From contig CAUEEP010000389.1 of NCBI GenBank assembly GCA_958450365.1, positions 150,001 to 214,000 on the forward strand: DNA of 64,000 nucleotides, read 5' to 3'. The notes beneath the pieces were generated by a model, which saw nothing but the letters and a program-made list of their open reading frames with translations, was not told the DNA's origin and ran no database searches. Positions 1 to 64,000 of the stretch are shown here, piece by piece (position 1 is the stretch's first letter; the number at the start of each line of letters is the position of its first letter). The position numbers were made by a program, and so were the translations under genes. The DNA is from Mesorhabditis belari (lineage: Eukaryota; Nematoda; Chromadorea; Rhabditida; Rhabditidae).

Positions 1-2432
1 CCCCACTAGTGGATCCGACGATCCCCGACTTCGTGCCAGAGCAAGAGGACAACTTGGCCGGTGATATTGACCCATTTAACGAAATCTTTACAGCTCCGGA
101 GGTTTGGTCTCGTCTCTCCCGATGCTCCAACACCGCGCCTGGTCCGGACCTCCTTCGCTACGCCGTGTGGAAGAAGTACGACAACGGTGCACACATCCTT
201 GCCTCGCTCTTCAACGCTTGTCACCGACTACATCACGTGCCAGCGAAATGGAATCAATCCTCGACGGTGCTGCTCCACAAGAAGGGCGACAAAAGAGAAG
301 TTAACAACTGGAGACCTATCTCCATGTCCAACACTATTTCAAAGGTTTACACTTCAACTTTAGCAAATCGTCTTGGGAAGTGGGCAAGCCGCCATGGACG
401 TATCTCCAAATCGCAGAAGGGCTTCGTGGCAGCCGACGGATGTGCGGAACACAACTTCGTCCTCCAATCGACCATCGTGGATGCTCGCCGGAACCGAAAA
501 CAAGTTTCAATGGCATGGCTTGACCTAACAAATGCCTTTGGTAGTGTTCCCCATCAATCCATTTTCAGTGCCCTAAAGTACGCCGGACTCAACGACACTG
601 CCATCGAGGTCATCCGCCGTCTCTACGCCAACTGCTCCACAACCATCCGAAGCTCTACTGGTCCGACCAACGACATCCCAATTCAGGCAGGAGTAAAGCA
701 GGGTTGCCCTTTGTCACCCATTATCTTTAATTTAACACTTGAGCCTCTTCTCCGAGCCATCTCCCAAGTCAACAACGGATACAAGATGCATGGACGAAAT
801 GTGGATGTGCTGGCATACGCGGACGACCTCGCGGTAATCACAGGTACTCCAACCCAACTTCAGAAAACACTTGATGTCGTCTCCTCGGCAGCTGACTGGT
901 TGGGCCTGAAGTTCAACTCCAAGAAGTGCGCCAGCCTGTGCATCGATGGGAAGAAGAATAAAGCACTCAACAACCAACTATGAGTACAAGGGGAGTTTAT
1001 AGCCGTCCACTCTGAGGACGACCTATATGAACACCTAGGCACACCAACCGGCTATCACTCCGCCCCCAGCGCTCAGAAGGTGATTGAGAAGATGACCGCC
1101 CAGCTCGACGCCCTCGACTCCTCGTTACTCGCCCCATGGCAGAAGGCCGACGCCATCAACACATTTGTTTTACCGTGTATCTCTTTTCATCTAAAAAATG
1201 GTGTTGTAGCTAAGAAACCACTTACAGCATTCGACAACAAGCTCAAGGCCGTCGCCAAGAAATGGATGAATCTGCCGGAACGCGCCAGCCCAGAAGTCCT
1301 CTACCTCTCCAGTCAGATGGGTGGTTTAGGTCTACAGAAAATTTCAGTTCTCGCGGATGTCTCCAAGCTTGTGCACGGCCTCCGACTACTCACCTCACCA
1401 GATGTCAAGGACTTCGCCGCAGCCTGCCTCCACGAGACGGTGACCAAACGACTTCGGAGGGCGATACGTAACGAACAAGAAATTACTCAGTATCTGAACG
1501 GTTCAATGGAAGGAGATTTCAGGCTTGAGTCCAGCGACATCACCAACATGTGGATCCGACTACGCAAAGCGACTCGAAGACTGAAGGCGAAGATGGACAT
1601 CGAATGGAAATGGGAATCTGGAAAAGTTAACCTCTTATTAAACAAAACCCAACTTCCAGCCTCAACCGTCGAATACTCCCTTCGCTGTGCTGTCCGAGAG
1701 TTCTACCGACAGAGCCTCATCTCCAAGCCGGATCAGGGAAAAGTTTATAGCCTTACGACCAGTTCAAACTGCTCGAACCACTTTCTGCAAACGGGTCAAT
1801 TCACCCGTTTTGCAGACTGGAGATTTATCCATCGAGCACGTTTGGACTGTGTCCCCCTGAATGCCACTAAGAGATTTGGTAATGGAAACAAAAGTTGCAG
1901 GCGATGTGGACACGCGTCCGAAACTCTTCCCCACGTATTGTGCCATTGCAAGCCCCATTTCGCCACGATCACCCGAAGACACAACGCCATCTTGGACCGA
2001 CTCGTAAAGGCTGTTAAGATTCCTGAAACTTCACTAATGCGTATTAACCAACAAGTTCCAGGCATTAACTCCGACCTACGGCCCGACCTTGTCATCCAGG
2101 ACCACCAAGCCAAGACGGTGACCATCATCGACGTAACAATGCCCTTCGAGAACCGAGTGGACGCCTTCATCAACTCCAGACAAGAGAAGCTTCGGAAGTA
2201 CGACGACATCTCCAACCAGCTCCGTGCCCTCAACTACGACGTCTATCTGGATGCTTTTACGGTCGGCCCTCTTGGTGGATGGTGTTTAAACAATGACATT
2301 ATACTTAGAAAACTCGGCGTGTCGCTCAAATATGGCCAACTCATGAAGAAGCTAATGGTGACGGACGCGATCAAATGGTCACGGGATATCTACGTGGAGC
2401 ACCTCACCGGAAATAAGCAATATGATCATTGA
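1..2432 (+). pseudogene. family A RT/RLE polyprotein, partial, with internal stop
   Basis: Codes for the RT and C-terminal endonuclease parts of the family A protein. Visible RT motifs in order: NWRPISMSN, GFVAADGCAEHNF, AWLDLTNAFGS (catalytic Asp), AGVKQGCPLSP, LAYADDLAV (YADD) and EHLGTPTGY. The C-terminal part has the CRRC...H...C knuckle typical of R2-type proteins, then RPDLV and IIDVTMPFE of the restriction-like endonuclease. The reading frame is broken by TGA at 981-983, where sister copies read CGA (Arg). This looks like a C-to-T change, and the same frame reopens right after it. The normal stop is at 2430-2432. The N-terminal zinc-finger region lies outside the window. A full-length protein from this copy is not expected. 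Confidence 0.88.
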
Positions 2433-2662
2433 GCAGAGAGAAGCCCTACTTGTTGTCTTACATCTATTACTACTGATTATATTTTTCAACTTTCCTAAAA
2501 TTGTCGTCTCTCAGACCAATTTTTCAATATATGCTATTATGATTCATTTAACCTATCTGATTTTCCTATGCAAATACTTCTGACTGTATTTGTATTCATC
2601 AATTATGCCATCGGGCAACATATATTATTGAAATTTCAAAAGCATTATCTGAATAAACTTCC
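1..2662 (+). mobile_element. U2-specific RLE retrotransposon, family A, 5' end outside window
   Basis: 3' part of a family A element. The window starts inside the coding region, at the position equivalent to 14693 of the copy at 12874. The 230-bp 3' UTR (2433-2662) contains a small TGCC-atcg-GGCA-like hairpin and ends in AATAAACTTCC directly before the target copy at 2663-2682. That target copy has one change (GGCCTAAT for GGCTTAAT). It is followed without a gap by the 3' half of U2, so the element sits in the standard site. Confidence 0.9.
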
Positions 2663-2682
2663 TCTGTTCTTATCGGCCTAAT

Positions 2683-2813
2683 CTCCGGTACGAGTTCTAT
2701 TGAACTCATCGAGATTAATCAATTTTTGGAACGGGTACGGTTTGTAGAAGCTTGCTTCTCGCCGTACAGCGTCGGCCCGCTATTGCACTTACCGGCGGGA
2801 TCGGCGCACACCC
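2683..2813 (+). pseudogene. U2: U2 snRNA gene, 3' part (interrupted)
   Basis: Equivalent to U2 nt 58-188. It contains the Sm-site region (ATCAATTTTTGGAACG) followed by two stem-loops that correspond to stem-loops III and IV of U2. The 5' part is missing because the gene is interrupted by the element ending at 2662. A CCCCC-agtgat-GGGGG inverted repeat lies at the 3' boundary. Confidence 0.92.
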
Positions 2814-2931
2814 CCAGTGATGGGGGAACAAAATAAAGAACGAAAAACAAAGCGCAAAGCGACAGTCTTCCTTTATTTTATCGAAACCTACAAGCAAACC
2901 ATCATCTTTACTCTACCGGCGAAAAGCAAAA

Positions 2932-3050
2932 AGCTTACGACACTCGGGATTCCCAAGCCGTCTCCGATCCAAGTACTAACCGAGCCCAACGTTGCTTAAC
3001 TTGGCAGATCGGACGGGATGCCGTGTTTTCAACGTGGTATGGTCGTAAGC
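2932..3050 (-). rRNA. 5S: 5S rRNA
   Basis: A 119-nt 5S rRNA on the minus strand. The reverse complement starts GCTTACGACCATACCACGTT, contains the internal promoter segments AAGTTAAGCAACGTTG and GTACTTGGATCGGAGACGG, and ends GTCGTAAGCT. It closely matches nematode 5S rRNA from recall. The terminal stem pairs GCTTACGAC with GTCGTAAGC. A T5 run on the minus strand at 2928-2932 fits a Pol III terminator. It lies between U2 and SL1 and is transcribed opposite to both. Confidence 0.97.
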
Positions 3051-3084
3051 GAGTGCTGGGCGGTGAAAGACGGTTGAAATAGTT

Positions 3085-3174
3085 GAAAGGAAAGAAAGGA
3101 AAGAAAGGAAAGAAAGGAAAGAAAGGAAAGAAAGGAAAGAAAGGAAAGAAAGAAAGAAAGAAAGAGAGAGAAAG
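3085..3174 (+). repeat. GGAAAGAAA microsatellite
   Basis: Purine-only repeat of GGAAAGAAA units decaying to GAAA and GA at the right edge, between 5S and SL1. The copy number differs between units. Long Lys/Gly or Phe/Leu/Ser reading frames across it are repeat artefacts. Confidence 0.95.
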
Positions 3175-3234
3175 CTATCCTTTATCACCGAAGAGACGCG
3201 AGACGACGCGACTGTGTGCACCTTTTGTGTGTCT

Positions 3235-3262
3235 CGTAGGAAAAAGCGGCTGCTGGCCTACG
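3235..3262 (+). promoter_or_regulatory. inverted repeat upstream of SL1, possible promoter element
   Basis: CGTAGG and CCTACG form a 6-bp inverted repeat at about -64 to -37 from the SL1 start. That is roughly where nematode snRNA-type proximal elements lie. It is unchanged in every complete unit. The promoter role is inference from position only. Confidence 0.35.
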
Positions 3263-3298
3263 ACCTCTACACATAGCGCCACAGAGATCTCCCACTTC

Positions 3299-3395
3299 GG
3301 TTTAATTACCCAAGTTTGAGGTTAGCATTAACCCCAAGACCTTGTAAAAGTGTCTTGATAAAATTTTGGAACGCATCCCCGTCAAGGGGATGCAC
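3299..3395 (+). ncRNA. SL1: SL1 spliced leader RNA
   Basis: Donates the 22-nt leader to the 5' ends of mRNAs by trans-splicing. Positions 3299-3320 read as the canonical nematode SL1 (GGTTTAATTACC...TTTGAG) and are followed at once by the GT of the splice donor. An Sm site (AAAATTTTGGAAC) at about 3360-3372 precedes a closing hairpin GCATCCCC/GGGGATGC at 3373-3393. The length of about 97 nt is close to known SL1 RNAs. The exact 3' end is estimated. Confidence 0.97.
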
Positions 3396-3604
3396 AAAGG
3401 GAATGCGAAAGTTGAGAGTGAAGTGGAAAGGCTTTCGTGCTGTTCGTTTCATTTTGTCATCAAGTCGGTTCGTTCGATTCATTTTTAATCATTTACGGTA
3501 ATCAATGAGTGGCGAAGAAGCGCAGGGGTTTTTCTTCCCCTTCAAACTACCGTATAGTAGCCATTAATAGCCATTATACCGTACCTACATTTTTATACCG
3601 TACG
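3396..3604 (+). other. SL1-U2 spacer, truncated
   Basis: First 209 bp of the spacer that normally leads to the next U2 gene. It stops inside the ATACCGTAC-rich part and joins directly to the interior of a family A element at 3605. The missing spacer, the U2 5' half and the element 5' end were lost together, so this is a deletion and not a normal 5'-truncated insertion. Confidence 0.85.
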
Positions 3605-4891
3605 AAGGCCGACGCCATCAACACCTTTGTTCTACCGTGTATTTCTTTTCATCTAAAAAATGGTGTTGTAGCTAAGAAACCACTTACAGCATTCGACAAC
3701 AAGCTCAAGTCCGCCGCCAAGAAGTGGATGAATCTGCCTGAACGAGCCAGCCCAGAAGTCATCTATCTCTCCAATCAGATGGGTGGCTTAGGACTACAGA
3801 AAATTTCAGTACTGGCGGATGTCTCCCAACTTGTGCACGGCTTCCGACTACTCACCTCACCAGATGTCAAGGATTTCGCCGCAGCCTGCCTCCACGAGAC
3901 GGTGACCAAACGACTCCGAAGGGCTATCCGTAACGAACAAGAAATTAGCCAATATCTTAACGGTTCAATGGAGGGAAATTTCAGCCTCGAGTCCAGCGAC
4001 ATCACCAACATGTGGAGCCGACTACGCATAGCAACTCGAAGACTGAAAGCGAAGATGGACATCGAATGGAAATGGGAATCTGGCAAAATTAACCTTTTAC
4101 TAAATAAAACCCAACTTCCAGCCACAACCGTCGAATACTCCCTTCGTTCTGCCGTCCGAGAGTTCTACCGCCAGAGCCTCATCTCAAGCCGGATCAGGGG
4201 AAAGTTTATAGCTTAACGACCAGTTCAAACTGCTCGAACCACTTTCTGCAAACGGGTCAATTCACCCGTTTTGCAGACTGAGATTCATCCATCGAGCACG
4301 TTTGGACTGTGTCCCCTGAATGCGACTAAAAGATTTGGTAATGGTAACAAAAATTGCAGGCGATGTGGACACTCCTCCGAAACTCTTCCCCACGTGTTAT
4401 GCCATTGCAAGCCCCATCTCGCGACGATCACCCGAAGACACAACGCCATCTTGGACCGACTCGTAAAGGCTGTTAAGATTCCTGAAACTTCACTAATGCG
4501 TATTAACCAACAAGTTCCAGGCATTAACTCCGACCTACGGCCCGACCTTGTCATCCAGGACGACCAAGCCAAGACGGTGACCCTCATCGACGTAACAATG
4601 CCCTTCGAGAACCGAGTGGACGCCTTCATCAACTCCAGACAAGAGAAGCTTCGGAAGTACGACGACATCGCCAACCAACTCCGGGCCCTCAACTACGACG
4701 TCTACCTGGACGCTTTTACGGTCGGCCCTCTTGGTGGATGGTGCTTAACTAATGATGTTATACTTAGGAAACTCGGCGTCTCACTGCGATATGGTCAACT
4801 CATGAAGAAACTGATGGTCTCGGATGCGATCAAATGGTCTCGCGATATCTACGTCGAGCACCTCACCGGAAACAAACAATATGTTGATTGA
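3605..4891 (+). pseudogene. family A RT C-terminus and RLE domain, frameshifted
   Basis: Encodes the end of RT, the CCHC knuckle and the RLE domain of the family A protein. Compared with the copy at 12874 there is a one-base deletion near 4195, local indels around 4212, and single-base deletions near 4279 and 4313. The frame is therefore open to 4216 and then again from about 4271 to 4891. The first part happens to be in frame with spacer sequence upstream, which has no coding significance. Confidence 0.88.
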
Positions 4892-5119
4892 GCAGAGAGA
4901 AGTTCTTACTTATTGTCCTACATTCATTATTATTTGAATTTGTCATTTTCCTCAAAAATTGTTGTATCTTAAAACAATTTTCTATATATTCTATTGTGAT
5001 TTATTGACCTTATCGCTTCATTCCATGCAAGTACTTCTATTTGTATTTGTATTCATCAATTATGCCATCGGGCAACATATATTATTGAAATTTCAAAAGC
5101 ATTATCTGAATAAACTTCC
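3605..5119 (+). mobile_element. family A retrotransposon, 5'-deleted
   Basis: Last 1515 bp of a family A element, starting within the RT thumb region (KADAINTF). The 3' end at 5119 abuts the target copy at 5120-5139 and the U2 3' half. The 3' UTR is 4892-5119. Confidence 0.9.
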
Positions 5120-5139
5120 TCTGTTCTTATCGGCTTAAT

Positions 5140-5270
5140 CTCCGGTACGAGTTCTATTGAACTCATCGAGATTAATCAATTTTTGGAACGGGTACGGTTT
5201 GTAGAAGCTTGCTTCTCGCCGTACAGCGTCGGCCCGCTATTGCACTTACCGGCGGGATCGGCGCACACCC
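5140..5270 (+). pseudogene. U2: U2 snRNA gene, 3' part (interrupted)
   Basis: U2 nt 58-188 following the target copy at 5120-5139. The sequence is the same as 2683-2813. The 5' part is absent because of the upstream element. Confidence 0.92.
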
Positions 5271-5388
5271 CCAGTGATGGGGGAACAAAATAAAGAACGA
5301 AAAACAAAGCGCAAAGCGACAGTCTTCCTTTATTTTATCGAAACCTACAAGCAAACCATCATCTTTACTCTACCGGCGAAAAGCAAAA

Positions 5389-5507
5389 AGCTTACGACAC
5401 TCGGGATTCCCAAGCCGTCTCCGATCCAAGTACTAACCGAGCCCAACGTTGCTTAACTTGGCAGATCGGACGGGATGCCGTGTTTTCAACGTGGTATGGT
5501 CGTAAGC
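5389..5507 (-). rRNA. 5S: 5S rRNA
   Basis: Second 5S copy, identical to 2932-3050 as far as read, with the same T5 run beyond its 3' end. Confidence 0.97.
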
Positions 5508-5543
5508 GAGTGCTGGGCGGTGAAAGACGGTTGAAATAGTTGT

Positions 5544-5640
5544 AAGGAAAGAAAGGAAAGAAAGGAAAGAAAGGAAAGAAAGGAAAGAAAGGAAAGAAAG
5601 GAAAGAAAGGAAAGAAAGAAAGAAAGAAAGAGAGAGAAAG
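5544..5640 (+). repeat. GGAAAGAAA microsatellite
   Basis: Expanded copy. Its left edge reads TTGTAAGG instead of TTGAAAGG. Confidence 0.94.
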
Positions 5641-5764
5641 CTATCCTTTATCACCGAAGAGACGCGAGACGACGCGACTGTGTGCACCTTTTGTGTGTCT
5701 CGTAGGAAAAAGCGGCTGCTGGCCTACGACCTCTACACATAGCGCCACAGAGATCTCCCACTTC

Positions 5765-5860
5765 GGTTTAATTACCCAAGTTTGAGGTTAGCATTAACCC
5801 CAAGACCTTGTAAAAGTGTCTTGATAAAATTTGGAACGCATCCCCGTCAAGGGGATGCAC
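5765..5860 (+). ncRNA. SL1: SL1 spliced leader RNA, Sm-site variant
   Basis: Same leader, donor and 3' hairpin as 3299-3395, but the Sm site has one T fewer (AAAATTTGG instead of AAAATTTTGG). The copy at 38079 has the same change. Whether this lowers Sm assembly is not known from sequence. Confidence 0.94.
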
Positions 5861-6638
5861 AAAGGGAATGCGAAAGTTGAGAGTGAAGTGGAAAGGCTTT
5901 CGTGCTGTTCTTTTCATTTTGTCATCAAGTCGGTTCGTTCGATTCATTTTTAATCATTTACGGTAATCAATGAGTGGCGAAGAAGCGCAGGGGTTTTTCT
6001 TCCCCTTCAAACTACCGTATAGTAGCCATTAATAGCCATTATACCGTACCTACATTTTTATACCGTACGTACATTGTTACCCAAAAAAAAATGAGCGTTT
6101 TTTCGGCGCGAGGGCCACTGATTCACTTTCAGTGAATCAGTGGGTGCGAAACTCTTCCACTATATGGTGGAAAAAATTTTGAAAAATAGGTCTTGTTGTA
6201 GTGGTGAAATTGAGTCGAAATTGATCAAAATTGAAATTCATCAAATGCGAAAACTCCAACAAGAATCATCGAAATACATTGATTACGAACTTTCAAACAA
6301 TGCAGTGAATTTAAAGGATGTTCTTTAAAGGAAGTGCTGTTACTTTTCGTTTGAATAATTTATCAGAAGACGAAACACAGCGATTTGTAATTATGGGAAA
6401 CAAGGGATGTGACGCTACAAAATTGACGTTGATGTTGCCTGATAGTCAAAATAAAAGCCAATCTCCGTACAACCATCAAATTACACATTCTTGCGGTATC
6501 GAAAGGGAATCACAACCATCAAATTGGTGAAATTGACGAAAAAAACACTCAACCACGCGCGTTCTTTGTGCGCGTCGCGACTCGGCCTCTTTCTGGGATC
6601 CCTGCCCAATAGATACCGCTCCCTTTCTCTCGTTCTGT
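5861..6638 (+). other. SL1-U2 spacer
   Basis: Complete spacer. It holds a cluster of ATACCGTAC-like repeats (about 6015-6075), a perfect 13-bp hairpin CCACTGATTCACT-ttc-AGTGAATCAGTGG at 6115-6143, two short overlapping open frames (about 6140-6530), a GC-rich ACGCGC/GCGCGT inverted repeat, and the presumed U2 promoter in the last ~100 bp. No recognised gene family. Confidence 0.7.
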
Positions 6639-6695
6639 ATCGCTTCTGGCCTCTGGCTAAGATCAATGTGTAGTATCTGTTCTTATCGGCTTAAT
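6639..6695 (+). pseudogene. U2: U2 snRNA gene, 5' part (interrupted)
   Basis: U2 nt 1-57, starting ATCGCTTCTGGCC and including the branch-site recognition sequence GTAGTA. The target segment 6676-6695 is the left copy of the 20-bp duplication. An N1 element separates it from the 3' half at 7761. Confidence 0.94.
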
Positions 6696-7740
6696 AGGCT
6701 TTTGGACTCGTAAATCTCGGAGATACTTCAGAGCAATCTGTCGGTCGAGTGGAAGACGAAAGCCCATAGTTTTGGACTCATCAGTCTCGGAGATACTTCA
6801 GAGCAATCTGTCGGTCGAGCGGAGGACGAAACTCATTGAGCTGTGCGGAGCAGGGAAAAACGTTGATTGGAACCACTGGCCCTCGTCACTCCACTCTTCA
6901 CGCCGCCGCCGTTTGATGGTGAAGAATCTGCTCTTCTTATCGACTCAATGAGGGACCCTGTTGAGGCAGCATTGCCGAGACAAACCTCATTGATGTCGGG
7001 CAAACTCGTCGTTCTCGTCTCGTCTCCGAAGTTGCTGCCCAGAAAGGATGCTGATGGATGCTACCAAGACGTCGATGGTGTGCCGCCGCTTCATGCCTTC
7101 CCATGCCGCCGCCTGAAGACGTCCAGCCCCTCGTATCACACCCTGCCTGCCCAGACGGTGAAGAAAGGCGTCCGAGACCCGTTCGGCCCCCTGCGATCTT
7201 GATGATGGTGCCGCCGCTTTATGCCTCAACCCTAGGCGCCATCTGACGGTGACCATGCCCGACGACTCCGCCCAATCTTTCGCTCAACGACGGTGAAGAA
7301 GCGTTCGACTGCTCCAAGACTACAAGAAGTCAGACGGTGAAGAAGATGTCGACTACTCATCCTGATGGTGTGTGCCGCCGCTTTATGCCTCAACCCTAGG
7401 CCCCCTGTGGATGCCAGAAGTCGACAATGCCTCCCTCTACCTCAACGACGGTGAAGAAGAGAGCCTCAACTCCAAAGAAGCGATCATTCATCATTTATCT
7501 TTCCGGTTCGTGATGTCTTATTTTGCAACATCTTGATTTTTGCAATCAAATGTTTTGTTCTTATTTCTGGATGTTTTCATCTTTTCGATGTCTCATCTTT
7601 CCATTTCATTGACCCACCCTTTTATATGCCGCCTCAAATTTTCTGTGTGTTGCATCCTCTCATTTTCTCAATTTTGACCCGTAATTGTCATACACCGGCC
7701 GGGGTGCATACCGAGCCCATCATTCGCTGAATAAACTTAA
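6696..7740 (+). mobile_element. non-autonomous U2-specific retroelement N1, full length
   Basis: A 1045-bp insertion between perfect 20-bp target copies at 6676-6695 and 7741-7760. It has no RT. The 5' end holds a 70-bp direct repeat (6700-6769 and 6770-6838). The middle has the target-mimic/stem-loop module at 6936-6993 and then degenerate repeats rich in GACGGTGAAGAA and GCCGCTTTATGCC...CCTAGG. The 3' end (ACCGGCCGGGGTGCATACC...GCCCATCA...CTGAATAAACTTAA) resembles the ends of the B and C families. These features suggest it is moved in trans by an autonomous element. Confidence 0.88.
6936..6995 (+). promoter_or_regulatory. target-mimic stem-loop module (N1 version)
   Basis: CTTATCGACTCAAT resembles the end of the U2 target. 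TCAATGAGG (6945-6953) pairs with CCTCATTGA (6985-6993), enclosing the GGCA-gcat-TGCC hairpin at 6965-6976. ATG-TCG-GGC starts at 6993. The pairing is kept by compensatory changes relative to the other families. Confidence 0.7.
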
Positions 7741-7760
7741 TCTGTTCTTATCGGCTTAAT

Positions 7761-7891
7761 CTCCGGTACGAGTTCTATTGAACTCATCGAGATTAATCAA
7801 TTTTTGGAACGGGTACGGTTTGTAGAAGCTTGCTTCTCGCCGTACAGCGTCGGCCCGCTATTGCACTTACCGGCGGGATCGGCGCACACCC
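7761..7891 (+). pseudogene. U2: U2 snRNA gene, 3' part (interrupted)
   Basis: Completes the U2 gene split by the N1 insertion. Together with 6639-6695 all U2 nucleotides are present, which shows a clean insertion with target duplication. Confidence 0.94.
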
Positions 7892-8009
7892 CCAGTGATG
7901 GGGGAACAAAATAAAGAACGAAAAACAAAGCGCAAAGCGACAGTCTTCCTTTATTTTATCGAAACCTACAAGCAAACCATCATCTTTACTCTACCGGCGA
8001 AAAGCAAAA

Positions 8010-8128
8010 AGCTTACGACACTCGGGATTCCCAAGCCGTCTCCGATCCAAGTACTAACCGAGCCCAACGTTGCTTAACTTGGCAGATCGGACGGGATGCC
8101 GTGTTTTCAACGTGGTATGGTCGTAAGC
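8010..8128 (-). rRNA. 5S: 5S rRNA
   Basis: Complete 119-nt copy on the minus strand, with the internal control region intact. Confidence 0.97.
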
Positions 8129-8162
8129 GAGTGCTGGGCGGTGAAAGACGGTTGAAATAGTT

Positions 8163-8260
8163 GAAAGGAAAGAAAGGAAAGAAAGGAAAGAAAGGAAAGA
8201 AAGGAAAGAAAGGAAAGAAAGAAAGAAAGGAAAGAAAGAAAGAAAGAAAGAGAGAGAAAG
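8163..8260 (+). repeat. GGAAAGAAA microsatellite
   Basis: Purine repeat between 5S and SL1, with one internal GAAAGAAAGAAA interruption. Confidence 0.94.
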
Positions 8261-8384
8261 CTATCCTTTATCACCGAAGAGACGCGAGACGACGCGACTG
8301 TGTGCACCTTTTGTGTGTCTCGTAGGAAAAAGCGGCTGCTGGCCTACGACCTCTACACATAGCGCCACAGAGATCTCCCACTTC

Positions 8385-8481
8385 GGTTTAATTACCCAAG
8401 TTTGAGGTTAGCATTAACCCCAAGACCTTGTAAAAGTGTCTTGATAAAATTTTGGAACGCATCCCCGTCAAGGGGATGCAC
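8385..8481 (+). ncRNA. SL1: SL1 spliced leader RNA
   Basis: Complete SL1 RNA gene with the standard T4 Sm site, GT donor and 3' hairpin. Confidence 0.97.
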
Positions 8482-9143
8482 AAAGGGAATGCGAAAGTTG
8501 AGAGTGAAGTGGAAAGGCTTTCGTGCTGTTCGTTTCATTTTGTCATCAAGTCGGTTCGTTCGATTCATTTTTAATCATTTACGGTAATCAATGAGTGGCG
8601 AAGAAGCGCAGGGGGTTTTCTTCCCCTTCAAACTACCGTATAGTAGCCATTAATAGCCATTATACCGTACCTACATTTTTATACCGTACGTACATTGTTA
8701 CCCAAAAAAAATGAGCGTTTTTTCGGCGCGAGGGCCACTGATTCACTTTCAGTGAATCAGTGGGTGCGAAACTCTTCCACTATATGGTGGAAAAAATTTT
8801 GAAAAATAGGTCTTGTTGTAGTGGTGAAATTGAGTCGAAATTGATCAAAATTGAAATTCATCAAATGCGAAAACTCCAACAAGAATCATCGAAATACATT
8901 GATTACGAACTTTCAAACAATGCAGTGAATTTAAAGGATGTTCTTTAAAGGAAGTGCTGTTACTTTTCGTTTGAATAATTTATCAGAAGACGAAACACAG
9001 CGATTTGTAATTATGGGAAACAAGGGATGTGACGCTACAAAATTGACGTTGATGTTGCCTGATAGTCAAAATAAAAGCCAATCTCCGTACAACCATCAAA
9101 TTACACATTCTTGCGGTATCGAAAGGGAATCACAACCATCAAA
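8482..9143 (+). other. SL1-U2 spacer, truncated
   Basis: Spacer up to ACCATCAAA, then a direct switch at about 9143 to the inside of a B1 element. The final ~115 bp of spacer, the U2 5' half and the element 5' end are missing. The 13-bp hairpin and the short open frames are retained. Confidence 0.82.
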
Positions 9144-12100
9144 GGGTCCGCGCAGCCGCCATCGGCGCCGCATGTGTTGCCGCCGCTCTCGCCGCCGCCG
9201 CCAGGAACAGGACAACCGGGAACGCTCAGCAACGACGATGACGACACCGACGACTACCCACTCGACCTGCCACACCTCGACACCAACTACCAATGCCGTC
9301 TCTGCAGCAAGAAGCCGTATGTGATGCAAGGAGGACTCACCCGACACCTGCGCGACGTCCACCGGAGGAAGATCATCTTCCGCTGCCGTGGATGTCGTCG
9401 CCTCTTCACGACCGCCAAGGAATGCAATCGCCATCAGAAGAAGTGCGCAGTGCCAGCAGCCCCCGGGCCAGTACTGACAGCTCAGCCAGCGCAGGCGCCA
9501 ATCGTGCTACCACGTGCGCAGGTGCCAATCGTGCCACCACGTGAGTCTGTGTCTGAGCCTGTCTTGTCCGTGCCGCCAACACCGATGCTGACACACGCCT
9601 CTTCGTCGCTTCCTAGTCCTCCACATCCACACGCTTCTCCGCCGCTCTACAGACGTGCCCAACACCAAGCCGAATGGTGCCGCCGCATCGAAGCCGTCAA
9701 CACCGAAGTCGAACTCGACGCCACACTCGCCGACCTGACCCGTGAAGTGAAGAAGAAGACCTGCCAAGCAGACGGTGAAAAAGCCCCCTCTCGACCACCT
9801 CCGCGTGCTCAAGGCCAACCCAACCGCCGAAAGCCGCCTCAGAGACCAACCTACGACCCGAAAGACGCCGCGAGGATACAGAAGCTCTATCGATCTTCTC
9901 GTCCACGCGCCTTTCGGGAAGTGGTCGACGCTGATTCACCGTTTTGCGCCATCGACAAAGCTACACTCCATCAACACTTCACACAAGTCTTCGGCCCATC
10001 ACTTCCACTCGTAGGACCAATGCCAGCCCTGGTGCCGCCACAAGTCACGCCAATCCCAGCCGACGAGGCCGACCCGTTCGCCACCGACTTCATGCCTGAA
10101 GAAGTGTGGAAACGCCTCGTCCGCTGCTCCAACACGGCTCCCGGCCCAGATGGCATTCGCTACGTGTCCTGGAAGAAGTTCGACATCGGTGCTCACATCC
10201 TCTCAACGCTCTTCAACACCATCCACCGACTTCGATGTGTACCGGCCACCTGGAACGAATCTGCGACGATCCTCATCCACAAGAAAGGAGACAAGACGGA
10301 CGTTGGCAACTGGAGGCCCATCACCCTCTCTAACACGATTGCCAAGACCTACGCCTCATGCCTCTCCGCCCGTCTTGGATCCTGGGCAGCCCGCCACCAA
10401 CGTGTCTCATCGTCGCAGAAAGGCTTCATGGCGGTCGACGGATGCGCCGAGCACAACTTCACACTCCAGACGGTGATCAATGACGCCCGAAGGACTCGCC
10501 AAACCGTAGCCATCTCGTGGCTGGACCTCACCAATGCCTTCGGCTCCGTCCCACACGAGATGCTCTTCGAGTCACTGAAGTTTGCTGGCCTCCACGACAA
10601 CTCCATCGAGACGGTGAAGCGACTCTACTCCAACGCCTCCACCACGATCAGGAGCTCCGACGGACCAACCGATGCCATCCGAATCCAAGCCGGGGTGAAA
10701 CAAGGGTGCCCACTCAGCCCCATTGTTTTCAACCTGGCCCTCGAACCGATGCTCCGTGCCCTACACGACCAACAGTGTGGGTACCAACTCAACGGACAAC
10801 ACATCGACGTACTCGCGTACGCCGATGACATCGCCCTCGTCGCCAAAAGCTCGGTTCGCCTACACGACATGCTCGATATGGTCACCACCGTCGCCTCCTG
10901 GTCTGGACTCGCCTTCAACGCCAAGAAGTGTGCTTCACTCGTCATCGATGGTCGCCAACACACCGCCCTTCCAGTGCCATTCAACATCCAAGCCAAGCCA
11001 ATGGTCATGCTCAAAGAAGACGACACCTACGAACACCTCGGAGTACCCACGGGATACCACCGCGCCCCATCCGCCGAACTTGCCCTGCAGAAGATGACAA
11101 ACCACATCGAGTCAATCGACAAATCTCTTCTTGCACCATGGCAGAAAGCTGATGCGGTCAACACGTTCGTACTCCCATGCCTCTCCTTCCATCTGAAGAA
11201 CGGTGTCGTCCCAAAGGAGCCTCTGACCGAATTCGACAACAAGCTGAAGGCTCTCGGCAAGAAGTGGCTCAATCTCCCGTCACGTGGCAGTCCCGAAGTG
11301 GTCTACCTCTCCAACCAGATGGGTGGACTCGGCTTCCTTCAAATGAACCCGCTCGCTGATGTGTTCCAACTCGTCCACGCCCTCCGCCTGCTCTCCACGG
11401 CCAACATGCAGCCCATCGCCTATCCACAGCTCCGAGACGTGGTCAAGAAGAAGCTCCGTCGTGCCGCCTCCAACGAAGAACTTGCCGACTACCTCAATGG
11501 CCGACTCGATGGAGACTTTGCCCGAGCTTCTTCCGACCTCTCTTCGATGTGGTCTCGTCTCCGAGTGGCTACCCGTAGCCTCCACAAGTTCATGGCTGTG
11601 CGATGGGTGTGGTTCGTCGACCAACTCACGCTCCAACTGAACGGCTCCAACATCCCACCACGAACCGTCGAAACGACTCTCCGAAGTGCCATCCGCGACT
11701 ACCATCTCCGCCAACTTCTCGCAAAGCCGGATCAAGGGAAGGTCTACACCGTCACCACGCTCTCCACTTCTTCCAACCACTTCATGCGTGACGGTGCCTT
11801 CACCCGCTTCGCTGACTGGCGCTTCCTTCACCGTGCCCGACTCGACTGCGTGCCACTCAACGGGACTCGACGCTTCGGTCCAGGCGACAGACGGTGCCGA
11901 CGATGTGCTCATCCAAACGAAACTCTGCCCCATGTGCTGTGCCACTGCAACCCGCACATGGTTGCAATCACCCGCCGACACAATGCCATCGTCGACCGTC
12001 TCGTCAAAGCCCTCAAGCCGCCAGTCACAAGCCAAGTCCGACTCAACCAACACGTGCCCAACTTCGATGCGAAATTCCGGCCCGACATCTTGATCATCGA

Positions 12101-12431
12101 CTCAACCTTCAAGACGGTGCAACTCATCGACGTCACGATGCCATTCGAGAACCGACCCGAAGCCTTCCAAGCCGCCCGCCAAGAAAAACAACGCAAGTAC
12201 CAAACGATCGCCCAACACTTCGAAGCTCTCGGCTACTCGGTGATCCTCGACGCTTTCGTGGTCGGCCCGCTCGGTGGATGGGATCTCGCCAACGACGAAC
12301 TCCTCAAGAAGCTTGGTGTCTCTTCCCGCTACGCACGTCTCATGAAGAAGCTGATGGTGTCGGATGCCGTGAAATGGAGCCGGGACATCTACGTCGAACA
12401 CATCACTGGAGCCCGCCAATACGACCCTTGA
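9144..12431 (+). pseudogene. family B1 zinc-finger/RT/RLE protein, N-terminus missing
   Basis: One long uninterrupted frame that is accidentally fused to spacer sequence upstream. It begins in the Pro-rich linker, then two C2H2/CCHC-like fingers (YQCRLC...H...H; FRCRGC...H...C), a Pro-rich region, RT with AWLDLTNAFGS, AGVKQGCPLSP and LAYADDIAL, a CRRC...H...C knuckle and RLE residues RPDIL and LIDVTMPFEN. The RT core is the RYVSWKKFDIG subtype, nearly the same as 45116-48721. The last ~1 kb is almost identical to the other B1 subtype at 20416. It has no native start codon, so it is probably inactive despite the open frame. Confidence 0.85.
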
Positions 12432-12853
12432 GTTCTTAGTCTTCTCTTCTTTCTTGCTTTCTTGTTGTCCTTCTCTTTTGTCTCCTCCTAGCCAAAATCA
12501 TCCCTATCTTGCCTTGCGATCAAATATCTGTGATAATGCATCTCACATATCTCTCATATCTAACTTTCGTTCTGACTTTCACTTAGTCTTGTGTTTTCTT
12601 ATAGGTTCATAACATTTATTGCTTTCTGCTCTAATGTTCTATATTCTACTCAACATTTCTATCTGTGCATACCTCTTCTCATGGTTTCCTAATTCACTAG
12701 GCCCATCTACTATTCCTTATTCAACCCGTTCTGTGTTTGCATATACCCTATGTTTTCTTAAATGTGGGTTCATACATTTCCTGTATTTTAATCCGTTGTG
12801 ATAGACCGGCTGGGGTTTTGTACCATGCCCATCATGCACTGAAATAAACTTAA
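9144..12853 (+). mobile_element. family B1 retrotransposon, 5'-deleted
   Basis: Lacks about the first 435 bp compared with the full copy at 20416. The 422-bp 3' UTR (12432-12853) ends ACCGGCTGGGG...GCCCATCATGC...AATAAACTTAA. The target copy 12854-12873 follows, and the next element starts immediately. Confidence 0.9.
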
Positions 12854-13178
12854 TCTGTTCTTATCGGCTTAATAAGTTTATCGCTTGTTAACGTCACGCA
12901 CCGGTGTATACTGGGTAAGGCTGGAACAGTACAATACAGAGATTGGAACTATGAGAACCACGAGGCGTCTACATCGACTACAAGGGGAAGCCTCCCTCGC
13001 CGCCTCTTCCGTCGCCCCCTCCACGCATAGACAGCCACAGTCTATAAAAGCCGTCGATTCCCCTGTGACGTTAACTAGCTCGGAAGACGGGGGGGCTTTA
13101 TTTTTAGCCCCCAGCTCCTGCGATCAAAAGCGGTTGAGCTACCCCGTCACGCCGGATGTTAACTCCGACGAAGAAGAC

Positions 13179-13240
13179 CTTATCGGCTTGAGTGGGTTTC
13201 TTGTTAAGGCAGCATTGCCGAGACAATCCCACTTAATGTC
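13179..13240 (+). promoter_or_regulatory. target-mimic stem-loop module (A, copy 1)
   Basis: CTTATCGGCTT at 13179-13189 equals part of the U2 target. TTGAGTGGG (13188-13196) pairs with CCCACTTAA (13228-13236), with the inner hairpin GGCA-gcat-TGCC between them. ATG-TCG-GGC follows at 13236. It lies inside the open frame and also reads AALPRQSHLMSG. Confidence 0.7.
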
Positions 13241-13342
13241 GGGCGAGACGGAGAGACGGAGACGATCACCGAATATCGACGACGAAAGACGACAAGTGCC
13301 CCGACGCGATGCCTCCCACTCACACGATGCGCGACACGACAT

Positions 13343-13402
13343 TACCGGCTTGAATGGTGGTATTGGTAAGGCAGCATTGCCGAGTCAACCCCATTTAATG
13401 TC
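13343..13402 (+). promoter_or_regulatory. target-mimic stem-loop module (A, copy 2)
   Basis: Second module about 160 bp after the first: TTACCGGCTTGAAT, stem TTGAATGG (13350-13357) with CCATTTAA (13391-13398), the same inner hairpin, then ATG-TCG-GGC. The stem bases differ from copy 1 but still pair. The copy at 31442 has only one module. Confidence 0.68.
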
Positions 13403-16400
13403 GGGCGCCACCGACGGAGACAACCCACCCGATGCCATCTCCCAAGTCTCTTCACACTCTTCACACATCTCCAGGCATCCCGCCGAGGACAGTACCGAAG
13501 ACGTTGGAATGGCGGATCCAGGGAGGTTTAATTTAACCCAAACCTCATCTAAATACTTTCTGGATATGCCGCTCGACGAACGTCTCAAGTGCAAATGGTG
13601 TGAAGGCATCTACATCCGGCAGGGGGACCTCAAGAAGCACCTCGGCAACAAGCACGGCTGGAAGGATGAGTTTGTGTTTAGGTGCAAGAGCTGTGGTCTG
13701 GAGTTCGACACAAAGAAAAAGGCGGACGAACACCTGAGGAAATCATGCGACGAGGATGGGTTCCCTCTGCTTTTTAACGACTACATAGTCAAGATAGAAA
13801 ATATAGAAAGTATTGAAAGCATAGATCTCAGGTGTCGCCTATGTGTCGCTCCAGCCGCAGCCAAACTTAAATCAATTAAAAGCTTACAGGCGCACCTCCG
13901 CATACACGTCGCCAAGCTCGTCTTCGAATGCACTCGATGTCTGGCCCACTTCCACGGCAAGAGGGATTTCAACCCACACCTCCCCAGCTACAAGAAGAAG
14001 GGAACAACACAACGGAGAGGTCAGTTGGAGGCGAATAATGACTCAATTGAGATCGGATCGCCGCCGGATGCCCACCCACCTCCACCCGGCTACAAGAAGA
14101 AGGCAACACGCAAAAGGAACGGTCAGAGGCCAGAGTTTTCTCATGAGACTACTAAAGAAATCCCTAATGAAATTCTAATTGAGGAAATCATCGGTTCCCC
14201 AGTCACCGGACCTGCCGCAGCTCGCCAACTACACGCCACGCCTCCACCCAGCCCACCACCAGCCGAGCTGAACAACACCTTCACGATTCACCACCGGACC
14301 CCGCTCAGGAGCCCTCCAGTGCCTCAACCGCCACCATCAATGGCCGCAAATGGAGCTCCACATCAACGGGAATGGACGGACAAGTTTAATAGGGTTACTA
14401 ATCCTCAAGATCTAGACACCCTGCTCGAACAGCTCGTGGAAGAGGCGAAGAAGACAACAAAGATGGGAGACGCGCCGCCGAAGAGTCCACGCCCAGCCCA
14501 GCCAAGAAGACAGCCGCCGCCAACAAGAAGAGGACCACCACGCTACGATCCAAGGGCTGCATCGAGGATCCAGAAGCTCTACAGGAAGTGTCGCCCACGG
14601 GCATTCAGAGAAGTTGTTGAGGCAGGTTCACCATTCTGTCAAATTCCAGCAAACGACCTCCACCGGCATTTCAGCGACGTGTTTGGACCGTCCTCACTAG
14701 TGGATCCGACCATTCCCGACTTCGTGCCAGAGCAAGAGGACAACTTGGCCGGTGATGTTAACCCGTTTAACGAAATCTTTACAGCTCCGGAGGTTTGGTC
14801 TCGTCTCTCCCGATGCTCCAACACCGCGCCTGGTCCGGACCTCCTTCGCTACGCCGTGTGGAAGAAGTACGACAACGGTGCACACATCCTTGCCTCGCTC
14901 TTCAACGCTTGTCACCGACTACATCACGTGCCAGCGAAATGGAATCAATCCTCGACGGTGCTGCTCCACAAGAAGGGCGACAAAAGAGAAGTTAACAACT
15001 GGAGACCTATCTCCATGTCCAACACTATTTCAAAGGTTTACACTTCAACTTTAGCAAATCGTCTTGGGAAGTGGGCAAGCCGCCATGGACGTATCTCCAA
15101 ATCGCAGAAGGGCTTCGTGGCAGCCGACGGATGTGCGGAACACAACTTCGTCCTCCAATCGACCATCGTGGATGCTCGCCGGAACCGAAAACAAGTTTCA
15201 ATGGCATGGCTTGACCTAACAAATGCCTTTGGTAGTGTTCCCCATCAATCCATTTTCAGTGCCCTCAAGTACGCCGGACTCAGCACCACTGCAATCGATG
15301 TCATCCGCCGCCTCTACTCCGAATGCTCCACCACCATCCGAAGCTCTACTGGTCCCACCAACGACATCCGGATACAGGCAGGAGTAAAGCAGGGTTGCCC
15401 TTTGTCACCCATTATCTTTAATTTAACACTTGAGCCCCTTCTCCGAGCCATCTCCCAAGTCAACAACGGATACAAGATGCATGGACGAAATGTGGATGTG
15501 CTGGCATACGCGGACGACCTCGCGGTAATCACAGGTACTCCAACCCAACTTCAGAAAACACTCGATGTCGTCTCCTCGGCAGCTGACTGGTTAGGGCTGA
15601 AGTTCAACTCCAAGAAGTGCGCCAGCCTGTGTATCGATGGGAAGAAGAATAAAGCACTCAACAACCAACTACGAGTACAAGGGGAGTTTATAGCCGTCCA
15701 CTCTGAGGACGACCTATATGAACATCTAGGCACACCAACCGGCTATCACTCCGCCCCCAGCGCTCAGAAGGTGATTGAGAAGATGACCGCCCAGCTCGAC
15801 GCCCTCGACTCCTCGTTACTCGCTCCATGGCAGAAGGCCGACGCCATCAACACATTTGTTTTACCGTGTATTTCTTTTCATCTAAAAAATGGTGTTGTAG
15901 CTAAGAAACCACTTACAGCATTCGACAACAAGCTCAAGTCCGCCGCCAAGAAGTGGATGAATCTGCCTGAACGAGCCAGCCCAGAAGTCATCTATCTCTC
16001 CAATCAGATGGGTGGCTTAGGACTACAGAAAATTTCAGTACTGGCGGATGTCTCCCAACTTGTGCACGGCCTCCGACTACTCACCTCACCAGATGTCAAG
16101 GACTTCGCCGCAGCCTGCCTCCACGAGACGGTGACCAAACGACTCCGAAGGGCTATACGTAACGAACAAGAAATTAGCCAATATCTTAACGGTTCAATGG
16201 AAGGAGATTTCAGGCTTGAGTCCAGCGACATCACCAACATGTGGATCCGACTACGCAAAGCGACTCGAAGACTGAAGGCGAAGATGGACATCGAATGGAA
16301 ATGGGAATCTGGCAAAATTAACCTTTTACTAAATAAAACCCAACTTCCAGCCACAACCGTCGAATACTCCCTTCGTTCTGCCGTCCGAGAGTTCTACCGC

Positions 16401-17082
16401 CAGAGCCTCATCTCCAAGCCGGATCAGGGAAAAGTTTATAGCCTTACGACCAGTTCAAACTGCTCGAACCACTTTCTGCAAACGGGTCAATTCACCCGTT
16501 TTGCAGACTGGAGATTCATCCATCGAGCACGTTTGGACTGTGTCCCCCTGAATGCGACTAAAAGATTTGGTAACGGTAACAAAAATTGCAGGCGATGTGG
16601 ACACTCCTCCGAAACTCTTCCCCACGTGTTATGTCATTGCAAGCCCCATCTCGCGACGATCACCCGAAGACACAACGCCATCTTGGACCGACTCGTAAAG
16701 GCTGTTAAGATTCCTGAAACTTCACTAATGCGTATTAACCAACAAGTTCCAGGCATTAACTCCGACCTACGGCCCGACCTTGTCATCCAGGACCACCAAG
16801 CCAAGACGGTGACCATCATCGACGTAACAATGCCCTTCGAGAACCGAGTGGACGCCTTCATCAACTCCAGACAAGAGAAGCTTCGGAAGTACGACGACAT
16901 CGCCAACCAACTCCGAGCCCTCAACTACGACGTCTACCTGGACGCATTTACGGTCGGCCCTCTTGGTGGATGGTGCTTAACTAATGATGTTATACTTAGG
17001 AAACTCGGCGTCTCACTGCGATATGGTCAACTCATGAAGAAACTGATGGTCTCGGATGCGATCAAATGGTCTCGCGATGTCT

Positions 17083-17792
17083 CCGAGCCGACCCCAGCGC
17101 AGCGCGTAAGGCAAACCAAGAAGAAGACGACTCCACGCCTCGCTCCAACTCATCAAGAAGAAGAAGAACCCAGCCCACCAACGACTACAGCCCCGAAGAT
17201 GAATCCGAAGTGCCGCCCTCTCGTCGTCCGCGAGCCACCCGAGCTCCCCCTGGGTCCGCGCAGCCGCCACCGGCGCCGCATGTGTTGCCGCCGCTCTCGC
17301 CGCCGCCGCCAGGAACAGGACAACCGGGAACGCTCACCAACGACGATGACGACACCGACGACTACCCACTCGACCTGCCCCATCTCGACGCGACGTACCA
17401 ATGTGGACTCTGCGCCAAGAAGCCGTATGTGCAGCAAGGAGGACTGACACGACATCTCCGCGATGCCCACCGAAAGCGGATCACTTTCCGCTGCCGTGGA
17501 TGCCTTCGCGTCCTCCCTACCGTCAAGAATTGGAGGCCTCATCAGAAGACGTGCCCCGTGTCAGCAACCCCCGGGCCAGTGCAGACAGCTCAGCCAGCGC
17601 AGGCGCCAATCGTGCCACCACGTGTGCAGGTGCCAATCGTGCCACCGCGTGAGTCTGTGACTGAGCCTGTCTTGCCCGTGCCGACAACACCGATGCTGAC
17701 ACGCGCCTCTTCGCCGCCTCCAAGTCCTCCACTGCCACACGCTTCTCCGCCGCCTCCACCACCTACACACGCCTCTCCACAGATCCACAGAC
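17083..17792 (+). pseudogene. family B N-terminal fragment inside chimera
   Basis: Corresponds to 20689-21395 of the B1 element: acidic/basic linker, Pro-rich stretch and the two zinc fingers (YQCGLC..., FRCRGC...). It is read in a different frame from the preceding A protein but is in frame with the following C fragment. Confidence 0.85.
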
Positions 17793-19817
17793 AAAAAGGC
17801 TTCCTGGCAATTGATGGATGCACGGAACATAACTTTCTCCTCCAATCTGCCATCGTTGATGCACGAAGAAACCGAAGGGCTATCAGTATAGCGTGGCTTG
17901 ATCTAACCAACGCGTTTGGCTCCGTACCGCATGCAACCATCTTCACGGCTTTGAAATACTCTGGGCTTAACGACCAGGCCATTGATGTGATCCGGCGTCT
18001 ATATGCGAACTGTACGACAAGCGTTCGTAGCTCAACTGGCCCAACGGCGGCAATTCCGATTCTGGCCGGAGTCAAACAAGGATGCCCGATGAGTCCAATC
18101 GTGTTTAACCTGGCGCTCGAACCACTCATACGTGCAGTCACCGAACTAAAAGCTGGTTATAAAATGCACAATCGAGATGTGGACATTCTTGCATATGCTG
18201 ATGACTTGGCCATAGTGACAGACTCCCCACGCCAACTCCAAAAAGTGCTAAACATTGTCTCGAGGGCGGCAGACTGGTCAGGGCTGAAATTCAACACAAA
18301 AAAGTGCGCATCACTATGCATTGACGGCAAGAAAAACAAGACATTGGATGACAAATTCCTATTGCAGGGCAAACACCTAGAGGTACACCAAGAAGACGAT
18401 GTGTACGAGCATCTAGGCACCCCGACTGGATATAGATCAGCACCTACGGCCCAAAAAGTCATCGAAAACATGGAAAAAGAACTCAAAGCGGTCGATCAGT
18501 CACTCCTTGCACCATGGCAAAAAAGCGGACGCAATAAACACCTTTGTATTGCCATGCATTTCGTTCCACCTCAAGAATGGAGTAGTGCCAAAGAAACCGC
18601 TGAATGGGTTTGACAAGAAGCTGAAAGCGGCCGGAAAGAAATGGCTTAACTTACCGGAGAGGGCTAGTCCAGAAGTACTGTACCTGGGACACAACATGGG
18701 TGGCCTGAACTTTCAACCAATGACCTCGCTCGCCGACATCTCACAGATAGTTCACGGAGTTCGGCTCATAGAATCCGCGGATATGGCAGAAGTGGCAATG
18801 GGTTCTCTACGAGAAACGGTAACCAAAAGACTTCGCAGACCAATCCAAAACGGCGAAGAAATAGCGGAATATCTGAATGGGTCAATGGAAGGGGACTTCA
18901 AGCAAGACTCGAGCGGGGACTACACCAACACGTGGACCCGACTCAGATCGGCAACAAGAAGACTAAAGTCGAAAATGGCGGTCGAATGGAAATGGCTGGC
19001 AGGGACGTTATCCCTATGCCTAAACCAGAGCCAAGTCCAACCGAAATCGGTAGAATACTCGCTGCGATGCTCAATCCGCGACTACTATCGCCGAAAACTT
19101 CTTGCTAAACCCGACCAGGGAAAGGTCTATTCCGTCACATCGGCCACAAATGCTCCAAATCACTTCATGAAGACGGGCCAATTTACCAGATTTGCCGATT
19201 GGAGATTCATACACAGAGCAAGGCTCGATTGCGTTCCCCTCAATGCAACAAAGCGGTTTGGAAATGGCAGTAAAGAGTGCAGAAGATGCCAATACGCAAC
19301 AGAAACTCTACCTCACGTGCTATGCCATTGTGCGCCTCAACTCGCCACCATCACCCGCCGCCACAACGCCATTGTGGACCGAATCGTCAAAGCATTCAAG
19401 CCGCCACCGACAACGGAAGTCCGATTGAACCAGCAAGTGCCCGGAATGACCGACGGACTCAAACCCGACATCGTCGCCATTGACCACAACGCCAAGAGGG
19501 TCACAATCGTTGACGTCACAATGCCGTTTGAGAATCGCCATGATGCCTTCATAGTCGCCCGGCAAGAAAAGAAACGGAAATACGAGCCCACTGCTGCCTA
19601 TTTTCGAGACCTTGGATACGATGTGTTCTTGGACGCGTTCATCGTCGGCCCACTTGGAGGATGGTGTATTTTGAATGAACTCGTTCTTCGACGCCTTCAA
19701 ATATCGGTGAAATATGGGATGCTGATGCAGAAGCTGATGATCTCTGACGCGATCAAATGGTCCCGCGATATTTATTTGGAGCATCTAACGGGGAAACGAC
19801 AATATGAGACGGCGTAA
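17793..19817 (+). pseudogene. family C RT/RLE protein fragment, frameshifted
   Basis: Only copy of a third family in this window. It starts at the QKGFLAIDGC motif of RT, so the N-terminal half is missing. RT motifs AWLDLTNAFGS, AGVKQGCPMSP and LAYADDLAI are present. The frame breaks near 18525, where a run of six A replaces five (LAPWQK|ADAINTF in sister proteins). It continues to the stop at 19815-19817 through the knuckle (CRRC...H...C), KPDIV and IVDVTMPFEN. The protein is clearly diverged from both A and B along its length. Confidence 0.86.
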
Positions 19818-19939
19818 TTTACTACTACCGATCCTAAATATTGTCTACTAAAGACTGAATATTTCCTTGGAAATTTTTTTTTTTAGGTGTGCTTAACTTT
19901 GTGATTTGAGTATTCATAAGATTCATATTTGTGTGATTA

Positions 19940-20215
19940 ATTATGTGAGTTGTGCCTATCTAAGTGAGTCAAATTCCCTTTGTCCACTTCCGTATTTTCC
20001 TTGATTTTACTTGTAAGTTTAGTCTATTCAACCCAGTTTTTCAGTTGTGATTTCTCCAAGTGAGTCAAATTCCTCTTGTCCACTTTCATAATTTCCTTGT
20101 AATTTTAGTCTATGCAACCCTATTTTTGAGCTGTGATTTCTATAAGTGAGTCAAATTCCTTTTGTCCACTTTCATAATTTCCTTGTAGTTCTTGTCTATG
20201 CAATCCAATCTCTTT
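19940..20215 (+). repeat. tandem repeat in family C 3' UTR
   Basis: Three imperfect copies of an ~86-96-bp unit beginning AAGTGAGTCAAATTCC near 19962, 20058 and 20144. They lie between the stop codon (19817) and the 3' end at 20395. The UTR terminus shares more than 50 bp with the N2 terminus. Confidence 0.8.
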
Positions 20216-20458
20216 ATTGGTTGTATTCTATATTCTTTATTGCCTTATATAGTGCGATCATTTAACCTTCTTGTGTCTGCATGTACCCTACATTCTGCGT
20301 AATGTGGTTTCATATATTTTCTGTGTTTTAACCCGTTTGTGATAGACCGGCTGGGGTTCGTACCATGCCCATCAACATTCGCTGAATAAACTAAATCTGT
20401 TCTTATCGGCTTAATACGTTGATTTGAGCAGAGAAAGAACGTTGATCGAAGCCTTTGG

Positions 20459-23400
20459 ATGAATTTTGGTTTTAGCGTGATCTCGGTCCCCCACGCACCT
20501 GTGGGGGACCGAACACCTGAGGATATGCGATCCAATGATGAAAGTGTAAAAGAAAGACCCCCCAACCCGGGAAGGCAAAGCCCCCAAGCGGAAGAGTGTG
20601 GGAGACCGGCTAAAAGAAAAAGTACGGAACCTGATTCCGAAAAAAGACCAAAGCCGCCCGCCCCGCCAAAAGAAATAGGCCGAGCCGACCCCAGCGCAGC
20701 GCGTAAGGCAAACCAAGAAGAAGACGACTCCACGCCTCGCTCCAACTCATCAAGAAGAAGAAGAACCCAGCCCACCAACGACTACAGCCCCGAAGATGAA
20801 TCCGAAGTGCCGCCCTCTCGTCGTCCGCGAGCCACCCGAGCTCCCCCTGGGTCCGCGCAGCCGCCACCGGCGCCGCATGTGTTGCCGCCGCTCTCGCCGC
20901 CGCCGCCAGGAACAGGACAACCGGGAACGCTCACCAACGACGATGACGACACCGACGACTACCCACTCGACCTGCCCCATCTCGACGCGACGTACCAATG
21001 TGGACTCTGCGCCAAGAAGCCGTATGTGCAGCAAGGAGGACTGACACGACATCTCCGCGATGCCCACCGAAAGCGGATCACTTTCCGCTGCCGTGGATGC
21101 CTTCGCGTCCTCCCTACCGTCAAGAATTGGAGGCCTCATCAGAAGACGTGCCCCGTGTCAGCAACCCCCGGGCCAGTGCAGACAGCTCAGCCAGCGCAGG
21201 CGCCAATCGTGCCACCACGTGTGCAGGTGCCAATCGTGCCACCGCGTGAGTCTGTGACTGAGCCTGTCTTGCCCGTGCCGACAACACCGATGCTGACACG
21301 CGCCTCTTCGCCGCCTCCAAGTCCTCCACTGCCACACGCTTCTCCGCCGCCTCCACCACCTACACACGCCTCTCCACAGATCCACAGACGTACCCAACAT
21401 CAAGCCGAATGGTGCCGCCGACTCCAAGCCATCACCGACGAAGCCGCCCTCAACGCTGCCCTTCAAGAACTCACCGCCGACGTCAAGAAGAAGAGTGCCT
21501 CCACCGACGACCAACGACCGCCTCGCCCGCCTCGTGCCCAACCCAATCGACGAGCGCCGCCACCAAGAACACGCCAAGGAAACCGCTACGACGCCAAGGA
21601 CGCCGCCCGGATCCAGAAGCTTTACCGCTCGTCACGACCTCGGGCCTTCCGGGAAGTGGTCGAGGCCGGTTCTCCCTTCTGCTCCCTCGCCAAGGACGAC
21701 CTCCACGCACACTTCAGCCACGTCTTCGCCCCATCACCACAACTCAATGGACCAATGCCGCTCGTCGTCCCCCACCAGCCAAACCCTATTACCGCTCCTG
21801 GGGACGACGACCCGCTTTCGGCTCCATTCACGGCTGAAGAAGTGTGGAAACGCCTCGTCCGCTGCTCCAACACGGCTCCCGGTCCAGACGGTGTCCGATA
21901 CGCGATGTGGAAGAAGTTCGACCTCGGTGCCCACGTCCTCTCCGCCCTTCTCAACGCCGTCCAACGCCTCGAGTGTGTTCCAGCCTCTTGGAACGACTCG
22001 ACCACGATTCTCATCCACAAGAAGGGCGACAAGTCGGACGTGAGCAACTGGCGCCCCATCACGCTCTCAAACACCGCCTCCAAGATCTTCGCGTCGTGCC
22101 TCTCCGCTCGTCTCGGTGCCTGGGCTGCTCGTCATCATCGCGTCTCATCGTCACAGAAAGGCTTCATGGCTGCTGATGGTTGCTCTGAGCACAACTTCGT
22201 CCTCCAGACGGTGACCAAGGATGCAAGAAGAACTCGTCGCACGGTGGCTGTCTCTTGGCTCGACCTCTCCAACGCCTTCGGTTCGGTGCCCCACGAGATG
22301 CTCTTCACCGCTCTCCACCTCGCCGGCCTCCACGACAACTCGATCCAGACGGTGCAGCGCCTCTACGCCAACGCAACCACGTGCATCAGAAGCTCCGATG
22401 GCCTCACCGTCCCAATCCGGATCCAGTCGGGAGTGAAGCAAGGATGTCCACTGAGCCCGATCGTCTTCAACCTGGCCCTCGAACCCATGCTGCGTGCTCT
22501 CCACTCGCTCAACCTCGGCTACCAGATGAACGCCCAAGAAGTGGATGTGCTCGCCTACGCCGACGACATTGCCCTCATCGCCAAGGATGCCAACAGCCTC
22601 TCTGCAATGCTCGACGTCGTCTCCACGGTTGCTGACTGGTCGGGTCTGAAGTTCAATGCCAAGAAGTGCGCCTCGCTCGTCATCGATGGTCGACAACACA
22701 CCGCTCTTCCCACCCAATTCCACATCCAAGCCAAGCCAATGGTCATGCTGAAGGAAGACGACACCTACGAACACCTCGGAGTGCCCACGGGATACCACAC
22801 CGCCCCATCCGCCGAACTTGCCCTGCAGAAGATGACTACCCACGTCGAAGCCATCGACAAATCTCTTCTCGCGCCGTGGCAAAAAGCGGATGCGGTCAAC
22901 ACATTCGTCCTCCCGTGCATCGCCTTCCACATCAAGAACGGTGTCGTCCCGAAGCAGCCCCTGACCGAATTCGACAACAGGCTGAAGGCTATCGGCAAGA
23001 AGTGGCTCAACCTTCCATCACGTGGCTCACCTGAAGTGCTCTACCTTTCCAACCAGATGGGTGGACTCGGCTTCATACCATTGAACCCGCTCTCCGATGT
23101 CTCCCAGCTGGTCCACGCCCACCGCCTTCTCTCCACCACCGACATGAAGCCAATTGCCTATGCCCAGCTCCGCGATGTGGTCAAAAAGAAGCTCAGACGT
23201 GCACCCGCCGACGCCGAACTCGCCCAATACCTCAATGGCCGCCTCGACGGTGACTTCGCCCAAGTGTCCTCCGACCTCTCCACGATGTGGTCTCGTCTCC
23301 GAGTGGCTACCCGTAGCCTCCACAAGTTCATGGACGTCAAGTGGGAATGGCTCGTCGACGCTCTCATCCTCCAGCTCAACGGTCAAACTCTTCCACCAAG

Positions 23401-24169
23401 AGCTGCCGAGTCATCTCTCCGACGTGCCATCCGCGACCACCATCACCGCCAGCTTCTCGCTAAGCCGGATCAAGGGAAGGTCTACACCGTCACCACGCTC
23501 TCCACTTCTTCCAACCACTTCATGCGTGACGGTGCCTTCACCCGCTTCGCTGACTGGCGCTTCCTTCACCGTGCCCGACTCGACTGCGTGCCTCTCAACG
23601 GGACTCGACGCTTCGGTCCAGGCGACAGACGGTGCCGACGATGTGCTCATCCAAACGAAACTCTGCCCCATGTGCTGTGCCACTGCAACCCGCACATGGT
23701 TGCAATCACCCGCCGACACAATGCCATCGTCGACCGTCTCGTCAAAGCCCTCAAGCCGCCAGTCACAAGCCAAGTCCGACTCAACCAACACGTGCCCAAC
23801 TTCGATGCGAAGTTCCGTCCCGACATCTTGATCGTCGACTCAACCCTCAAGACGGTGCAACTCATCGACGTCACGATGCCATTCGAGAACCGACCCGAAG
23901 CCTTCCAAGCCGCCCGCCAAGAAAAACAACGCAAGTACCAAACGATCGCCCAACACTTCGAAGCTCTCGGCTACTCGGTGATCCTCGACGCTTTCGTGGT
24001 CGGCCCGCTCGGTGGATGGGATCTCGCCAACGACGAACTCCTCAAGAAGCTTGGTGTCTCCTTCCGCTACGCACGTCTAATGAAGAAGCTGATGGTGTCG
24101 GATGCCGTGAAATGGAGCCGGGACATCTACGTCGAACACATCACTGGAACCCGCCAATACGACCCTTGA
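20459..24169 (+). CDS. family B1 zinc-finger/RT/restriction-like endonuclease protein
   Basis: Predicted 1236-aa protein for target-primed reverse transcription into U2. Start at ATG 20459, the first ATG, 43 nt into the element. Residues 1-170 are charged and Pro-rich. A C2H2 finger begins at C181/C184, followed by a second CCHC-like finger (FRCRGC...HQKTC, about 211-232). A Pro-rich linker leads to the RT: catalytic Asp about D602 (SWLDLSNAFGS), SGVKQGCPLSP, and YADD with D702/D703. The CCHC knuckle is C1059, C1062, H1071, C1074. RLE residues are P-D1122 and D1137 (LIDVTMPFEN). No RNase H domain is seen, unlike oomycete Utopia. No frame breaks, so this is a candidate active source. Confidence 0.92.
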   Translation: MNFGFSVISVPHAPVGDRTPEDMRSNDESVKERPPNPGRQSPQAEECGRPAKRKSTEPDSEKRPKPPAPPKEIGRADPSAARKANQEEDDSTPRSNSSRRRRTQPTNDYSPEDESEVPPSRRPRATRAPPGSAQPPPAPHVLPPLSPPPPGTGQPGTLTNDDDDTDDYPLDLPHLDATYQCGLCAKKPYVQQGGLTRHLRDAHRKRITFRCRGCLRVLPTVKNWRPHQKTCPVSATPGPVQTAQPAQAPIVPPRVQVPIVPPRESVTEPVLPVPTTPMLTRASSPPPSPPLPHASPPPPPPTHASPQIHRRTQHQAEWCRRLQAITDEAALNAALQELTADVKKKSASTDDQRPPRPPRAQPNRRAPPPRTRQGNRYDAKDAARIQKLYRSSRPRAFREVVEAGSPFCSLAKDDLHAHFSHVFAPSPQLNGPMPLVVPHQPNPITAPGDDDPLSAPFTAEEVWKRLVRCSNTAPGPDGVRYAMWKKFDLGAHVLSALLNAVQRLECVPASWNDSTTILIHKKGDKSDVSNWRPITLSNTASKIFASCLSARLGAWAARHHRVSSSQKGFMAADGCSEHNFVLQTVTKDARRTRRTVAVSWLDLSNAFGSVPHEMLFTALHLAGLHDNSIQTVQRLYANATTCIRSSDGLTVPIRIQSGVKQGCPLSPIVFNLALEPMLRALHSLNLGYQMNAQEVDVLAYADDIALIAKDANSLSAMLDVVSTVADWSGLKFNAKKCASLVIDGRQHTALPTQFHIQAKPMVMLKEDDTYEHLGVPTGYHTAPSAELALQKMTTHVEAIDKSLLAPWQKADAVNTFVLPCIAFHIKNGVVPKQPLTEFDNRLKAIGKKWLNLPSRGSPEVLYLSNQMGGLGFIPLNPLSDVSQLVHAHRLLSTTDMKPIAYAQLRDVVKKKLRRAPADAELAQYLNGRLDGDFAQVSSDLSTMWSRLRVATRSLHKFMDVKWEWLVDALILQLNGQTLPPRAAESSLRRAIRDHHHRQLLAKPDQGKVYTVTTLSTSSNHFMRDGAFTRFADWRFLHRARLDCVPLNGTRRFGPGDRRCRRCAHPNETLPHVLCHCNPHMVAITRRHNAIVDRLVKALKPPVTSQVRLNQHVPNFDAKFRPDILIVDSTLKTVQLIDVTMPFENRPEAFQAARQEKQRKYQTIAQHFEALGYSVILDAFVVGPLGGWDLANDELLKKLGVSFRYARLMKKLMVSDAVKWSRDIYVEHITGTRQYDP
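20483..20512 (+). promoter_or_regulatory. 12-bp hairpin just after the B1 start codon
   Basis: TCGGTCCCCCAC-gcacct-GTGGGGGACCGA is a perfect 12-bp stem beginning 24 nt after the ATG. It is kept at 50213-50242 (with a loop change) and 54336-54365. It may affect translation or RNP assembly; the role is inferred. Confidence 0.7.
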
Positions 24170-24795
24170 GTTCTTAGTCTTCTCTTCTTTCTTGCTTTCT
24201 TGTTGTCTTTCTCTTTTGTCTCCTCCTAGCCAAAATCATCCCTATCTTGCCTTGCGATCAAATATCTGTGATAATGCATCTCACATATCTCTCATATCTA
24301 ACTTTCGTTCCGACTTTCATTTAGTCTTGTGTTTTCCTATAGGTTCATAACATTTATTGCTTTGTGCTCTAATGTTCTATATTCTACTCAACATTTCTAT
24401 CTGTGCATACCTCTTCTCATGGTTTCCTAATTCACTAGGCCCATCTACTATTCCTCATTCAACCCTTTCTGTGTTTGCATATACCCTATGTTTTCTTAAA
24501 TGTGGGTTCATACATTTCCTGTATTTTAATCCGTTGTGATAGACCGGCTGGGGTTTTGTACCATGCCCATCATGCACTGAAATAAACTTCCTCTGTTCTT
24601 ATCGGCTTAATAGGCTTTTGGACTCGTAAATCTCGGAGATACTTCAGAGCAATCTGTCGGTCGAGTGGAAGACGAAAGCCCATAGTTTTGGACTCATCAG
24701 TCTCGGAGATACTTCAGAGAAATCTGTCGGTCGAGCGGAGGACGAAACTCATTGAGCTGTGCGGAGCAGGGAAAAACGTTGATTGGAACCACTGG

Positions 24796-24848
24796 CTTCT
24801 GGCCTCTGGCTAAGATCAATGTGGAGTATCTGTTCTTATCGGCTTAAT
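24796..24848 (+). pseudogene. U2 snRNA 5' fragment inside composite element
   Basis: U2 nt 5-57 with GTGGAGTA replacing GTGTAGTA, a change in the branch-site recognition region shared by all four composites. It includes a perfect 20-bp target (24829-24848), which therefore lies inside the element. Confidence 0.88.
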
Positions 24849-24897
24849 TGGTGATTTTGTGAAAGCAGCATTGCTGGAACAAATCCCGATTGATGTC
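24835..24897 (+). promoter_or_regulatory. target/stem-loop module (N2 version)
   Basis: The final bases of the U2 target form the stem. TTAATTGG (24844-24851) pairs with CCGATTGA (24886-24893), including two G-T pairs. The inner hairpin is AGCA-gcat-TGCT instead of GGCA-gcat-TGCC, a compensatory pair change. ATG-TCG-GGC follows at 24893. Confidence 0.7.
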
Positions 24898-25727
24898 GGG
24901 CAAAGCAGAGAAAAACTTTGATTGGATCCAGGGCCCCTCCTCACTCCACTCTTCATGGGCCCCTCTGCTGATGGTGAAGAATCTCGTCGTTCTCCTCTCG
25001 TCAAGAACTCTCTGTTGCCAAAGAAGGACGGTGATCCGATGCTGCCCCCTCCCAGGCTCTGATGGTGTGTGCCGATGCGCAATGCCTAAACCCTAGGCAC
25101 CACCTGAAGATGTCTGGGAGCCCCGCCTCTCGACTCACGCCTCTCCAAGACTTCGCTGCTGCCAAGAAAGGATGTTGATTCGACGCTGCCGTCTGCCAAA
25201 CTCTGATGGTGTGTGCCGCCGCTTTATGCCAACCCCAGGCACCACCTGAAGATGCCCGGATGGTCCGCCTTTCGTCTCACACCCTGCCGGCCCCGACGGT
25301 GAAGAAATGTGCGACTCATCAAAGAAGAAGAAGAGATTCGGCCCCCTGCGATCTTGATGATGGTGCCGCCGCTCAATGCCTAAACCCTAGGCGCCATCTG
25401 ATAGTGAACATGCCCGACGACTCCCCTCACCTGCACGACGGTCCTGAAGAGCCTCTCCACGTCCAAAGAAGCGATCATTCATCTTTTTCCTTTCGATTCT
25501 GATGTCTTATTCTTGCAACATTTTTTGTTTTTCCTCAAAATGTTTGTGACTATCTCATGCAAGTACTGTATCTGGTATAAGCATCTTTATTTCCTGAATG
25601 TATGCAACTCAATTGGTTGTATTTCTCATTGACTCTTCACTGTAAACCTTGTGATAGACCGGCTGGGGTTCGTACCATGCCCATCAACATTCGCTGAATA
25701 AACTTAATCTGTTCTTATCGGCTTAAT

Positions 25728-25858
25728 CTCCGGTACGAGTTCTATTGAACTCATCGAGATTAATCAATTTTTGGAACGGGTACGGTTTGTAGAAGCTTGC
25801 TTCTCGCCGTACAGCGTCGGCCCGCTATTGCACTTACCGGCGGGATCGGCGCACACCC
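25728..25858 (+). pseudogene. U2: U2 snRNA gene, 3' part (interrupted)
   Basis: Right end of the U2 gene that received the 9144-25707 chain. The target copy 25708-25727 is immediately upstream. Confidence 0.92.
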
Positions 25859-25976
25859 CCAGTGATGGGGGAACAAAATAAAGAACGAAAAACAAAGCGC
25901 AAAGCGACAGTCTTCCTTTATTTTATCGAAACCTACAAGCAAACCATCATCTTTACTCTACCGGCGAAAAGCAAAA

Positions 25977-26095
25977 AGCTTACGACACTCGGGATTCCCA
26001 AGCCGTCTCCGATCCAAGTACTAACCGAGCCCAACGTTGCTTAACTTGGCAGATCGGACGGGATGCCGTGTTTTCAACGTGGTATGGTCGTAAGC
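25977..26095 (-). rRNA. 5S: 5S rRNA
   Basis: Complete minus-strand copy. The SL1 gene that should follow on the + strand is lost in the deletion at 26211. Confidence 0.97.
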
Positions 26096-26129
26096 GAGTG
26101 CTGGGCGGTGAAAGACGGTTGAAATAGTT

Positions 26130-26209
26130 GAAAGGAAAGAAAGGAAAGAAAGGAAAGAAAGGAAAGAAAGAAAGAAAGGAAAGAAAGAAAGAAAGAAAGA
26201 GAGAGAAAG
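26130..26209 (+). repeat. GGAAAGAAA microsatellite
   Basis: Short version, followed within 2 bp by the deletion junction. Confidence 0.93.
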
Positions 26210-26216
26210 CTCATCA

Positions 26217-28523
26217 TCCAACACCGCGCCTGGTCCGGACCTCCTTCGCTACGCCGTGTGGAAGAAGTACGACAACGGTGCACACATCCTTGCCTCGCTC
26301 TTCAACGCTTGTCACCGACTACATCACGTGCCAGCGAAATGGAATCAATCCTCGACGGTGCTGCTCCACAAGAAGGGCGACAAAAGAGAAGTTAACAACT
26401 GGAGACCTATCTCCATGTCCAACACTATTTCAAAGGTTTACACTTCAACTTTAGCAAATCGTCTTGGGAAGTGGGCAAGCCGCCATGGACGTATCTCCAA
26501 ATCGCAGAAGGGCTTCGTGGCAGCTGATGGATGTGCAGAACACAACTTCGTTCTCCAATCGACCATCGTAGACGCGCAACGGAACCGAAAACAAGTTTCA
26601 ATGGCATGGCTTGACTTAACAAATGCTTTTGGTAGTGTCCCACATCAATCCATTTTCAGTGCCCTCAAGTACGCCGGACTCAACAACACTGCCATCGATG
26701 TCATCCGCCGTCTCTATGCCAACTGCTCTACAACCATCCGAAGCTCTACTGGTCCCACCCACGACATCCCAATTCAGGCAGGAGTAAAGCAGGGTTGTCC
26801 TTTGTCACCCATTATCTTTAATTTAACACTTGAGCCACTCCTCCGCGCCGTCTCCAAAGTCAACAACGGATACAAGATGCATGGACGAAATGTGGATGTG
26901 CTAGCCTACGCGGACGACCTTGCGGTAATCACAGGTACCCCAACCCAACTTCAGAAAACACTCGATGTCGTCTCCTCGGCAGCTGACTGGTTAGGGCTGA
27001 AGTTCAATTCGAAGAAGTGCGCCAGCCTCTGCATCGATGGGAAGAAGAAACAAGCGCTCAACAACCGACTACGAGTACAAGGGGAGTTTATAGCCGTCCA
27101 CTCTGAGGACGACCTATATGAACACCTAGGCACACCAACCGGCTATCACTCCGCCCCCAGCGCTCAGAAGGTGATTGAGAAGATGACCGCCCAGCTCGAC
27201 GCCCTCGACTCCTCGTTACTCGCTCCATGGCAGAAGGCCGACGCCATCAACACCTTTGTTTTACCGTGTATCTCTTTTCATCTAAAAAATGGTGTTGTAG
27301 CAAAAAAGCCACTTACAGCATTCGACAACAAGCTCAAGGCCGTCGCCAAGAAATGGATGAATCTGCCGGAACGAGCCAGCCCAGAAGTCATCTACCTCTC
27401 CAGTCAGATGGGTGGCTTAGGACTACAGAAAATTTCAGTACTGGCGGATGTCTCCAAACTTGTGCACGGCCTCCGACTACTCACCTCACCAGATGTCAAG
27501 GATTTCGCCGCAGCCTGCCTCCACGAGACGGTGACCAAACGACTTCGGAGAGCGATACGTAACGAACAAGAAATTACTCAGTATCTGAACGGTTCAATGG
27601 AAGGCGATTTCAGGCTTGAGTCCAGCGACATCACCAACATGTGGATCCGACTACGCAAAGCGACTCGAAGACTGAAGGCGAAGATGGACATCGAATGGAA
27701 ATGGGAATCTGGAAAAGTTAACCTCTTATTAAACAAAACCCAACTTCCAGCCTCAACCGTCGAATACTCCCTTCGCTGTGCTGTCCGAGAGTTCTACCGA
27801 CAGAGCCTCATCTCCAAGCCGGATCAGGGAAAAGTTTATAGCCTTACGACCAGTTCAAACTGCTCGAACCACTTTCTGCAAGCGGGTCAATTCACCCGTT
27901 TTGCAGACTGGAGATTTATCCATCGAGCACGTTTGGACTGTGTCCCCCTGAATGCCACTAAGAGATTTGGTAATGGAAACAAAAGTTGCAGGCGATGTGG
28001 ACACGCGTCCGAAACTCTTCCCCACGTATTGTGCCATTGCAAGCCCCATCTCGCGACGATCACCCGAAGACACAACACCATCTTGGACCGACTCGTAAAG
28101 GCTGTTAAGATTCCTGAAACTTCACTAATGCGTATTAACCAACAAGTTCCAGGCATTAACTCCGACCTACGGCCCGACCTTGTCATCCAGGACGATCAAG
28201 CCAAGACGGTGACCATCATCGATGTGACAATGCCCTTCGAGAACCGCGTGGACGCCTTCATCAACTCCAGACAAGAGAAGCTTCGGAAGTACGACGACAT
28301 CGCCAACCAACTCCGAGCCCTCAACTACGACGTCTATCTGGATGCTTTTACGGTCGGCCCTCTTGGTGGATGGTGTTTAAATAATGACATTATACTTAGA
28401 AAACTCGGCGTCTCACTGCGATACGGTCAACTCATGAAAAAACTGATGGTCTCCGATGCAATCAAATGGTCGCGCGACATATACGTGGAACATCTGACAG
28501 GAAATAAGCAATATGTTGATTAA
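26217..28523 (+). pseudogene. family A RT/RLE protein, N-terminus missing
   Basis: Open frame without internal stops from SNTAPGPDLLRYAVWKK to the native stop at 28521-28523. All RT motifs from NWRPISMSN onward, the YADD, the CRRC...H...C knuckle and the RLE residues are present. The zinc fingers and the front of RT are gone and no native start remains. Sister of 60078-62385, which has an extra frameshift. Confidence 0.87.
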
Positions 28524-28755
28524 ACAGAGAGAAGTTCTTACTTGTTGTCCTACACTCATTATTATTTGAATTTGTCATTTTTCTCAAAAATTGTTATATC
28601 TTAAAACAATTTTCTATATATTCTATTGTGATTTATTGACCTTATCGCTTCACTATATGCAAGTACCTCTATTTGTATTTGTATTCATCAATTCTAGTGC
28701 CATCGGGCATCATATATTATTTGAAATTTTACAACATTCACTGAATAAAACTTCC
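26217..28755 (+). mobile_element. family A retrotransposon, 5'-deleted
   Basis: Unit sequence ends at AAAGCT (26211). A 5-bp filler follows, then family A begins inside RT (TCCAACACCGCGCC). The 3' end is at 28755, before target copy 28756-28775, and the 3' UTR is 28524-28755. The left junction is repeated at 60072-60078. Confidence 0.9.
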
Positions 28756-28775
28756 TCTGTTCTTATCGGCTTAAT

Positions 28776-29878
28776 AGGCTTTTGGACTCGTAAATCTCGG
28801 AGATACTTCAGAGCAATCTGTCGGTCGAGTAGAAGACGAAAGCCCATAGTTTTGGACTCATCAGTCTCGGAGATACTTCAGAGAAATCTGTCGGTCGAGC
28901 GGAGGACGAAACTCATTGAGCCGTGCGGAGCAGGGAAAAACGTTGATTGGAACCACTGGCTTCTGGCCTCTGGCTAAGATCAATGTGGAGTATCTGTCCT
29001 TATCGGCTTAATTGGTGATTTTGTGAAAGCAGCATTGCTGGAACAAATCCCGATTGATGTCGGGCAAAGCAGAGAAAACTTTGATTGGATCCAGGGCCCC
29101 TCGTCACTCCACTCTTCATGGGCCCCTCTGCTGATGGTGAAGAATCTCGTCGTTCTCCTCTCGTCAAGAACTCTCCGTTGCCAAAGAAGGACGGTGATCC
29201 GATGCTGCCCCCTGCCAGGCTCTGATGATGTGTGCCGCTGCGCAATGCCTAAACCCTAGGCACCACCTGAAGATGTCTGGGAGCCCCGCCTCTCGACTCA
29301 CGCCTCTCCAAGACTTCGCTGCTGCCAAGAAAGGATGTTGATTCGACGCTGCCGTCTGCCAAACTCTGATGGTGTGTGCCGCCGCTTTATGCCAACCCCA
29401 GGCACCACCTGAAGATGCCCGGATGGTCCGCCTTTCGTCTCACACCCTGCCGGCCCCGACGGTGAAGAAATGTGCGACTCATCAAAGAAGAAGAAGAGAT
29501 TCGGCCCCCTGCGATCTTGATGATGGTGCCGCCGCTCAATGCCTAAACCCTAGGCGCCATCTGATAGTGAACATGCCCGACGACTCCCCTCACCTGCACG
29601 ACGGTCCTGAAGAGCCTCTCCACGTCCAAAGAAGCGATCATTCATCTTTTTCCTTTCGATTCTGATGTCTTATTCTTGCAACATTTTTTGTTTTTCCTCA
29701 AAATGTTTGTGACTATCTCATGCAAGTACTTTATCTGGTATAAGCATCTTTATTTCCTGAATGTATGCAACTCAATTTGTCTATTGGTTGTATTTCTCAT
29801 TGACTCTTCACTGTAAACCTTGTGATAGACCGGCTGGGGTTCGTACCATGCCCATCAACATTCGCTGAATAAACTTAA
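28776..29878 (+). mobile_element. composite non-autonomous element: N1 5' end + U2 fragment + N2
   Basis: A 1103-bp copy inserted behind a family A element, between target copies 28756-28775 and 29879-29898. The internal target at 28993-29012 has one change (TCTGTCCTTATCGG). N2 here keeps 8 bp (in CTCAATTTGTCTATTGG) that the copy at 24849 lacks. The stem-loop module is at 29008-29057. Confidence 0.82.
28960..29012 (+). pseudogene. U2 snRNA 5' fragment inside composite element
   Basis: U2 nt 5-57 with the shared GTGGAGTA change plus a T-to-C change in the target. Confidence 0.86.
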
Positions 29879-29898
29879 TCTGTTCTTATCGGCTTAAT

Positions 29899-30029
29899 CT
29901 CCGGTACGAGTTCTATTGAACTCATCGAGATTAATCAATTTTTGGAACGGGTACGGTTTGTAGAAGCTTGCTTCTCGCCGTACAGCGTCGGCCCGCTATT
30001 GCACTTACCGGCGGGATCGGCGCACACCC
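29899..30029 (+). pseudogene. U2: U2 snRNA gene, 3' part (interrupted)
   Basis: U2 nt 58-188 with the Sm site and both 3' stem-loops, after target copy 29879-29898. Confidence 0.92.
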
Positions 30030-30147
30030 CCAGTGATGGGGGAACAAAATAAAGAACGAAAAACAAAGCGCAAAGCGACAGTCTTCCTTTATTTTATCGA
30101 AACCTACAAGCAAACCATCATCTTTACTCTACCGGCGAAAAGCAAAA

Positions 30148-30266
30148 AGCTTACGACACTCGGGATTCCCAAGCCGTCTCCGATCCAAGTACTAACCGAG
30201 CCCAACGTTGCTTAACTTGGCAGATCGGACGGGATGCCGTGTTTTCAACGTGGTATGGTCGTAAGC
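30148..30266 (-). rRNA. 5S: 5S rRNA
   Basis: Complete minus-strand copy with a T5 run after its 3' end. Confidence 0.97.
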
Positions 30267-30300
30267 GAGTGCTGGGCGGTGAAAGACGGTTGAAATAGTT

Positions 30301-30385
30301 GAAAGGAAAGAAAGGAAAGAAAGGAAAGAAAGGAAAGAAAGGAAAGAAAGAAAGAAAGGAAAGAAAGAAAGAAAGAGAGAGAAAG
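30301..30385 (+). repeat. GGAAAGAAA microsatellite
   Basis: Purine repeat, with one GAAA fewer near the right edge than most units. Confidence 0.93.
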
Positions 30386-30509
30386 CTATCCTTTATCACC
30401 GAAGAGACGCGAGACGACGCGACTGTGTGCACCTTTTGTGTGTCTCGTAGGAAAAAGCGGCTGCTGGCCTACGACCTCTACACATAGCGCCACAGAGATC
30501 TCCCACTTC

Positions 30510-30606
30510 GGTTTAATTACCCAAGTTTGAGGTTAGCATTAACCCCAAGACCTTGTAAAAGTGTCTTGATAAAATTTTGGAACGCATCCCCGTCAAGGGG
30601 ATGCAC
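30510..30606 (+). ncRNA. SL1: SL1 spliced leader RNA
   Basis: Complete gene with T4 Sm site, donor GT and 3' hairpin. Confidence 0.97.
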
Positions 30607-31384
30607 AAAGGGAATGCGAAAGTTGAGAGTGAAGTGGAAAGGCTTTCGTGCTGTTCGTTTCATTTTGTCATCAAGTCGGTTCGTTCGATTCATTTTTAAT
30701 CATTTACGGTAATCAATGAGTGGCGAAGAAGCGCAGGGGGTTTTCTTCCCCTTCAAACTACCGTATAGTAGCCATTAATAGCCATTATACCGTACCTACA
30801 TTTTTATACCGTACGTACATTGTTACCCAAAAAAAATGAGCGTTTTTTCGGCGCGAGGGCCACTGATTCACTTTCAGTGAATCAGTGGGTGCGAAACTCT
30901 TCCACTATATGGTGGAAAAAATTTTGAAAAATAGGTCTTGTTGTAGTGGTGAAATTGAGTCGAAATTGATCAAAATTGAAATTCATCAAATGCGAAAACT
31001 CCAACAAGAATCATCGAAATACATTGATTACGAACTTTCAAACAATGCAGTGAATTTAAAGGATGTTCTTTAAAGGAAGTGCTGTTACTTTTCGTTTGAA
31101 TAATTTATCAGAAGACGAAACACAGCGATTTGTAATTATGGGAAACAAGGGATGTGACGCTACAAAATTGACGTTGATGTTGCCTGATAGTCAAAATAAA
31201 AGCCAATCTCCGTACAACCATCAAATTACACATTCTTGCGGTATCGAAAGGGAATCACAACCATCAAATTGGTGAAATTGACGAAAAAAAACACTCAACC
31301 ACGCGCGTTCTTTGTGCGCGTCGCGACTCGGCCTCTTTCTGGGATCCCTGCCCAATAGATACCGCTCCCTTTCTCTCGTTCTGT
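30607..31384 (+). other. SL1-U2 spacer
   Basis: Complete spacer with the 13-bp hairpin, the two short overlapping frames and the U2 upstream region. The A run before the final promoter part is one base longer than in some units. Confidence 0.7.
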
Positions 31385-31441
31385 ATCGCTTCTGGCCTCT
31401 GGCTAAGATCAATGTGTAGTATCTGTTCTTATCGGCTTAAT
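31385..31441 (+). pseudogene. U2: U2 snRNA gene, 5' part (interrupted)
   Basis: U2 nt 1-57. Its last 20 nt (31422-31441) are the left target copy of the full-length A insertion. Confidence 0.94.
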
Positions 31442-31756
31442 AAGTTTATCGCTTGTTAACGTCACGCACCGGTGTATACTGGGTAAGGCTGGAACAGTAC
31501 AACACGGAGATTGGAACTATGAGAACCACGAGGCGTCTACATCGACTTCAAAGGGAAGCCTCCCTCGTCGCCTCTTCCGCCGCCGCCTCCACGGACAGAC
31601 AGCCACAGTCTATAAAAGCCGTCAATTCCCCTACGACGTTAAACAGCTCGGAAGACGGGGGGGGCTTTATTTTTAGCCCCCAGCTCCTGCGATCAAAAGC
31701 GGTTGAGCTACCCCGTCACGCCGAATGTTAACTCCAGGGATGACGACGAAGACGAC

Positions 31757-31818
31757 CTTATCGGCTTAAATGGGTTTCTTGTTAAGGCAGCATTGCCGAG
31801 ACAATCCCATTTAATGTC
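31757..31818 (+). promoter_or_regulatory. target-mimic stem-loop module (A, single copy)
   Basis: CTTATCGGCTTAA (31757-31769) is identical to the end of the U2 target. TTAAATGGG (31766-31774) pairs perfectly with CCCATTTAA (31806-31814). The inner GGCA-gcat-TGCC hairpin is kept and ATG-TCG-GGC begins at 31814. Confidence 0.72.
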
Positions 31819-34800
31819 GGGCGCGAGCGACGACGACGGAGACCACCGACTACCGACACGACTATCTGAGCCCCGACGCGATGCCAAGGACGACTACTCA
31901 CACGAGCCCCGACACGATGCCTCGACGTCAAAAGCCTCCTCTTCTCTCGCCACCTCGTTACGCACCTCCAGGCATCCCGCCGAGGACAGCACCGAAGACG
32001 TTGGAATGGCAGATCCAGGGAGGTTTAACCTAACCCAAACCTCATCTAAATACTTTCTGGATATGCCTCTCGACGATCGACTAAAATGCAAATGGTGCGA
32101 GGGACTCTACATTCGGCAGGGGGACCTCAAGAAGCACCTCGGCAACAAGCACGGCTGGAAGGATGAGTTTGTGTTTAGGTGCAAGAGCTGTGGTCTGGAG
32201 TTCGACACAAAGAAAAAGGCGGACGAACACCTGAGGAAATCATGCGACGAGGATGGGTTCCCTCTGCTTTTTAACGACTACATAGTCAAGATAGAAAATA
32301 TAGAAAGTATTGAAAGCATAGATCTCAGGTGTCGCCTATGTGTCGCTCCAGCCGCAGCCAAACTTAAATCAATTAAAAGCTTACAGGCGCACCTCCGCAT
32401 ACACGTCGCCAAGCTCGTCTTCGAATGCACTCGATGTCTGGCCCACTTCCACGGCAAGAGGGATTTCAACCCACACCTCCCCAGCTGCAAGAAGAAGGGA
32501 ACAACACAAGGGAGAGGTCAGTTGGAGGCGAATAATGACTCAATTGAGATCGGATCGCCGCCGGATGCCCACCCACCTCCACCCGGCTACAAGAAGAAGG
32601 CAACACGCAAAAGGAACGGTCAGAGGCCAGAGTTTTCTCATGAGACTACTAAAGAAATCCCTAATGAAATTCTAATTGAGGAAATCATCGGTTCCCCAGT
32701 CACCGGACCTGCCGCAGCTCGCCAACTACACGCCACGCCACCTCCACCACCGCCAAGCCCTCCACGACACCTACACGCCACGCCACCACCAAGCCCACTA
32801 GCCGAGCTGAACGAGACCTTCACCATCCACCACCGGACCCCGCCGAGAAGCCCTCCAATGCCTCAACCGCCACCAATGGCCGCCAATGGAGCTACTCATC
32901 AACGGGAATGGACGGACAAGTTTAATAGGGTTATTAATCCTCAAGATCTAGACACCCTGCTCGAACAGCTCGTGGAAGAGGCGAAGAAGACAACAAAGAT
33001 GGGAGACGCGCCGCCGAAGAGCCCACGCCCAGTCCAGCCAAGAAGACAGCCGCCACCACCACCAAGAAGAGGACCACCACGACGACGTTACGACCCAAAG
33101 GCCGCCTCAAGGATACAGAAGATGTACAGGAAGTGTCGCCCACGGGCATTCAGAGAAGTTGTTGAGGCAGGTTCACCATTTTGCCAAATTCCAGCAAACG
33201 ACCTCCACCGGCATTTCAGCGACGTGTTTGGACCGTCCCCACTAGTGGATCCGACCATTCCCGACTTCGTGCCAGAGCAAGAGGACAACCTAACCGGTGA
33301 TGTTAACCCGTTTAACGAAATCTTTACAGCTCCGGAGGTTTGGTCTCGTCTCTCCCGATGCTCCAACACCGCGCCTGGTCCGGACCTCCTTCGCTACGCC
33401 GTGTGGAAGAAGTACGACAACGGTGCACACATCCTTGCCTCGCTCTTCAACGCTTGTCACCGACTACATCACGTGCCAGCGAAATGGAATCAATCCTCGA
33501 CGGTGCTGCTCCACAAGAAGGGCGACAAAAGAGAAGTTAACAACTGGAGACCTATCTCCATGTCCAACACTATTTCAAAGGTTTACACTTCAACTTTAGC
33601 AAATCGTCTTGGGAAGTGGGCAAGCCGCCATGGACGTATCTCCAAATCGCAGAAGGGCTTCGTGGCAGCCGACGGATGTGCGGAACACAACTTCGTCCTC
33701 CAATCGACCATCGTGGATGCTCGCCGGAACCGAAAACAAGTTTCAATGGCATGGCTTGACCTAACAAATGCCTTTGGTAGTGTTCCCCATCAATCCATTT
33801 TCAGTGCCCTAAAGTACGCCGGACTCAACGACACTGCCATCGAGGTCATCCGCCGTCTCTACGCCAACTGCTCCACAACCATCCGAAGCTCCACTGGTCC
33901 GACCAACGACATCCCAATTCAGGCAGGAGTAAAGCAGGGTTGCCCTTTGTCACCCATTATCTTTAATTTAACACTTGAGCCTCTTCTCCGAGCCATCTCC
34001 CAAGTCAACAACGGATACAAGATGCATGGACGAAATGTGGATGTGCTAGCCTACGCGGACGACCTTGCGGTAATCACAGGTACCCCAACCCAACTTCAGA
34101 AAACACTCGATGTCGTCTCCTCGGCAGCTGACTGGTTAGGGCTGAAGTTCAACTCGAAGAAGTGCGCCAGCCTCTGCATCGATGGGAAGAAGAAACAAGC
34201 GCTCAACAACCGACTACGAGTACAAGGGGAGTTTATAGCCGTCCACTCTGAGGACGACCTATATGAACACCTAGGCACACCAACCGGCTATCACTCCGCC
34301 CCCAGCGCTCAGAAGGTGATTGAGAAGATGACCGCCCAGCTCGACGCCCTCGACTCCTCGTTACTCGCTCCATGGCAGAAGGCCGACGCCATCAACACCT
34401 TTGTTTTACCGTGTATCTCTTTTCATCTAAAAAATGGTGTTGTAGCAAAAAAGCCACTTACAGCATTCGACAACAAGCTCAAGGCCGTCGCCAAGAAATG
34501 GATGAATCTGCCGGAACGCGCCAGTCCAGAAGTCCTCTACCTCTCCAGTCAGATGGGTGGTTTAGGTCTACAGAAAATTTCAGTTCTCGCGGATGTCTCC
34601 AAGCTTGTGCACGGCCTCCGACTACTCACCTCACCAGATGTCAAGGACTTCGCCGCAGCCTGCCTCCACGAGACGGTGACCAAACGACTTCGGAGGGCGA
34701 TACGTAACGAACAAGAAATTACTCAGTATCTGAACGGTTCAATGGAAGGAGATTTCAGGCTTGAGTCCAGCGACATCACCAACATGTGGATCCGACTACG

Positions 34801-35668
34801 CAAAGCGACTCGAAGACTGAAGGCGAAGATGGACATCGAATGGAAATGGGAATCTGGCAAAATTAACCTTTTACTAAATAAAACCCAACTTCCAGCCACA
34901 ACCGTCGAATACTCCCTTCGTTATGCCGTCCGAGAGTTCTACCGCCAGAGCCTCATCTCCAAGCCGGATCAGGGAAAAGTTTACAGCCTTACGACCAGTT
35001 CAAACTGCTCGAACCACTTTCTGCAAACGGGTCAATTCACCCGTTTTGCAGACTGGAGATTCATCCATCGAGCACGTTTGGACTGTGTCCCCCTGAATGC
35101 CACTAAAAGATTTGGTAATGGTAACAAAAATTGCAGGCGATGTGGACACTCCTCCGAAACTCTTCCCCACGTGTTATGCCATTGCAAGCCCCATCTCGCG
35201 ACGATCACCCGAAGACACAACGCCATCTTGGACCGACTCGTAAAGGCTGTTAAGATTCCTGAAACTTCATTAATGCGTATTAACCAACAAGTTCCAGGCA
35301 TTAACTCCGACCTACGGCCCGACCTTGTCATCCAGGACCACCAAGCCAAGACGGTGACCATCATCGACGTAACAATGCCCTTCGAGAACCGAGTGGACGC
35401 CTTCATCAACTCCAGACAAGAGAAGCTTCGGAAGTACGACGACATCGCCAACCAACTCCGAGCCCTCAACTACGACGTCTATCTGGATGCTTTTACGGTC
35501 GGCCCCCTTGGTGGATGGTGTTTAACTAACGATGTAATACTTAGAAAACTCGGCGTCTCACTGCGATATGGTCAACTCATGAAGAAGCTAATGGTTTCCG
35601 ATGCAATCAAATGGTCCAGGGACATCTACGTGGAACACCTAACAGGAACTAAACAATATGTTGATTGA
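31814..35668 (+). CDS. family A zinc-finger/RT/restriction-like endonuclease protein
   Basis: Predicted 1284-aa protein. I chose ATG 31814, the first ATG of the long frame and the one just after the conserved stem-loop. An upstream ATG at 31519 is out of frame here because a G run near 31657-31664 has eight G, against seven in the copy at 12874. Zinc fingers start at about C92 (CKWC...H...H), then FRCKSC, LRCRLC and FECTRC pairs. A Pro-rich linker follows. RT has catalytic D649 (AWLDLTNAFGS) and YADD with D749/D750. The knuckle is C1107, C1110, H1119, C1122. RLE has P-D1170 and D1185 (IIDVTMPFE). Stop at 35666-35668. No internal stops, so it is a candidate active element. Confidence 0.9.
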   Translation: MSGASDDDGDHRLPTRLSEPRRDAKDDYSHEPRHDASTSKASSSLATSLRTSRHPAEDSTEDVGMADPGRFNLTQTSSKYFLDMPLDDRLKCKWCEGLYIRQGDLKKHLGNKHGWKDEFVFRCKSCGLEFDTKKKADEHLRKSCDEDGFPLLFNDYIVKIENIESIESIDLRCRLCVAPAAAKLKSIKSLQAHLRIHVAKLVFECTRCLAHFHGKRDFNPHLPSCKKKGTTQGRGQLEANNDSIEIGSPPDAHPPPPGYKKKATRKRNGQRPEFSHETTKEIPNEILIEEIIGSPVTGPAAARQLHATPPPPPPSPPRHLHATPPPSPLAELNETFTIHHRTPPRSPPMPQPPPMAANGATHQREWTDKFNRVINPQDLDTLLEQLVEEAKKTTKMGDAPPKSPRPVQPRRQPPPPPRRGPPRRRYDPKAASRIQKMYRKCRPRAFREVVEAGSPFCQIPANDLHRHFSDVFGPSPLVDPTIPDFVPEQEDNLTGDVNPFNEIFTAPEVWSRLSRCSNTAPGPDLLRYAVWKKYDNGAHILASLFNACHRLHHVPAKWNQSSTVLLHKKGDKREVNNWRPISMSNTISKVYTSTLANRLGKWASRHGRISKSQKGFVAADGCAEHNFVLQSTIVDARRNRKQVSMAWLDLTNAFGSVPHQSIFSALKYAGLNDTAIEVIRRLYANCSTTIRSSTGPTNDIPIQAGVKQGCPLSPIIFNLTLEPLLRAISQVNNGYKMHGRNVDVLAYADDLAVITGTPTQLQKTLDVVSSAADWLGLKFNSKKCASLCIDGKKKQALNNRLRVQGEFIAVHSEDDLYEHLGTPTGYHSAPSAQKVIEKMTAQLDALDSSLLAPWQKADAINTFVLPCISFHLKNGVVAKKPLTAFDNKLKAVAKKWMNLPERASPEVLYLSSQMGGLGLQKISVLADVSKLVHGLRLLTSPDVKDFAAACLHETVTKRLRRAIRNEQEITQYLNGSMEGDFRLESSDITNMWIRLRKATRRLKAKMDIEWKWESGKINLLLNKTQLPATTVEYSLRYAVREFYRQSLISKPDQGKVYSLTTSSNCSNHFLQTGQFTRFADWRFIHRARLDCVPLNATKRFGNGNKNCRRCGHSSETLPHVLCHCKPHLATITRRHNAILDRLVKAVKIPETSLMRINQQVPGINSDLRPDLVIQDHQAKTVTIIDVTMPFENRVDAFINSRQEKLRKYDDIANQLRALNYDVYLDAFTVGPLGGWCLTNDVILRKLGVSLRYGQLMKKLMVSDAIKWSRDIYVEHLTGTKQYVD

Positions 35669-35917
35669 ACAGAGAGAAGCCCTTACTTTTTGTCTTACAT
35701 CTATTATTTCAAATTGTCATTTTTCTCAAAAATTGTTATATCTTAAAACAATTTTCTATATATTCTATTGTGATTTATTGACCTTATCGCTTCACTATAT
35801 GCAAGTACCTCTATTTGTATTTGTATTCATCAATTCTAGTGCCATCGGGCATCATATATTATTTGAAATTTTACAACATTCACTGAATAAAACTTCCTCT
35901 GTTCTTATCGGCTTAAT

Positions 35918-36048
35918 CTCCGGTACGAGTTCTATTGAACTCATCGAGATTAATCAATTTTTGGAACGGGTACGGTTTGTAGAAGCTTGCTTCTCGCCGT
36001 ACAGCGTCGGCCCGCTATTGCACTTACCGGCGGGATCGGCGCACACCC
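35918..36048 (+). pseudogene. U2: U2 snRNA gene, 3' part (interrupted)
   Basis: Right half of the U2 gene split by the full-length A element. Confidence 0.94.
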
Positions 36049-36166
36049 CCAGTGATGGGGGAACAAAATAAAGAACGAAAAACAAAGCGCAAAGCGACAG
36101 TCTTCCTTTATTTTATCGAAACCTACAAGCAAACCATCATCTTTACTCTACCGGCGAAAAGCAAAA

Positions 36167-36285
36167 AGCTTACGACACTCGGGATTCCCAAGCCGTCTCC
36201 GATCCAAGTACTAACCGAGCCCAACGTTGCTTAACTTGGCAGATCGGACGGGATGCCGTGTTTTCAACGTGGTATGGTCGTAAGC
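36167..36285 (-). rRNA. 5S: 5S rRNA
   Basis: Complete minus-strand copy. Confidence 0.97.
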
Positions 36286-36319
36286 GAGTGCTGGGCGGTG
36301 AAAGACGGTTGAAATAGTT

Positions 36320-36408
36320 GAAAGGAAAGAAAGGAAAGAAAGGAAAGAAAGGAAAGAAAGGAAAGAAAGAAAGAAAGGAAAGAAAGAAAGAAAGAAAGAG
36401 AGAGAAAG
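36320..36408 (+). repeat. GGAAAGAAA microsatellite
   Basis: Five GGAAAGAAA units, one GAAAGAAA interruption, then GAAA and GA. Confidence 0.93.
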
Positions 36409-36532
36409 CTATCCTTTATCACCGAAGAGACGCGAGACGACGCGACTGTGTGCACCTTTTGTGTGTCTCGTAGGAAAAAGCGGCTGCTGGCCTACGACCT
36501 CTACACATAGCGCCACAGAGATCTCCCACTTC

Positions 36533-36629
36533 GGTTTAATTACCCAAGTTTGAGGTTAGCATTAACCCCAAGACCTTGTAAAAGTGTCTTGATAAAATTT
36601 TGGAACGCATCCCCGTCAAGGGGATGCAC
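36533..36629 (+). ncRNA. SL1: SL1 spliced leader RNA
   Basis: Complete gene with T4 Sm site. Confidence 0.97.
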
Positions 36630-37406
36630 AAAGGGAATGCGAAAGTTGAGAGTGAAGTGGAAAGGCTTTCGTGCTGTTCGTTTCATTTTGTCATCAAGTC
36701 GGTTCGTTCGATTCATTTTTAATCATTTACGGTAATCAATGAGTGGCGAAGAAGCGCAGGGGGGTTTTCTTCCCCTTCAAACTACCGTATAGTAGCCATT
36801 AATAGCCATTATACCGTACCTACATTTTTATACCGTACGTACATTGTTACCCAAAAAAAATGAGCGTTTTTTCGGCGCGAGGGCCACTGATTCACTTTCA
36901 GTGAATCAGTGGGTGCGAAACTCTTCCACTATATGGTGGAAAAAATTTTGAAAAATAGGTCTTGTTGTAGTGGTGAAATTGAGTCGAAATTGATCAAAAT
37001 TGAAATTCATCAAATGCGAAAACTCCAACAAGAATCATCGAAATACATTGATTACGAACTTTCAAACAATGCAGTGAATTTAAAGGATGTTCTTTAAAGG
37101 AAGTGCTGTTACTTTTCGTTTGAATAATTTATCAGAAGACGAAACACAGCGATTTGTAATTATGGGAAACAAGGGATGTGACGCTACAAAATTGACGTTG
37201 ATGTTGCCTGATAGTCAAAATAAAAGCCAATCTCCGTACAACCATCAAATTACACATTCTTGCGGTATCGAAAGGGAATCACAACCATCAAATTGGTGAA
37301 ATTGACGAAAAAACACTCAACCACGCGCGTTCTTTGTGCGCGTCGCGACTCGGCCTCTTTCTGGGATCCCTGCCCAATAGATACCGCTCCCTTTCTCTCG
37401 TTCTGT
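36630..37406 (+). other. SL1-U2 spacer (reference copy)
   Basis: 777 bp. Contents: ATACCGTAC-like repeats near 36785-36845; hairpin at 36884-36912; an open frame of 70 codons from ATG 37087 to 37299 that overlaps a 62-codon frame ending at 37097; ACGCGC/GCGCGT inverted repeat 37323-37343 (-84 to -64 from U2); and the U2 promoter region to 37406. The two frames look like one longer frame broken by a shift near 37090. They match no family I recognise and may be noncoding. Confidence 0.65.
36884..36912 (+). repeat. perfect 13-bp hairpin in spacer
   Basis: CCACTGATTCACT and AGTGAATCAGTGG separated by TTC. Present and unchanged in every spacer that extends this far. Function unknown. Confidence 0.85.
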
Positions 37407-37594
37407 ATCGCTTCTGGCCTCTGGCTAAGATCAATGTGTAGTATCTGTTCTTATCGGCTTAATCTCCGGTACGAGTTCTATTGAACTCATCGAGATTAAT
37501 CAATTTTTGGAACGGGTACGGTTTGTAGAAGCTTGCTTCTCGCCGTACAGCGTCGGCCCGCTATTGCACTTACCGGCGGGATCGGCGCACACCC
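37407..37594 (+). ncRNA. U2: U2 snRNA, intact
   Basis: Uninterrupted 188-nt U2 gene, the same length as human U2 from recall. It begins ATCGCTTCTGGCC and TGGCTAAGATCAA (5' stem-loop I). The branch-site recognition sequence GTAGTA is at nt 32-37, and CTGTTCTTATC is strictly conserved. An Sm-site region AATTTTTGGAACG is followed by stem-loops III (GTACGG...CCGTAC) and IV (GCCCGC...GCGGG-type). The transposon target is nt 38-57 (37444-37463). U2 pairs with the intron branch site in the spliceosome for both cis- and SL trans-splicing. The 3' end is set by homology. A CCCCC/GGGGG inverted repeat starts within the last bases. Confidence 0.95.
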
Positions 37595-37712
37595 CCAGTG
37601 ATGGGGGAACAAAATAAAGAACGAAAAACAAAGCGCAAAGCGACAGTCTTCCTTTATTTTATCGAAACCTACAAGCAAACCATCATCTTTACTCTACCGG
37701 CGAAAAGCAAAA

Positions 37713-37831
37713 AGCTTACGACACTCGGGATTCCCAAGCCGTCTCCGATCCAAGTACTAACCGAGCCCAACGTTGCTTAACTTGGCAGATCGGACGGGAT
37801 GCCGTGTTTTCAACGTGGTATGGTCGTAAGC
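37713..37831 (-). rRNA. 5S: 5S rRNA
   Basis: Complete minus-strand copy in an intact unit. Confidence 0.97.
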
Positions 37832-37864
37832 GAGTGCTGGGCGGTGAAAGACGGTTGAAATAGT

Positions 37865-37954
37865 TGAAAGGAAAGAAAGGAAAGAAAGGAAAGAAAGGAA
37901 AGAAAGGAAAGAAAGAAAGAAAGGAAAGAAAGAAAGAAAGAAAGAGAGAGAAAG
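37865..37954 (+). repeat. GGAAAGAAA microsatellite
   Basis: Same pattern as 36320-36408. Confidence 0.93.
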
Positions 37955-38078
37955 CTATCCTTTATCACCGAAGAGACGCGAGACGACGCGACTGTGTGCA
38001 CCTTTTGTGTGTCTCGTAGGAAAAAGCGGCTGCTGGCCTACGACCTCTACACATAGCGCCACAGAGATCTCCCACTTC

Positions 38079-38174
38079 GGTTTAATTACCCAAGTTTGAG
38101 GTTAGCATTAACCCCAAGACCTTGTAAAAGTGTCTTGATAAAATTTGGAACGCATCCCCGTCAAGGGGATGCAC
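38079..38174 (+). ncRNA. SL1: SL1 spliced leader RNA, Sm-site variant
   Basis: Second copy with the shortened AAAATTTGG Sm site (as at 5765). All other elements are intact. Confidence 0.94.
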
Positions 38175-38951
38175 AAAGGGAATGCGAAAGTTGAGAGTGA
38201 AGTGGAAAGGCTTTCGTGCTGTTCGTTTCATTTTGTCATCAAGTCGGTTCGTTCGATTCATTTTTAATCATTTACGGTAATCAATGAGTGGCGAAGAAGC
38301 GCAGGGGGTTTTCTTCCCCTTCAAACTACCGTATAGTAGCCATTAATAGCCATTATACCGTACCTACATTTTTATACCGTACGTACATTGTTACCCAAAA
38401 AAAATGAGCGTTTTTTCGGCGCGAGGGCCACTGATTCACTTTCAGTGAATCAGTGGGTGCGAAACTCTTCCACTATATGGTGGAAAAAATTTTGAAAAAT
38501 AGGTCTTGTTGTAGTGGTGAAATTGAGTCGAAATTGATCAAAATTGAAATTCATCAAATGCGAAAACTCCAACAAGAATCATCGAAATACATTGATTACG
38601 AACTTTCAAACAATGCAGTGAATTTAAAGGATGTTCTTTAAAGGAAGTGCTGTTACTTTTCGTTTGAATAATTTATCAGAAGACGAAACACAGCGATTTG
38701 TAATTATGGGAAACAAGGGATGTGACGCTACAAAATTGACGTTGATGTTGCCTGATAGTCAAAATAAAAGCCAATCTCCGTACAACCATCAAATTACACA
38801 TTCTTGCGGTATCGAAAGGGAATCACAACCATCAAATTGGTGAAATTGACGAAAAAAACACTCAACCACGCGCGTTCTTTGTGCGCGTCGCGACTCGGCC
38901 TCTTTCTGGGATCCCTGCCCAATAGATACCGCTCCCTTTCTCTCGTTCTGT
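38175..38951 (+). other. SL1-U2 spacer
   Basis: Complete spacer with the same contents as 36630-37406. No additional gene seen. Confidence 0.7.
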
Positions 38952-39139
38952 ATCGCTTCTGGCCTCTGGCTAAGATCAATGTGTAGTATCTGTTCTTATC
39001 GGCTTAATCTCCGGTACGAGTTCTATTGAACTCATCGAGATTAATCAATTTTTGGAACGGGTACGGTTTGTAGAAGCTTGCTTCTCGCCGTACAGCGTCG
39101 GCCCGCTATTGCACTTACCGGCGGGATCGGCGCACACCC
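38952..39139 (+). ncRNA. U2: U2 snRNA, intact
   Basis: Uninterrupted 188-nt copy. About 95 bp downstream the unit is cut by the deletion junction at 39235, so its 5S and SL1 partners are missing. Confidence 0.95.
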
Positions 39140-39235
39140 CCAGTGATGGGGGAACAAAATAAAGAACGAAAAACAAAGCGCAAAGCGACAGTCTTCCTTT
39201 ATTTTATCGAAACCTACAAGCAAACCATCATCTTT

Positions 39236-39258
39236 CTTTCATCCATCATCTCAGCAAG
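39236..39258 (+). other. filler DNA at deletion junction
   Basis: About 23 bp (CTTTCATCCATC...AGCAAG) that belong neither to the unit nor to the B1 element. The same filler recurs at 45011-45033, which shows that both loci descend from one event. Confidence 0.75.
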
Positions 39259-39704
39259 CCATCGTCGACCGTCTCGTCAAAGCCCTCAAGCCGCCAGTCA
39301 CAAGCCAAGTCCGACTCAACCAACACGTGCCCAACTTCGATGCGAAGTTCCGTCCCGACATCTTGATCGTCGACTCAACCCTCAAGACGGTGCAACTCAT
39401 CGACGTCACCATGCCATTCGAGAACCGACCCGAAGCCTTCCAAGCTGCCCGCCAAGAAAAACAACGCAAGTACCAAACGATCGCCCAGCACTTCGAAGCT
39501 CTCGGCTACTCGGTGATCCTCGACGCTTTCGTGGTCGGCCCGCTCGGTGGATGGGATCTCGCCAACGACGAACTCCTCAAGAAGCTTGGTGTCTCCTTCC
39601 GCTACGCACGTCTCATGAAGAAGCTGATGGTGTCGGATGCCGTGAAATGGAGCCGGGACATCTACGTCGAACACATCACTGGAGCCCGCCAATACGACCC
39701 TTGA
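39259..39704 (+). pseudogene. family B1 RLE domain remnant
   Basis: Encodes roughly the last 147 residues: VDRLVKALKPP, the RLE motifs RPDIL and LIDVTMPFEN, and the C-terminal tail VKWSRDIYVEHITG. No start codon or RT. It is open to the native stop at 39702-39704. Confidence 0.88.
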
Positions 39705-40126
39705 GTTCCTAGTCTTCTCTTCTTTCTTGCTCTCTTGTTGTCTTTCTCTTTTGTCTCCTCCTAGCCAAAATCATCCCTATGTTGCCTTGCGATCAAATAT
39801 CTGTGATAATGCATCTCACATATCTCTCATATCTAACTTTTGTTCTGACTTTCATTTAGTCTTGTGTTTTCCTATAGGTTCATAACATTTATTGCTTTGT
39901 GCTCTAATGTTCTATATTCTACTCAACATTTCTATCTGTGCATACCTCTTCTCATGGTTTCCTAATTCACTAGGCCCATCTACTATTCCTCATTCAACCC
40001 TTTCTGTGTTTGCATATACCCTATGTTTTCTTAAATGTGGGTTCATACATTTCCTGTATTTTAATCCGTTGTGATAGACCGGCTGGGGTTTTGTACCATG
40101 CCCATCATGCACTGAAATAAACTTAA
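39259..40126 (+). mobile_element. family B1 retrotransposon, 3' end only
   Basis: The last 868 bp of B1, including the 422-bp 3' UTR (39705-40126). Target copy at 40127-40146. Confidence 0.9.
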
Positions 40127-40146
40127 TCTGTTCTTATCGGCTTAAT

Positions 40147-40277
40147 CTCCGGTACGAGTTCTATTGAACTCATCGAGATTAATCAATTTTTGGAACGGGT
40201 ACGGTTTGTAGAAGCTTGCTTCTCGCCGTACAGCGTCGGCCCGCTATTGCACTTACCGGCGGGATCGGCGCACACCC
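40147..40277 (+). pseudogene. U2: U2 snRNA gene, 3' part (interrupted)
   Basis: U2 nt 58-188. The inverted repeat at its 3' boundary has one G fewer (GATGGGGAAC), a variant shared with the unit at 43182. Confidence 0.92.
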
Positions 40278-40394
40278 CCAGTGATGGGGAACAAAATAAA
40301 GAACGAAAAACAAAGCGCAAAGCGACAGTCTTCCTTTATTTTATCGAAACCTACAAGCAAACCATCATCTTTACTCTACCGGCGAAAAGCAAAA

Positions 40395-40513
40395 AGCTTA
40401 CGACACTCGGGATTCCCAAGCCGTCTCCGATCCAAGTACTAACCGAGCCCAACGTTGCTTAACTTGGCAGATCGGACGGGATGCCGTGTTTTCAACGTGG
40501 TATGGTCGTAAGC
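40395..40513 (-). rRNA. 5S: 5S rRNA
   Basis: Complete minus-strand copy. Confidence 0.97.
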
Positions 40514-40547
40514 GAGTGCTGGGCGGTGAAAGACGGTTGAAATAGTT

Positions 40548-40636
40548 GAAAGGAAAGAAAGGAAAGAAAGGAAAGAAAGGAAAGAAAGGAAAGAAAGAAA
40601 GAAAGGAAAGAAAGAAAGAAAGAAAGAGAGAGAAAG
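40548..40636 (+). repeat. GGAAAGAAA microsatellite
   Basis: Same pattern as 36320-36408. Confidence 0.93.
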
Positions 40637-40760
40637 CTATCCTTTATCACCGAAGAGACGCGAGACGACGCGACTGTGTGCACCTTTTGTGTGTCTCGTA
40701 GGAAAAAGCGGCTGCTGGCCTACGACCTCTACACATAGCGCCACAGAGATCTCCCACTTC

Positions 40761-40857
40761 GGTTTAATTACCCAAGTTTGAGGTTAGCATTAACCCCAAG
40801 ACCTTGTAAAAGTGTCTTGATAAAATTTTGGAACGCATCCCCGTCAAGGGGATGCAC
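40761..40857 (+). ncRNA. SL1: SL1 spliced leader RNA
   Basis: Complete gene with T4 Sm site. Confidence 0.97.
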
Positions 40858-41634
40858 AAAGGGAATGCGAAAGTTGAGAGTGAAGTGGAAAGGCTTTCGT
40901 GCTGTTCGTTTCATTTTGTCATCAAGTCGGTTCGTTCGATTCATTTTTTAATCATTTACGGTAATCAATGAGTGGCGAAGAAGCGCAGGGGGTTTTCTTC
41001 CCCTTCAAACTACCGTATAGTAGCCATTAATAGCCATTATACCGTACCTACATTTTTATACCGTACGTACATTGTTACCCAAAAAAAATGAGCGTTTTTT
41101 CGGCGCGAGGGCCACTGATTCACTTTCAGTGAATCAGTGGGTGCGAAACTCTTCCACTATATGGTGGAAAAAATTTTGAAAAATAGGTCTTGTTGTAGTG
41201 GTGAAATTGAGTCGAAATTGATCAAAATTGAAATTCATCAAATGCGAAAACTCCAACAAGAATCATCGAAATACATTGATTACGAACTTTCAAACAATGC
41301 AGTGAATTTAAAGGATGTTCTTTAAAGGAAGTGCTGTTACTTTTCGTTTGAATAATTTATCAGAAGACGAAACACAGCGATTTGTAATTATGGGAAACAA
41401 GGGATGTGACGCTACAAAATTGACGTTGATGTTGCCTGATAGTCAAAATAAAAGCCAATCTCCGTACAACCATCAAATTACACATTCTTGCGGTATCGAA
41501 AGGGAATCACAACCATCAAATTGGTGAAATTGACGAAAAAACACTCAACCACGCGCGTTCTTTGTGCGCGTCGCGACTCGGCCTCTTTCTGGGATCCCTG
41601 CCCAATAGATACCGCTCCCTTTCTCTCGTTCTGT
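40858..41634 (+). other. SL1-U2 spacer
   Basis: Complete spacer. It carries a longer T run (CATTTTTTAATC) shared with 42405-43181 only. Confidence 0.7.
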
Positions 41635-41822
41635 ATCGCTTCTGGCCTCTGGCTAAGATCAATGTGTAGTATCTGTTCTTATCGGCTTAATCTCCGGTAC
41701 GAGTTCTATTGAACTCATCGAGATTAATCAATTTTTGGAACGGGTACGGTTTGTAGAAGCTTGCTTCTCGCCGTACAGCGTCGGCCCGCTATTGCACTTA
41801 CCGGCGGGATCGGCGCACACCC
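41635..41822 (+). ncRNA. U2: U2 snRNA, intact
   Basis: Uninterrupted 188-nt copy in a complete unit of 1547 bp. Confidence 0.95.
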
Positions 41823-41940
41823 CCAGTGATGGGGGAACAAAATAAAGAACGAAAAACAAAGCGCAAAGCGACAGTCTTCCTTTATTTTATCGAAACCTAC
41901 AAGCAAACCATCATCTTTACTCTACCGGCGAAAAGCAAAA

Positions 41941-42059
41941 AGCTTACGACACTCGGGATTCCCAAGCCGTCTCCGATCCAAGTACTAACCGAGCCCAACG
42001 TTGCTTAACTTGGCAGATCGGACGGGATGCCGTGTTTTCAACGTGGTATGGTCGTAAGC
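41941..42059 (-). rRNA. 5S: 5S rRNA
   Basis: Complete minus-strand copy. Confidence 0.97.
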
Positions 42060-42093
42060 GAGTGCTGGGCGGTGAAAGACGGTTGAAATAGTT

Positions 42094-42183
42094 GAAAGGA
42101 AAGAAAGGGAAAGAAAGGAAAGAAAGGAAAGAAAGGAAAGAAAGAAAGAAAGGAAAGAAAGAAAGAAAGAAAGAGAGAGAAAG
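42094..42183 (+). repeat. GGAAAGAAA microsatellite
   Basis: Has one extra G (AAAGGGAAAG) that marks this unit. Confidence 0.93.
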
Positions 42184-42307
42184 CTATCCTTTATCACCGA
42201 AGAGACGCGAGACGACGCGACTGTGTGCACCTTTTGTGTGTCTCGTAGGAAAAAGCGGCTGCTGGCCTACGACCTCTACACATAGCGCCACAGAGATCTC
42301 CCACTTC

Positions 42308-42404
42308 GGTTTAATTACCCAAGTTTGAGGTTAGCATTAACCCCAAGACCTTGTAAAAGTGTCTTGATAAAATTTTGGAACGCATCCCCGTCAAGGGGAT
42401 GCAC
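42308..42404 (+). ncRNA. SL1: SL1 spliced leader RNA
   Basis: Complete gene with T4 Sm site. Confidence 0.97.
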
Positions 42405-43181
42405 AAAGGGAATGCGAAAGTTGAGAGTGAAGTGGAAAGGCTTTCGTGCTGTTCGTTTCATTTTGTCATCAAGTCGGTTCGTTCGATTCATTTTTTAATC
42501 ATTTACGGTAATCAATGAGTGGCGAAGAAGCGCAGGGGGTTTTCTTCCCCTTCAAACTACCGTATAGTAGCCATTAATAGCCATTATACCGTACCTACAT
42601 TTTTATACCGTACGTACATTGTTACCCAAAAAAAATGAGCGTTTTTTCGGCGCGAGGGCCACTGATTCACTTTCAGTGAATCAGTGGGTGCGAAACTCTT
42701 CCACTATATGGTGGAAAAAATTTTGAAAAATAGGTCTTGTTGTAGTGGTGAAATTGAGTCGAAATTGATCAAAATTGAAATTCATCAAATGCGAAAACTC
42801 CAACAAGAATCATCGAAATACATTGATTACGAACTTTCAAACAATGCAGTGAATTTAAAGGATGTTCTTTAAAGGAAGTGCTGTTACTTTTCGTTTGAAT
42901 AATTTATCAGAAGACGAAACACAGCGATTTGTAATTATGGGAAACAAGGGATGTGACGCTACAAAATTGACGTTGATGTTGCCTGATAGTCAAAATAAAA
43001 GCCAATCTCCGTACAACCATCAAATTACACATTCTTGCGGTATCGAAAGGGAATCACAACCATCAAATTGGTGAAATTGACGAAAAAACACTCAACCACG
43101 CGCGTTCTTTGTGCGCGTCGCGACTCGGCCTCTTTCTGGGATCCCTGCCCAATAGATACCGCTCCCTTTCTCTCGTTCTGT
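42405..43181 (+). other. SL1-U2 spacer
   Basis: Complete spacer with the longer T run. Otherwise as the reference copy. Confidence 0.7.
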
Positions 43182-43369
43182 ATCGCTTCTGGCCTCTGGC
43201 TAAGATCAATGTGTAGTATCTGTTCTTATCGGCTTAATCTCCGGTACGAGTTCTATTGAACTCATCGAGATTAATCAATTTTTGGAACGGGTACGGTTTG
43301 TAGAAGCTTGCTTCTCGCCGTACAGCGTCGGCCCGCTATTGCACTTACCGGCGGGATCGGCGCACACCC
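43182..43369 (+). ncRNA. U2: U2 snRNA, intact
   Basis: Uninterrupted 188-nt copy with the one-G-shorter downstream inverted repeat. Confidence 0.95.
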
Positions 43370-43486
43370 CCAGTGATGGGGAACAAAATAAAGAACGAAA
43401 AACAAAGCGCAAAGCGACAGTCTTCCTTTATTTTATCGAAACCTACAAGCAAACCATCATCTTTACTCTACCGGCGAAAAGCAAAA

Positions 43487-43605
43487 AGCTTACGACACTC
43501 GGGATTCCCAAGCCGTCTCCGATCCAAGTACTAACCGAGCCCAACGTTGCTTAACTTGGCAGATCGGACGGGATGCCGTGTTTTCAACGTGGTATGGTCG
43601 TAAGC
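43487..43605 (-). rRNA. 5S: 5S rRNA
   Basis: Complete minus-strand copy. Confidence 0.97.
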
Positions 43606-43639
43606 GAGTGCTGGGCGGTGAAAGACGGTTGAAATAGTT

Positions 43640-43728
43640 GAAAGGAAAGAAAGGAAAGAAAGGAAAGAAAGGAAAGAAAGGAAAGAAAGAAAGAAAGGAA
43701 AGAAAGAAAGAAAGAAAGAGAGAGAAAG
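43640..43728 (+). repeat. GGAAAGAAA microsatellite
   Basis: Same pattern as 36320-36408. Confidence 0.93.
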
Positions 43729-43852
43729 CTATCCTTTATCACCGAAGAGACGCGAGACGACGCGACTGTGTGCACCTTTTGTGTGTCTCGTAGGAAAAAG
43801 CGGCTGCTGGCCTACGACCTCTACACATAGCGCCACAGAGATCTCCCACTTC

Positions 43853-43949
43853 GGTTTAATTACCCAAGTTTGAGGTTAGCATTAACCCCAAGACCTTGTA
43901 AAAGTGTCTTGATAAAATTTTGGAACGCATCCCCGTCAAGGGGATGCAC
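43853..43949 (+). ncRNA. SL1: SL1 spliced leader RNA
   Basis: Complete gene with T4 Sm site. Confidence 0.97.
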
Positions 43950-44726
43950 AAAGGGAATGCGAAAGTTGAGAGTGAAGTGGAAAGGCTTTCGTGCTGTTCG
44001 TTTCATTTTGTCATCAAGTCGGTTCGTTCGATTCATTTTTAATCATTTACGGTAATCAATGAGTGGCGAAGAAGCGCAGGGGGTTTTCTTCCCCTTCAAA
44101 CTACCGTATAGTAGCCATTAATAGCCATTATACCGTACCTACATTTTTATACCGTACGTACATTGTTACCCAAAAAAAATGAGCGTTTTTTCGGCGCGAG
44201 GGCCACTGATTCACTTTCAGTGAATCAGTGGGTGCGAAACTCTTCCACTATATGGTGGAAAAAATTTTGAAAAATAGGTCTTGTTGTAGTGGTGAAATTG
44301 AGTCGAAATTGATCAAAATTGAAATTCATCAAATGCGAAAACTCCAACAAGAATCATCGAAATACATTGATTACGAACTTTCAAACAATGCAGTGAATTT
44401 AAAGGATGTTCTTTAAAGGAAGTGCTGTTACTTTTCGTTTGAATAATTTATCAGAAGACGAAACACAGCGATTTGTAATTATGGGAAACAAGGGATGTGA
44501 CGCTACAAAATTGACGTTGATGTTGCCTGATAGTCAAAATAAAAGCCAATCTCCGTACAACCATCAAATTACACATTCTTGCGGTATCGAAAGGGAATCA
44601 CAACCATCAAATTGGTGAAATTGACGAAAAAAACACTCAACCACGCGCGTTCTTTGTGCGCGTCGCGACTCGGCCTCTTTCTGGGATCCCTGCCCAATAG
44701 ATACCGCTCCCTTTCTCTCGTTCTGT
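43950..44726 (+). other. SL1-U2 spacer
   Basis: Complete spacer with the same contents as 36630-37406. Confidence 0.7.
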
Positions 44727-44914
44727 ATCGCTTCTGGCCTCTGGCTAAGATCAATGTGTAGTATCTGTTCTTATCGGCTTAATCTCCGGTACGAGTTCTA
44801 TTGAACTCATCGAGATTAATCAATTTTTGGAACGGGTACGGTTTGTAGAAGCTTGCTTCTCGCCGTACAGCGTCGGCCCGCTATTGCACTTACCGGCGGG
44901 ATCGGCGCACACCC
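44727..44914 (+). ncRNA. U2: U2 snRNA, intact
   Basis: Fifth and last uninterrupted U2 copy in the window. The unit is cut 96 bp downstream at 45010. Confidence 0.95.
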
Positions 44915-45033
44915 CCAGTGATGGGGGAACAAAATAAAGAACGAAAAACAAAGCGCAAAGCGACAGTCTTCCTTTATTTTATCGAAACCTACAAGCAAAC
45001 CATCATCTTTCTTTCATCCATCATCTCAGCAAG

Positions 45034-45115
45034 CCATCGTCGACCGTCTCGTCAAAGCCCTCAAGCCGCCAGTCACAAGCCAAGTCCGACTCAACCAACA
45101 CGTGCCCAACTTCGA
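45034..45115 (+). mobile_element. family B1 internal fragment (82 bp)
   Basis: Follows the filler 45011-45033 and matches the start of the fragment at 39259. It ends at TTCGA and then switches to the 5' region of a B1 element. This shows that a second deletion or exchange occurred on a copy of the 39235 junction. Confidence 0.85.
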
Positions 45116-48100
45116 GTAAAAGAAAGACCCCCCAACCCGGGAAGGCAAAGCCCCCAAGCGGAAGAGTGTGGGAGCCCGGCTAAAAGAAGAAACACGGAAC
45201 CTGATTCCGAAAAAAGATCAAAGCCGCCCACCCCGCCAAAAGAAAATAGCCGAGCCGACCCCAGCGCAGCGCGTAGGACAACACAAGAAGAAGACAACTC
45301 CACGCCTCGCTCCAACTCGTCAAGAAGAAGAAGAACCCAGCCCACCAACGACTACAGCCCCGAAGATGAATCCGAAGTGCCGCCCTCTCGTCGTCCGCGA
45401 GCCACCCGAGCTCCCCCTGGGTCCGCGCAGCCGCCACCGGCGCCGCATGTGTTGCCGCCGCTCTCGCCGCCGCCGCCAGGAACAGGACAACCGGGAACGC
45501 TCACCAACGACGATGACGACACCGACGACAACAAATACCCACTGGACCTGCCACATCTCGACGCCACGTACCAATGTGCACTCTGCAACAAGAAGCCGTA
45601 TGTGATGCAAGGAGGACTCACTCGACACCTGCGCGACGTCCACGGAAAGCGGATCACCTTCCGCTGCCGTGGATGTCGTCGCCTCTTCCCGACCGCCAAG
45701 GAATGCCACCGCCATCAGAAGACGTGCGCCATGTCAGCAGCTCTCGTGCCAGTGCAGACAGCTCAGCCAGCGCAGGCGCCAATCGTGCCACCACGTGTGC
45801 AGGTGCCAATCGTGCCACCACGTGAGTCTGTGTCTGAGCCTGTCTTGCCCGTGCCGCCAACACCGATGCTGACGAACGCCTCTTCGCCGCTTCCTGGTCC
45901 TCCACATCCACACGCTTCTACGCCACCGCCACAACTGCACAGACGTACCCAACACCAAGCCGAATGGTGCCGCCGCATCGAAGCCGTCACCACCGAAGTC
46001 GAACTCGACGCCACACTCGCCGACCTGATCCGTGAAGTGAAGAAGAAGACCTGCCAAGCAGACGGTGAAAAAGCCCCCTCTCGACCACCTCCGCGTGCTC
46101 AAGGCCAACCCAACCGCCGAAAGCCGCCTCCGAGACAAACCTACAACCCGAAGGACGCCGCGAGGATACAGAAGCTCTATCGATCTTCTCGTCCACGCGC
46201 CTTCCGGGAAGTGGTCGACGCTGATTCACCGTTTTGCGCCATCGACAAAACAACTCTACATCAACACTTCACGCAAGTCTTCGGCCCATCACCTCCACTC
46301 GTAGGACCAATGCCAGCCCTGGTGCCGCCACAAGTCAAGCCAATCCCAGCCGACGAGGCCGACCCGTTCTCCACCGACTTCACCCCTGAAGAAGTGTGGA
46401 AACGCCTCGTCCGCTGCTCCAACACGGCTCCCGGCCCAGATGGCATTCGCTACGTGTCCTGGAAGAAGTTCGACATCGGTGCTCACATCCTCTCCACACT
46501 CTTCAACACGATCCACCGACTTCGATGTGTACCGACCACCTGGAACGAGTCCTCGACGATCCTGATTCACAAGAAGGGAGACAAGACGGACGTTGGCAAC
46601 TGGAGGCCCATCACCCTCTCCAACACGATTGCCAAGACCTACGCCTCGTGCCTCTCCGCCCGTCTTGGCTCCTGGGCAGCTCGCCACCAACGTGTCTCAT
46701 CGTCGCAGAAGGGCTTCATGGCGGTTGACGGATGCGCCGAGCACAACTTCACACTCCAGACGGTGATCAATGACGCCCGAAGGACTCGCCAAACCGTAGC
46801 CATCTCGTGGCTGGACCTCACCAATGCCTTCGGCTCCGTCCCACACGAGATGCTCTTCGAGTCACTGAAGTTTGCTGGCCTCCACGACAACTCCATCGAG
46901 ACGGTGAAGCGACTCTACTCCAACGCCTCCACCACGATCAGGAGCTCCGACGGACCAACCGATGCCATCCGAATCCAAGCCGGGGTGAAACAAGGGTGCC
47001 CACTCAGCCCCATTGTTTTCAACCTGGCTCTCGAACCGATGCTCCGTGCCCTACACGACCAACAGTGTGGGTACCAACTCAACGGACAACACATCGACGT
47101 ACTCGCGTACGCCGATGACATCGCCCTCGTCGCCAAAAGCTCGGTTCGCCTACACGACATGCTCGATATGGTCACCACCGTCGCCTCCTGGTCTGGACTC
47201 GCCTTCAACGCCAAGAAGTGTGCTTCACTCGTCATCGATGGTCGCCAACACGCCGCCCTTCCCGTTCCATTCAACATCCAAGCCAAGCCAATGGTCATGC
47301 TCAAAGAAGACGACACCTACGAACACCTCGGAGTGCCCACCGGTTACCACCGCGCCCCATCAGCCGAAGCTGCCCTGCAGAAGATGACAAACCACGTCGA
47401 GTCAATCGACAAATCTCTTCTTGCGCCGTGGCAGAAAGCTGATGCGGTCAACACGTTCGTACTCCCATGCCTCTCCTTCCATCTGAAGAACGGTGTCGTC
47501 CCAAAGGAGCCTCTGACCGAATTCGACAACAAGCTGAAGGCTCTCGGCAAGAAGTGGCTCAATCTCCCGTCACGTGGCAGTCCGGAAGTGGTCTACCTCT
47601 CCAACCAGATGGGTGGACTCGGCTTCCTTCAAATGAACCCGCTCGCTGATGTGTTCCAACTCGTCCACGCCCTCCGCCTGCTCTCCACGGCCAACATGCA
47701 GCCCATCGCCTATCCACAGCTCCGAGACGTGGTCAAGAAGAAGCTCCGTCGTGCCGCCTCCAACGAAGAACTTGCCGACTACCTCAATGGCCGACTCGAT
47801 GGAGACTTTGCCCGAGCTTCTTCCGACCTCTCTTCGATGTGGTCTCGTCTCCGAGTGGCTACCCGTAGCCTCCACAAGTTCATGGCTGTGCAATGGGTGT
47901 GGCTCGTCGACCAACTCACGCTCCAACTGAACGGCTCCAACATCCCACCACGAACCGTCGAAACGACTCTCCGAAGTGCCATCCGCGACTACCATCTCCG
48001 CCAACTTCTCGCAAAGCCGGATCAAGGGAAGGTCTACACCGTCACCACGCTCTCCACTTCTTCCAACCACTTCATGCGTGACGGCTCCTTCACCCGCTTC

Positions 48101-48721
48101 GCTGACTGGCGCTTCCTTCACCGTGCCCGACTCGACTGCGTGCCACTCAACGGGACTCGACGCTTCGGTCCAGGCGACAGACGGTGCCGACGATGTGCTC
48201 ATCCAAACGAAACTCTGCCCCATGTGCTGTGCCACTGCAACCCGCACATGGTTGCGATCACCCGCCGACACAATGCCATCGTCGACCGTCTCGTCAAAGC
48301 CCTCAAGCCGCCAGTCACAAGCCAAGTCCGACTCAACCAACACGTGCCCAACTTCGATGCGAAATTCCGGCCCGACATCTTGATCATCGACTCAACCTTC
48401 AAGACGGTGCAACTCATCGACGTCACGATGCCATTCGAGAACCGACCCGAAGCCTTCCTAGCTGCCCGCCAAGAAAAACAACGCAAGTACCAAACGATCG
48501 CCCAGCACTTCGAAGCTCTCGGCTACTCGGTGATCCTCGACGCTTTCGTGGTCGGCCCGCTCGGTGGATGGGATCTCGCCAACGACGAACTCCTCAAGAA
48601 GCTTGGTGTCTCCTTCCGCTACGCACGTCTCATGAAGAAGCTGATGGTGTCGGATGCCGTGAAATGGAGCCGGGACATCTACGTCGAACACATCACTGGA
48701 GCCCGCCAATACGACCCTTGA
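45116..48721 (+). pseudogene. family B1 protein, native start lost
   Basis: A continuous frame covering nearly the whole B1 protein: charged N-terminus (KERPPNPGRQSPQ onward), two zinc fingers (YQCALC..., FRCRGC...), RT with AWLDLTNAFGS-type motif A and YADD, CCHC knuckle, RPDIL/LIDVTMPFEN endonuclease motifs, and native stop at 48719-48721. The RT subtype matches 9144-12431. The frame stays open upstream through 45034 into unit sequence, so a fusion product is possible on paper. The true ATG (equivalent of 20459) is deleted. Confidence 0.86.
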
Positions 48722-49131
48722 GTTCTTAGTCTTCTCTTCTTTCTTGCTCTCATGTTGTCTTTCTCTTTTGTCTCCTCCTAGCCAAAATCATCCCTATCTT
48801 GCGATCAAATATCTGTGATAACTTTCATTCTGACTATCTAACTTTCATTCTGACTTTCATGTAGTCTTGTGTATTCCTATAGGTTCATAACATTTATTGC
48901 TTTGTGCTCTAATGTTCCATATTCTACTCAACATTTCTATCTGTGCATACCTCTTCTCATGGTTTCCTAATTCACTAGGCCCATCTACTATTCCTTATTC
49001 AACCCTTTCTGTGTTTGCATATACCCTATGTTTTCTTAAATGTGGGTTCATACATTTCCTGTATTTTAATCCGTTGTGATAGACCGGCTGGGGTTTTGTA
49101 CCATGCCCATCATGCACTGAAATAAACTTAA
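45116..49131 (+). mobile_element. family B1 retrotransposon, lacking first ~130 bp
   Basis: B1 sequence from GTAAAAGAAAGACC onward, without the 5' leader, start codon and 12-bp hairpin. The 3' UTR is 48722-49131. It is followed by target copy 49132-49151 with a change at the end (CTTAGT for CTTAAT). Confidence 0.9.
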
Positions 49132-49151
49132 TCTGTTCTTATCGGCTTAGT

Positions 49152-50073
49152 AGGCTTTTGGACTCGTAAATCTCGGAGATACTTCAGAGCAATCTGTCGG
49201 TCGAGTGGAAGACGAAAGCCCATAGTTTTGGACTCATCAGTCTCGGAGATACTTCAGAGAAATCTGTCGGTCGAGCGGAGGACGAAACTCATTGAGCTGT
49301 GCGGAGCAGGGAAAAACGTTGATTGGAACCACTGGCTTCTGGCCTCTGGCTAAGATCAATGTGGAGTATCTGTTCTTATCGGCTTAATTGGTGATTTTGT
49401 GAAAGCAGCATTGCTGGAACAAATCCCGATTGATGTCGGGCAAAGCAGAGAAAAACTTTGATTGGATCCAGGGCCACTCCTCACTCCACTCTTCATGGGC
49501 CCCTCTGCTGATGGTGAAGAATCTCGTCGTTCTCCTCTCGTCAAGAACTCTCTGTTGCCAAAGAAGGACGGTGATCCGATGCTGCCCCCTCCCAGGCTCT
49601 GATGGTGTGTGCCGATGCGCAATGCCTAAACCCTAGGCACCACCTGAAGATGTCTGGGAGCCCCGCCTCTCGACTCACGCCTCTCCAAGACTTCGCTGCT
49701 GCCAAGAAAGGATGTTGATTCGACGCTGCCGTCTGCCAAACTCTGATGGTGTGTGCCGCCGCTTTATGCCAACCCCAGGCACCACCTGAAGATGCCCGGA
49801 TGGTCCGCCTTTCGTCTCACACCCTGCCGGCCCCGACGGTGAAGAAATGTGCGACTCATCAAAGAAGAAGAAGAGATTCGGCCCCCTGCGATCTTGATGA
49901 TGGTGCCGCCGCTCAATGCCTAAACCCTAGGCGCCATCTGATAGTGAACATGCCCGACGACTCCCCTCACCTGCACGACGGTCCTGAAGAGCCTCTCCAC
50001 GTCCAAAGAAGCGATCATTCATCTTTTTCCTTTCGATTCTGATGTCTTATTCTTGCAACATTTTTTGTTTTTC
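49152..50073 (+). mobile_element. composite non-autonomous element, 3'-truncated
   Basis: Same N1 5' end + U2 fragment + N2 order as 24612-25707. It ends at about 50073 after TTTTTTGTTTTT, without the N2 3' terminus or a target copy. A short CGCTTTCGCTATCGCT stretch joins it to a U2 start. Stem-loop module at 49384-49433. Confidence 0.82.
49336..49388 (+). pseudogene. U2 snRNA 5' fragment inside composite element
   Basis: U2 nt 5-57 with the shared GTGGAGTA change. Internal target 49369-49388 is perfect. Confidence 0.87.
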
Positions 50074-50088
50074 GCTTTCGCTATCGCT

Positions 50089-50145
50089 ATCGCTTCTGGC
50101 CTCTGGCTAAGATCAATGTGTAGTATCTGTTCTTATCGGCTTAAT
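50089..50145 (+). pseudogene. U2: U2 snRNA gene, 5' part (interrupted)
   Basis: U2 nt 1-57 with the normal GTAGTA. The usual promoter region is not upstream; instead there are ATCGCT-like repeats at 50074-50088 and truncated N2. Its last 20 nt (50126-50145) precede the B2 element. Confidence 0.88.
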
Positions 50146-50188
50146 ACGTTGATTTGAGCAGAGAAAGAACGTTGATCGAAGCCTTTGG

Positions 50189-53100
50189 ATGAATTTTGGT
50201 TTTAGCGTGATCTCGGTCCCCCACGCAACTGTGGGGGACCGAACACCTGAGGATATTCGATCCAATGAAGAAAGAGTAAAAGAAAGACCCCCCAACCCGG
50301 GAAGGCAAAGCCCCCAAGCGGAAGAGTGTGGGAGACCGGCTAAAAGAAAAAGTACGGAACCTGATTCCGAAAAAAGACCAAAGCCGCCCACCCCGCCAAA
50401 AGAAATAGGCCGAGCCGACCCCAGCGCAGCGCGTAAGGGAAACCAAGAAGAAGAAGACAACACAACGCCTCGCTCCAACTCGCCAAGAAGAAGAAGAAGA
50501 AGAAGATCTCCACCCGCCGCCCAAGATGAAGAAGAAGAATCCGACGTGTCGCCCTCTCGTCGCCTCCGAGCCACCCGAGCTCCCCCTGGGTCCGCGCAGC
50601 CGCCACCGGCGCCGCATGTGTTGCCGCCGCTCTCGCCGCCGCCGCCAGGAACAGGACAACCGGGAACGCCCTCCGACGATCAGAACGACATCGACGATGA
50701 CCAATATCCACTCGACCTGCCCCATCTCGACACCACCTACCAATGCCGTCTCTGCGACAAGAAGCCGTATGTGATGCAAGGAGGACTCACCCGACACCTG
50801 CGCGACGTCCACCGAAAGCGGATCATCCTCCGCTGCCGGGGATGTCGTCGCCTCTTCACGACCGCCAAGGAATGCAATCGCCATCAGAAGAAGTGCGCAG
50901 TGCCAGTAGCCCCCGGGCCAGTACTGACAGCTCAGCCAGCGCAGGCGCCAATCGTGCTACCACGTGCGCAGGTGCCAATCGTGCCACCACGTGAGTCTGT
51001 GTCTGAGCCTGTCTTGTCCGTGCCGCCAACACCAATGCTGCCACCCGCCTCTTCGCCGCTTCCTAGTCCTCCTCAGCCACACGCTTCTCCGCCGCCTCCA
51101 CAATTCCATAGACGTGCCCAACATCAAGTAGAATGGTGTCGCCGCCTCGAAGCCATCGCCAACGAAGTCGACCTCAACGAAGCCCTCCAGGAACTCACCA
51201 TCGACGTCCAGAAGAAGAACGCCACTGAAGACAATCAACGGCCACCTCGTCCGCCTCGTGCCCAAACCACCCGACGAGCACCGCCGCCGCCAAGAAGAAC
51301 CACCTACAACGCAAAGGACGCCGCCCGGATCCAGAAACTGTACCGAACATCGCGCCCCCGTGCCTTCCGTGAAGTCGTCGAAGCCGGATCTCCGTTCTGC
51401 GACATCGCCAAAGCCGACCTCCACGCCCACTTCACAGCTACGTTCGCTCCATCACCACAACTCGGTCCAATGCCTCTCATCGTGCCACAGCCAACCCAAC
51501 CCGCTGCCGATGATGACCCGCTTGCCGCTCCATTCACCGCTGATGAAGTATGGAAACGACTCGTGCGATGCTCAAACACGGCCCCCGGTCCAGACGGTGT
51601 CCGCTACGCGATGTGGAAGAAGTACGACAATGGTGCTCATGTCCTCGCCGCCCTTCTCAACTGCGTCCAAAGACTCGAGTGTGTGCCCTCCTCATGGAAC
51701 GACTCGACAACCATCCTCATCCACAAGAAGGGCGACAAGAAGGACATCGGCAATTGGCGCCCCATCACGCTCTCCAACACCATGGCCAAGATCTACGCGT
51801 CCTGCCTCGCGGCTCGTCTCGGATCATGGTCCAACCACCACCAACGCGTCTCCTCGTCGCAGAAAGGGTTCATGGCTGTCGACGGCTGCTCGGAACACAA
51901 CTTCATCCTCCAAACGGCCCTCAAGGATGCAAGAAGAACTCGTCGCACGGTGGCTGTCGCCTGGCTCGACCTCTCCAATGCTTTCGGATCAGTGCCCCAC
52001 GAAATGCTCTTCACCGCCCTTCACCTCGCCGGACTTCACGACAATTCCATCCAGACGGTGCAGCGCCTTTACGCCAACGCCTCGACACGTGTCAGAAGCA
52101 CTGAAGGCCTCACCGATCCAATCCGAATCAAGTCCGGTGTGAAGCAAGGATGCCCACTGAGTCCGATCGTATTCAACCTCGCCCTCGAGCCGATGCTGCG
52201 TGCCCTCCAACAACTCCACCTCGGCTACCCGATGAATGGTCAACATGTCGACGTCCTGGCCTACGCTGATGACATTGCTCTCGTCGCCCAAGACACCACC
52301 AGCCTCTCGTCAATGCTCGACGTCGTTTCAACGGTCGCAGACTGGTCAGGACTTCACTTCAACGCCAAGAAATGCGCATCACTCGTGCTCGATGGTCGCC
52401 AACACACCGCCCTACCGACTCAACTCCACATCCAAGACAAGCCGATGGTCACGCTGAAAGAAGACGACACCTACGAACACCTCGGAGTGCCCACGGGATA
52501 CCACACTGCCCCATCCGCCGTACTTGCCCTGCAGAAGATGACTACCCACGTCGAAGCCATCGACAAATCTCTTCTCGCGCCGTGGCAAAAAGCGGATGCC
52601 GTCAACACATTCGTTCTCCCGTGCATCTCCTTCCACCTCAAGAACGGTGTCGTCCCGAAGCAGCGCCTGACCGAGTTCGACAACAAGCTGAAGGCTATCG
52701 GCAAGAAGTGGCTCAACCTCCCATCACGTGGCAGTCCGGAACTCGTCTACCTCCCCAACCAAATGGGGGGACTTGGCTTCCAACCGATGAGCACGCTCGC
52801 CGATGTCTTCCAAGTCGTTCACGCCCACCGCCTGCTCCACACCGCCGACATGCAACCAATCGCCTACGCCCAGCTTCGTGATGTGGCCAAGAAGAAACTC
52901 CGCCGTGCTGCAGACGATGGTGAGCTTGCCGACTACCTGAATGGCCGACTCGATGGAGACTTTGCCCAAGGATCTTCTGACATCCGCACGATGTGGTCAC
53001 GCCTTCGAGCCGCAACCAGCCGCCTTCACAAGTTCATGGACGTAAAATGGATGTGGAACGTCGACCAACTCGTGCTCCAACTCAATGGCTCTACCATCCC

Positions 53101-53890
53101 ACCACGAAGTGTCGAGAAGTGTCTCCGATGGGCCATCCGCGACTACCACAAGAAGACGCTCCTCGCCAAGCCGGACCAAGGGAAAGTCTATCGAGTCACC
53201 TCCGCCAACGAAGCCTCCAACCACTTCCTTCACTCTGGCAACTTCACCCGCTTCGCTGACTGGAGGTTCATCCATCGTGCTCGATTGGACTGCGTCCCCC
53301 TAAACGCCACCCAGAGGTTCGGCAATCGCAACAAGAACTGCCGTCGATGTGCCCACGGTCTGGAGACTCTGCCCCACGTTTTGTGCCACTGCAAGCCAAT
53401 GCAGGTCGCCGTCCGTCATCGCCACAATGCTATCGTGAATCGTCTCGTCAAGGCCTTCAAACCGCCACCCACCACAACTATCCTACTCGACCAGCGTGTG
53501 CCCGGCCTTGCGGCGAAGTTCCGACCAGACATCACCGCCATCGACGACTCAAACAAGACCGTGCTCATCGTGGACGTGACAATGCCCTTTGAGAATGGAC
53601 CCGACGCCTTCCCAGCCGCAAGAGCCGAGAAGAGCCGCAAATACCAGCCAATCGTCGACCACTTCCGCGCCCTCGACTACGAAGTCTCCCTCGACGCCTT
53701 CATTGTTGGCCCTCTCGGTGGTTGGGATGTGTGCAACGACATGGTCCTACGCAAACTCGGCATCTCCGCAAAATATGGCCAACTGATGAGACGACTGATG
53801 GTGACCGATGCAATCCGATGGTCCCGTGACATCTACGTGGAGCACATCACCGGCAGCAAGCAATACCAGGTCCCCAATTGTGATAATTGA
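50189..53890 (+). CDS. family B2 zinc-finger/RT/restriction-like endonuclease protein
   Basis: Predicted 1233-aa protein starting at ATG 50189, in the same context as B1. Order: charged Pro-rich N-terminus, two fingers (YQCRLC...H...H; LRCRGC...H...C), Pro-rich linker, RT with AWLDLSNAFGS, SGVKQGCPLSP and LAYADDIAL, knuckle CRRCAHGLETLPHVLCHC, endonuclease residues RPDIT and IVDVTMPFEN, and a C-terminal tail QVPNCDN not present in B1. From about residue 985 it differs strongly from B1 (for example FIHRARLDCVPLNATQRF), closer in wording to families A and C. It is intact, so a candidate active element. Confidence 0.91.
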   Translation: MNFGFSVISVPHATVGDRTPEDIRSNEERVKERPPNPGRQSPQAEECGRPAKRKSTEPDSEKRPKPPTPPKEIGRADPSAARKGNQEEEDNTTPRSNSPRRRRRRRSPPAAQDEEEESDVSPSRRLRATRAPPGSAQPPPAPHVLPPLSPPPPGTGQPGTPSDDQNDIDDDQYPLDLPHLDTTYQCRLCDKKPYVMQGGLTRHLRDVHRKRIILRCRGCRRLFTTAKECNRHQKKCAVPVAPGPVLTAQPAQAPIVLPRAQVPIVPPRESVSEPVLSVPPTPMLPPASSPLPSPPQPHASPPPPQFHRRAQHQVEWCRRLEAIANEVDLNEALQELTIDVQKKNATEDNQRPPRPPRAQTTRRAPPPPRRTTYNAKDAARIQKLYRTSRPRAFREVVEAGSPFCDIAKADLHAHFTATFAPSPQLGPMPLIVPQPTQPAADDDPLAAPFTADEVWKRLVRCSNTAPGPDGVRYAMWKKYDNGAHVLAALLNCVQRLECVPSSWNDSTTILIHKKGDKKDIGNWRPITLSNTMAKIYASCLAARLGSWSNHHQRVSSSQKGFMAVDGCSEHNFILQTALKDARRTRRTVAVAWLDLSNAFGSVPHEMLFTALHLAGLHDNSIQTVQRLYANASTRVRSTEGLTDPIRIKSGVKQGCPLSPIVFNLALEPMLRALQQLHLGYPMNGQHVDVLAYADDIALVAQDTTSLSSMLDVVSTVADWSGLHFNAKKCASLVLDGRQHTALPTQLHIQDKPMVTLKEDDTYEHLGVPTGYHTAPSAVLALQKMTTHVEAIDKSLLAPWQKADAVNTFVLPCISFHLKNGVVPKQRLTEFDNKLKAIGKKWLNLPSRGSPELVYLPNQMGGLGFQPMSTLADVFQVVHAHRLLHTADMQPIAYAQLRDVAKKKLRRAADDGELADYLNGRLDGDFAQGSSDIRTMWSRLRAATSRLHKFMDVKWMWNVDQLVLQLNGSTIPPRSVEKCLRWAIRDYHKKTLLAKPDQGKVYRVTSANEASNHFLHSGNFTRFADWRFIHRARLDCVPLNATQRFGNRNKNCRRCAHGLETLPHVLCHCKPMQVAVRHRHNAIVNRLVKAFKPPPTTTILLDQRVPGLAAKFRPDITAIDDSNKTVLIVDVTMPFENGPDAFPAARAEKSRKYQPIVDHFRALDYEVSLDAFIVGPLGGWDVCNDMVLRKLGISAKYGQLMRRLMVTDAIRWSRDIYVEHITGSKQYQVPNCDN
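50213..50242 (+). promoter_or_regulatory. 12-bp hairpin after the B2 start codon
   Basis: Same stem as 20483-20512. Only the loop changes (gcaact for gcacct). Confidence 0.7.
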
Positions 53891-54311
53891 TTTTCTTCTT
53901 CTTATTTCTTCTAGTCTCTCCTAGTCTTTCTTCTCAAATTGAAATTTACCTAACTTTCACCTTAACTGTGATTTAGTCTTGTGTATTCGTATAGGTTCTC
54001 AACATTTACTGCCTAGTGCTTTAATGTTTTATACTCTACTTAACTATTCTATCTGTGAATATTACTTCTCATGGTTCCCTATTTCACTAGGCCCATCTAC
54101 CATTCCTCCTTTAACCTTTTCCTGTGTTTGCATATACCCTATGTTTTTCTTTAAATGTGGGTTCTTATATTCTCTGTGTTTTGATCCATTGTGATAAACC
54201 GGGCTGGGGTTTTTATACCATGCCAAATATTCTCTGAATAAAGCTAAATCTGTTCTTATCGGCTTAATACGTTGATTTGAGCAGAGAAAGAACGTTGATC
54301 GAAGCCTTTGG

Positions 54312-57300
54312 ATGAATTTTGGTTTTAGCGTGATCTCGGTCCCCCACGCACCTGTGGGGGACCGAACACCTGAGGATATGCGATCCAATGATGAAAGTGT
54401 AAAAGAAAGACCCCCCAACCCGGGAAGGCAAAGCCCCCAAGCGGAAGAGTGTGGGAGACCGGCTAAAAGAAAAAGTACGGAACCTGATTCCGAAAAAAGA
54501 CCAAAGCCGCCCGCCCCGCCAAAAGAAATAGGCCGAGCCGACCCCAGCGCAGCGCGTAAGGCAAACCAAGAAGAAGACGACTCCACGCCTCGCTCCAACT
54601 CATCAAGAAGAAGAAGAACCCAGCCCACCAACGACTACAGCCCCGAAGATGAATCCGAAGTGCCGCCCTCTCGTCGTCCGCGAGCCACCCGAGCTCCCCC
54701 TGGGTCCGCGCAGCCGCCACCGGCGCCGCATGTGTTGCCGCCGCTCTCGCCGCCGCCGCCAGGAACAGGACAACCGGGAACGCTCACCAACGACGATGAC
54801 GACACCGACGACTACCCACTCGACCTGCCCCATCTCGACGCGACGTACCAATGTGGACTCTGCGCCAAGAAGCCGTATGTGCAGCAAGGAGGACTGACAC
54901 GACATCTCCGCGATGCCCACCGAAAGCGGATCACTTTCCGCTGCCGTGGATGCCTTCGCGTCCTCCCTACCGTCAAGAATTGGAGGCCTCATCAGAAGAC
55001 GTGCCCCGTGTCAGCAACCCCCGGGCCAGTGCAGACAGCTCAGCCAGGGCAGGCGCCAATCGTGCCACCACGTGTGCAGGTGCCAATCGTGCCACCGCGT
55101 GAGTCTGTGACTGAGCCTGTCTTGCCCGTGCCGACAACACCGATGCTGACACGCGCCTCTTCGCCGCCTCCAAGTCCTCCACTGCCACACGCTTCTCCGC
55201 CGCCTCCACCACCTACACACGCCTCTCCACAGATCCACAGACGTACCCAACATCAAGCCGAATGGTGCCGCCGACTCCAAGCCATCACCGACGAAGCCGC
55301 CCTCAACGCTGCCCTTCAAGAACTCACCGCCGACGTCAAGAAGAAGAGTGCCTCCACCGACGACCAACGACCGCCTCGCCCGCCTCGTGCCCAACCCAAT
55401 CGACGAGCGCCGCCACCAAGAACACGCCAAGGAAACCGCTACGACGCCAAGGACGCCGCCCGGATCCAGAAGCTTTACCGCTCGTCACGACCTCGGGCCT
55501 TCCGGGAAGTGGTCGAGGCCGGTTCTCCCTTCTGCTCCCTCGCCAAGGACGACCTCCACGCACACTTCAGCCACGTCTTCGCCCCATCACCACAACTCAA
55601 TGGACCAATGCCGCTCGTCGTCCCCCACCAGCCAAACCCTATTACCGCTCCTGGGGACGACGACCCGCTTTCGGCTCCATTCACGGCTGAAGAAGTGTGG
55701 AAACGCCTCGTCCGCTGCTCCAACACGGCTCCCGGTCCAGACGGTGTCCGATACGCGATGTGGAAGAAGTTCGACCTCGGTGCCCACGTCCTCTCCGCCC
55801 TTCTCAACGCCGTCCAACGCCTCGAGTGTGTTCCAGCCTCTTGGAACGACTCGACCACGATTCTCATCCACAAGAAGGGCGACAAGTCGGACGTGAGCAA
55901 CTGGCGCCCCATCACGCTCTCAAACACCGCCTCCAAGATCTTCGCGTCGTGCCTCTCCGCTCGTCTCGGTGCCTGGGCTGCTCGTCATCATCGCGTCTCA
56001 TCGTCACAGAAAGGCTTCATGGCTGCTGATGGTTGCTCTGAGCACAACTTCGTCCTCCAGACGGTGACCAAGGATGCAAGAAGAACTCGTCGCACGGTGG
56101 CTGTCTCTTGGCTCGACCTCTCCAACGCCTTCGGTTCGGTGCCCCACGAGATGCTCTTCACCGCTCTCCACCTCGCCGGCCTCCACGACAACTCGATCCA
56201 GACGGTGCAGCGCCTCTACGCCAACGCAACCACGTGCATCAGAAGCTCCGATGGCCTCACCGTCCCAATCCGGATCCAGTCGGGAGTGAAGCAAGGATGT
56301 CCACTGAGCCCGATCGTCTTCAACCTGGCCCTCGAACCCATGCTGCGTGCTCTCCACTCGCTCAACCTCGGCTACCAGATGAACGCCCAAGAAGTGGATG
56401 TGCTCGCCTACGCCGACGACATTGCCCTCATCGCCAAGGATGCCAACAGCCTCTCTGCAATGCTCGACGTCGTCTCCACGGTTGCTGACTGGTCGGGTCT
56501 GAAGTTCAATGCCAAGAAGTGCGCCTCGCTCGTCATCGATGGTCGACAACACACCGCTCTTCCCACCCAATTCCACATCCAAGCCAAGCCAATGGTCATG
56601 CTGAAGGAAGACGACACCTACGAACACCTCGGAGTGCCCACGGGATACCACACCGCCCCATCCGCCGAACTTGCCCTGCAGAAGATGACTACCCACGTCG
56701 AAGCCATCGACAAATCTCTTCTCGCGCCGTGGCAAAAAGCGGATGCGGTCAACACATTCGTCCTCCCGTGCATCGCCTTCCACATCAAGAACGGTGTCGT
56801 CCCGAAGCAGCCCCTGACCGAATTCGACAACAGGCTGAAGGCTATCGGCAAGAAGTGGCTCAACCTTCCATCACGTGGCTCACCTGAAGTGCTCTACCTT
56901 TCCAACCAGATGGGTGGACTCGGCTTCATACCATTGAACCCGCTCTCCGATGTCTCCCAGCTGGTCCACGCCCACCGCCTTCTCTCCACCACCGACATGA
57001 AGCCAATTGCCTATGCCCAGCTCCGCGATGTGGTCAAAAAGAAGCTCAGACGTGCTCCCGCCGACGCCGAACTCGCCCAATACCTCAATGGCCGCCTCGA
57101 CGGTGACTTCGCCCAAGTGTCCTCCGACCTCTCCACGATGTGGTCTCGTCTCCGAGTGGCTACCCGTAGCCTCCACAAGTTCATGGACGTCAAGTGGGAA
57201 TGGCTCGTCGACGCTCTCATCCTCCAGCTCAACGGTCAAACTCTTCCACCAAGAGCTGCCGAGTCATCTCTCCGACGTGCCATCCGCGACCACCATCACC

Positions 57301-58022
57301 GCCAGCTTCTCGCTAAGCCGGATCAAGGGAAGGTCTACACCGTCACCACGCTCTCCACTTCTTCCAACCACTTCATGCGTGACGGTGCCTTCACCCGCTT
57401 CGCTGACTGGCGCTTCCTTCACCGTGCCCGACTCGACTGCGTGCCTCTCAACGGGACTCGACGCTTCGGTCCAGGCGACAGACGGTGCCGACGATGTGCT
57501 CATCCAAACGAAACTCTGCCCCATGTGCTGTGCCACTGCAACCCGCACATGGTTGCAATCACCCGCCGACACAATGCCATCGTCGACCGTCTCGTCAAAG
57601 CCCTCAAGCCGCCAGTCACAAGCCAAGTCCGACTCAACCAACACGTGCCCAACTTCGATGCGAAGTTCCGTCCCGACATCTTGATCGTCGACTCAACCCT
57701 CAAGACGGTGCAACTCATCGACGTCACGATGCCATTCGAGAACCGACCCGAAGCCTTCCAAGCCGCCCGCCAAGAAAAACAACGCAAGTACCAAACGATC
57801 GCCCAACACTTCGAAGCTCTCGGCTACTCGGTGATCCTCGACGCTTTCGTGGTCGGCCCGCTCGGTGGATGGGATCTCGCCAACGACGAACTCCTCAAGA
57901 AGCTTGGTGTCTCCTTCCGCTACGCACGTCTAATGAAGAAGCTGATGGTGTCGGATGCCGTGAAATGGAGCCGGGACATCTACGTCGAACACATCACTGG
58001 AACCCGCCAATACGACCCTTGA
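54312..58022 (+). CDS. family B1 zinc-finger/RT/restriction-like endonuclease protein (duplicate)
   Basis: A 1236-aa frame equal in length to that at 20459. I see one amino-acid change (PAQ to PGQ in the Pro/Ala-rich linker, codon near 55049) and one silent change near 57056. All zinc-finger, RT (YADD), knuckle and endonuclease residues are kept. It is the second candidate intact B1 source. Confidence 0.92.
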   Translation: MNFGFSVISVPHAPVGDRTPEDMRSNDESVKERPPNPGRQSPQAEECGRPAKRKSTEPDSEKRPKPPAPPKEIGRADPSAARKANQEEDDSTPRSNSSRRRRTQPTNDYSPEDESEVPPSRRPRATRAPPGSAQPPPAPHVLPPLSPPPPGTGQPGTLTNDDDDTDDYPLDLPHLDATYQCGLCAKKPYVQQGGLTRHLRDAHRKRITFRCRGCLRVLPTVKNWRPHQKTCPVSATPGPVQTAQPGQAPIVPPRVQVPIVPPRESVTEPVLPVPTTPMLTRASSPPPSPPLPHASPPPPPPTHASPQIHRRTQHQAEWCRRLQAITDEAALNAALQELTADVKKKSASTDDQRPPRPPRAQPNRRAPPPRTRQGNRYDAKDAARIQKLYRSSRPRAFREVVEAGSPFCSLAKDDLHAHFSHVFAPSPQLNGPMPLVVPHQPNPITAPGDDDPLSAPFTAEEVWKRLVRCSNTAPGPDGVRYAMWKKFDLGAHVLSALLNAVQRLECVPASWNDSTTILIHKKGDKSDVSNWRPITLSNTASKIFASCLSARLGAWAARHHRVSSSQKGFMAADGCSEHNFVLQTVTKDARRTRRTVAVSWLDLSNAFGSVPHEMLFTALHLAGLHDNSIQTVQRLYANATTCIRSSDGLTVPIRIQSGVKQGCPLSPIVFNLALEPMLRALHSLNLGYQMNAQEVDVLAYADDIALIAKDANSLSAMLDVVSTVADWSGLKFNAKKCASLVIDGRQHTALPTQFHIQAKPMVMLKEDDTYEHLGVPTGYHTAPSAELALQKMTTHVEAIDKSLLAPWQKADAVNTFVLPCIAFHIKNGVVPKQPLTEFDNRLKAIGKKWLNLPSRGSPEVLYLSNQMGGLGFIPLNPLSDVSQLVHAHRLLSTTDMKPIAYAQLRDVVKKKLRRAPADAELAQYLNGRLDGDFAQVSSDLSTMWSRLRVATRSLHKFMDVKWEWLVDALILQLNGQTLPPRAAESSLRRAIRDHHHRQLLAKPDQGKVYTVTTLSTSSNHFMRDGAFTRFADWRFLHRARLDCVPLNGTRRFGPGDRRCRRCAHPNETLPHVLCHCNPHMVAITRRHNAIVDRLVKALKPPVTSQVRLNQHVPNFDAKFRPDILIVDSTLKTVQLIDVTMPFENRPEAFQAARQEKQRKYQTIAQHFEALGYSVILDAFVVGPLGGWDLANDELLKKLGVSFRYARLMKKLMVSDAVKWSRDIYVEHITGTRQYDP
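54336..54365 (+). promoter_or_regulatory. 12-bp hairpin after the B1 start codon
   Basis: Identical to 20483-20512. Confidence 0.7.
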
Positions 58023-58464
58023 GTTCTTAGTCTTCTCTTCTTTCTTGCTTTCTTGTTGTCTTTCTCTTTTGTCTCCTCCTAGCCAAAATCATCCCTATCT
58101 TGCCTTGCGATCAAATATCTGTGATAATGCATCTCACATATCTCTCATATCTAACTTTCGTTCCGACTTTCATTTAGTCTTGTGTTTTCCTATAGGTTCA
58201 TAACATTTATTGCTTTGTGCTCTAATGTTCTATATTCTACTCAACATTTCTATCTGTGCATACCTCTTCTCATGGTTTCCTAATTCACTAGGCCCATCTA
58301 CTATTCCTCATTCAACCCTTTCTGTGTTTGCATATACCCTATGTTTTCTTAAATGTGGGTTCATACATTTCCTGTATTTTAATCCGTTGTGATAGACCGG
58401 CTGGGGTTTTGTACCATGCCCATCATGCACTGAAATAAACTTCCTCTGTTCTTATCGGCTTAAT

Positions 58465-59568
58465 AGGCTTTTGGACTCGTAAATCTCGGAGATACTTCAG
58501 AGCAATCTGTCGGTCGAGTGGAAGACGAAAGCCCATAGTTTTGGACTCATCAGTCTCGGAGATACTTCAGAGAAATCTGTCGGTCGAGCGGAGGACGAAA
58601 CTCATTGAGCTGTGCGGAGCAGGGAAAAACGTTGATTGGAACCACTGGCTTCTGGCCTCTGGCTAAGATCAATGTGGAGTATCTGTTCTTATCGGCTTAA
58701 TTGGTGATTTTGTGAAAGCAGCATTGCTGGAACAAATCCCGATTGATGTCGGGCAAAGCAGAGAAAAACTTTGATTGGATCCAGGGCCCCTCCTCACTCC
58801 ACTCTTCATGGGCCCCTCTGCTGATGGTGAAGAATCTCGTCGTTCTCCTCTCGTCAAGAACTCTCTGTTGCCAAAGAAGGACGGTGATCCGATGCTGCCC
58901 CCTCCCAGGCTCTGATGGTGTGTGCCGATGCGCAATGCCTAAACCCTAGGCACCACCTGAAGATGTCTGGGAGCCCCGCCTCTCGACTCACGCCTCTCCA
59001 AGACTTCGCTGCTGCCAAGAAAGGATGTTGATTCGACGCTGCCGTCTGCCAAACTCTGATGGTGTGTGCCGCCGCTTTATGCCAACCCCAGGCACCACCT
59101 GAAGATGCCCGGATGGTCCGCCTTTCGTCTCACACCCTGCCGGCCCCGACGGTGAAGAAATGTGCGACTCATCAAAGAAGAAGAAGAGATTCGGCCCCCT
59201 GCGATCTTGATGATGGTGCCGCCGCTCAATGCCTAAACCCTAGGCGCCATCTGATAGTGAACATGCCCGACGACTCCCCTCACCTGCACGACGGTCCTGA
59301 AGAGCCTCTCCACGTCCAAAGAAGCGATCATTCATCTTTTTCCTTTCGATTCTGATGTCTTATTCTTGCAACATTTTTTGTTTTTCCTCAAAATGTTTGT
59401 GACTATCTCATGCAAGTACTTTATCTGGTATAAGCATCTTTATTTCCTGAATGTATGCAACTCAATTTGTCTATTGGTTGTATTTCTCATTGACTCTTCA
59501 CTGTAAACCTTGTGATAGACCGGCTGGGGTTCGTACCATGCCCATCAACATTCGCTGAATAAACTTAA
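58465..59568 (+). mobile_element. composite non-autonomous element: N1 5' end + U2 fragment + N2
   Basis: A 1104-bp copy between target copies 58445-58464 and 59569-59588. It lies in the duplicated block but keeps the 8 bp lost from the copy at 24612. Stem-loop module at 58697-58746. Confidence 0.83.
58649..58701 (+). pseudogene. U2 snRNA 5' fragment inside composite element
   Basis: U2 nt 5-57 with the GTGGAGTA change. Internal target 58682-58701. Confidence 0.87.
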
Positions 59569-59588
59569 TCTGTTCTTATCGGCTTAAT

Positions 59589-59719
59589 CTCCGGTACGAG
59601 TTCTATTGAACTCATCGAGATTAATCAATTTTTGGAACGGGTACGGTTTGTAGAAGCTTGCTTCTCGCCGTACAGCGTCGGCCCGCTATTGCACTTACCG
59701 GCGGGATCGGCGCACACCC
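59589..59719 (+). pseudogene. U2: U2 snRNA gene, 3' part (interrupted)
   Basis: U2 nt 58-188 closing the chain that starts at 50146. Confidence 0.92.
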
Positions 59720-59837
59720 CCAGTGATGGGGGAACAAAATAAAGAACGAAAAACAAAGCGCAAAGCGACAGTCTTCCTTTATTTTATCGAAACCTACAAG
59801 CAAACCATCATCTTTACTCTACCGGCGAAAAGCAAAA

Positions 59838-59956
59838 AGCTTACGACACTCGGGATTCCCAAGCCGTCTCCGATCCAAGTACTAACCGAGCCCAACGTTG
59901 CTTAACTTGGCAGATCGGACGGGATGCCGTGTTTTCAACGTGGTATGGTCGTAAGC
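59838..59956 (-). rRNA. 5S: 5S rRNA
   Basis: Complete minus-strand copy. The neighbouring SL1 is deleted, as at 26211. Confidence 0.97.
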
Positions 59957-59990
59957 GAGTGCTGGGCGGTGAAAGACGGTTGAAATAGTT

Positions 59991-60070
59991 GAAAGGAAAG
60001 AAAGGAAAGAAAGGAAAGAAAGGAAAGAAAGAAAGAAAGGAAAGAAAGAAAGAAAGAAAGAGAGAGAAAG
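59991..60070 (+). repeat. GGAAAGAAA microsatellite
   Basis: Same length as 26130-26209, in keeping with block duplication. Confidence 0.93.
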
Positions 60071-60077
60071 CTCATCA

Positions 60078-62385
60078 TCCAACACCGCGCCTGGTCCGGA
60101 CCTCCTTCGCTACGCCGTGTGGAAGAAGTACGACAACGGTGCACACATCCTTGCCTCGCTCTTCAACGCTTGTCACCGACTACATCACGTGCCAGCGAAA
60201 TGGAATCAATCCTCGACGGTGCTGCTCCACAAGAAGGGCGACAAAAGAGAAGTTAACAACTGGAGACCTATCTCCATGTCCAACACTATTTCAAAGGTTT
60301 ACACTTCAACTTTAGCAAATCGTCTTGGGAAGTGGGCAAGCCGCCATGGACGTATCTCCAAATCGCAGAAGGGCTTCGTGGCAGCTGATGGATGTGCAGA
60401 ACACAACTTCGTTCTCCAATCGACCATCGTAGACGCGCAACGGAACCGAAAACAAGTTTCAATGGCATGGCTTGACTTAACAAATGCTTTTGGTAGTGTC
60501 CCACATCAATCCATTTTCAGTGCCCTCAAGTACGCCGGACTCAACAACACTGCCATCGATGTCATCCGCCGTCTCTATGCCAACTGCTCTACAACCATCC
60601 GAAGCTCTACTGGTCCCACCCACGACATCCCAATTCAGGCAGGAGTAAAGCAGGGTTGTCCTTTGTCACCCATTATCTTTAATTTAACACTTGAGCCACT
60701 CCTCCGCGCCGTCTCCAAAGTCAACAACGGATACAAGATGCATGGACGAAATGTGGATGTGCTAGCCTACGCGGACGACCTTGCGGTAATCACAGGTACC
60801 CCAACCCAACTTCAGAAAACACTCGATGTCGTCTCCTCGGCAGCTGACTGGTTAGGGCTGAAGTTCAATTCGAAGAAGTGCGCCAGCCTCTGCATCGATG
60901 GGAAGAAGAAACAAGCGCTCAACAACCGACTACGAGTACAAGGGGAGTTTATAGCCGTCCACTCTGAGGACGACCTATATGAACACCTAGGCACACCAAC
61001 CGGCTATCACTCCGCCCCCAGCGCTCAGAAGGTGATTGAGAAGATGACCGCCCAGCTCGACGCCCTCGACTCCTCGTTACTCGCTCCATGGCAGAAGGCC
61101 GACGCCATCAACACCTTTGTTTTACCGTGTATCTCTTTTCATCTAAAAAATGGTGTTGTAGCAAAAAAGCCACTTACAGCATTCGACAACAAGCTCAAGG
61201 CCGTCGCCAAGAAATGGATGAATCTGCCGGAACGAGCCAGCCCAGAAGTCATCTACCTCTCCAGTCAGATGGGTGGCTTAGGACTACAGAAAATTTCAGT
61301 ACTGGCGGATGTCTCCAAACTTGTGCACGGCCTCCGACTACTCACCTCACCAGATGTCAAGGATTTCGCCGCAGCCTGCCTCCACGAGACGGTGACCAAA
61401 CGACTTCGGAGAGCGATACGTAACGAACAAGAAATTACTCAGTATCTGAACGGTTCAATGGAAGGCGATTTCAGGCTTGAGTCCAGCGACATCACCAACA
61501 TGTGGATCCGACTACGCAAAGCGACTCGAAGACTGAAGGCGAAGATGGACATCGAATGGAAATGGGAATCTGGAAAAGTTAACCTCTTATTAAACAAAAC
61601 CCAACTTCCAGCCTCAACCGTCGAATACTCCCTTCGCTGTGCTGTCCGAGAGTTCTACCGACAGAGCCTCATCTCCAAGCCGGATCAGGGGAAAAGTTTA
61701 TAGCCTTACGACCAGTTCAAACTGCTCGAACCACTTTCTGCAAGCGGGTCAATTCACCCGTTTTGCAGACTGGAGATTTATCCATCGAGCACGTTTGGAC
61801 TGTGTCCCCCTGAATGCCACTAAGAGATTTGGTAATGGAAACAAAAGTTGCAGGCGATGTGGACACGCGTCCGAAACTCTTCCCCACGTATTGTGCCATT
61901 GCAAGCCCCATCTCGCGACGATCACCCGAAGACACAACACCATCTTGGACCGACTCGTAAAGGCTGTTAAGATTCCTGAAACTTCACTAATGCGTATTAA
62001 CCAACAAGTTCCAGGCATTAACTCCGACCTACGGCCCGACCTTGTCATCCAGGACGATCAAGCCAAGACGGTGACCATCATCGATGTGACAATGCCCTTC
62101 GAGAACCGCGTGGACGCCTTCATCAACTCCAGACAAGAGAAGCTTCGGAAGTACGACGACATCGCCAACCAACTCCGAGCCCTCAACTACGACGTCTATC
62201 TGGATGCTTTTACGGTCGGCCCTCTTGGTGGATGGTGTTTAAATAATGACATTATACTTAGAAAACTCGGCGTCTCACTGCGATACGGTCAACTCATGAA
62301 AAAACTGATGGTCTCCGATGCAATCAAATGGTCGCGCGACATATACCTGGAACATCTGACAGGAAATAAGCAATATGTTGATTAA
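60078..62385 (+). pseudogene. family A RT/RLE protein, truncated and frameshifted
   Basis: Same coding content as 26217-28523, with one extra G in a G run at about 61688-61691 (CAGGGGAAAAG for CAGGGAAAAG). The first frame ends at 61703. The knuckle and endonuclease are read in another frame to the native stop at 62383-62385. One further change near the end reads IYLEHL for IYVEHL. Confidence 0.88.
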
Positions 62386-62617
62386 ACAGAGAGAAGTTCT
62401 TACTTGTTGTCCTACACTCATTATTATTTGAATTTGTCATTTTTCTCAAAAATTGTTATATCTTAAAACAATTTTCTATATATTCTATTGTGATTTATTG
62501 ACCTTATCGCTTCACTATATGCAAGTACCTCTATTTGTATTTGTATTCATCAATTCTAGTGCCATCGGGCATCATATATTATTTGAAATTTTACAACATT
62601 CACTGAATAAAACTTCC
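60078..62617 (+). mobile_element. family A retrotransposon, 5'-deleted (duplicate)
   Basis: Copy of 26217-28755 with the same left junction and 5-bp filler. The 3' end is before target copy 62618-62637. Confidence 0.9.
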
Positions 62618-62637
62618 TCTGTTCTTATCGGCTTAAT

Positions 62638-63682
62638 AGGCTTTTGGACTCGTAAATCTCGGAGATACTTCAGAGCAATCTGTCGGTCGAGTAGAAGACG
62701 AAAGCCCATAGTTTTGGACTCATCAGTCTCGGAGATACTTCAGAGAAATCTGTCGGTCGAGCGGAGGACGAAACTCATTGAGCCGTGCGGAGCAAGGAAA
62801 AACGTTGATTGGAACCACTGGCCCTCGTCACTCCACTCTTCACGCCGCCGCCGTTTGATGGTGAAGAATCTGCTCTTCTTATCGACTCAATGAGGGACCC
62901 TGTTGAGGCAGCATTGCCGAGACAAACCTCATTGATGTCGGGCAAACTCGTCGTTCTCAACTCGTCGCCGAAGTTGCTGTCCAGAAAGGATGCTGATCCG
63001 ATGCTGCGAAGACGTCGATGGTGTGCCGCCGCTTTATGCTTACCCATGCCGCCGCCTGAAGACGTCCAGCCCTGCGTCTCACACCCTGCCTGCCCAGACG
63101 GTGAAGAAAGGCGTCCGAGACGCGATCGGCCTCTGCGATCTCGATGATGGTGCCGCCGCTTTATGCCTCAACCCTAGGCGCCATCTGACAGTGACCACGC
63201 CCGACGACTCCGCCCAATCTTCCTCTCAACGACGGTGAAGAAGCGTTCGACTCCTCCAAGACTCCAAGAAGACAGACGGTGAAGAAGATGTCGACTACTC
63301 ATCCTGATGGTGTGTGCCGCCGCTTTATGCCTCAACCCTAGGCCCCCTGTGGATGCCAGAAGTCGACAATGCCTTCCTCTACCTCAACGACGGTGAAGAA
63401 GAGAGCCTCCACTCCAAAGAAACGATCATTCATCATTTATCTTTCCGGTTCGTGATGTCTTATTTTGCAACATCTTGATTCTTGCAATCAAATGTTTTGT
63501 TCTTATTTCTGGATGTTTTCATCTTTTCGATGTCTCATCTTTCCATTTCATTGACCCACCCTTTTATATGCCGCCTCAAATTTTCTGTGTGTTGCATCCT
63601 CTCATTTTCTCAATTTTGACCCGTAATTGTCATACACCGGCCGGGGTGCATACCGAGCCCATCATTCGCTGAATAAACTAAA
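62638..63682 (+). mobile_element. non-autonomous U2-specific retroelement N1, full length
   Basis: 1045 bp, the same length as 6696-7740, between target copies 62618-62637 and 63683-63702. It is inserted directly behind a family A element and followed by another N1. Stem-loop module at 62887-62935. Its tail reads CTGAATAAACTAAA, against CTTAA in the copy at 6696. Confidence 0.88.
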
Positions 63683-63702
63683 TCTGTTCTTATCGGCTTA
63701 AT

Positions 63703-64000
63703 AGGCTTTTGGACTCGTAAATCTCGGAGATACTTCAGAGCAATCTGTCGGTCGAGTAGAAGACGAAAGCCCATAGTTTTGGACTCATCAGTCTCGGAGA
63801 TACTTCAGAGAAATCTGTCGGTCGAGCGGAGGACGAAACTCATTGAGCTGTGCGGAGCAAGGAAAAACGTTGATTGGAACCACTGGCCCTCGTCACTCCA
63901 CTCTTCACGCCGCCGCCGTTTGATGGTGAAGAATCTGCTCTTCTTATCGACTCAATGAGGGACCCTGTTGAGGCAGCATTGCCGAGACAAACCTCATTGA
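63703..64000 (+). mobile_element. non-autonomous retroelement N1, cut by window end
   Basis: First 298 bp of a further N1, containing the 70-bp repeat pair. The stem of its module (63952-64000) closes at the last base of the window. Confidence 0.87.

What the first reader, a model, noticed from the sequence alone, without database searches (positions are those of the whole stretch)
13179..13400. Covarying target-mimic stem-loop followed by ATG-TCG-GGC
A, N1 and N2 each carry a U2-target-like stretch whose last bases form one side of a stem: TTGAGTGGG/CCCACTTAA (13188), TTGAATGG/CCATTTAA (13350), TTAAATGGG/CCCATTTAA (31766), TCAATGAGG/CCTCATTGA (6945, 62887, 63952), TTAATTGG/CCGATTGA (24844, 29008, 49384, 58697). 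The inner hairpin switches GGCA/TGCC to AGCA/TGCT as a pair, with an amino-acid change in the coding frame. ATG directly follows in all. This argues for selection on RNA structure, possibly for RNP binding, start selection or 5' end processing.
Basis: partly seen in the sequence, partly recalled or inferred. Interest (0 to 1): 0.9.

Follow-up and report, generated by a model that had tools for sequence, protein, structure and literature searches.

The report
U2-site-derived RNA hairpin in retrotransposons
Several families of jumping genes that sit in the host's U2 splicing-RNA genes carry, near their front end, a small RNA hairpin one side of which copies the U2 landing site, and its base pairing has been kept while its letters changed, so the RNA shape itself seems to matter for the element.

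Summary
The window is a U2/5S array packed with R2-like retrotransposons inserted in U2. A 66-67-nt module (13179-13244, 13341-13406 and 8 further window sites) folds into a sense-strand RNA hairpin whose 5' arm copies the U2 target just before the insertion point. The conserved ATGTCGG is mostly the 3' arm: its U is a bulge and GTCGG pairs with U2-derived TCGGC. In 54 copies (23 distinct), 95.8% of pair cells are standard and 8 of 23 pairs changed on both sides; tree-based nulls did not reach that pairing (0/2000), but a strict R-scape-like test passes only 1 of 23 pairs. The module is nearly all that the coding A family shares with the non-coding N1 and N2. In A it lies inside a frame already open from upstream, so start selection is not supported, nor is 5'-end processing. 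In N1 it directly follows a U2 head ending at the insertion point, and one copy (L047) sits at the target with the module as its 5' end: it looks like a captured old 5' junction. Best reading: a 5' RNA motif for the element's RNP. Function untested; literature comparison is from recall.

The parts
13179..13244 (+). Hairpin module, A family, copy 1. 5' (U2-like) arm 13183-13196, inner arms 13201-13205 / 13222-13226, cap 13208-13219 (GGCAgcatTGCC), 3' arm 13228-13236, bulged U 13237, GTCGG 13238-13242
13341..13406 (+). Hairpin module, A family, in-frame tandem copy 2 (162 nt after copy 1)
31757..31822 (+). Hairpin module in second A-family element (one copy)
6936..7001 (+). Hairpin module in non-coding element N2
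62878..62943 (+). Hairpin module, N2
63943..64000 (+). Hairpin module, N2, cut by the window end
24835..24901 (+). Hairpin module, non-coding element N1
28999..29065 (+). Hairpin module, N1
49375..49441 (+). Hairpin module, N1
58688..58754 (+). Hairpin module, N1
24795..24848 (+). Internal U2 head (U2 nt 4-57, 98% identical) directly before the N1 module, ending at the insertion point CTTAAT; same at 28959-29012, 49335-49388, 58648-58701
12854..12873 (+). 20-nt U2 target copy (TCTGTTCTTATCGGCTTAAT) at the 5' junction of the A element; the same 20 nt follow element 3' ends, e.g. 24592-24611
12874..12895 (+). A-element 5' terminus; can pair with the U2 arm GGCTTAAT before it (not significant: 60 of 1000 shuffles as good)
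12951..17447 (+). A-family ORF (zinc-finger-like N terminus, R2-like reverse transcriptase); module at codons ~77-98 and again ~131-152
31442..35897 (+). Second A-family element; its frame is broken upstream of the module
6696..7740 (+). N2 element; no ORF above 150 aa listed
24612..25707 (+). N1 element; no ORF of 100 aa or more listed
37407..37595 (+). Uninterrupted U2 snRNA gene (the target); insertion point after 37463

Best explanation
The module is a structured RNA motif near the 5' end of the RNAs of U2-specific, R2-like retrotransposons. It arose when an earlier element's own 5' junction (U2 target arm plus the element's first ~50 nt, which fold together) was carried inside a longer element as new 5' sequence was added in front. 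It has been kept because the RNA shape matters: most likely as the 5' site through which the element's reverse transcriptase RNP recognises its RNA (comparable in role to the R2 5' protein-binding motif, recalled), also used by the non-coding passengers N1 and N2. Shown: anatomy, conserved pairing on the sense strand, module shared by otherwise unlike elements, U2 heads captured in front of it in N1. Inferred: the order of events, binding by the RT, and the step it serves.
For: Outer stem and cap in 12 of 12 representatives. 54 copies at E<=1e-10 in the window and 38 loci, 23 distinct; 95.8% of 522 cells paired, 8 of 23 pairs with changes on both sides, 0/500 shuffles reach the covariation score, slid registers 23-52% paired. 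Tree-based null: 0.958 against 0.77-0.78, 0/2000 with each of two trees. The A element at 31442-35897 matches N1 and N2 only over the ~66-nt module at the cut-off used (E 1e-4, 30 nt or more, plus strand). N1 and N2 show no RT-sized ORF, and N1 has an extra base inside the module that shifts the A frame. Origin: in N1 the module follows a U2 head ending at the insertion point, and at L047 a copy 99.4% identical to N1 over 641 nt sits after the 20-nt target copy with the module as its 5' end. N2's 5' arm has left the U2 sequence by changes that turn U-G and G-U into C-G and A-U.
Against: No binding, cleavage or transposition data. The C-, D- and E-type copies that I examined in the same U2 genes lack the module (window with default filters; eight loci L039-L046 with filters off), so it is not needed for U2 insertion in general. 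N1's last 59 nt match the C/D-type 3' end (86-98%) and not the A copy at 31442-35897, so which protein moves N1 and N2 is open. The strict covariation test passes 1 of 23 pairs, and none when all 2701 column pairs are allowed; several unpaired column pairs score as high as true pairs. Only three deep lineages, in one genome. Pairing of the N1 module, taken as a 5' terminus, with the 20-nt target is not stronger than shuffled sequence (z -0.2, 396 of 1000). Distance from the 5' end is not fixed: 305-315 nt in the two window A elements, 223 in N1, 240 in N2, about 167 in an L013 copy. Module codons alone are not clearly neutral. One A copy lacks the module, by an internal deletion (L033).
Confidence: 0.5

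Rival explanations
1. U2 mimicry: the hairpin imitates U2 stem IIc/IIb (UUAAUCUC/GAGAUUAA around a hairpin) or stem IIa in a U2-element co-transcript, so that the RNA is transcribed, stabilised or escorted like U2. (Stem names recalled.)
For: In this U2 the same arm UUAAUCUC pairs with GAGAUUAA around an inner hairpin (last fold). A co-transcript is suggested by U2 heads joined to other DNA at or next to U2 +1.
Against: The module is internal in present A and N2, away from the U2 head, and N2 has lost part of the U2 sequence while keeping pairing.
Confidence: 0.15
2. Junction device: the target-arm hairpin helps to complete the 5' junction (cDNA and top strand aligned through the target copy), and the internal copy can serve as a second, internal 5' landing point.
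For: 5' termini of C-type elements can pair with the U2 target arm over 13 bp (z -2.6, 20 of 1000 shuffles as good; variant C' z -3.8, 1 of 1000); all 13 distinct C/D/E-type 5' ends folded show it (but these were picked by a pattern containing part of that arm). L047 shows a 5' junction exactly at N1's internal target copy.
Against: A is marginal (z -1.7, 60 of 1000), and N 5' termini (z -0.1) and the N1 module itself (z -0.2) show nothing unusual in the same test. No A element truncated at its module was found with the pattern (16 matches, all N1-type). L047 is a single case and recombination would also give it. N2's arm no longer matches U2 fully.
Confidence: 0.15
3. Protein-level feature: the module encodes a conserved peptide (LIGLxGxxVKAALPRQxHLMSG) and the hairpin is a by-product.
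For: The frame is open from the upstream ATG through the module in 13 of 14 A copies, tandem copies are in frame, and N2 keeps that frame. Module 1 N/S ratio 0.55, not distinguishable from the zinc-finger region (p 0.48).
Against: Amino acids change while pairs are kept; the core KAALPRQ shows no synonymous change (0 of 270 pairwise sites); N1 shifts frame inside the module; codons 1-75 evolve as if neutral (ratio 1.11) against 0.31 in the zinc-finger region.
Confidence: 0.08
4. Relic: a captured old 5' junction spread by template switching and gene conversion among elements, with no present function.
For: Composite elements joined at or near U2 heads were met repeatedly; the A 5' region is little diverged (pS 0.043 in codons 1-75 against 0.30 downstream).
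Against: Preserved pairing between lineages: same-branch double changes that keep pairs number 4 against 0.5 expected (1 of 2000) or 11 against 2.6 (0 of 2000), by tree.
Confidence: 0.12

Closest known systems
R2 non-LTR retrotransposons and their 5' protein-binding RNA motif (pseudoknot overlapping the ORF start; recalled, no paper could be read)
   Same: R2-like protein (A ORF matches R2 protein chains in the PDB, best E 2.8e-71); structured 5' RNA near or inside the start of the coding region; probable co-transcription with the target gene.
   Different: Target is U2, not 28S; about 20-nt target duplication; a bulged hairpin (no pseudoknot looked for); one arm copies the target; modules can be tandem.
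Utopia, U2-targeting non-LTR retrotransposons (Kojima and Jurka 2015; recalled, the paper could not be opened)
   Same: R2-type element inserted at a fixed site in U2 genes.
   Different: Clade membership not tested here; I do not know whether a target-arm hairpin is described there.
R2 HDV-like 5' ribozymes that include upstream target sequence (recalled)
   Same: A structure formed across the target/element boundary.
   Different: No HDV or other ribozyme family matched; the module is a single bulged hairpin.
SINE-like non-autonomous elements
   Same: N1 and N2 have no RT-sized ORF and share only short 5' and 3' stretches with coding elements.
   Different: The shared 5' stretch is a hairpin with a U2-derived arm; the 3' end is of the other (C/D) type.

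Membership tests
R2-like (RLE-type) non-LTR retrotransposons | Reverse transcriptase related to R2 | tested here: met
   RVT_1 5.5e-32; R2 proteins in the PDB, E 2.8e-71 over residues 596-1355
R2-like (RLE-type) non-LTR retrotransposons | N-terminal C2H2 zinc fingers | tested here: inconclusive
   C2H2-type Pfam matches at E 4.7e-05 (and a related model at 0.0021), below curated cut-offs; CxxC..H..H pattern visible in the translation
R2-like (RLE-type) non-LTR retrotransposons | C-terminal restriction-like endonuclease | tested here: inconclusive
   A CxxC..H..C followed by a PD..D motif is visible (motif recalled); the PDB alignment reaches residue 1355; no endonuclease model matched at E 0.01
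U2-specific elements | Fixed insertion point in U2 | tested here: met
   5' junctions at CTTAAT and 3' junctions before TCTGTT in the window; 120 places genome-wide of the 20-nt target followed by other than native sequence (100 listed; these include N1's internal copies)
Utopia clade | RT phylogeny within Utopia | not tested
   No reference sequences; paper tool failed
R2 5' protein-binding motif | Binding by the element's protein | not testable with these tools
   needs biochemistry
R2 5' protein-binding motif | Conserved structure near the ORF start with paired changes | tested here: met
   the strict test is weak
HDV-like ribozyme | HDV fold | tested here: not met
   no match in the window at gathering thresholds; at E up to 10 in 12700-13700 only an unrelated pseudoknot on the other strand

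The most novel reading that the evidence does not exclude
The template RNA carries an RNA copy of its own genomic landing site, folded as a bulged double helix, which the element's target-recognition machinery binds in place of or alongside the DNA target: target mimicry used to pick template RNAs, which non-coding passengers exploit by carrying the same mimic; the same captured arm can also act as an internal 5' landing point.
Probability: 0.15. Interest if true: 0.8.

Novelty: new variant of a known kind. Interest (0 to 1): 0.6.

Why it matters
How R2-type proteins choose their RNA, and how 5' junctions are completed, are central for target-primed insertion and its use in gene writing. Here a short motif, present in coding and non-coding elements of one U2 array and built on the target sequence, gives a defined RNA to test, with natural compensatory variants as built-in controls.

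Tried and rejected
Known ribozymes and RNA families: none at the module. Module in C/D/E-type copies: not found in those examined. Universal pairing of element 5' ends with the target arm: not held; N and the N1 module show none and A is marginal. A elements truncated at their module: none with the pattern tried. Start codon at the module: rejected for A. Protein neutrality of the module itself: suggestive with pairwise counts, not significant on a tree, so not claimed. R-scape-like test: weak. N1 and N2 were not scanned against protein families. Structure prediction was not used. Rows left out: the alignment used seven of the ten window copies; searches used 22 of 23 distinct modules (the one cut by the window end dropped); searches used the 11 A copies with an open 405-codon frame out of 15 A 5' ends found; the search began with a letter that shuts out flanks with C at that place and listed 100 of 114; one search listed 100 of 120. 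On re-checking I corrected module ends by one base, added the N1-module row and the L013 distance, and therefore moved the junction rival from 0.17 to 0.15 and the relic rival from 0.10 to 0.12.

Tools that gave nothing: paper searches and readings failed or timed out, so every statement on literature is recalled, and no claim is made that the motif is absent from print. The protein database was switched off, so no relatives from other species could be sought.

Full report
Setting. The window is bases 150001-214000 of contig C286 in a 207.6-Mb assembly, evidently of a eukaryote (U2 and 5S genes). It is a tandem array of about 1.5-kb units with a U2 snRNA gene on + and a 5S gene on -, invaded by R2-like retrotransposons at one point in U2: 5' junctions read ...TCTGTTCTTATCGGCTTAAT|element and 3' junctions element|TCTGTTCTTATCGGCTTAAT..., a target duplication of about 20 nt. 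Families: A (ORF with RT, E 2.8e-71 to R2 proteins in the PDB), C-, D- and E-type (other RT families with another 5' end), and N1 and N2, 1.05-1.1 kb, with no RT-sized ORF and no nucleotide match to the RT parts.

What the module is. Seven of the ten window copies align over 72 columns with 84% mean identity. The fold is an outer stem of up to 14 pairs in which U2-like TCGGC+TTAA.. pairs with ..TTAA-(U)-GTCGG, a short internal stretch, a 4-5 bp helix, a purine-rich internal loop (AA/GA in most A copies, GA/GA in N2), and a 4-bp cap with loop GCAU. Energies are -23 to -29 kcal/mol with z -2.4 to -4.4 in the five copies tested. The conserved ATGTCGG is therefore mostly the 3' arm of the stem. 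In 12 of 12 representatives of the distinct modules the outer stem and cap are in the minimum-energy fold; the inner helix varies.

Selection on pairing. A covariance model found 54 copies at E<=1e-10 in the window and 38 fetched loci, 23 distinct. Of 522 cells 95.8% are standard pairs; 8 of 23 pairs have changes on both sides; 0/500 shuffles reach the covariation score of 0.296 and 1/500 the number of such pairs; the number of further pair types is not unusual (105/500); registers slid by 1-3 bases give 23-52% paired cells. That alignment was fitted to the structure by the model, which favours it; the MAFFT alignment of the seven window copies (five distinct) gave 96.5% and 6 pairs. Against nulls that keep the number of changes per branch, starting from the inferred root, 0.958 paired compares with 0.768 +/- 0.032 (tree from all columns) and 0.780 +/- 0.038 (tree from unpaired columns), 0/2000 each; double changes that keep the pair number 4 against 0.5 (1/2000) and 11 against 2.6 (0/2000). 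A G-test with tree null, close to R-scape, is much less favourable: one pair (27-46: UA, GU, CG) at E 0.011 within the 23 pairs, none when all 2701 column pairs are allowed, and several unpaired column pairs score as high as true pairs. Variation lies mainly on three deep branches (A, N1, N2), so power is low. G-U cells number 65 and A-C cells 8, as expected for the sense RNA.

RNA or protein. Of 15 A 5' ends found in the sequence then held, 14 carry one or two modules; the fifteenth (L033) has an internal deletion that removes the module region. In 13 of these 14 the frame is open from an ATG 77 nt into the element through the module; in the element at 31442-35897 it is broken upstream. Tandem copies are in frame. 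With pairwise counts on the 11 copies with a long open frame, pN/pS are 0.049/0.043 in codons 1-75, 0.079/0.094 in module 1, 0.278/0.280 in module 2 and 0.100/0.297 in the zinc-finger region and after, and the core KAALPRQ has no synonymous change. On a tree the ratios are 1.11, 0.55, 0.79 and 0.31; only codons 1-75 differ clearly from the zinc-finger region (p 0.0002; modules p 0.48 and 0.05), and neither module differs from neutral (p 0.19 and 0.57). So the region tolerates amino-acid change, but the module alone cannot be called neutral. The stronger arguments for RNA are N1, whose module breaks the A frame, and pairing kept through amino-acid changes.

A shared signal. The A copy at 31442-35897 and N1 or N2 match at the cut-off used over 66-68 nt only, which is the module. 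The composite stretch 12874-20395, which begins with the A element and ends with a D-type element, also shares its last 59-82 nt with N1 and N2, and C shares 59 nt with N1 (86%). Shorter likeness at the extreme 3' end (CTGAATAAA) is common to the families by eye. So N elements combine an A-type 5' module with a C/D-type 3' end, which leaves open which protein moves them. Genome counts are lower bounds: 22 N1-type cores, 18 matches to the N2 module and 8 modules of the ATGCCGG type.

Origin. In N1 the module directly follows U2 nt 4-57, ending exactly at the insertion point. In A and N2 the module starts with 10-13 of 14 target letters, in N1 with 14. At L047 a copy 99.4% identical to N1 over 641 nt has no upstream N sequence: an A-type 3' end and the 20-nt target copy are followed at once by the module. 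So the module reads as a former 5' terminus together with the target arm beside it. N2 has C-G and A-U where N1 has U-G and G-U, by changes on the U2-derived side, while the 3' arms of N1 and N2 are alike in their last part, as expected if the captured arm was freed from U2 identity and then tuned for pairing. Against this, the pairing of the N1 module with the 20-nt target alone is no better than shuffled sequence.

Transcription. A search for U2 heads in other than the native upstream context gave 114 places (100 listed). Apart from N1 copies (joined at +4), a few heads joined at +4 to another U2 head, and a satellite-like array (TAAGACCC or TGAGACCC before ATCG), about ten different upstream sequences are joined at U2 +1 or +2 (+1 as placed by the Rfam match); one of them (ATTCTAGT) could be a variant native promoter. 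I read five such places: L027 and L033 and window 50089 continue into C-, A- and C-type 5' ends, L025 and L026 (one flank) into the first ~14 nt of an N 5' end. This fits element RNAs that begin at the U2 start. It is an inference from junctions, not from RNA.

Other target-arm pairing. C-type 5' ends can pair with TCTGTTC..ATCGGC over 13 bp (z -2.6; variant C' z -3.8); A is marginal (z -1.7) and N shows none. All 13 distinct C/D/E-type 5' ends folded show this junction hairpin, but they were picked by a pattern that includes part of the arm; 12 of them, all that reach far enough, show a second strong hairpin close to the ORF start, different in sequence between C/D and E. A strong hairpin near the start of the coding region thus seems common to the U2 elements seen here, and the module may be the A/N version.

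Verdict. A real RNA motif with good though not strict evidence of selection for shape, derived from a target/element junction, most likely a 5' RNP-binding signal (0.5). Literature comparison is from recall only, since the paper tools failed throughout.

Noticed in passing
L025, L026, L027, L033; window 50089-50145; one search list: U2 heads joined to other upstream DNA at U2 +1 or +2 and followed by element 5' sequence: suggests element RNAs are co-transcribed from the U2 start.
   Followed up: partly
G000 C598 about 90000-126000, C670 about 700-27500, C521 about 105000-118000: Satellite-like array of U2 heads preceded by TAAGACCC or TGAGACCC, many a few hundred bases apart.
   Followed up: no
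window 20483-20512; L040 about 495-534: Very strong hairpins near the ORF start of C/D-type (12 bp) and E-type (17 bp) elements, unrelated in sequence: a possible counterpart of the module.
   Followed up: partly
L048, L049, L033: Chimeras in which an N-type 5' end runs into another element (C-like ORF, A-type RT, or U2 head plus C 5' end), as from template switching.
   Followed up: partly
A ORF codons 1-75 (window 12951-13175 and homologs): Low divergence with pN about equal to pS (0.049/0.043) against pS 0.30 downstream: either recent 5' exchange or RNA-level constraint over the 5' 300 nt.
   Followed up: partly
window 12874-20395: Composite of an A element, a C piece and a 5'-truncated D element; the last 59 nt are 98% identical to N1's 3' end.
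   Followed up: yes
window 6696-6835 and other N 5' ends: N 5' end holds two tandem ~70-nt repeats, about 90% alike.
   Followed up: no
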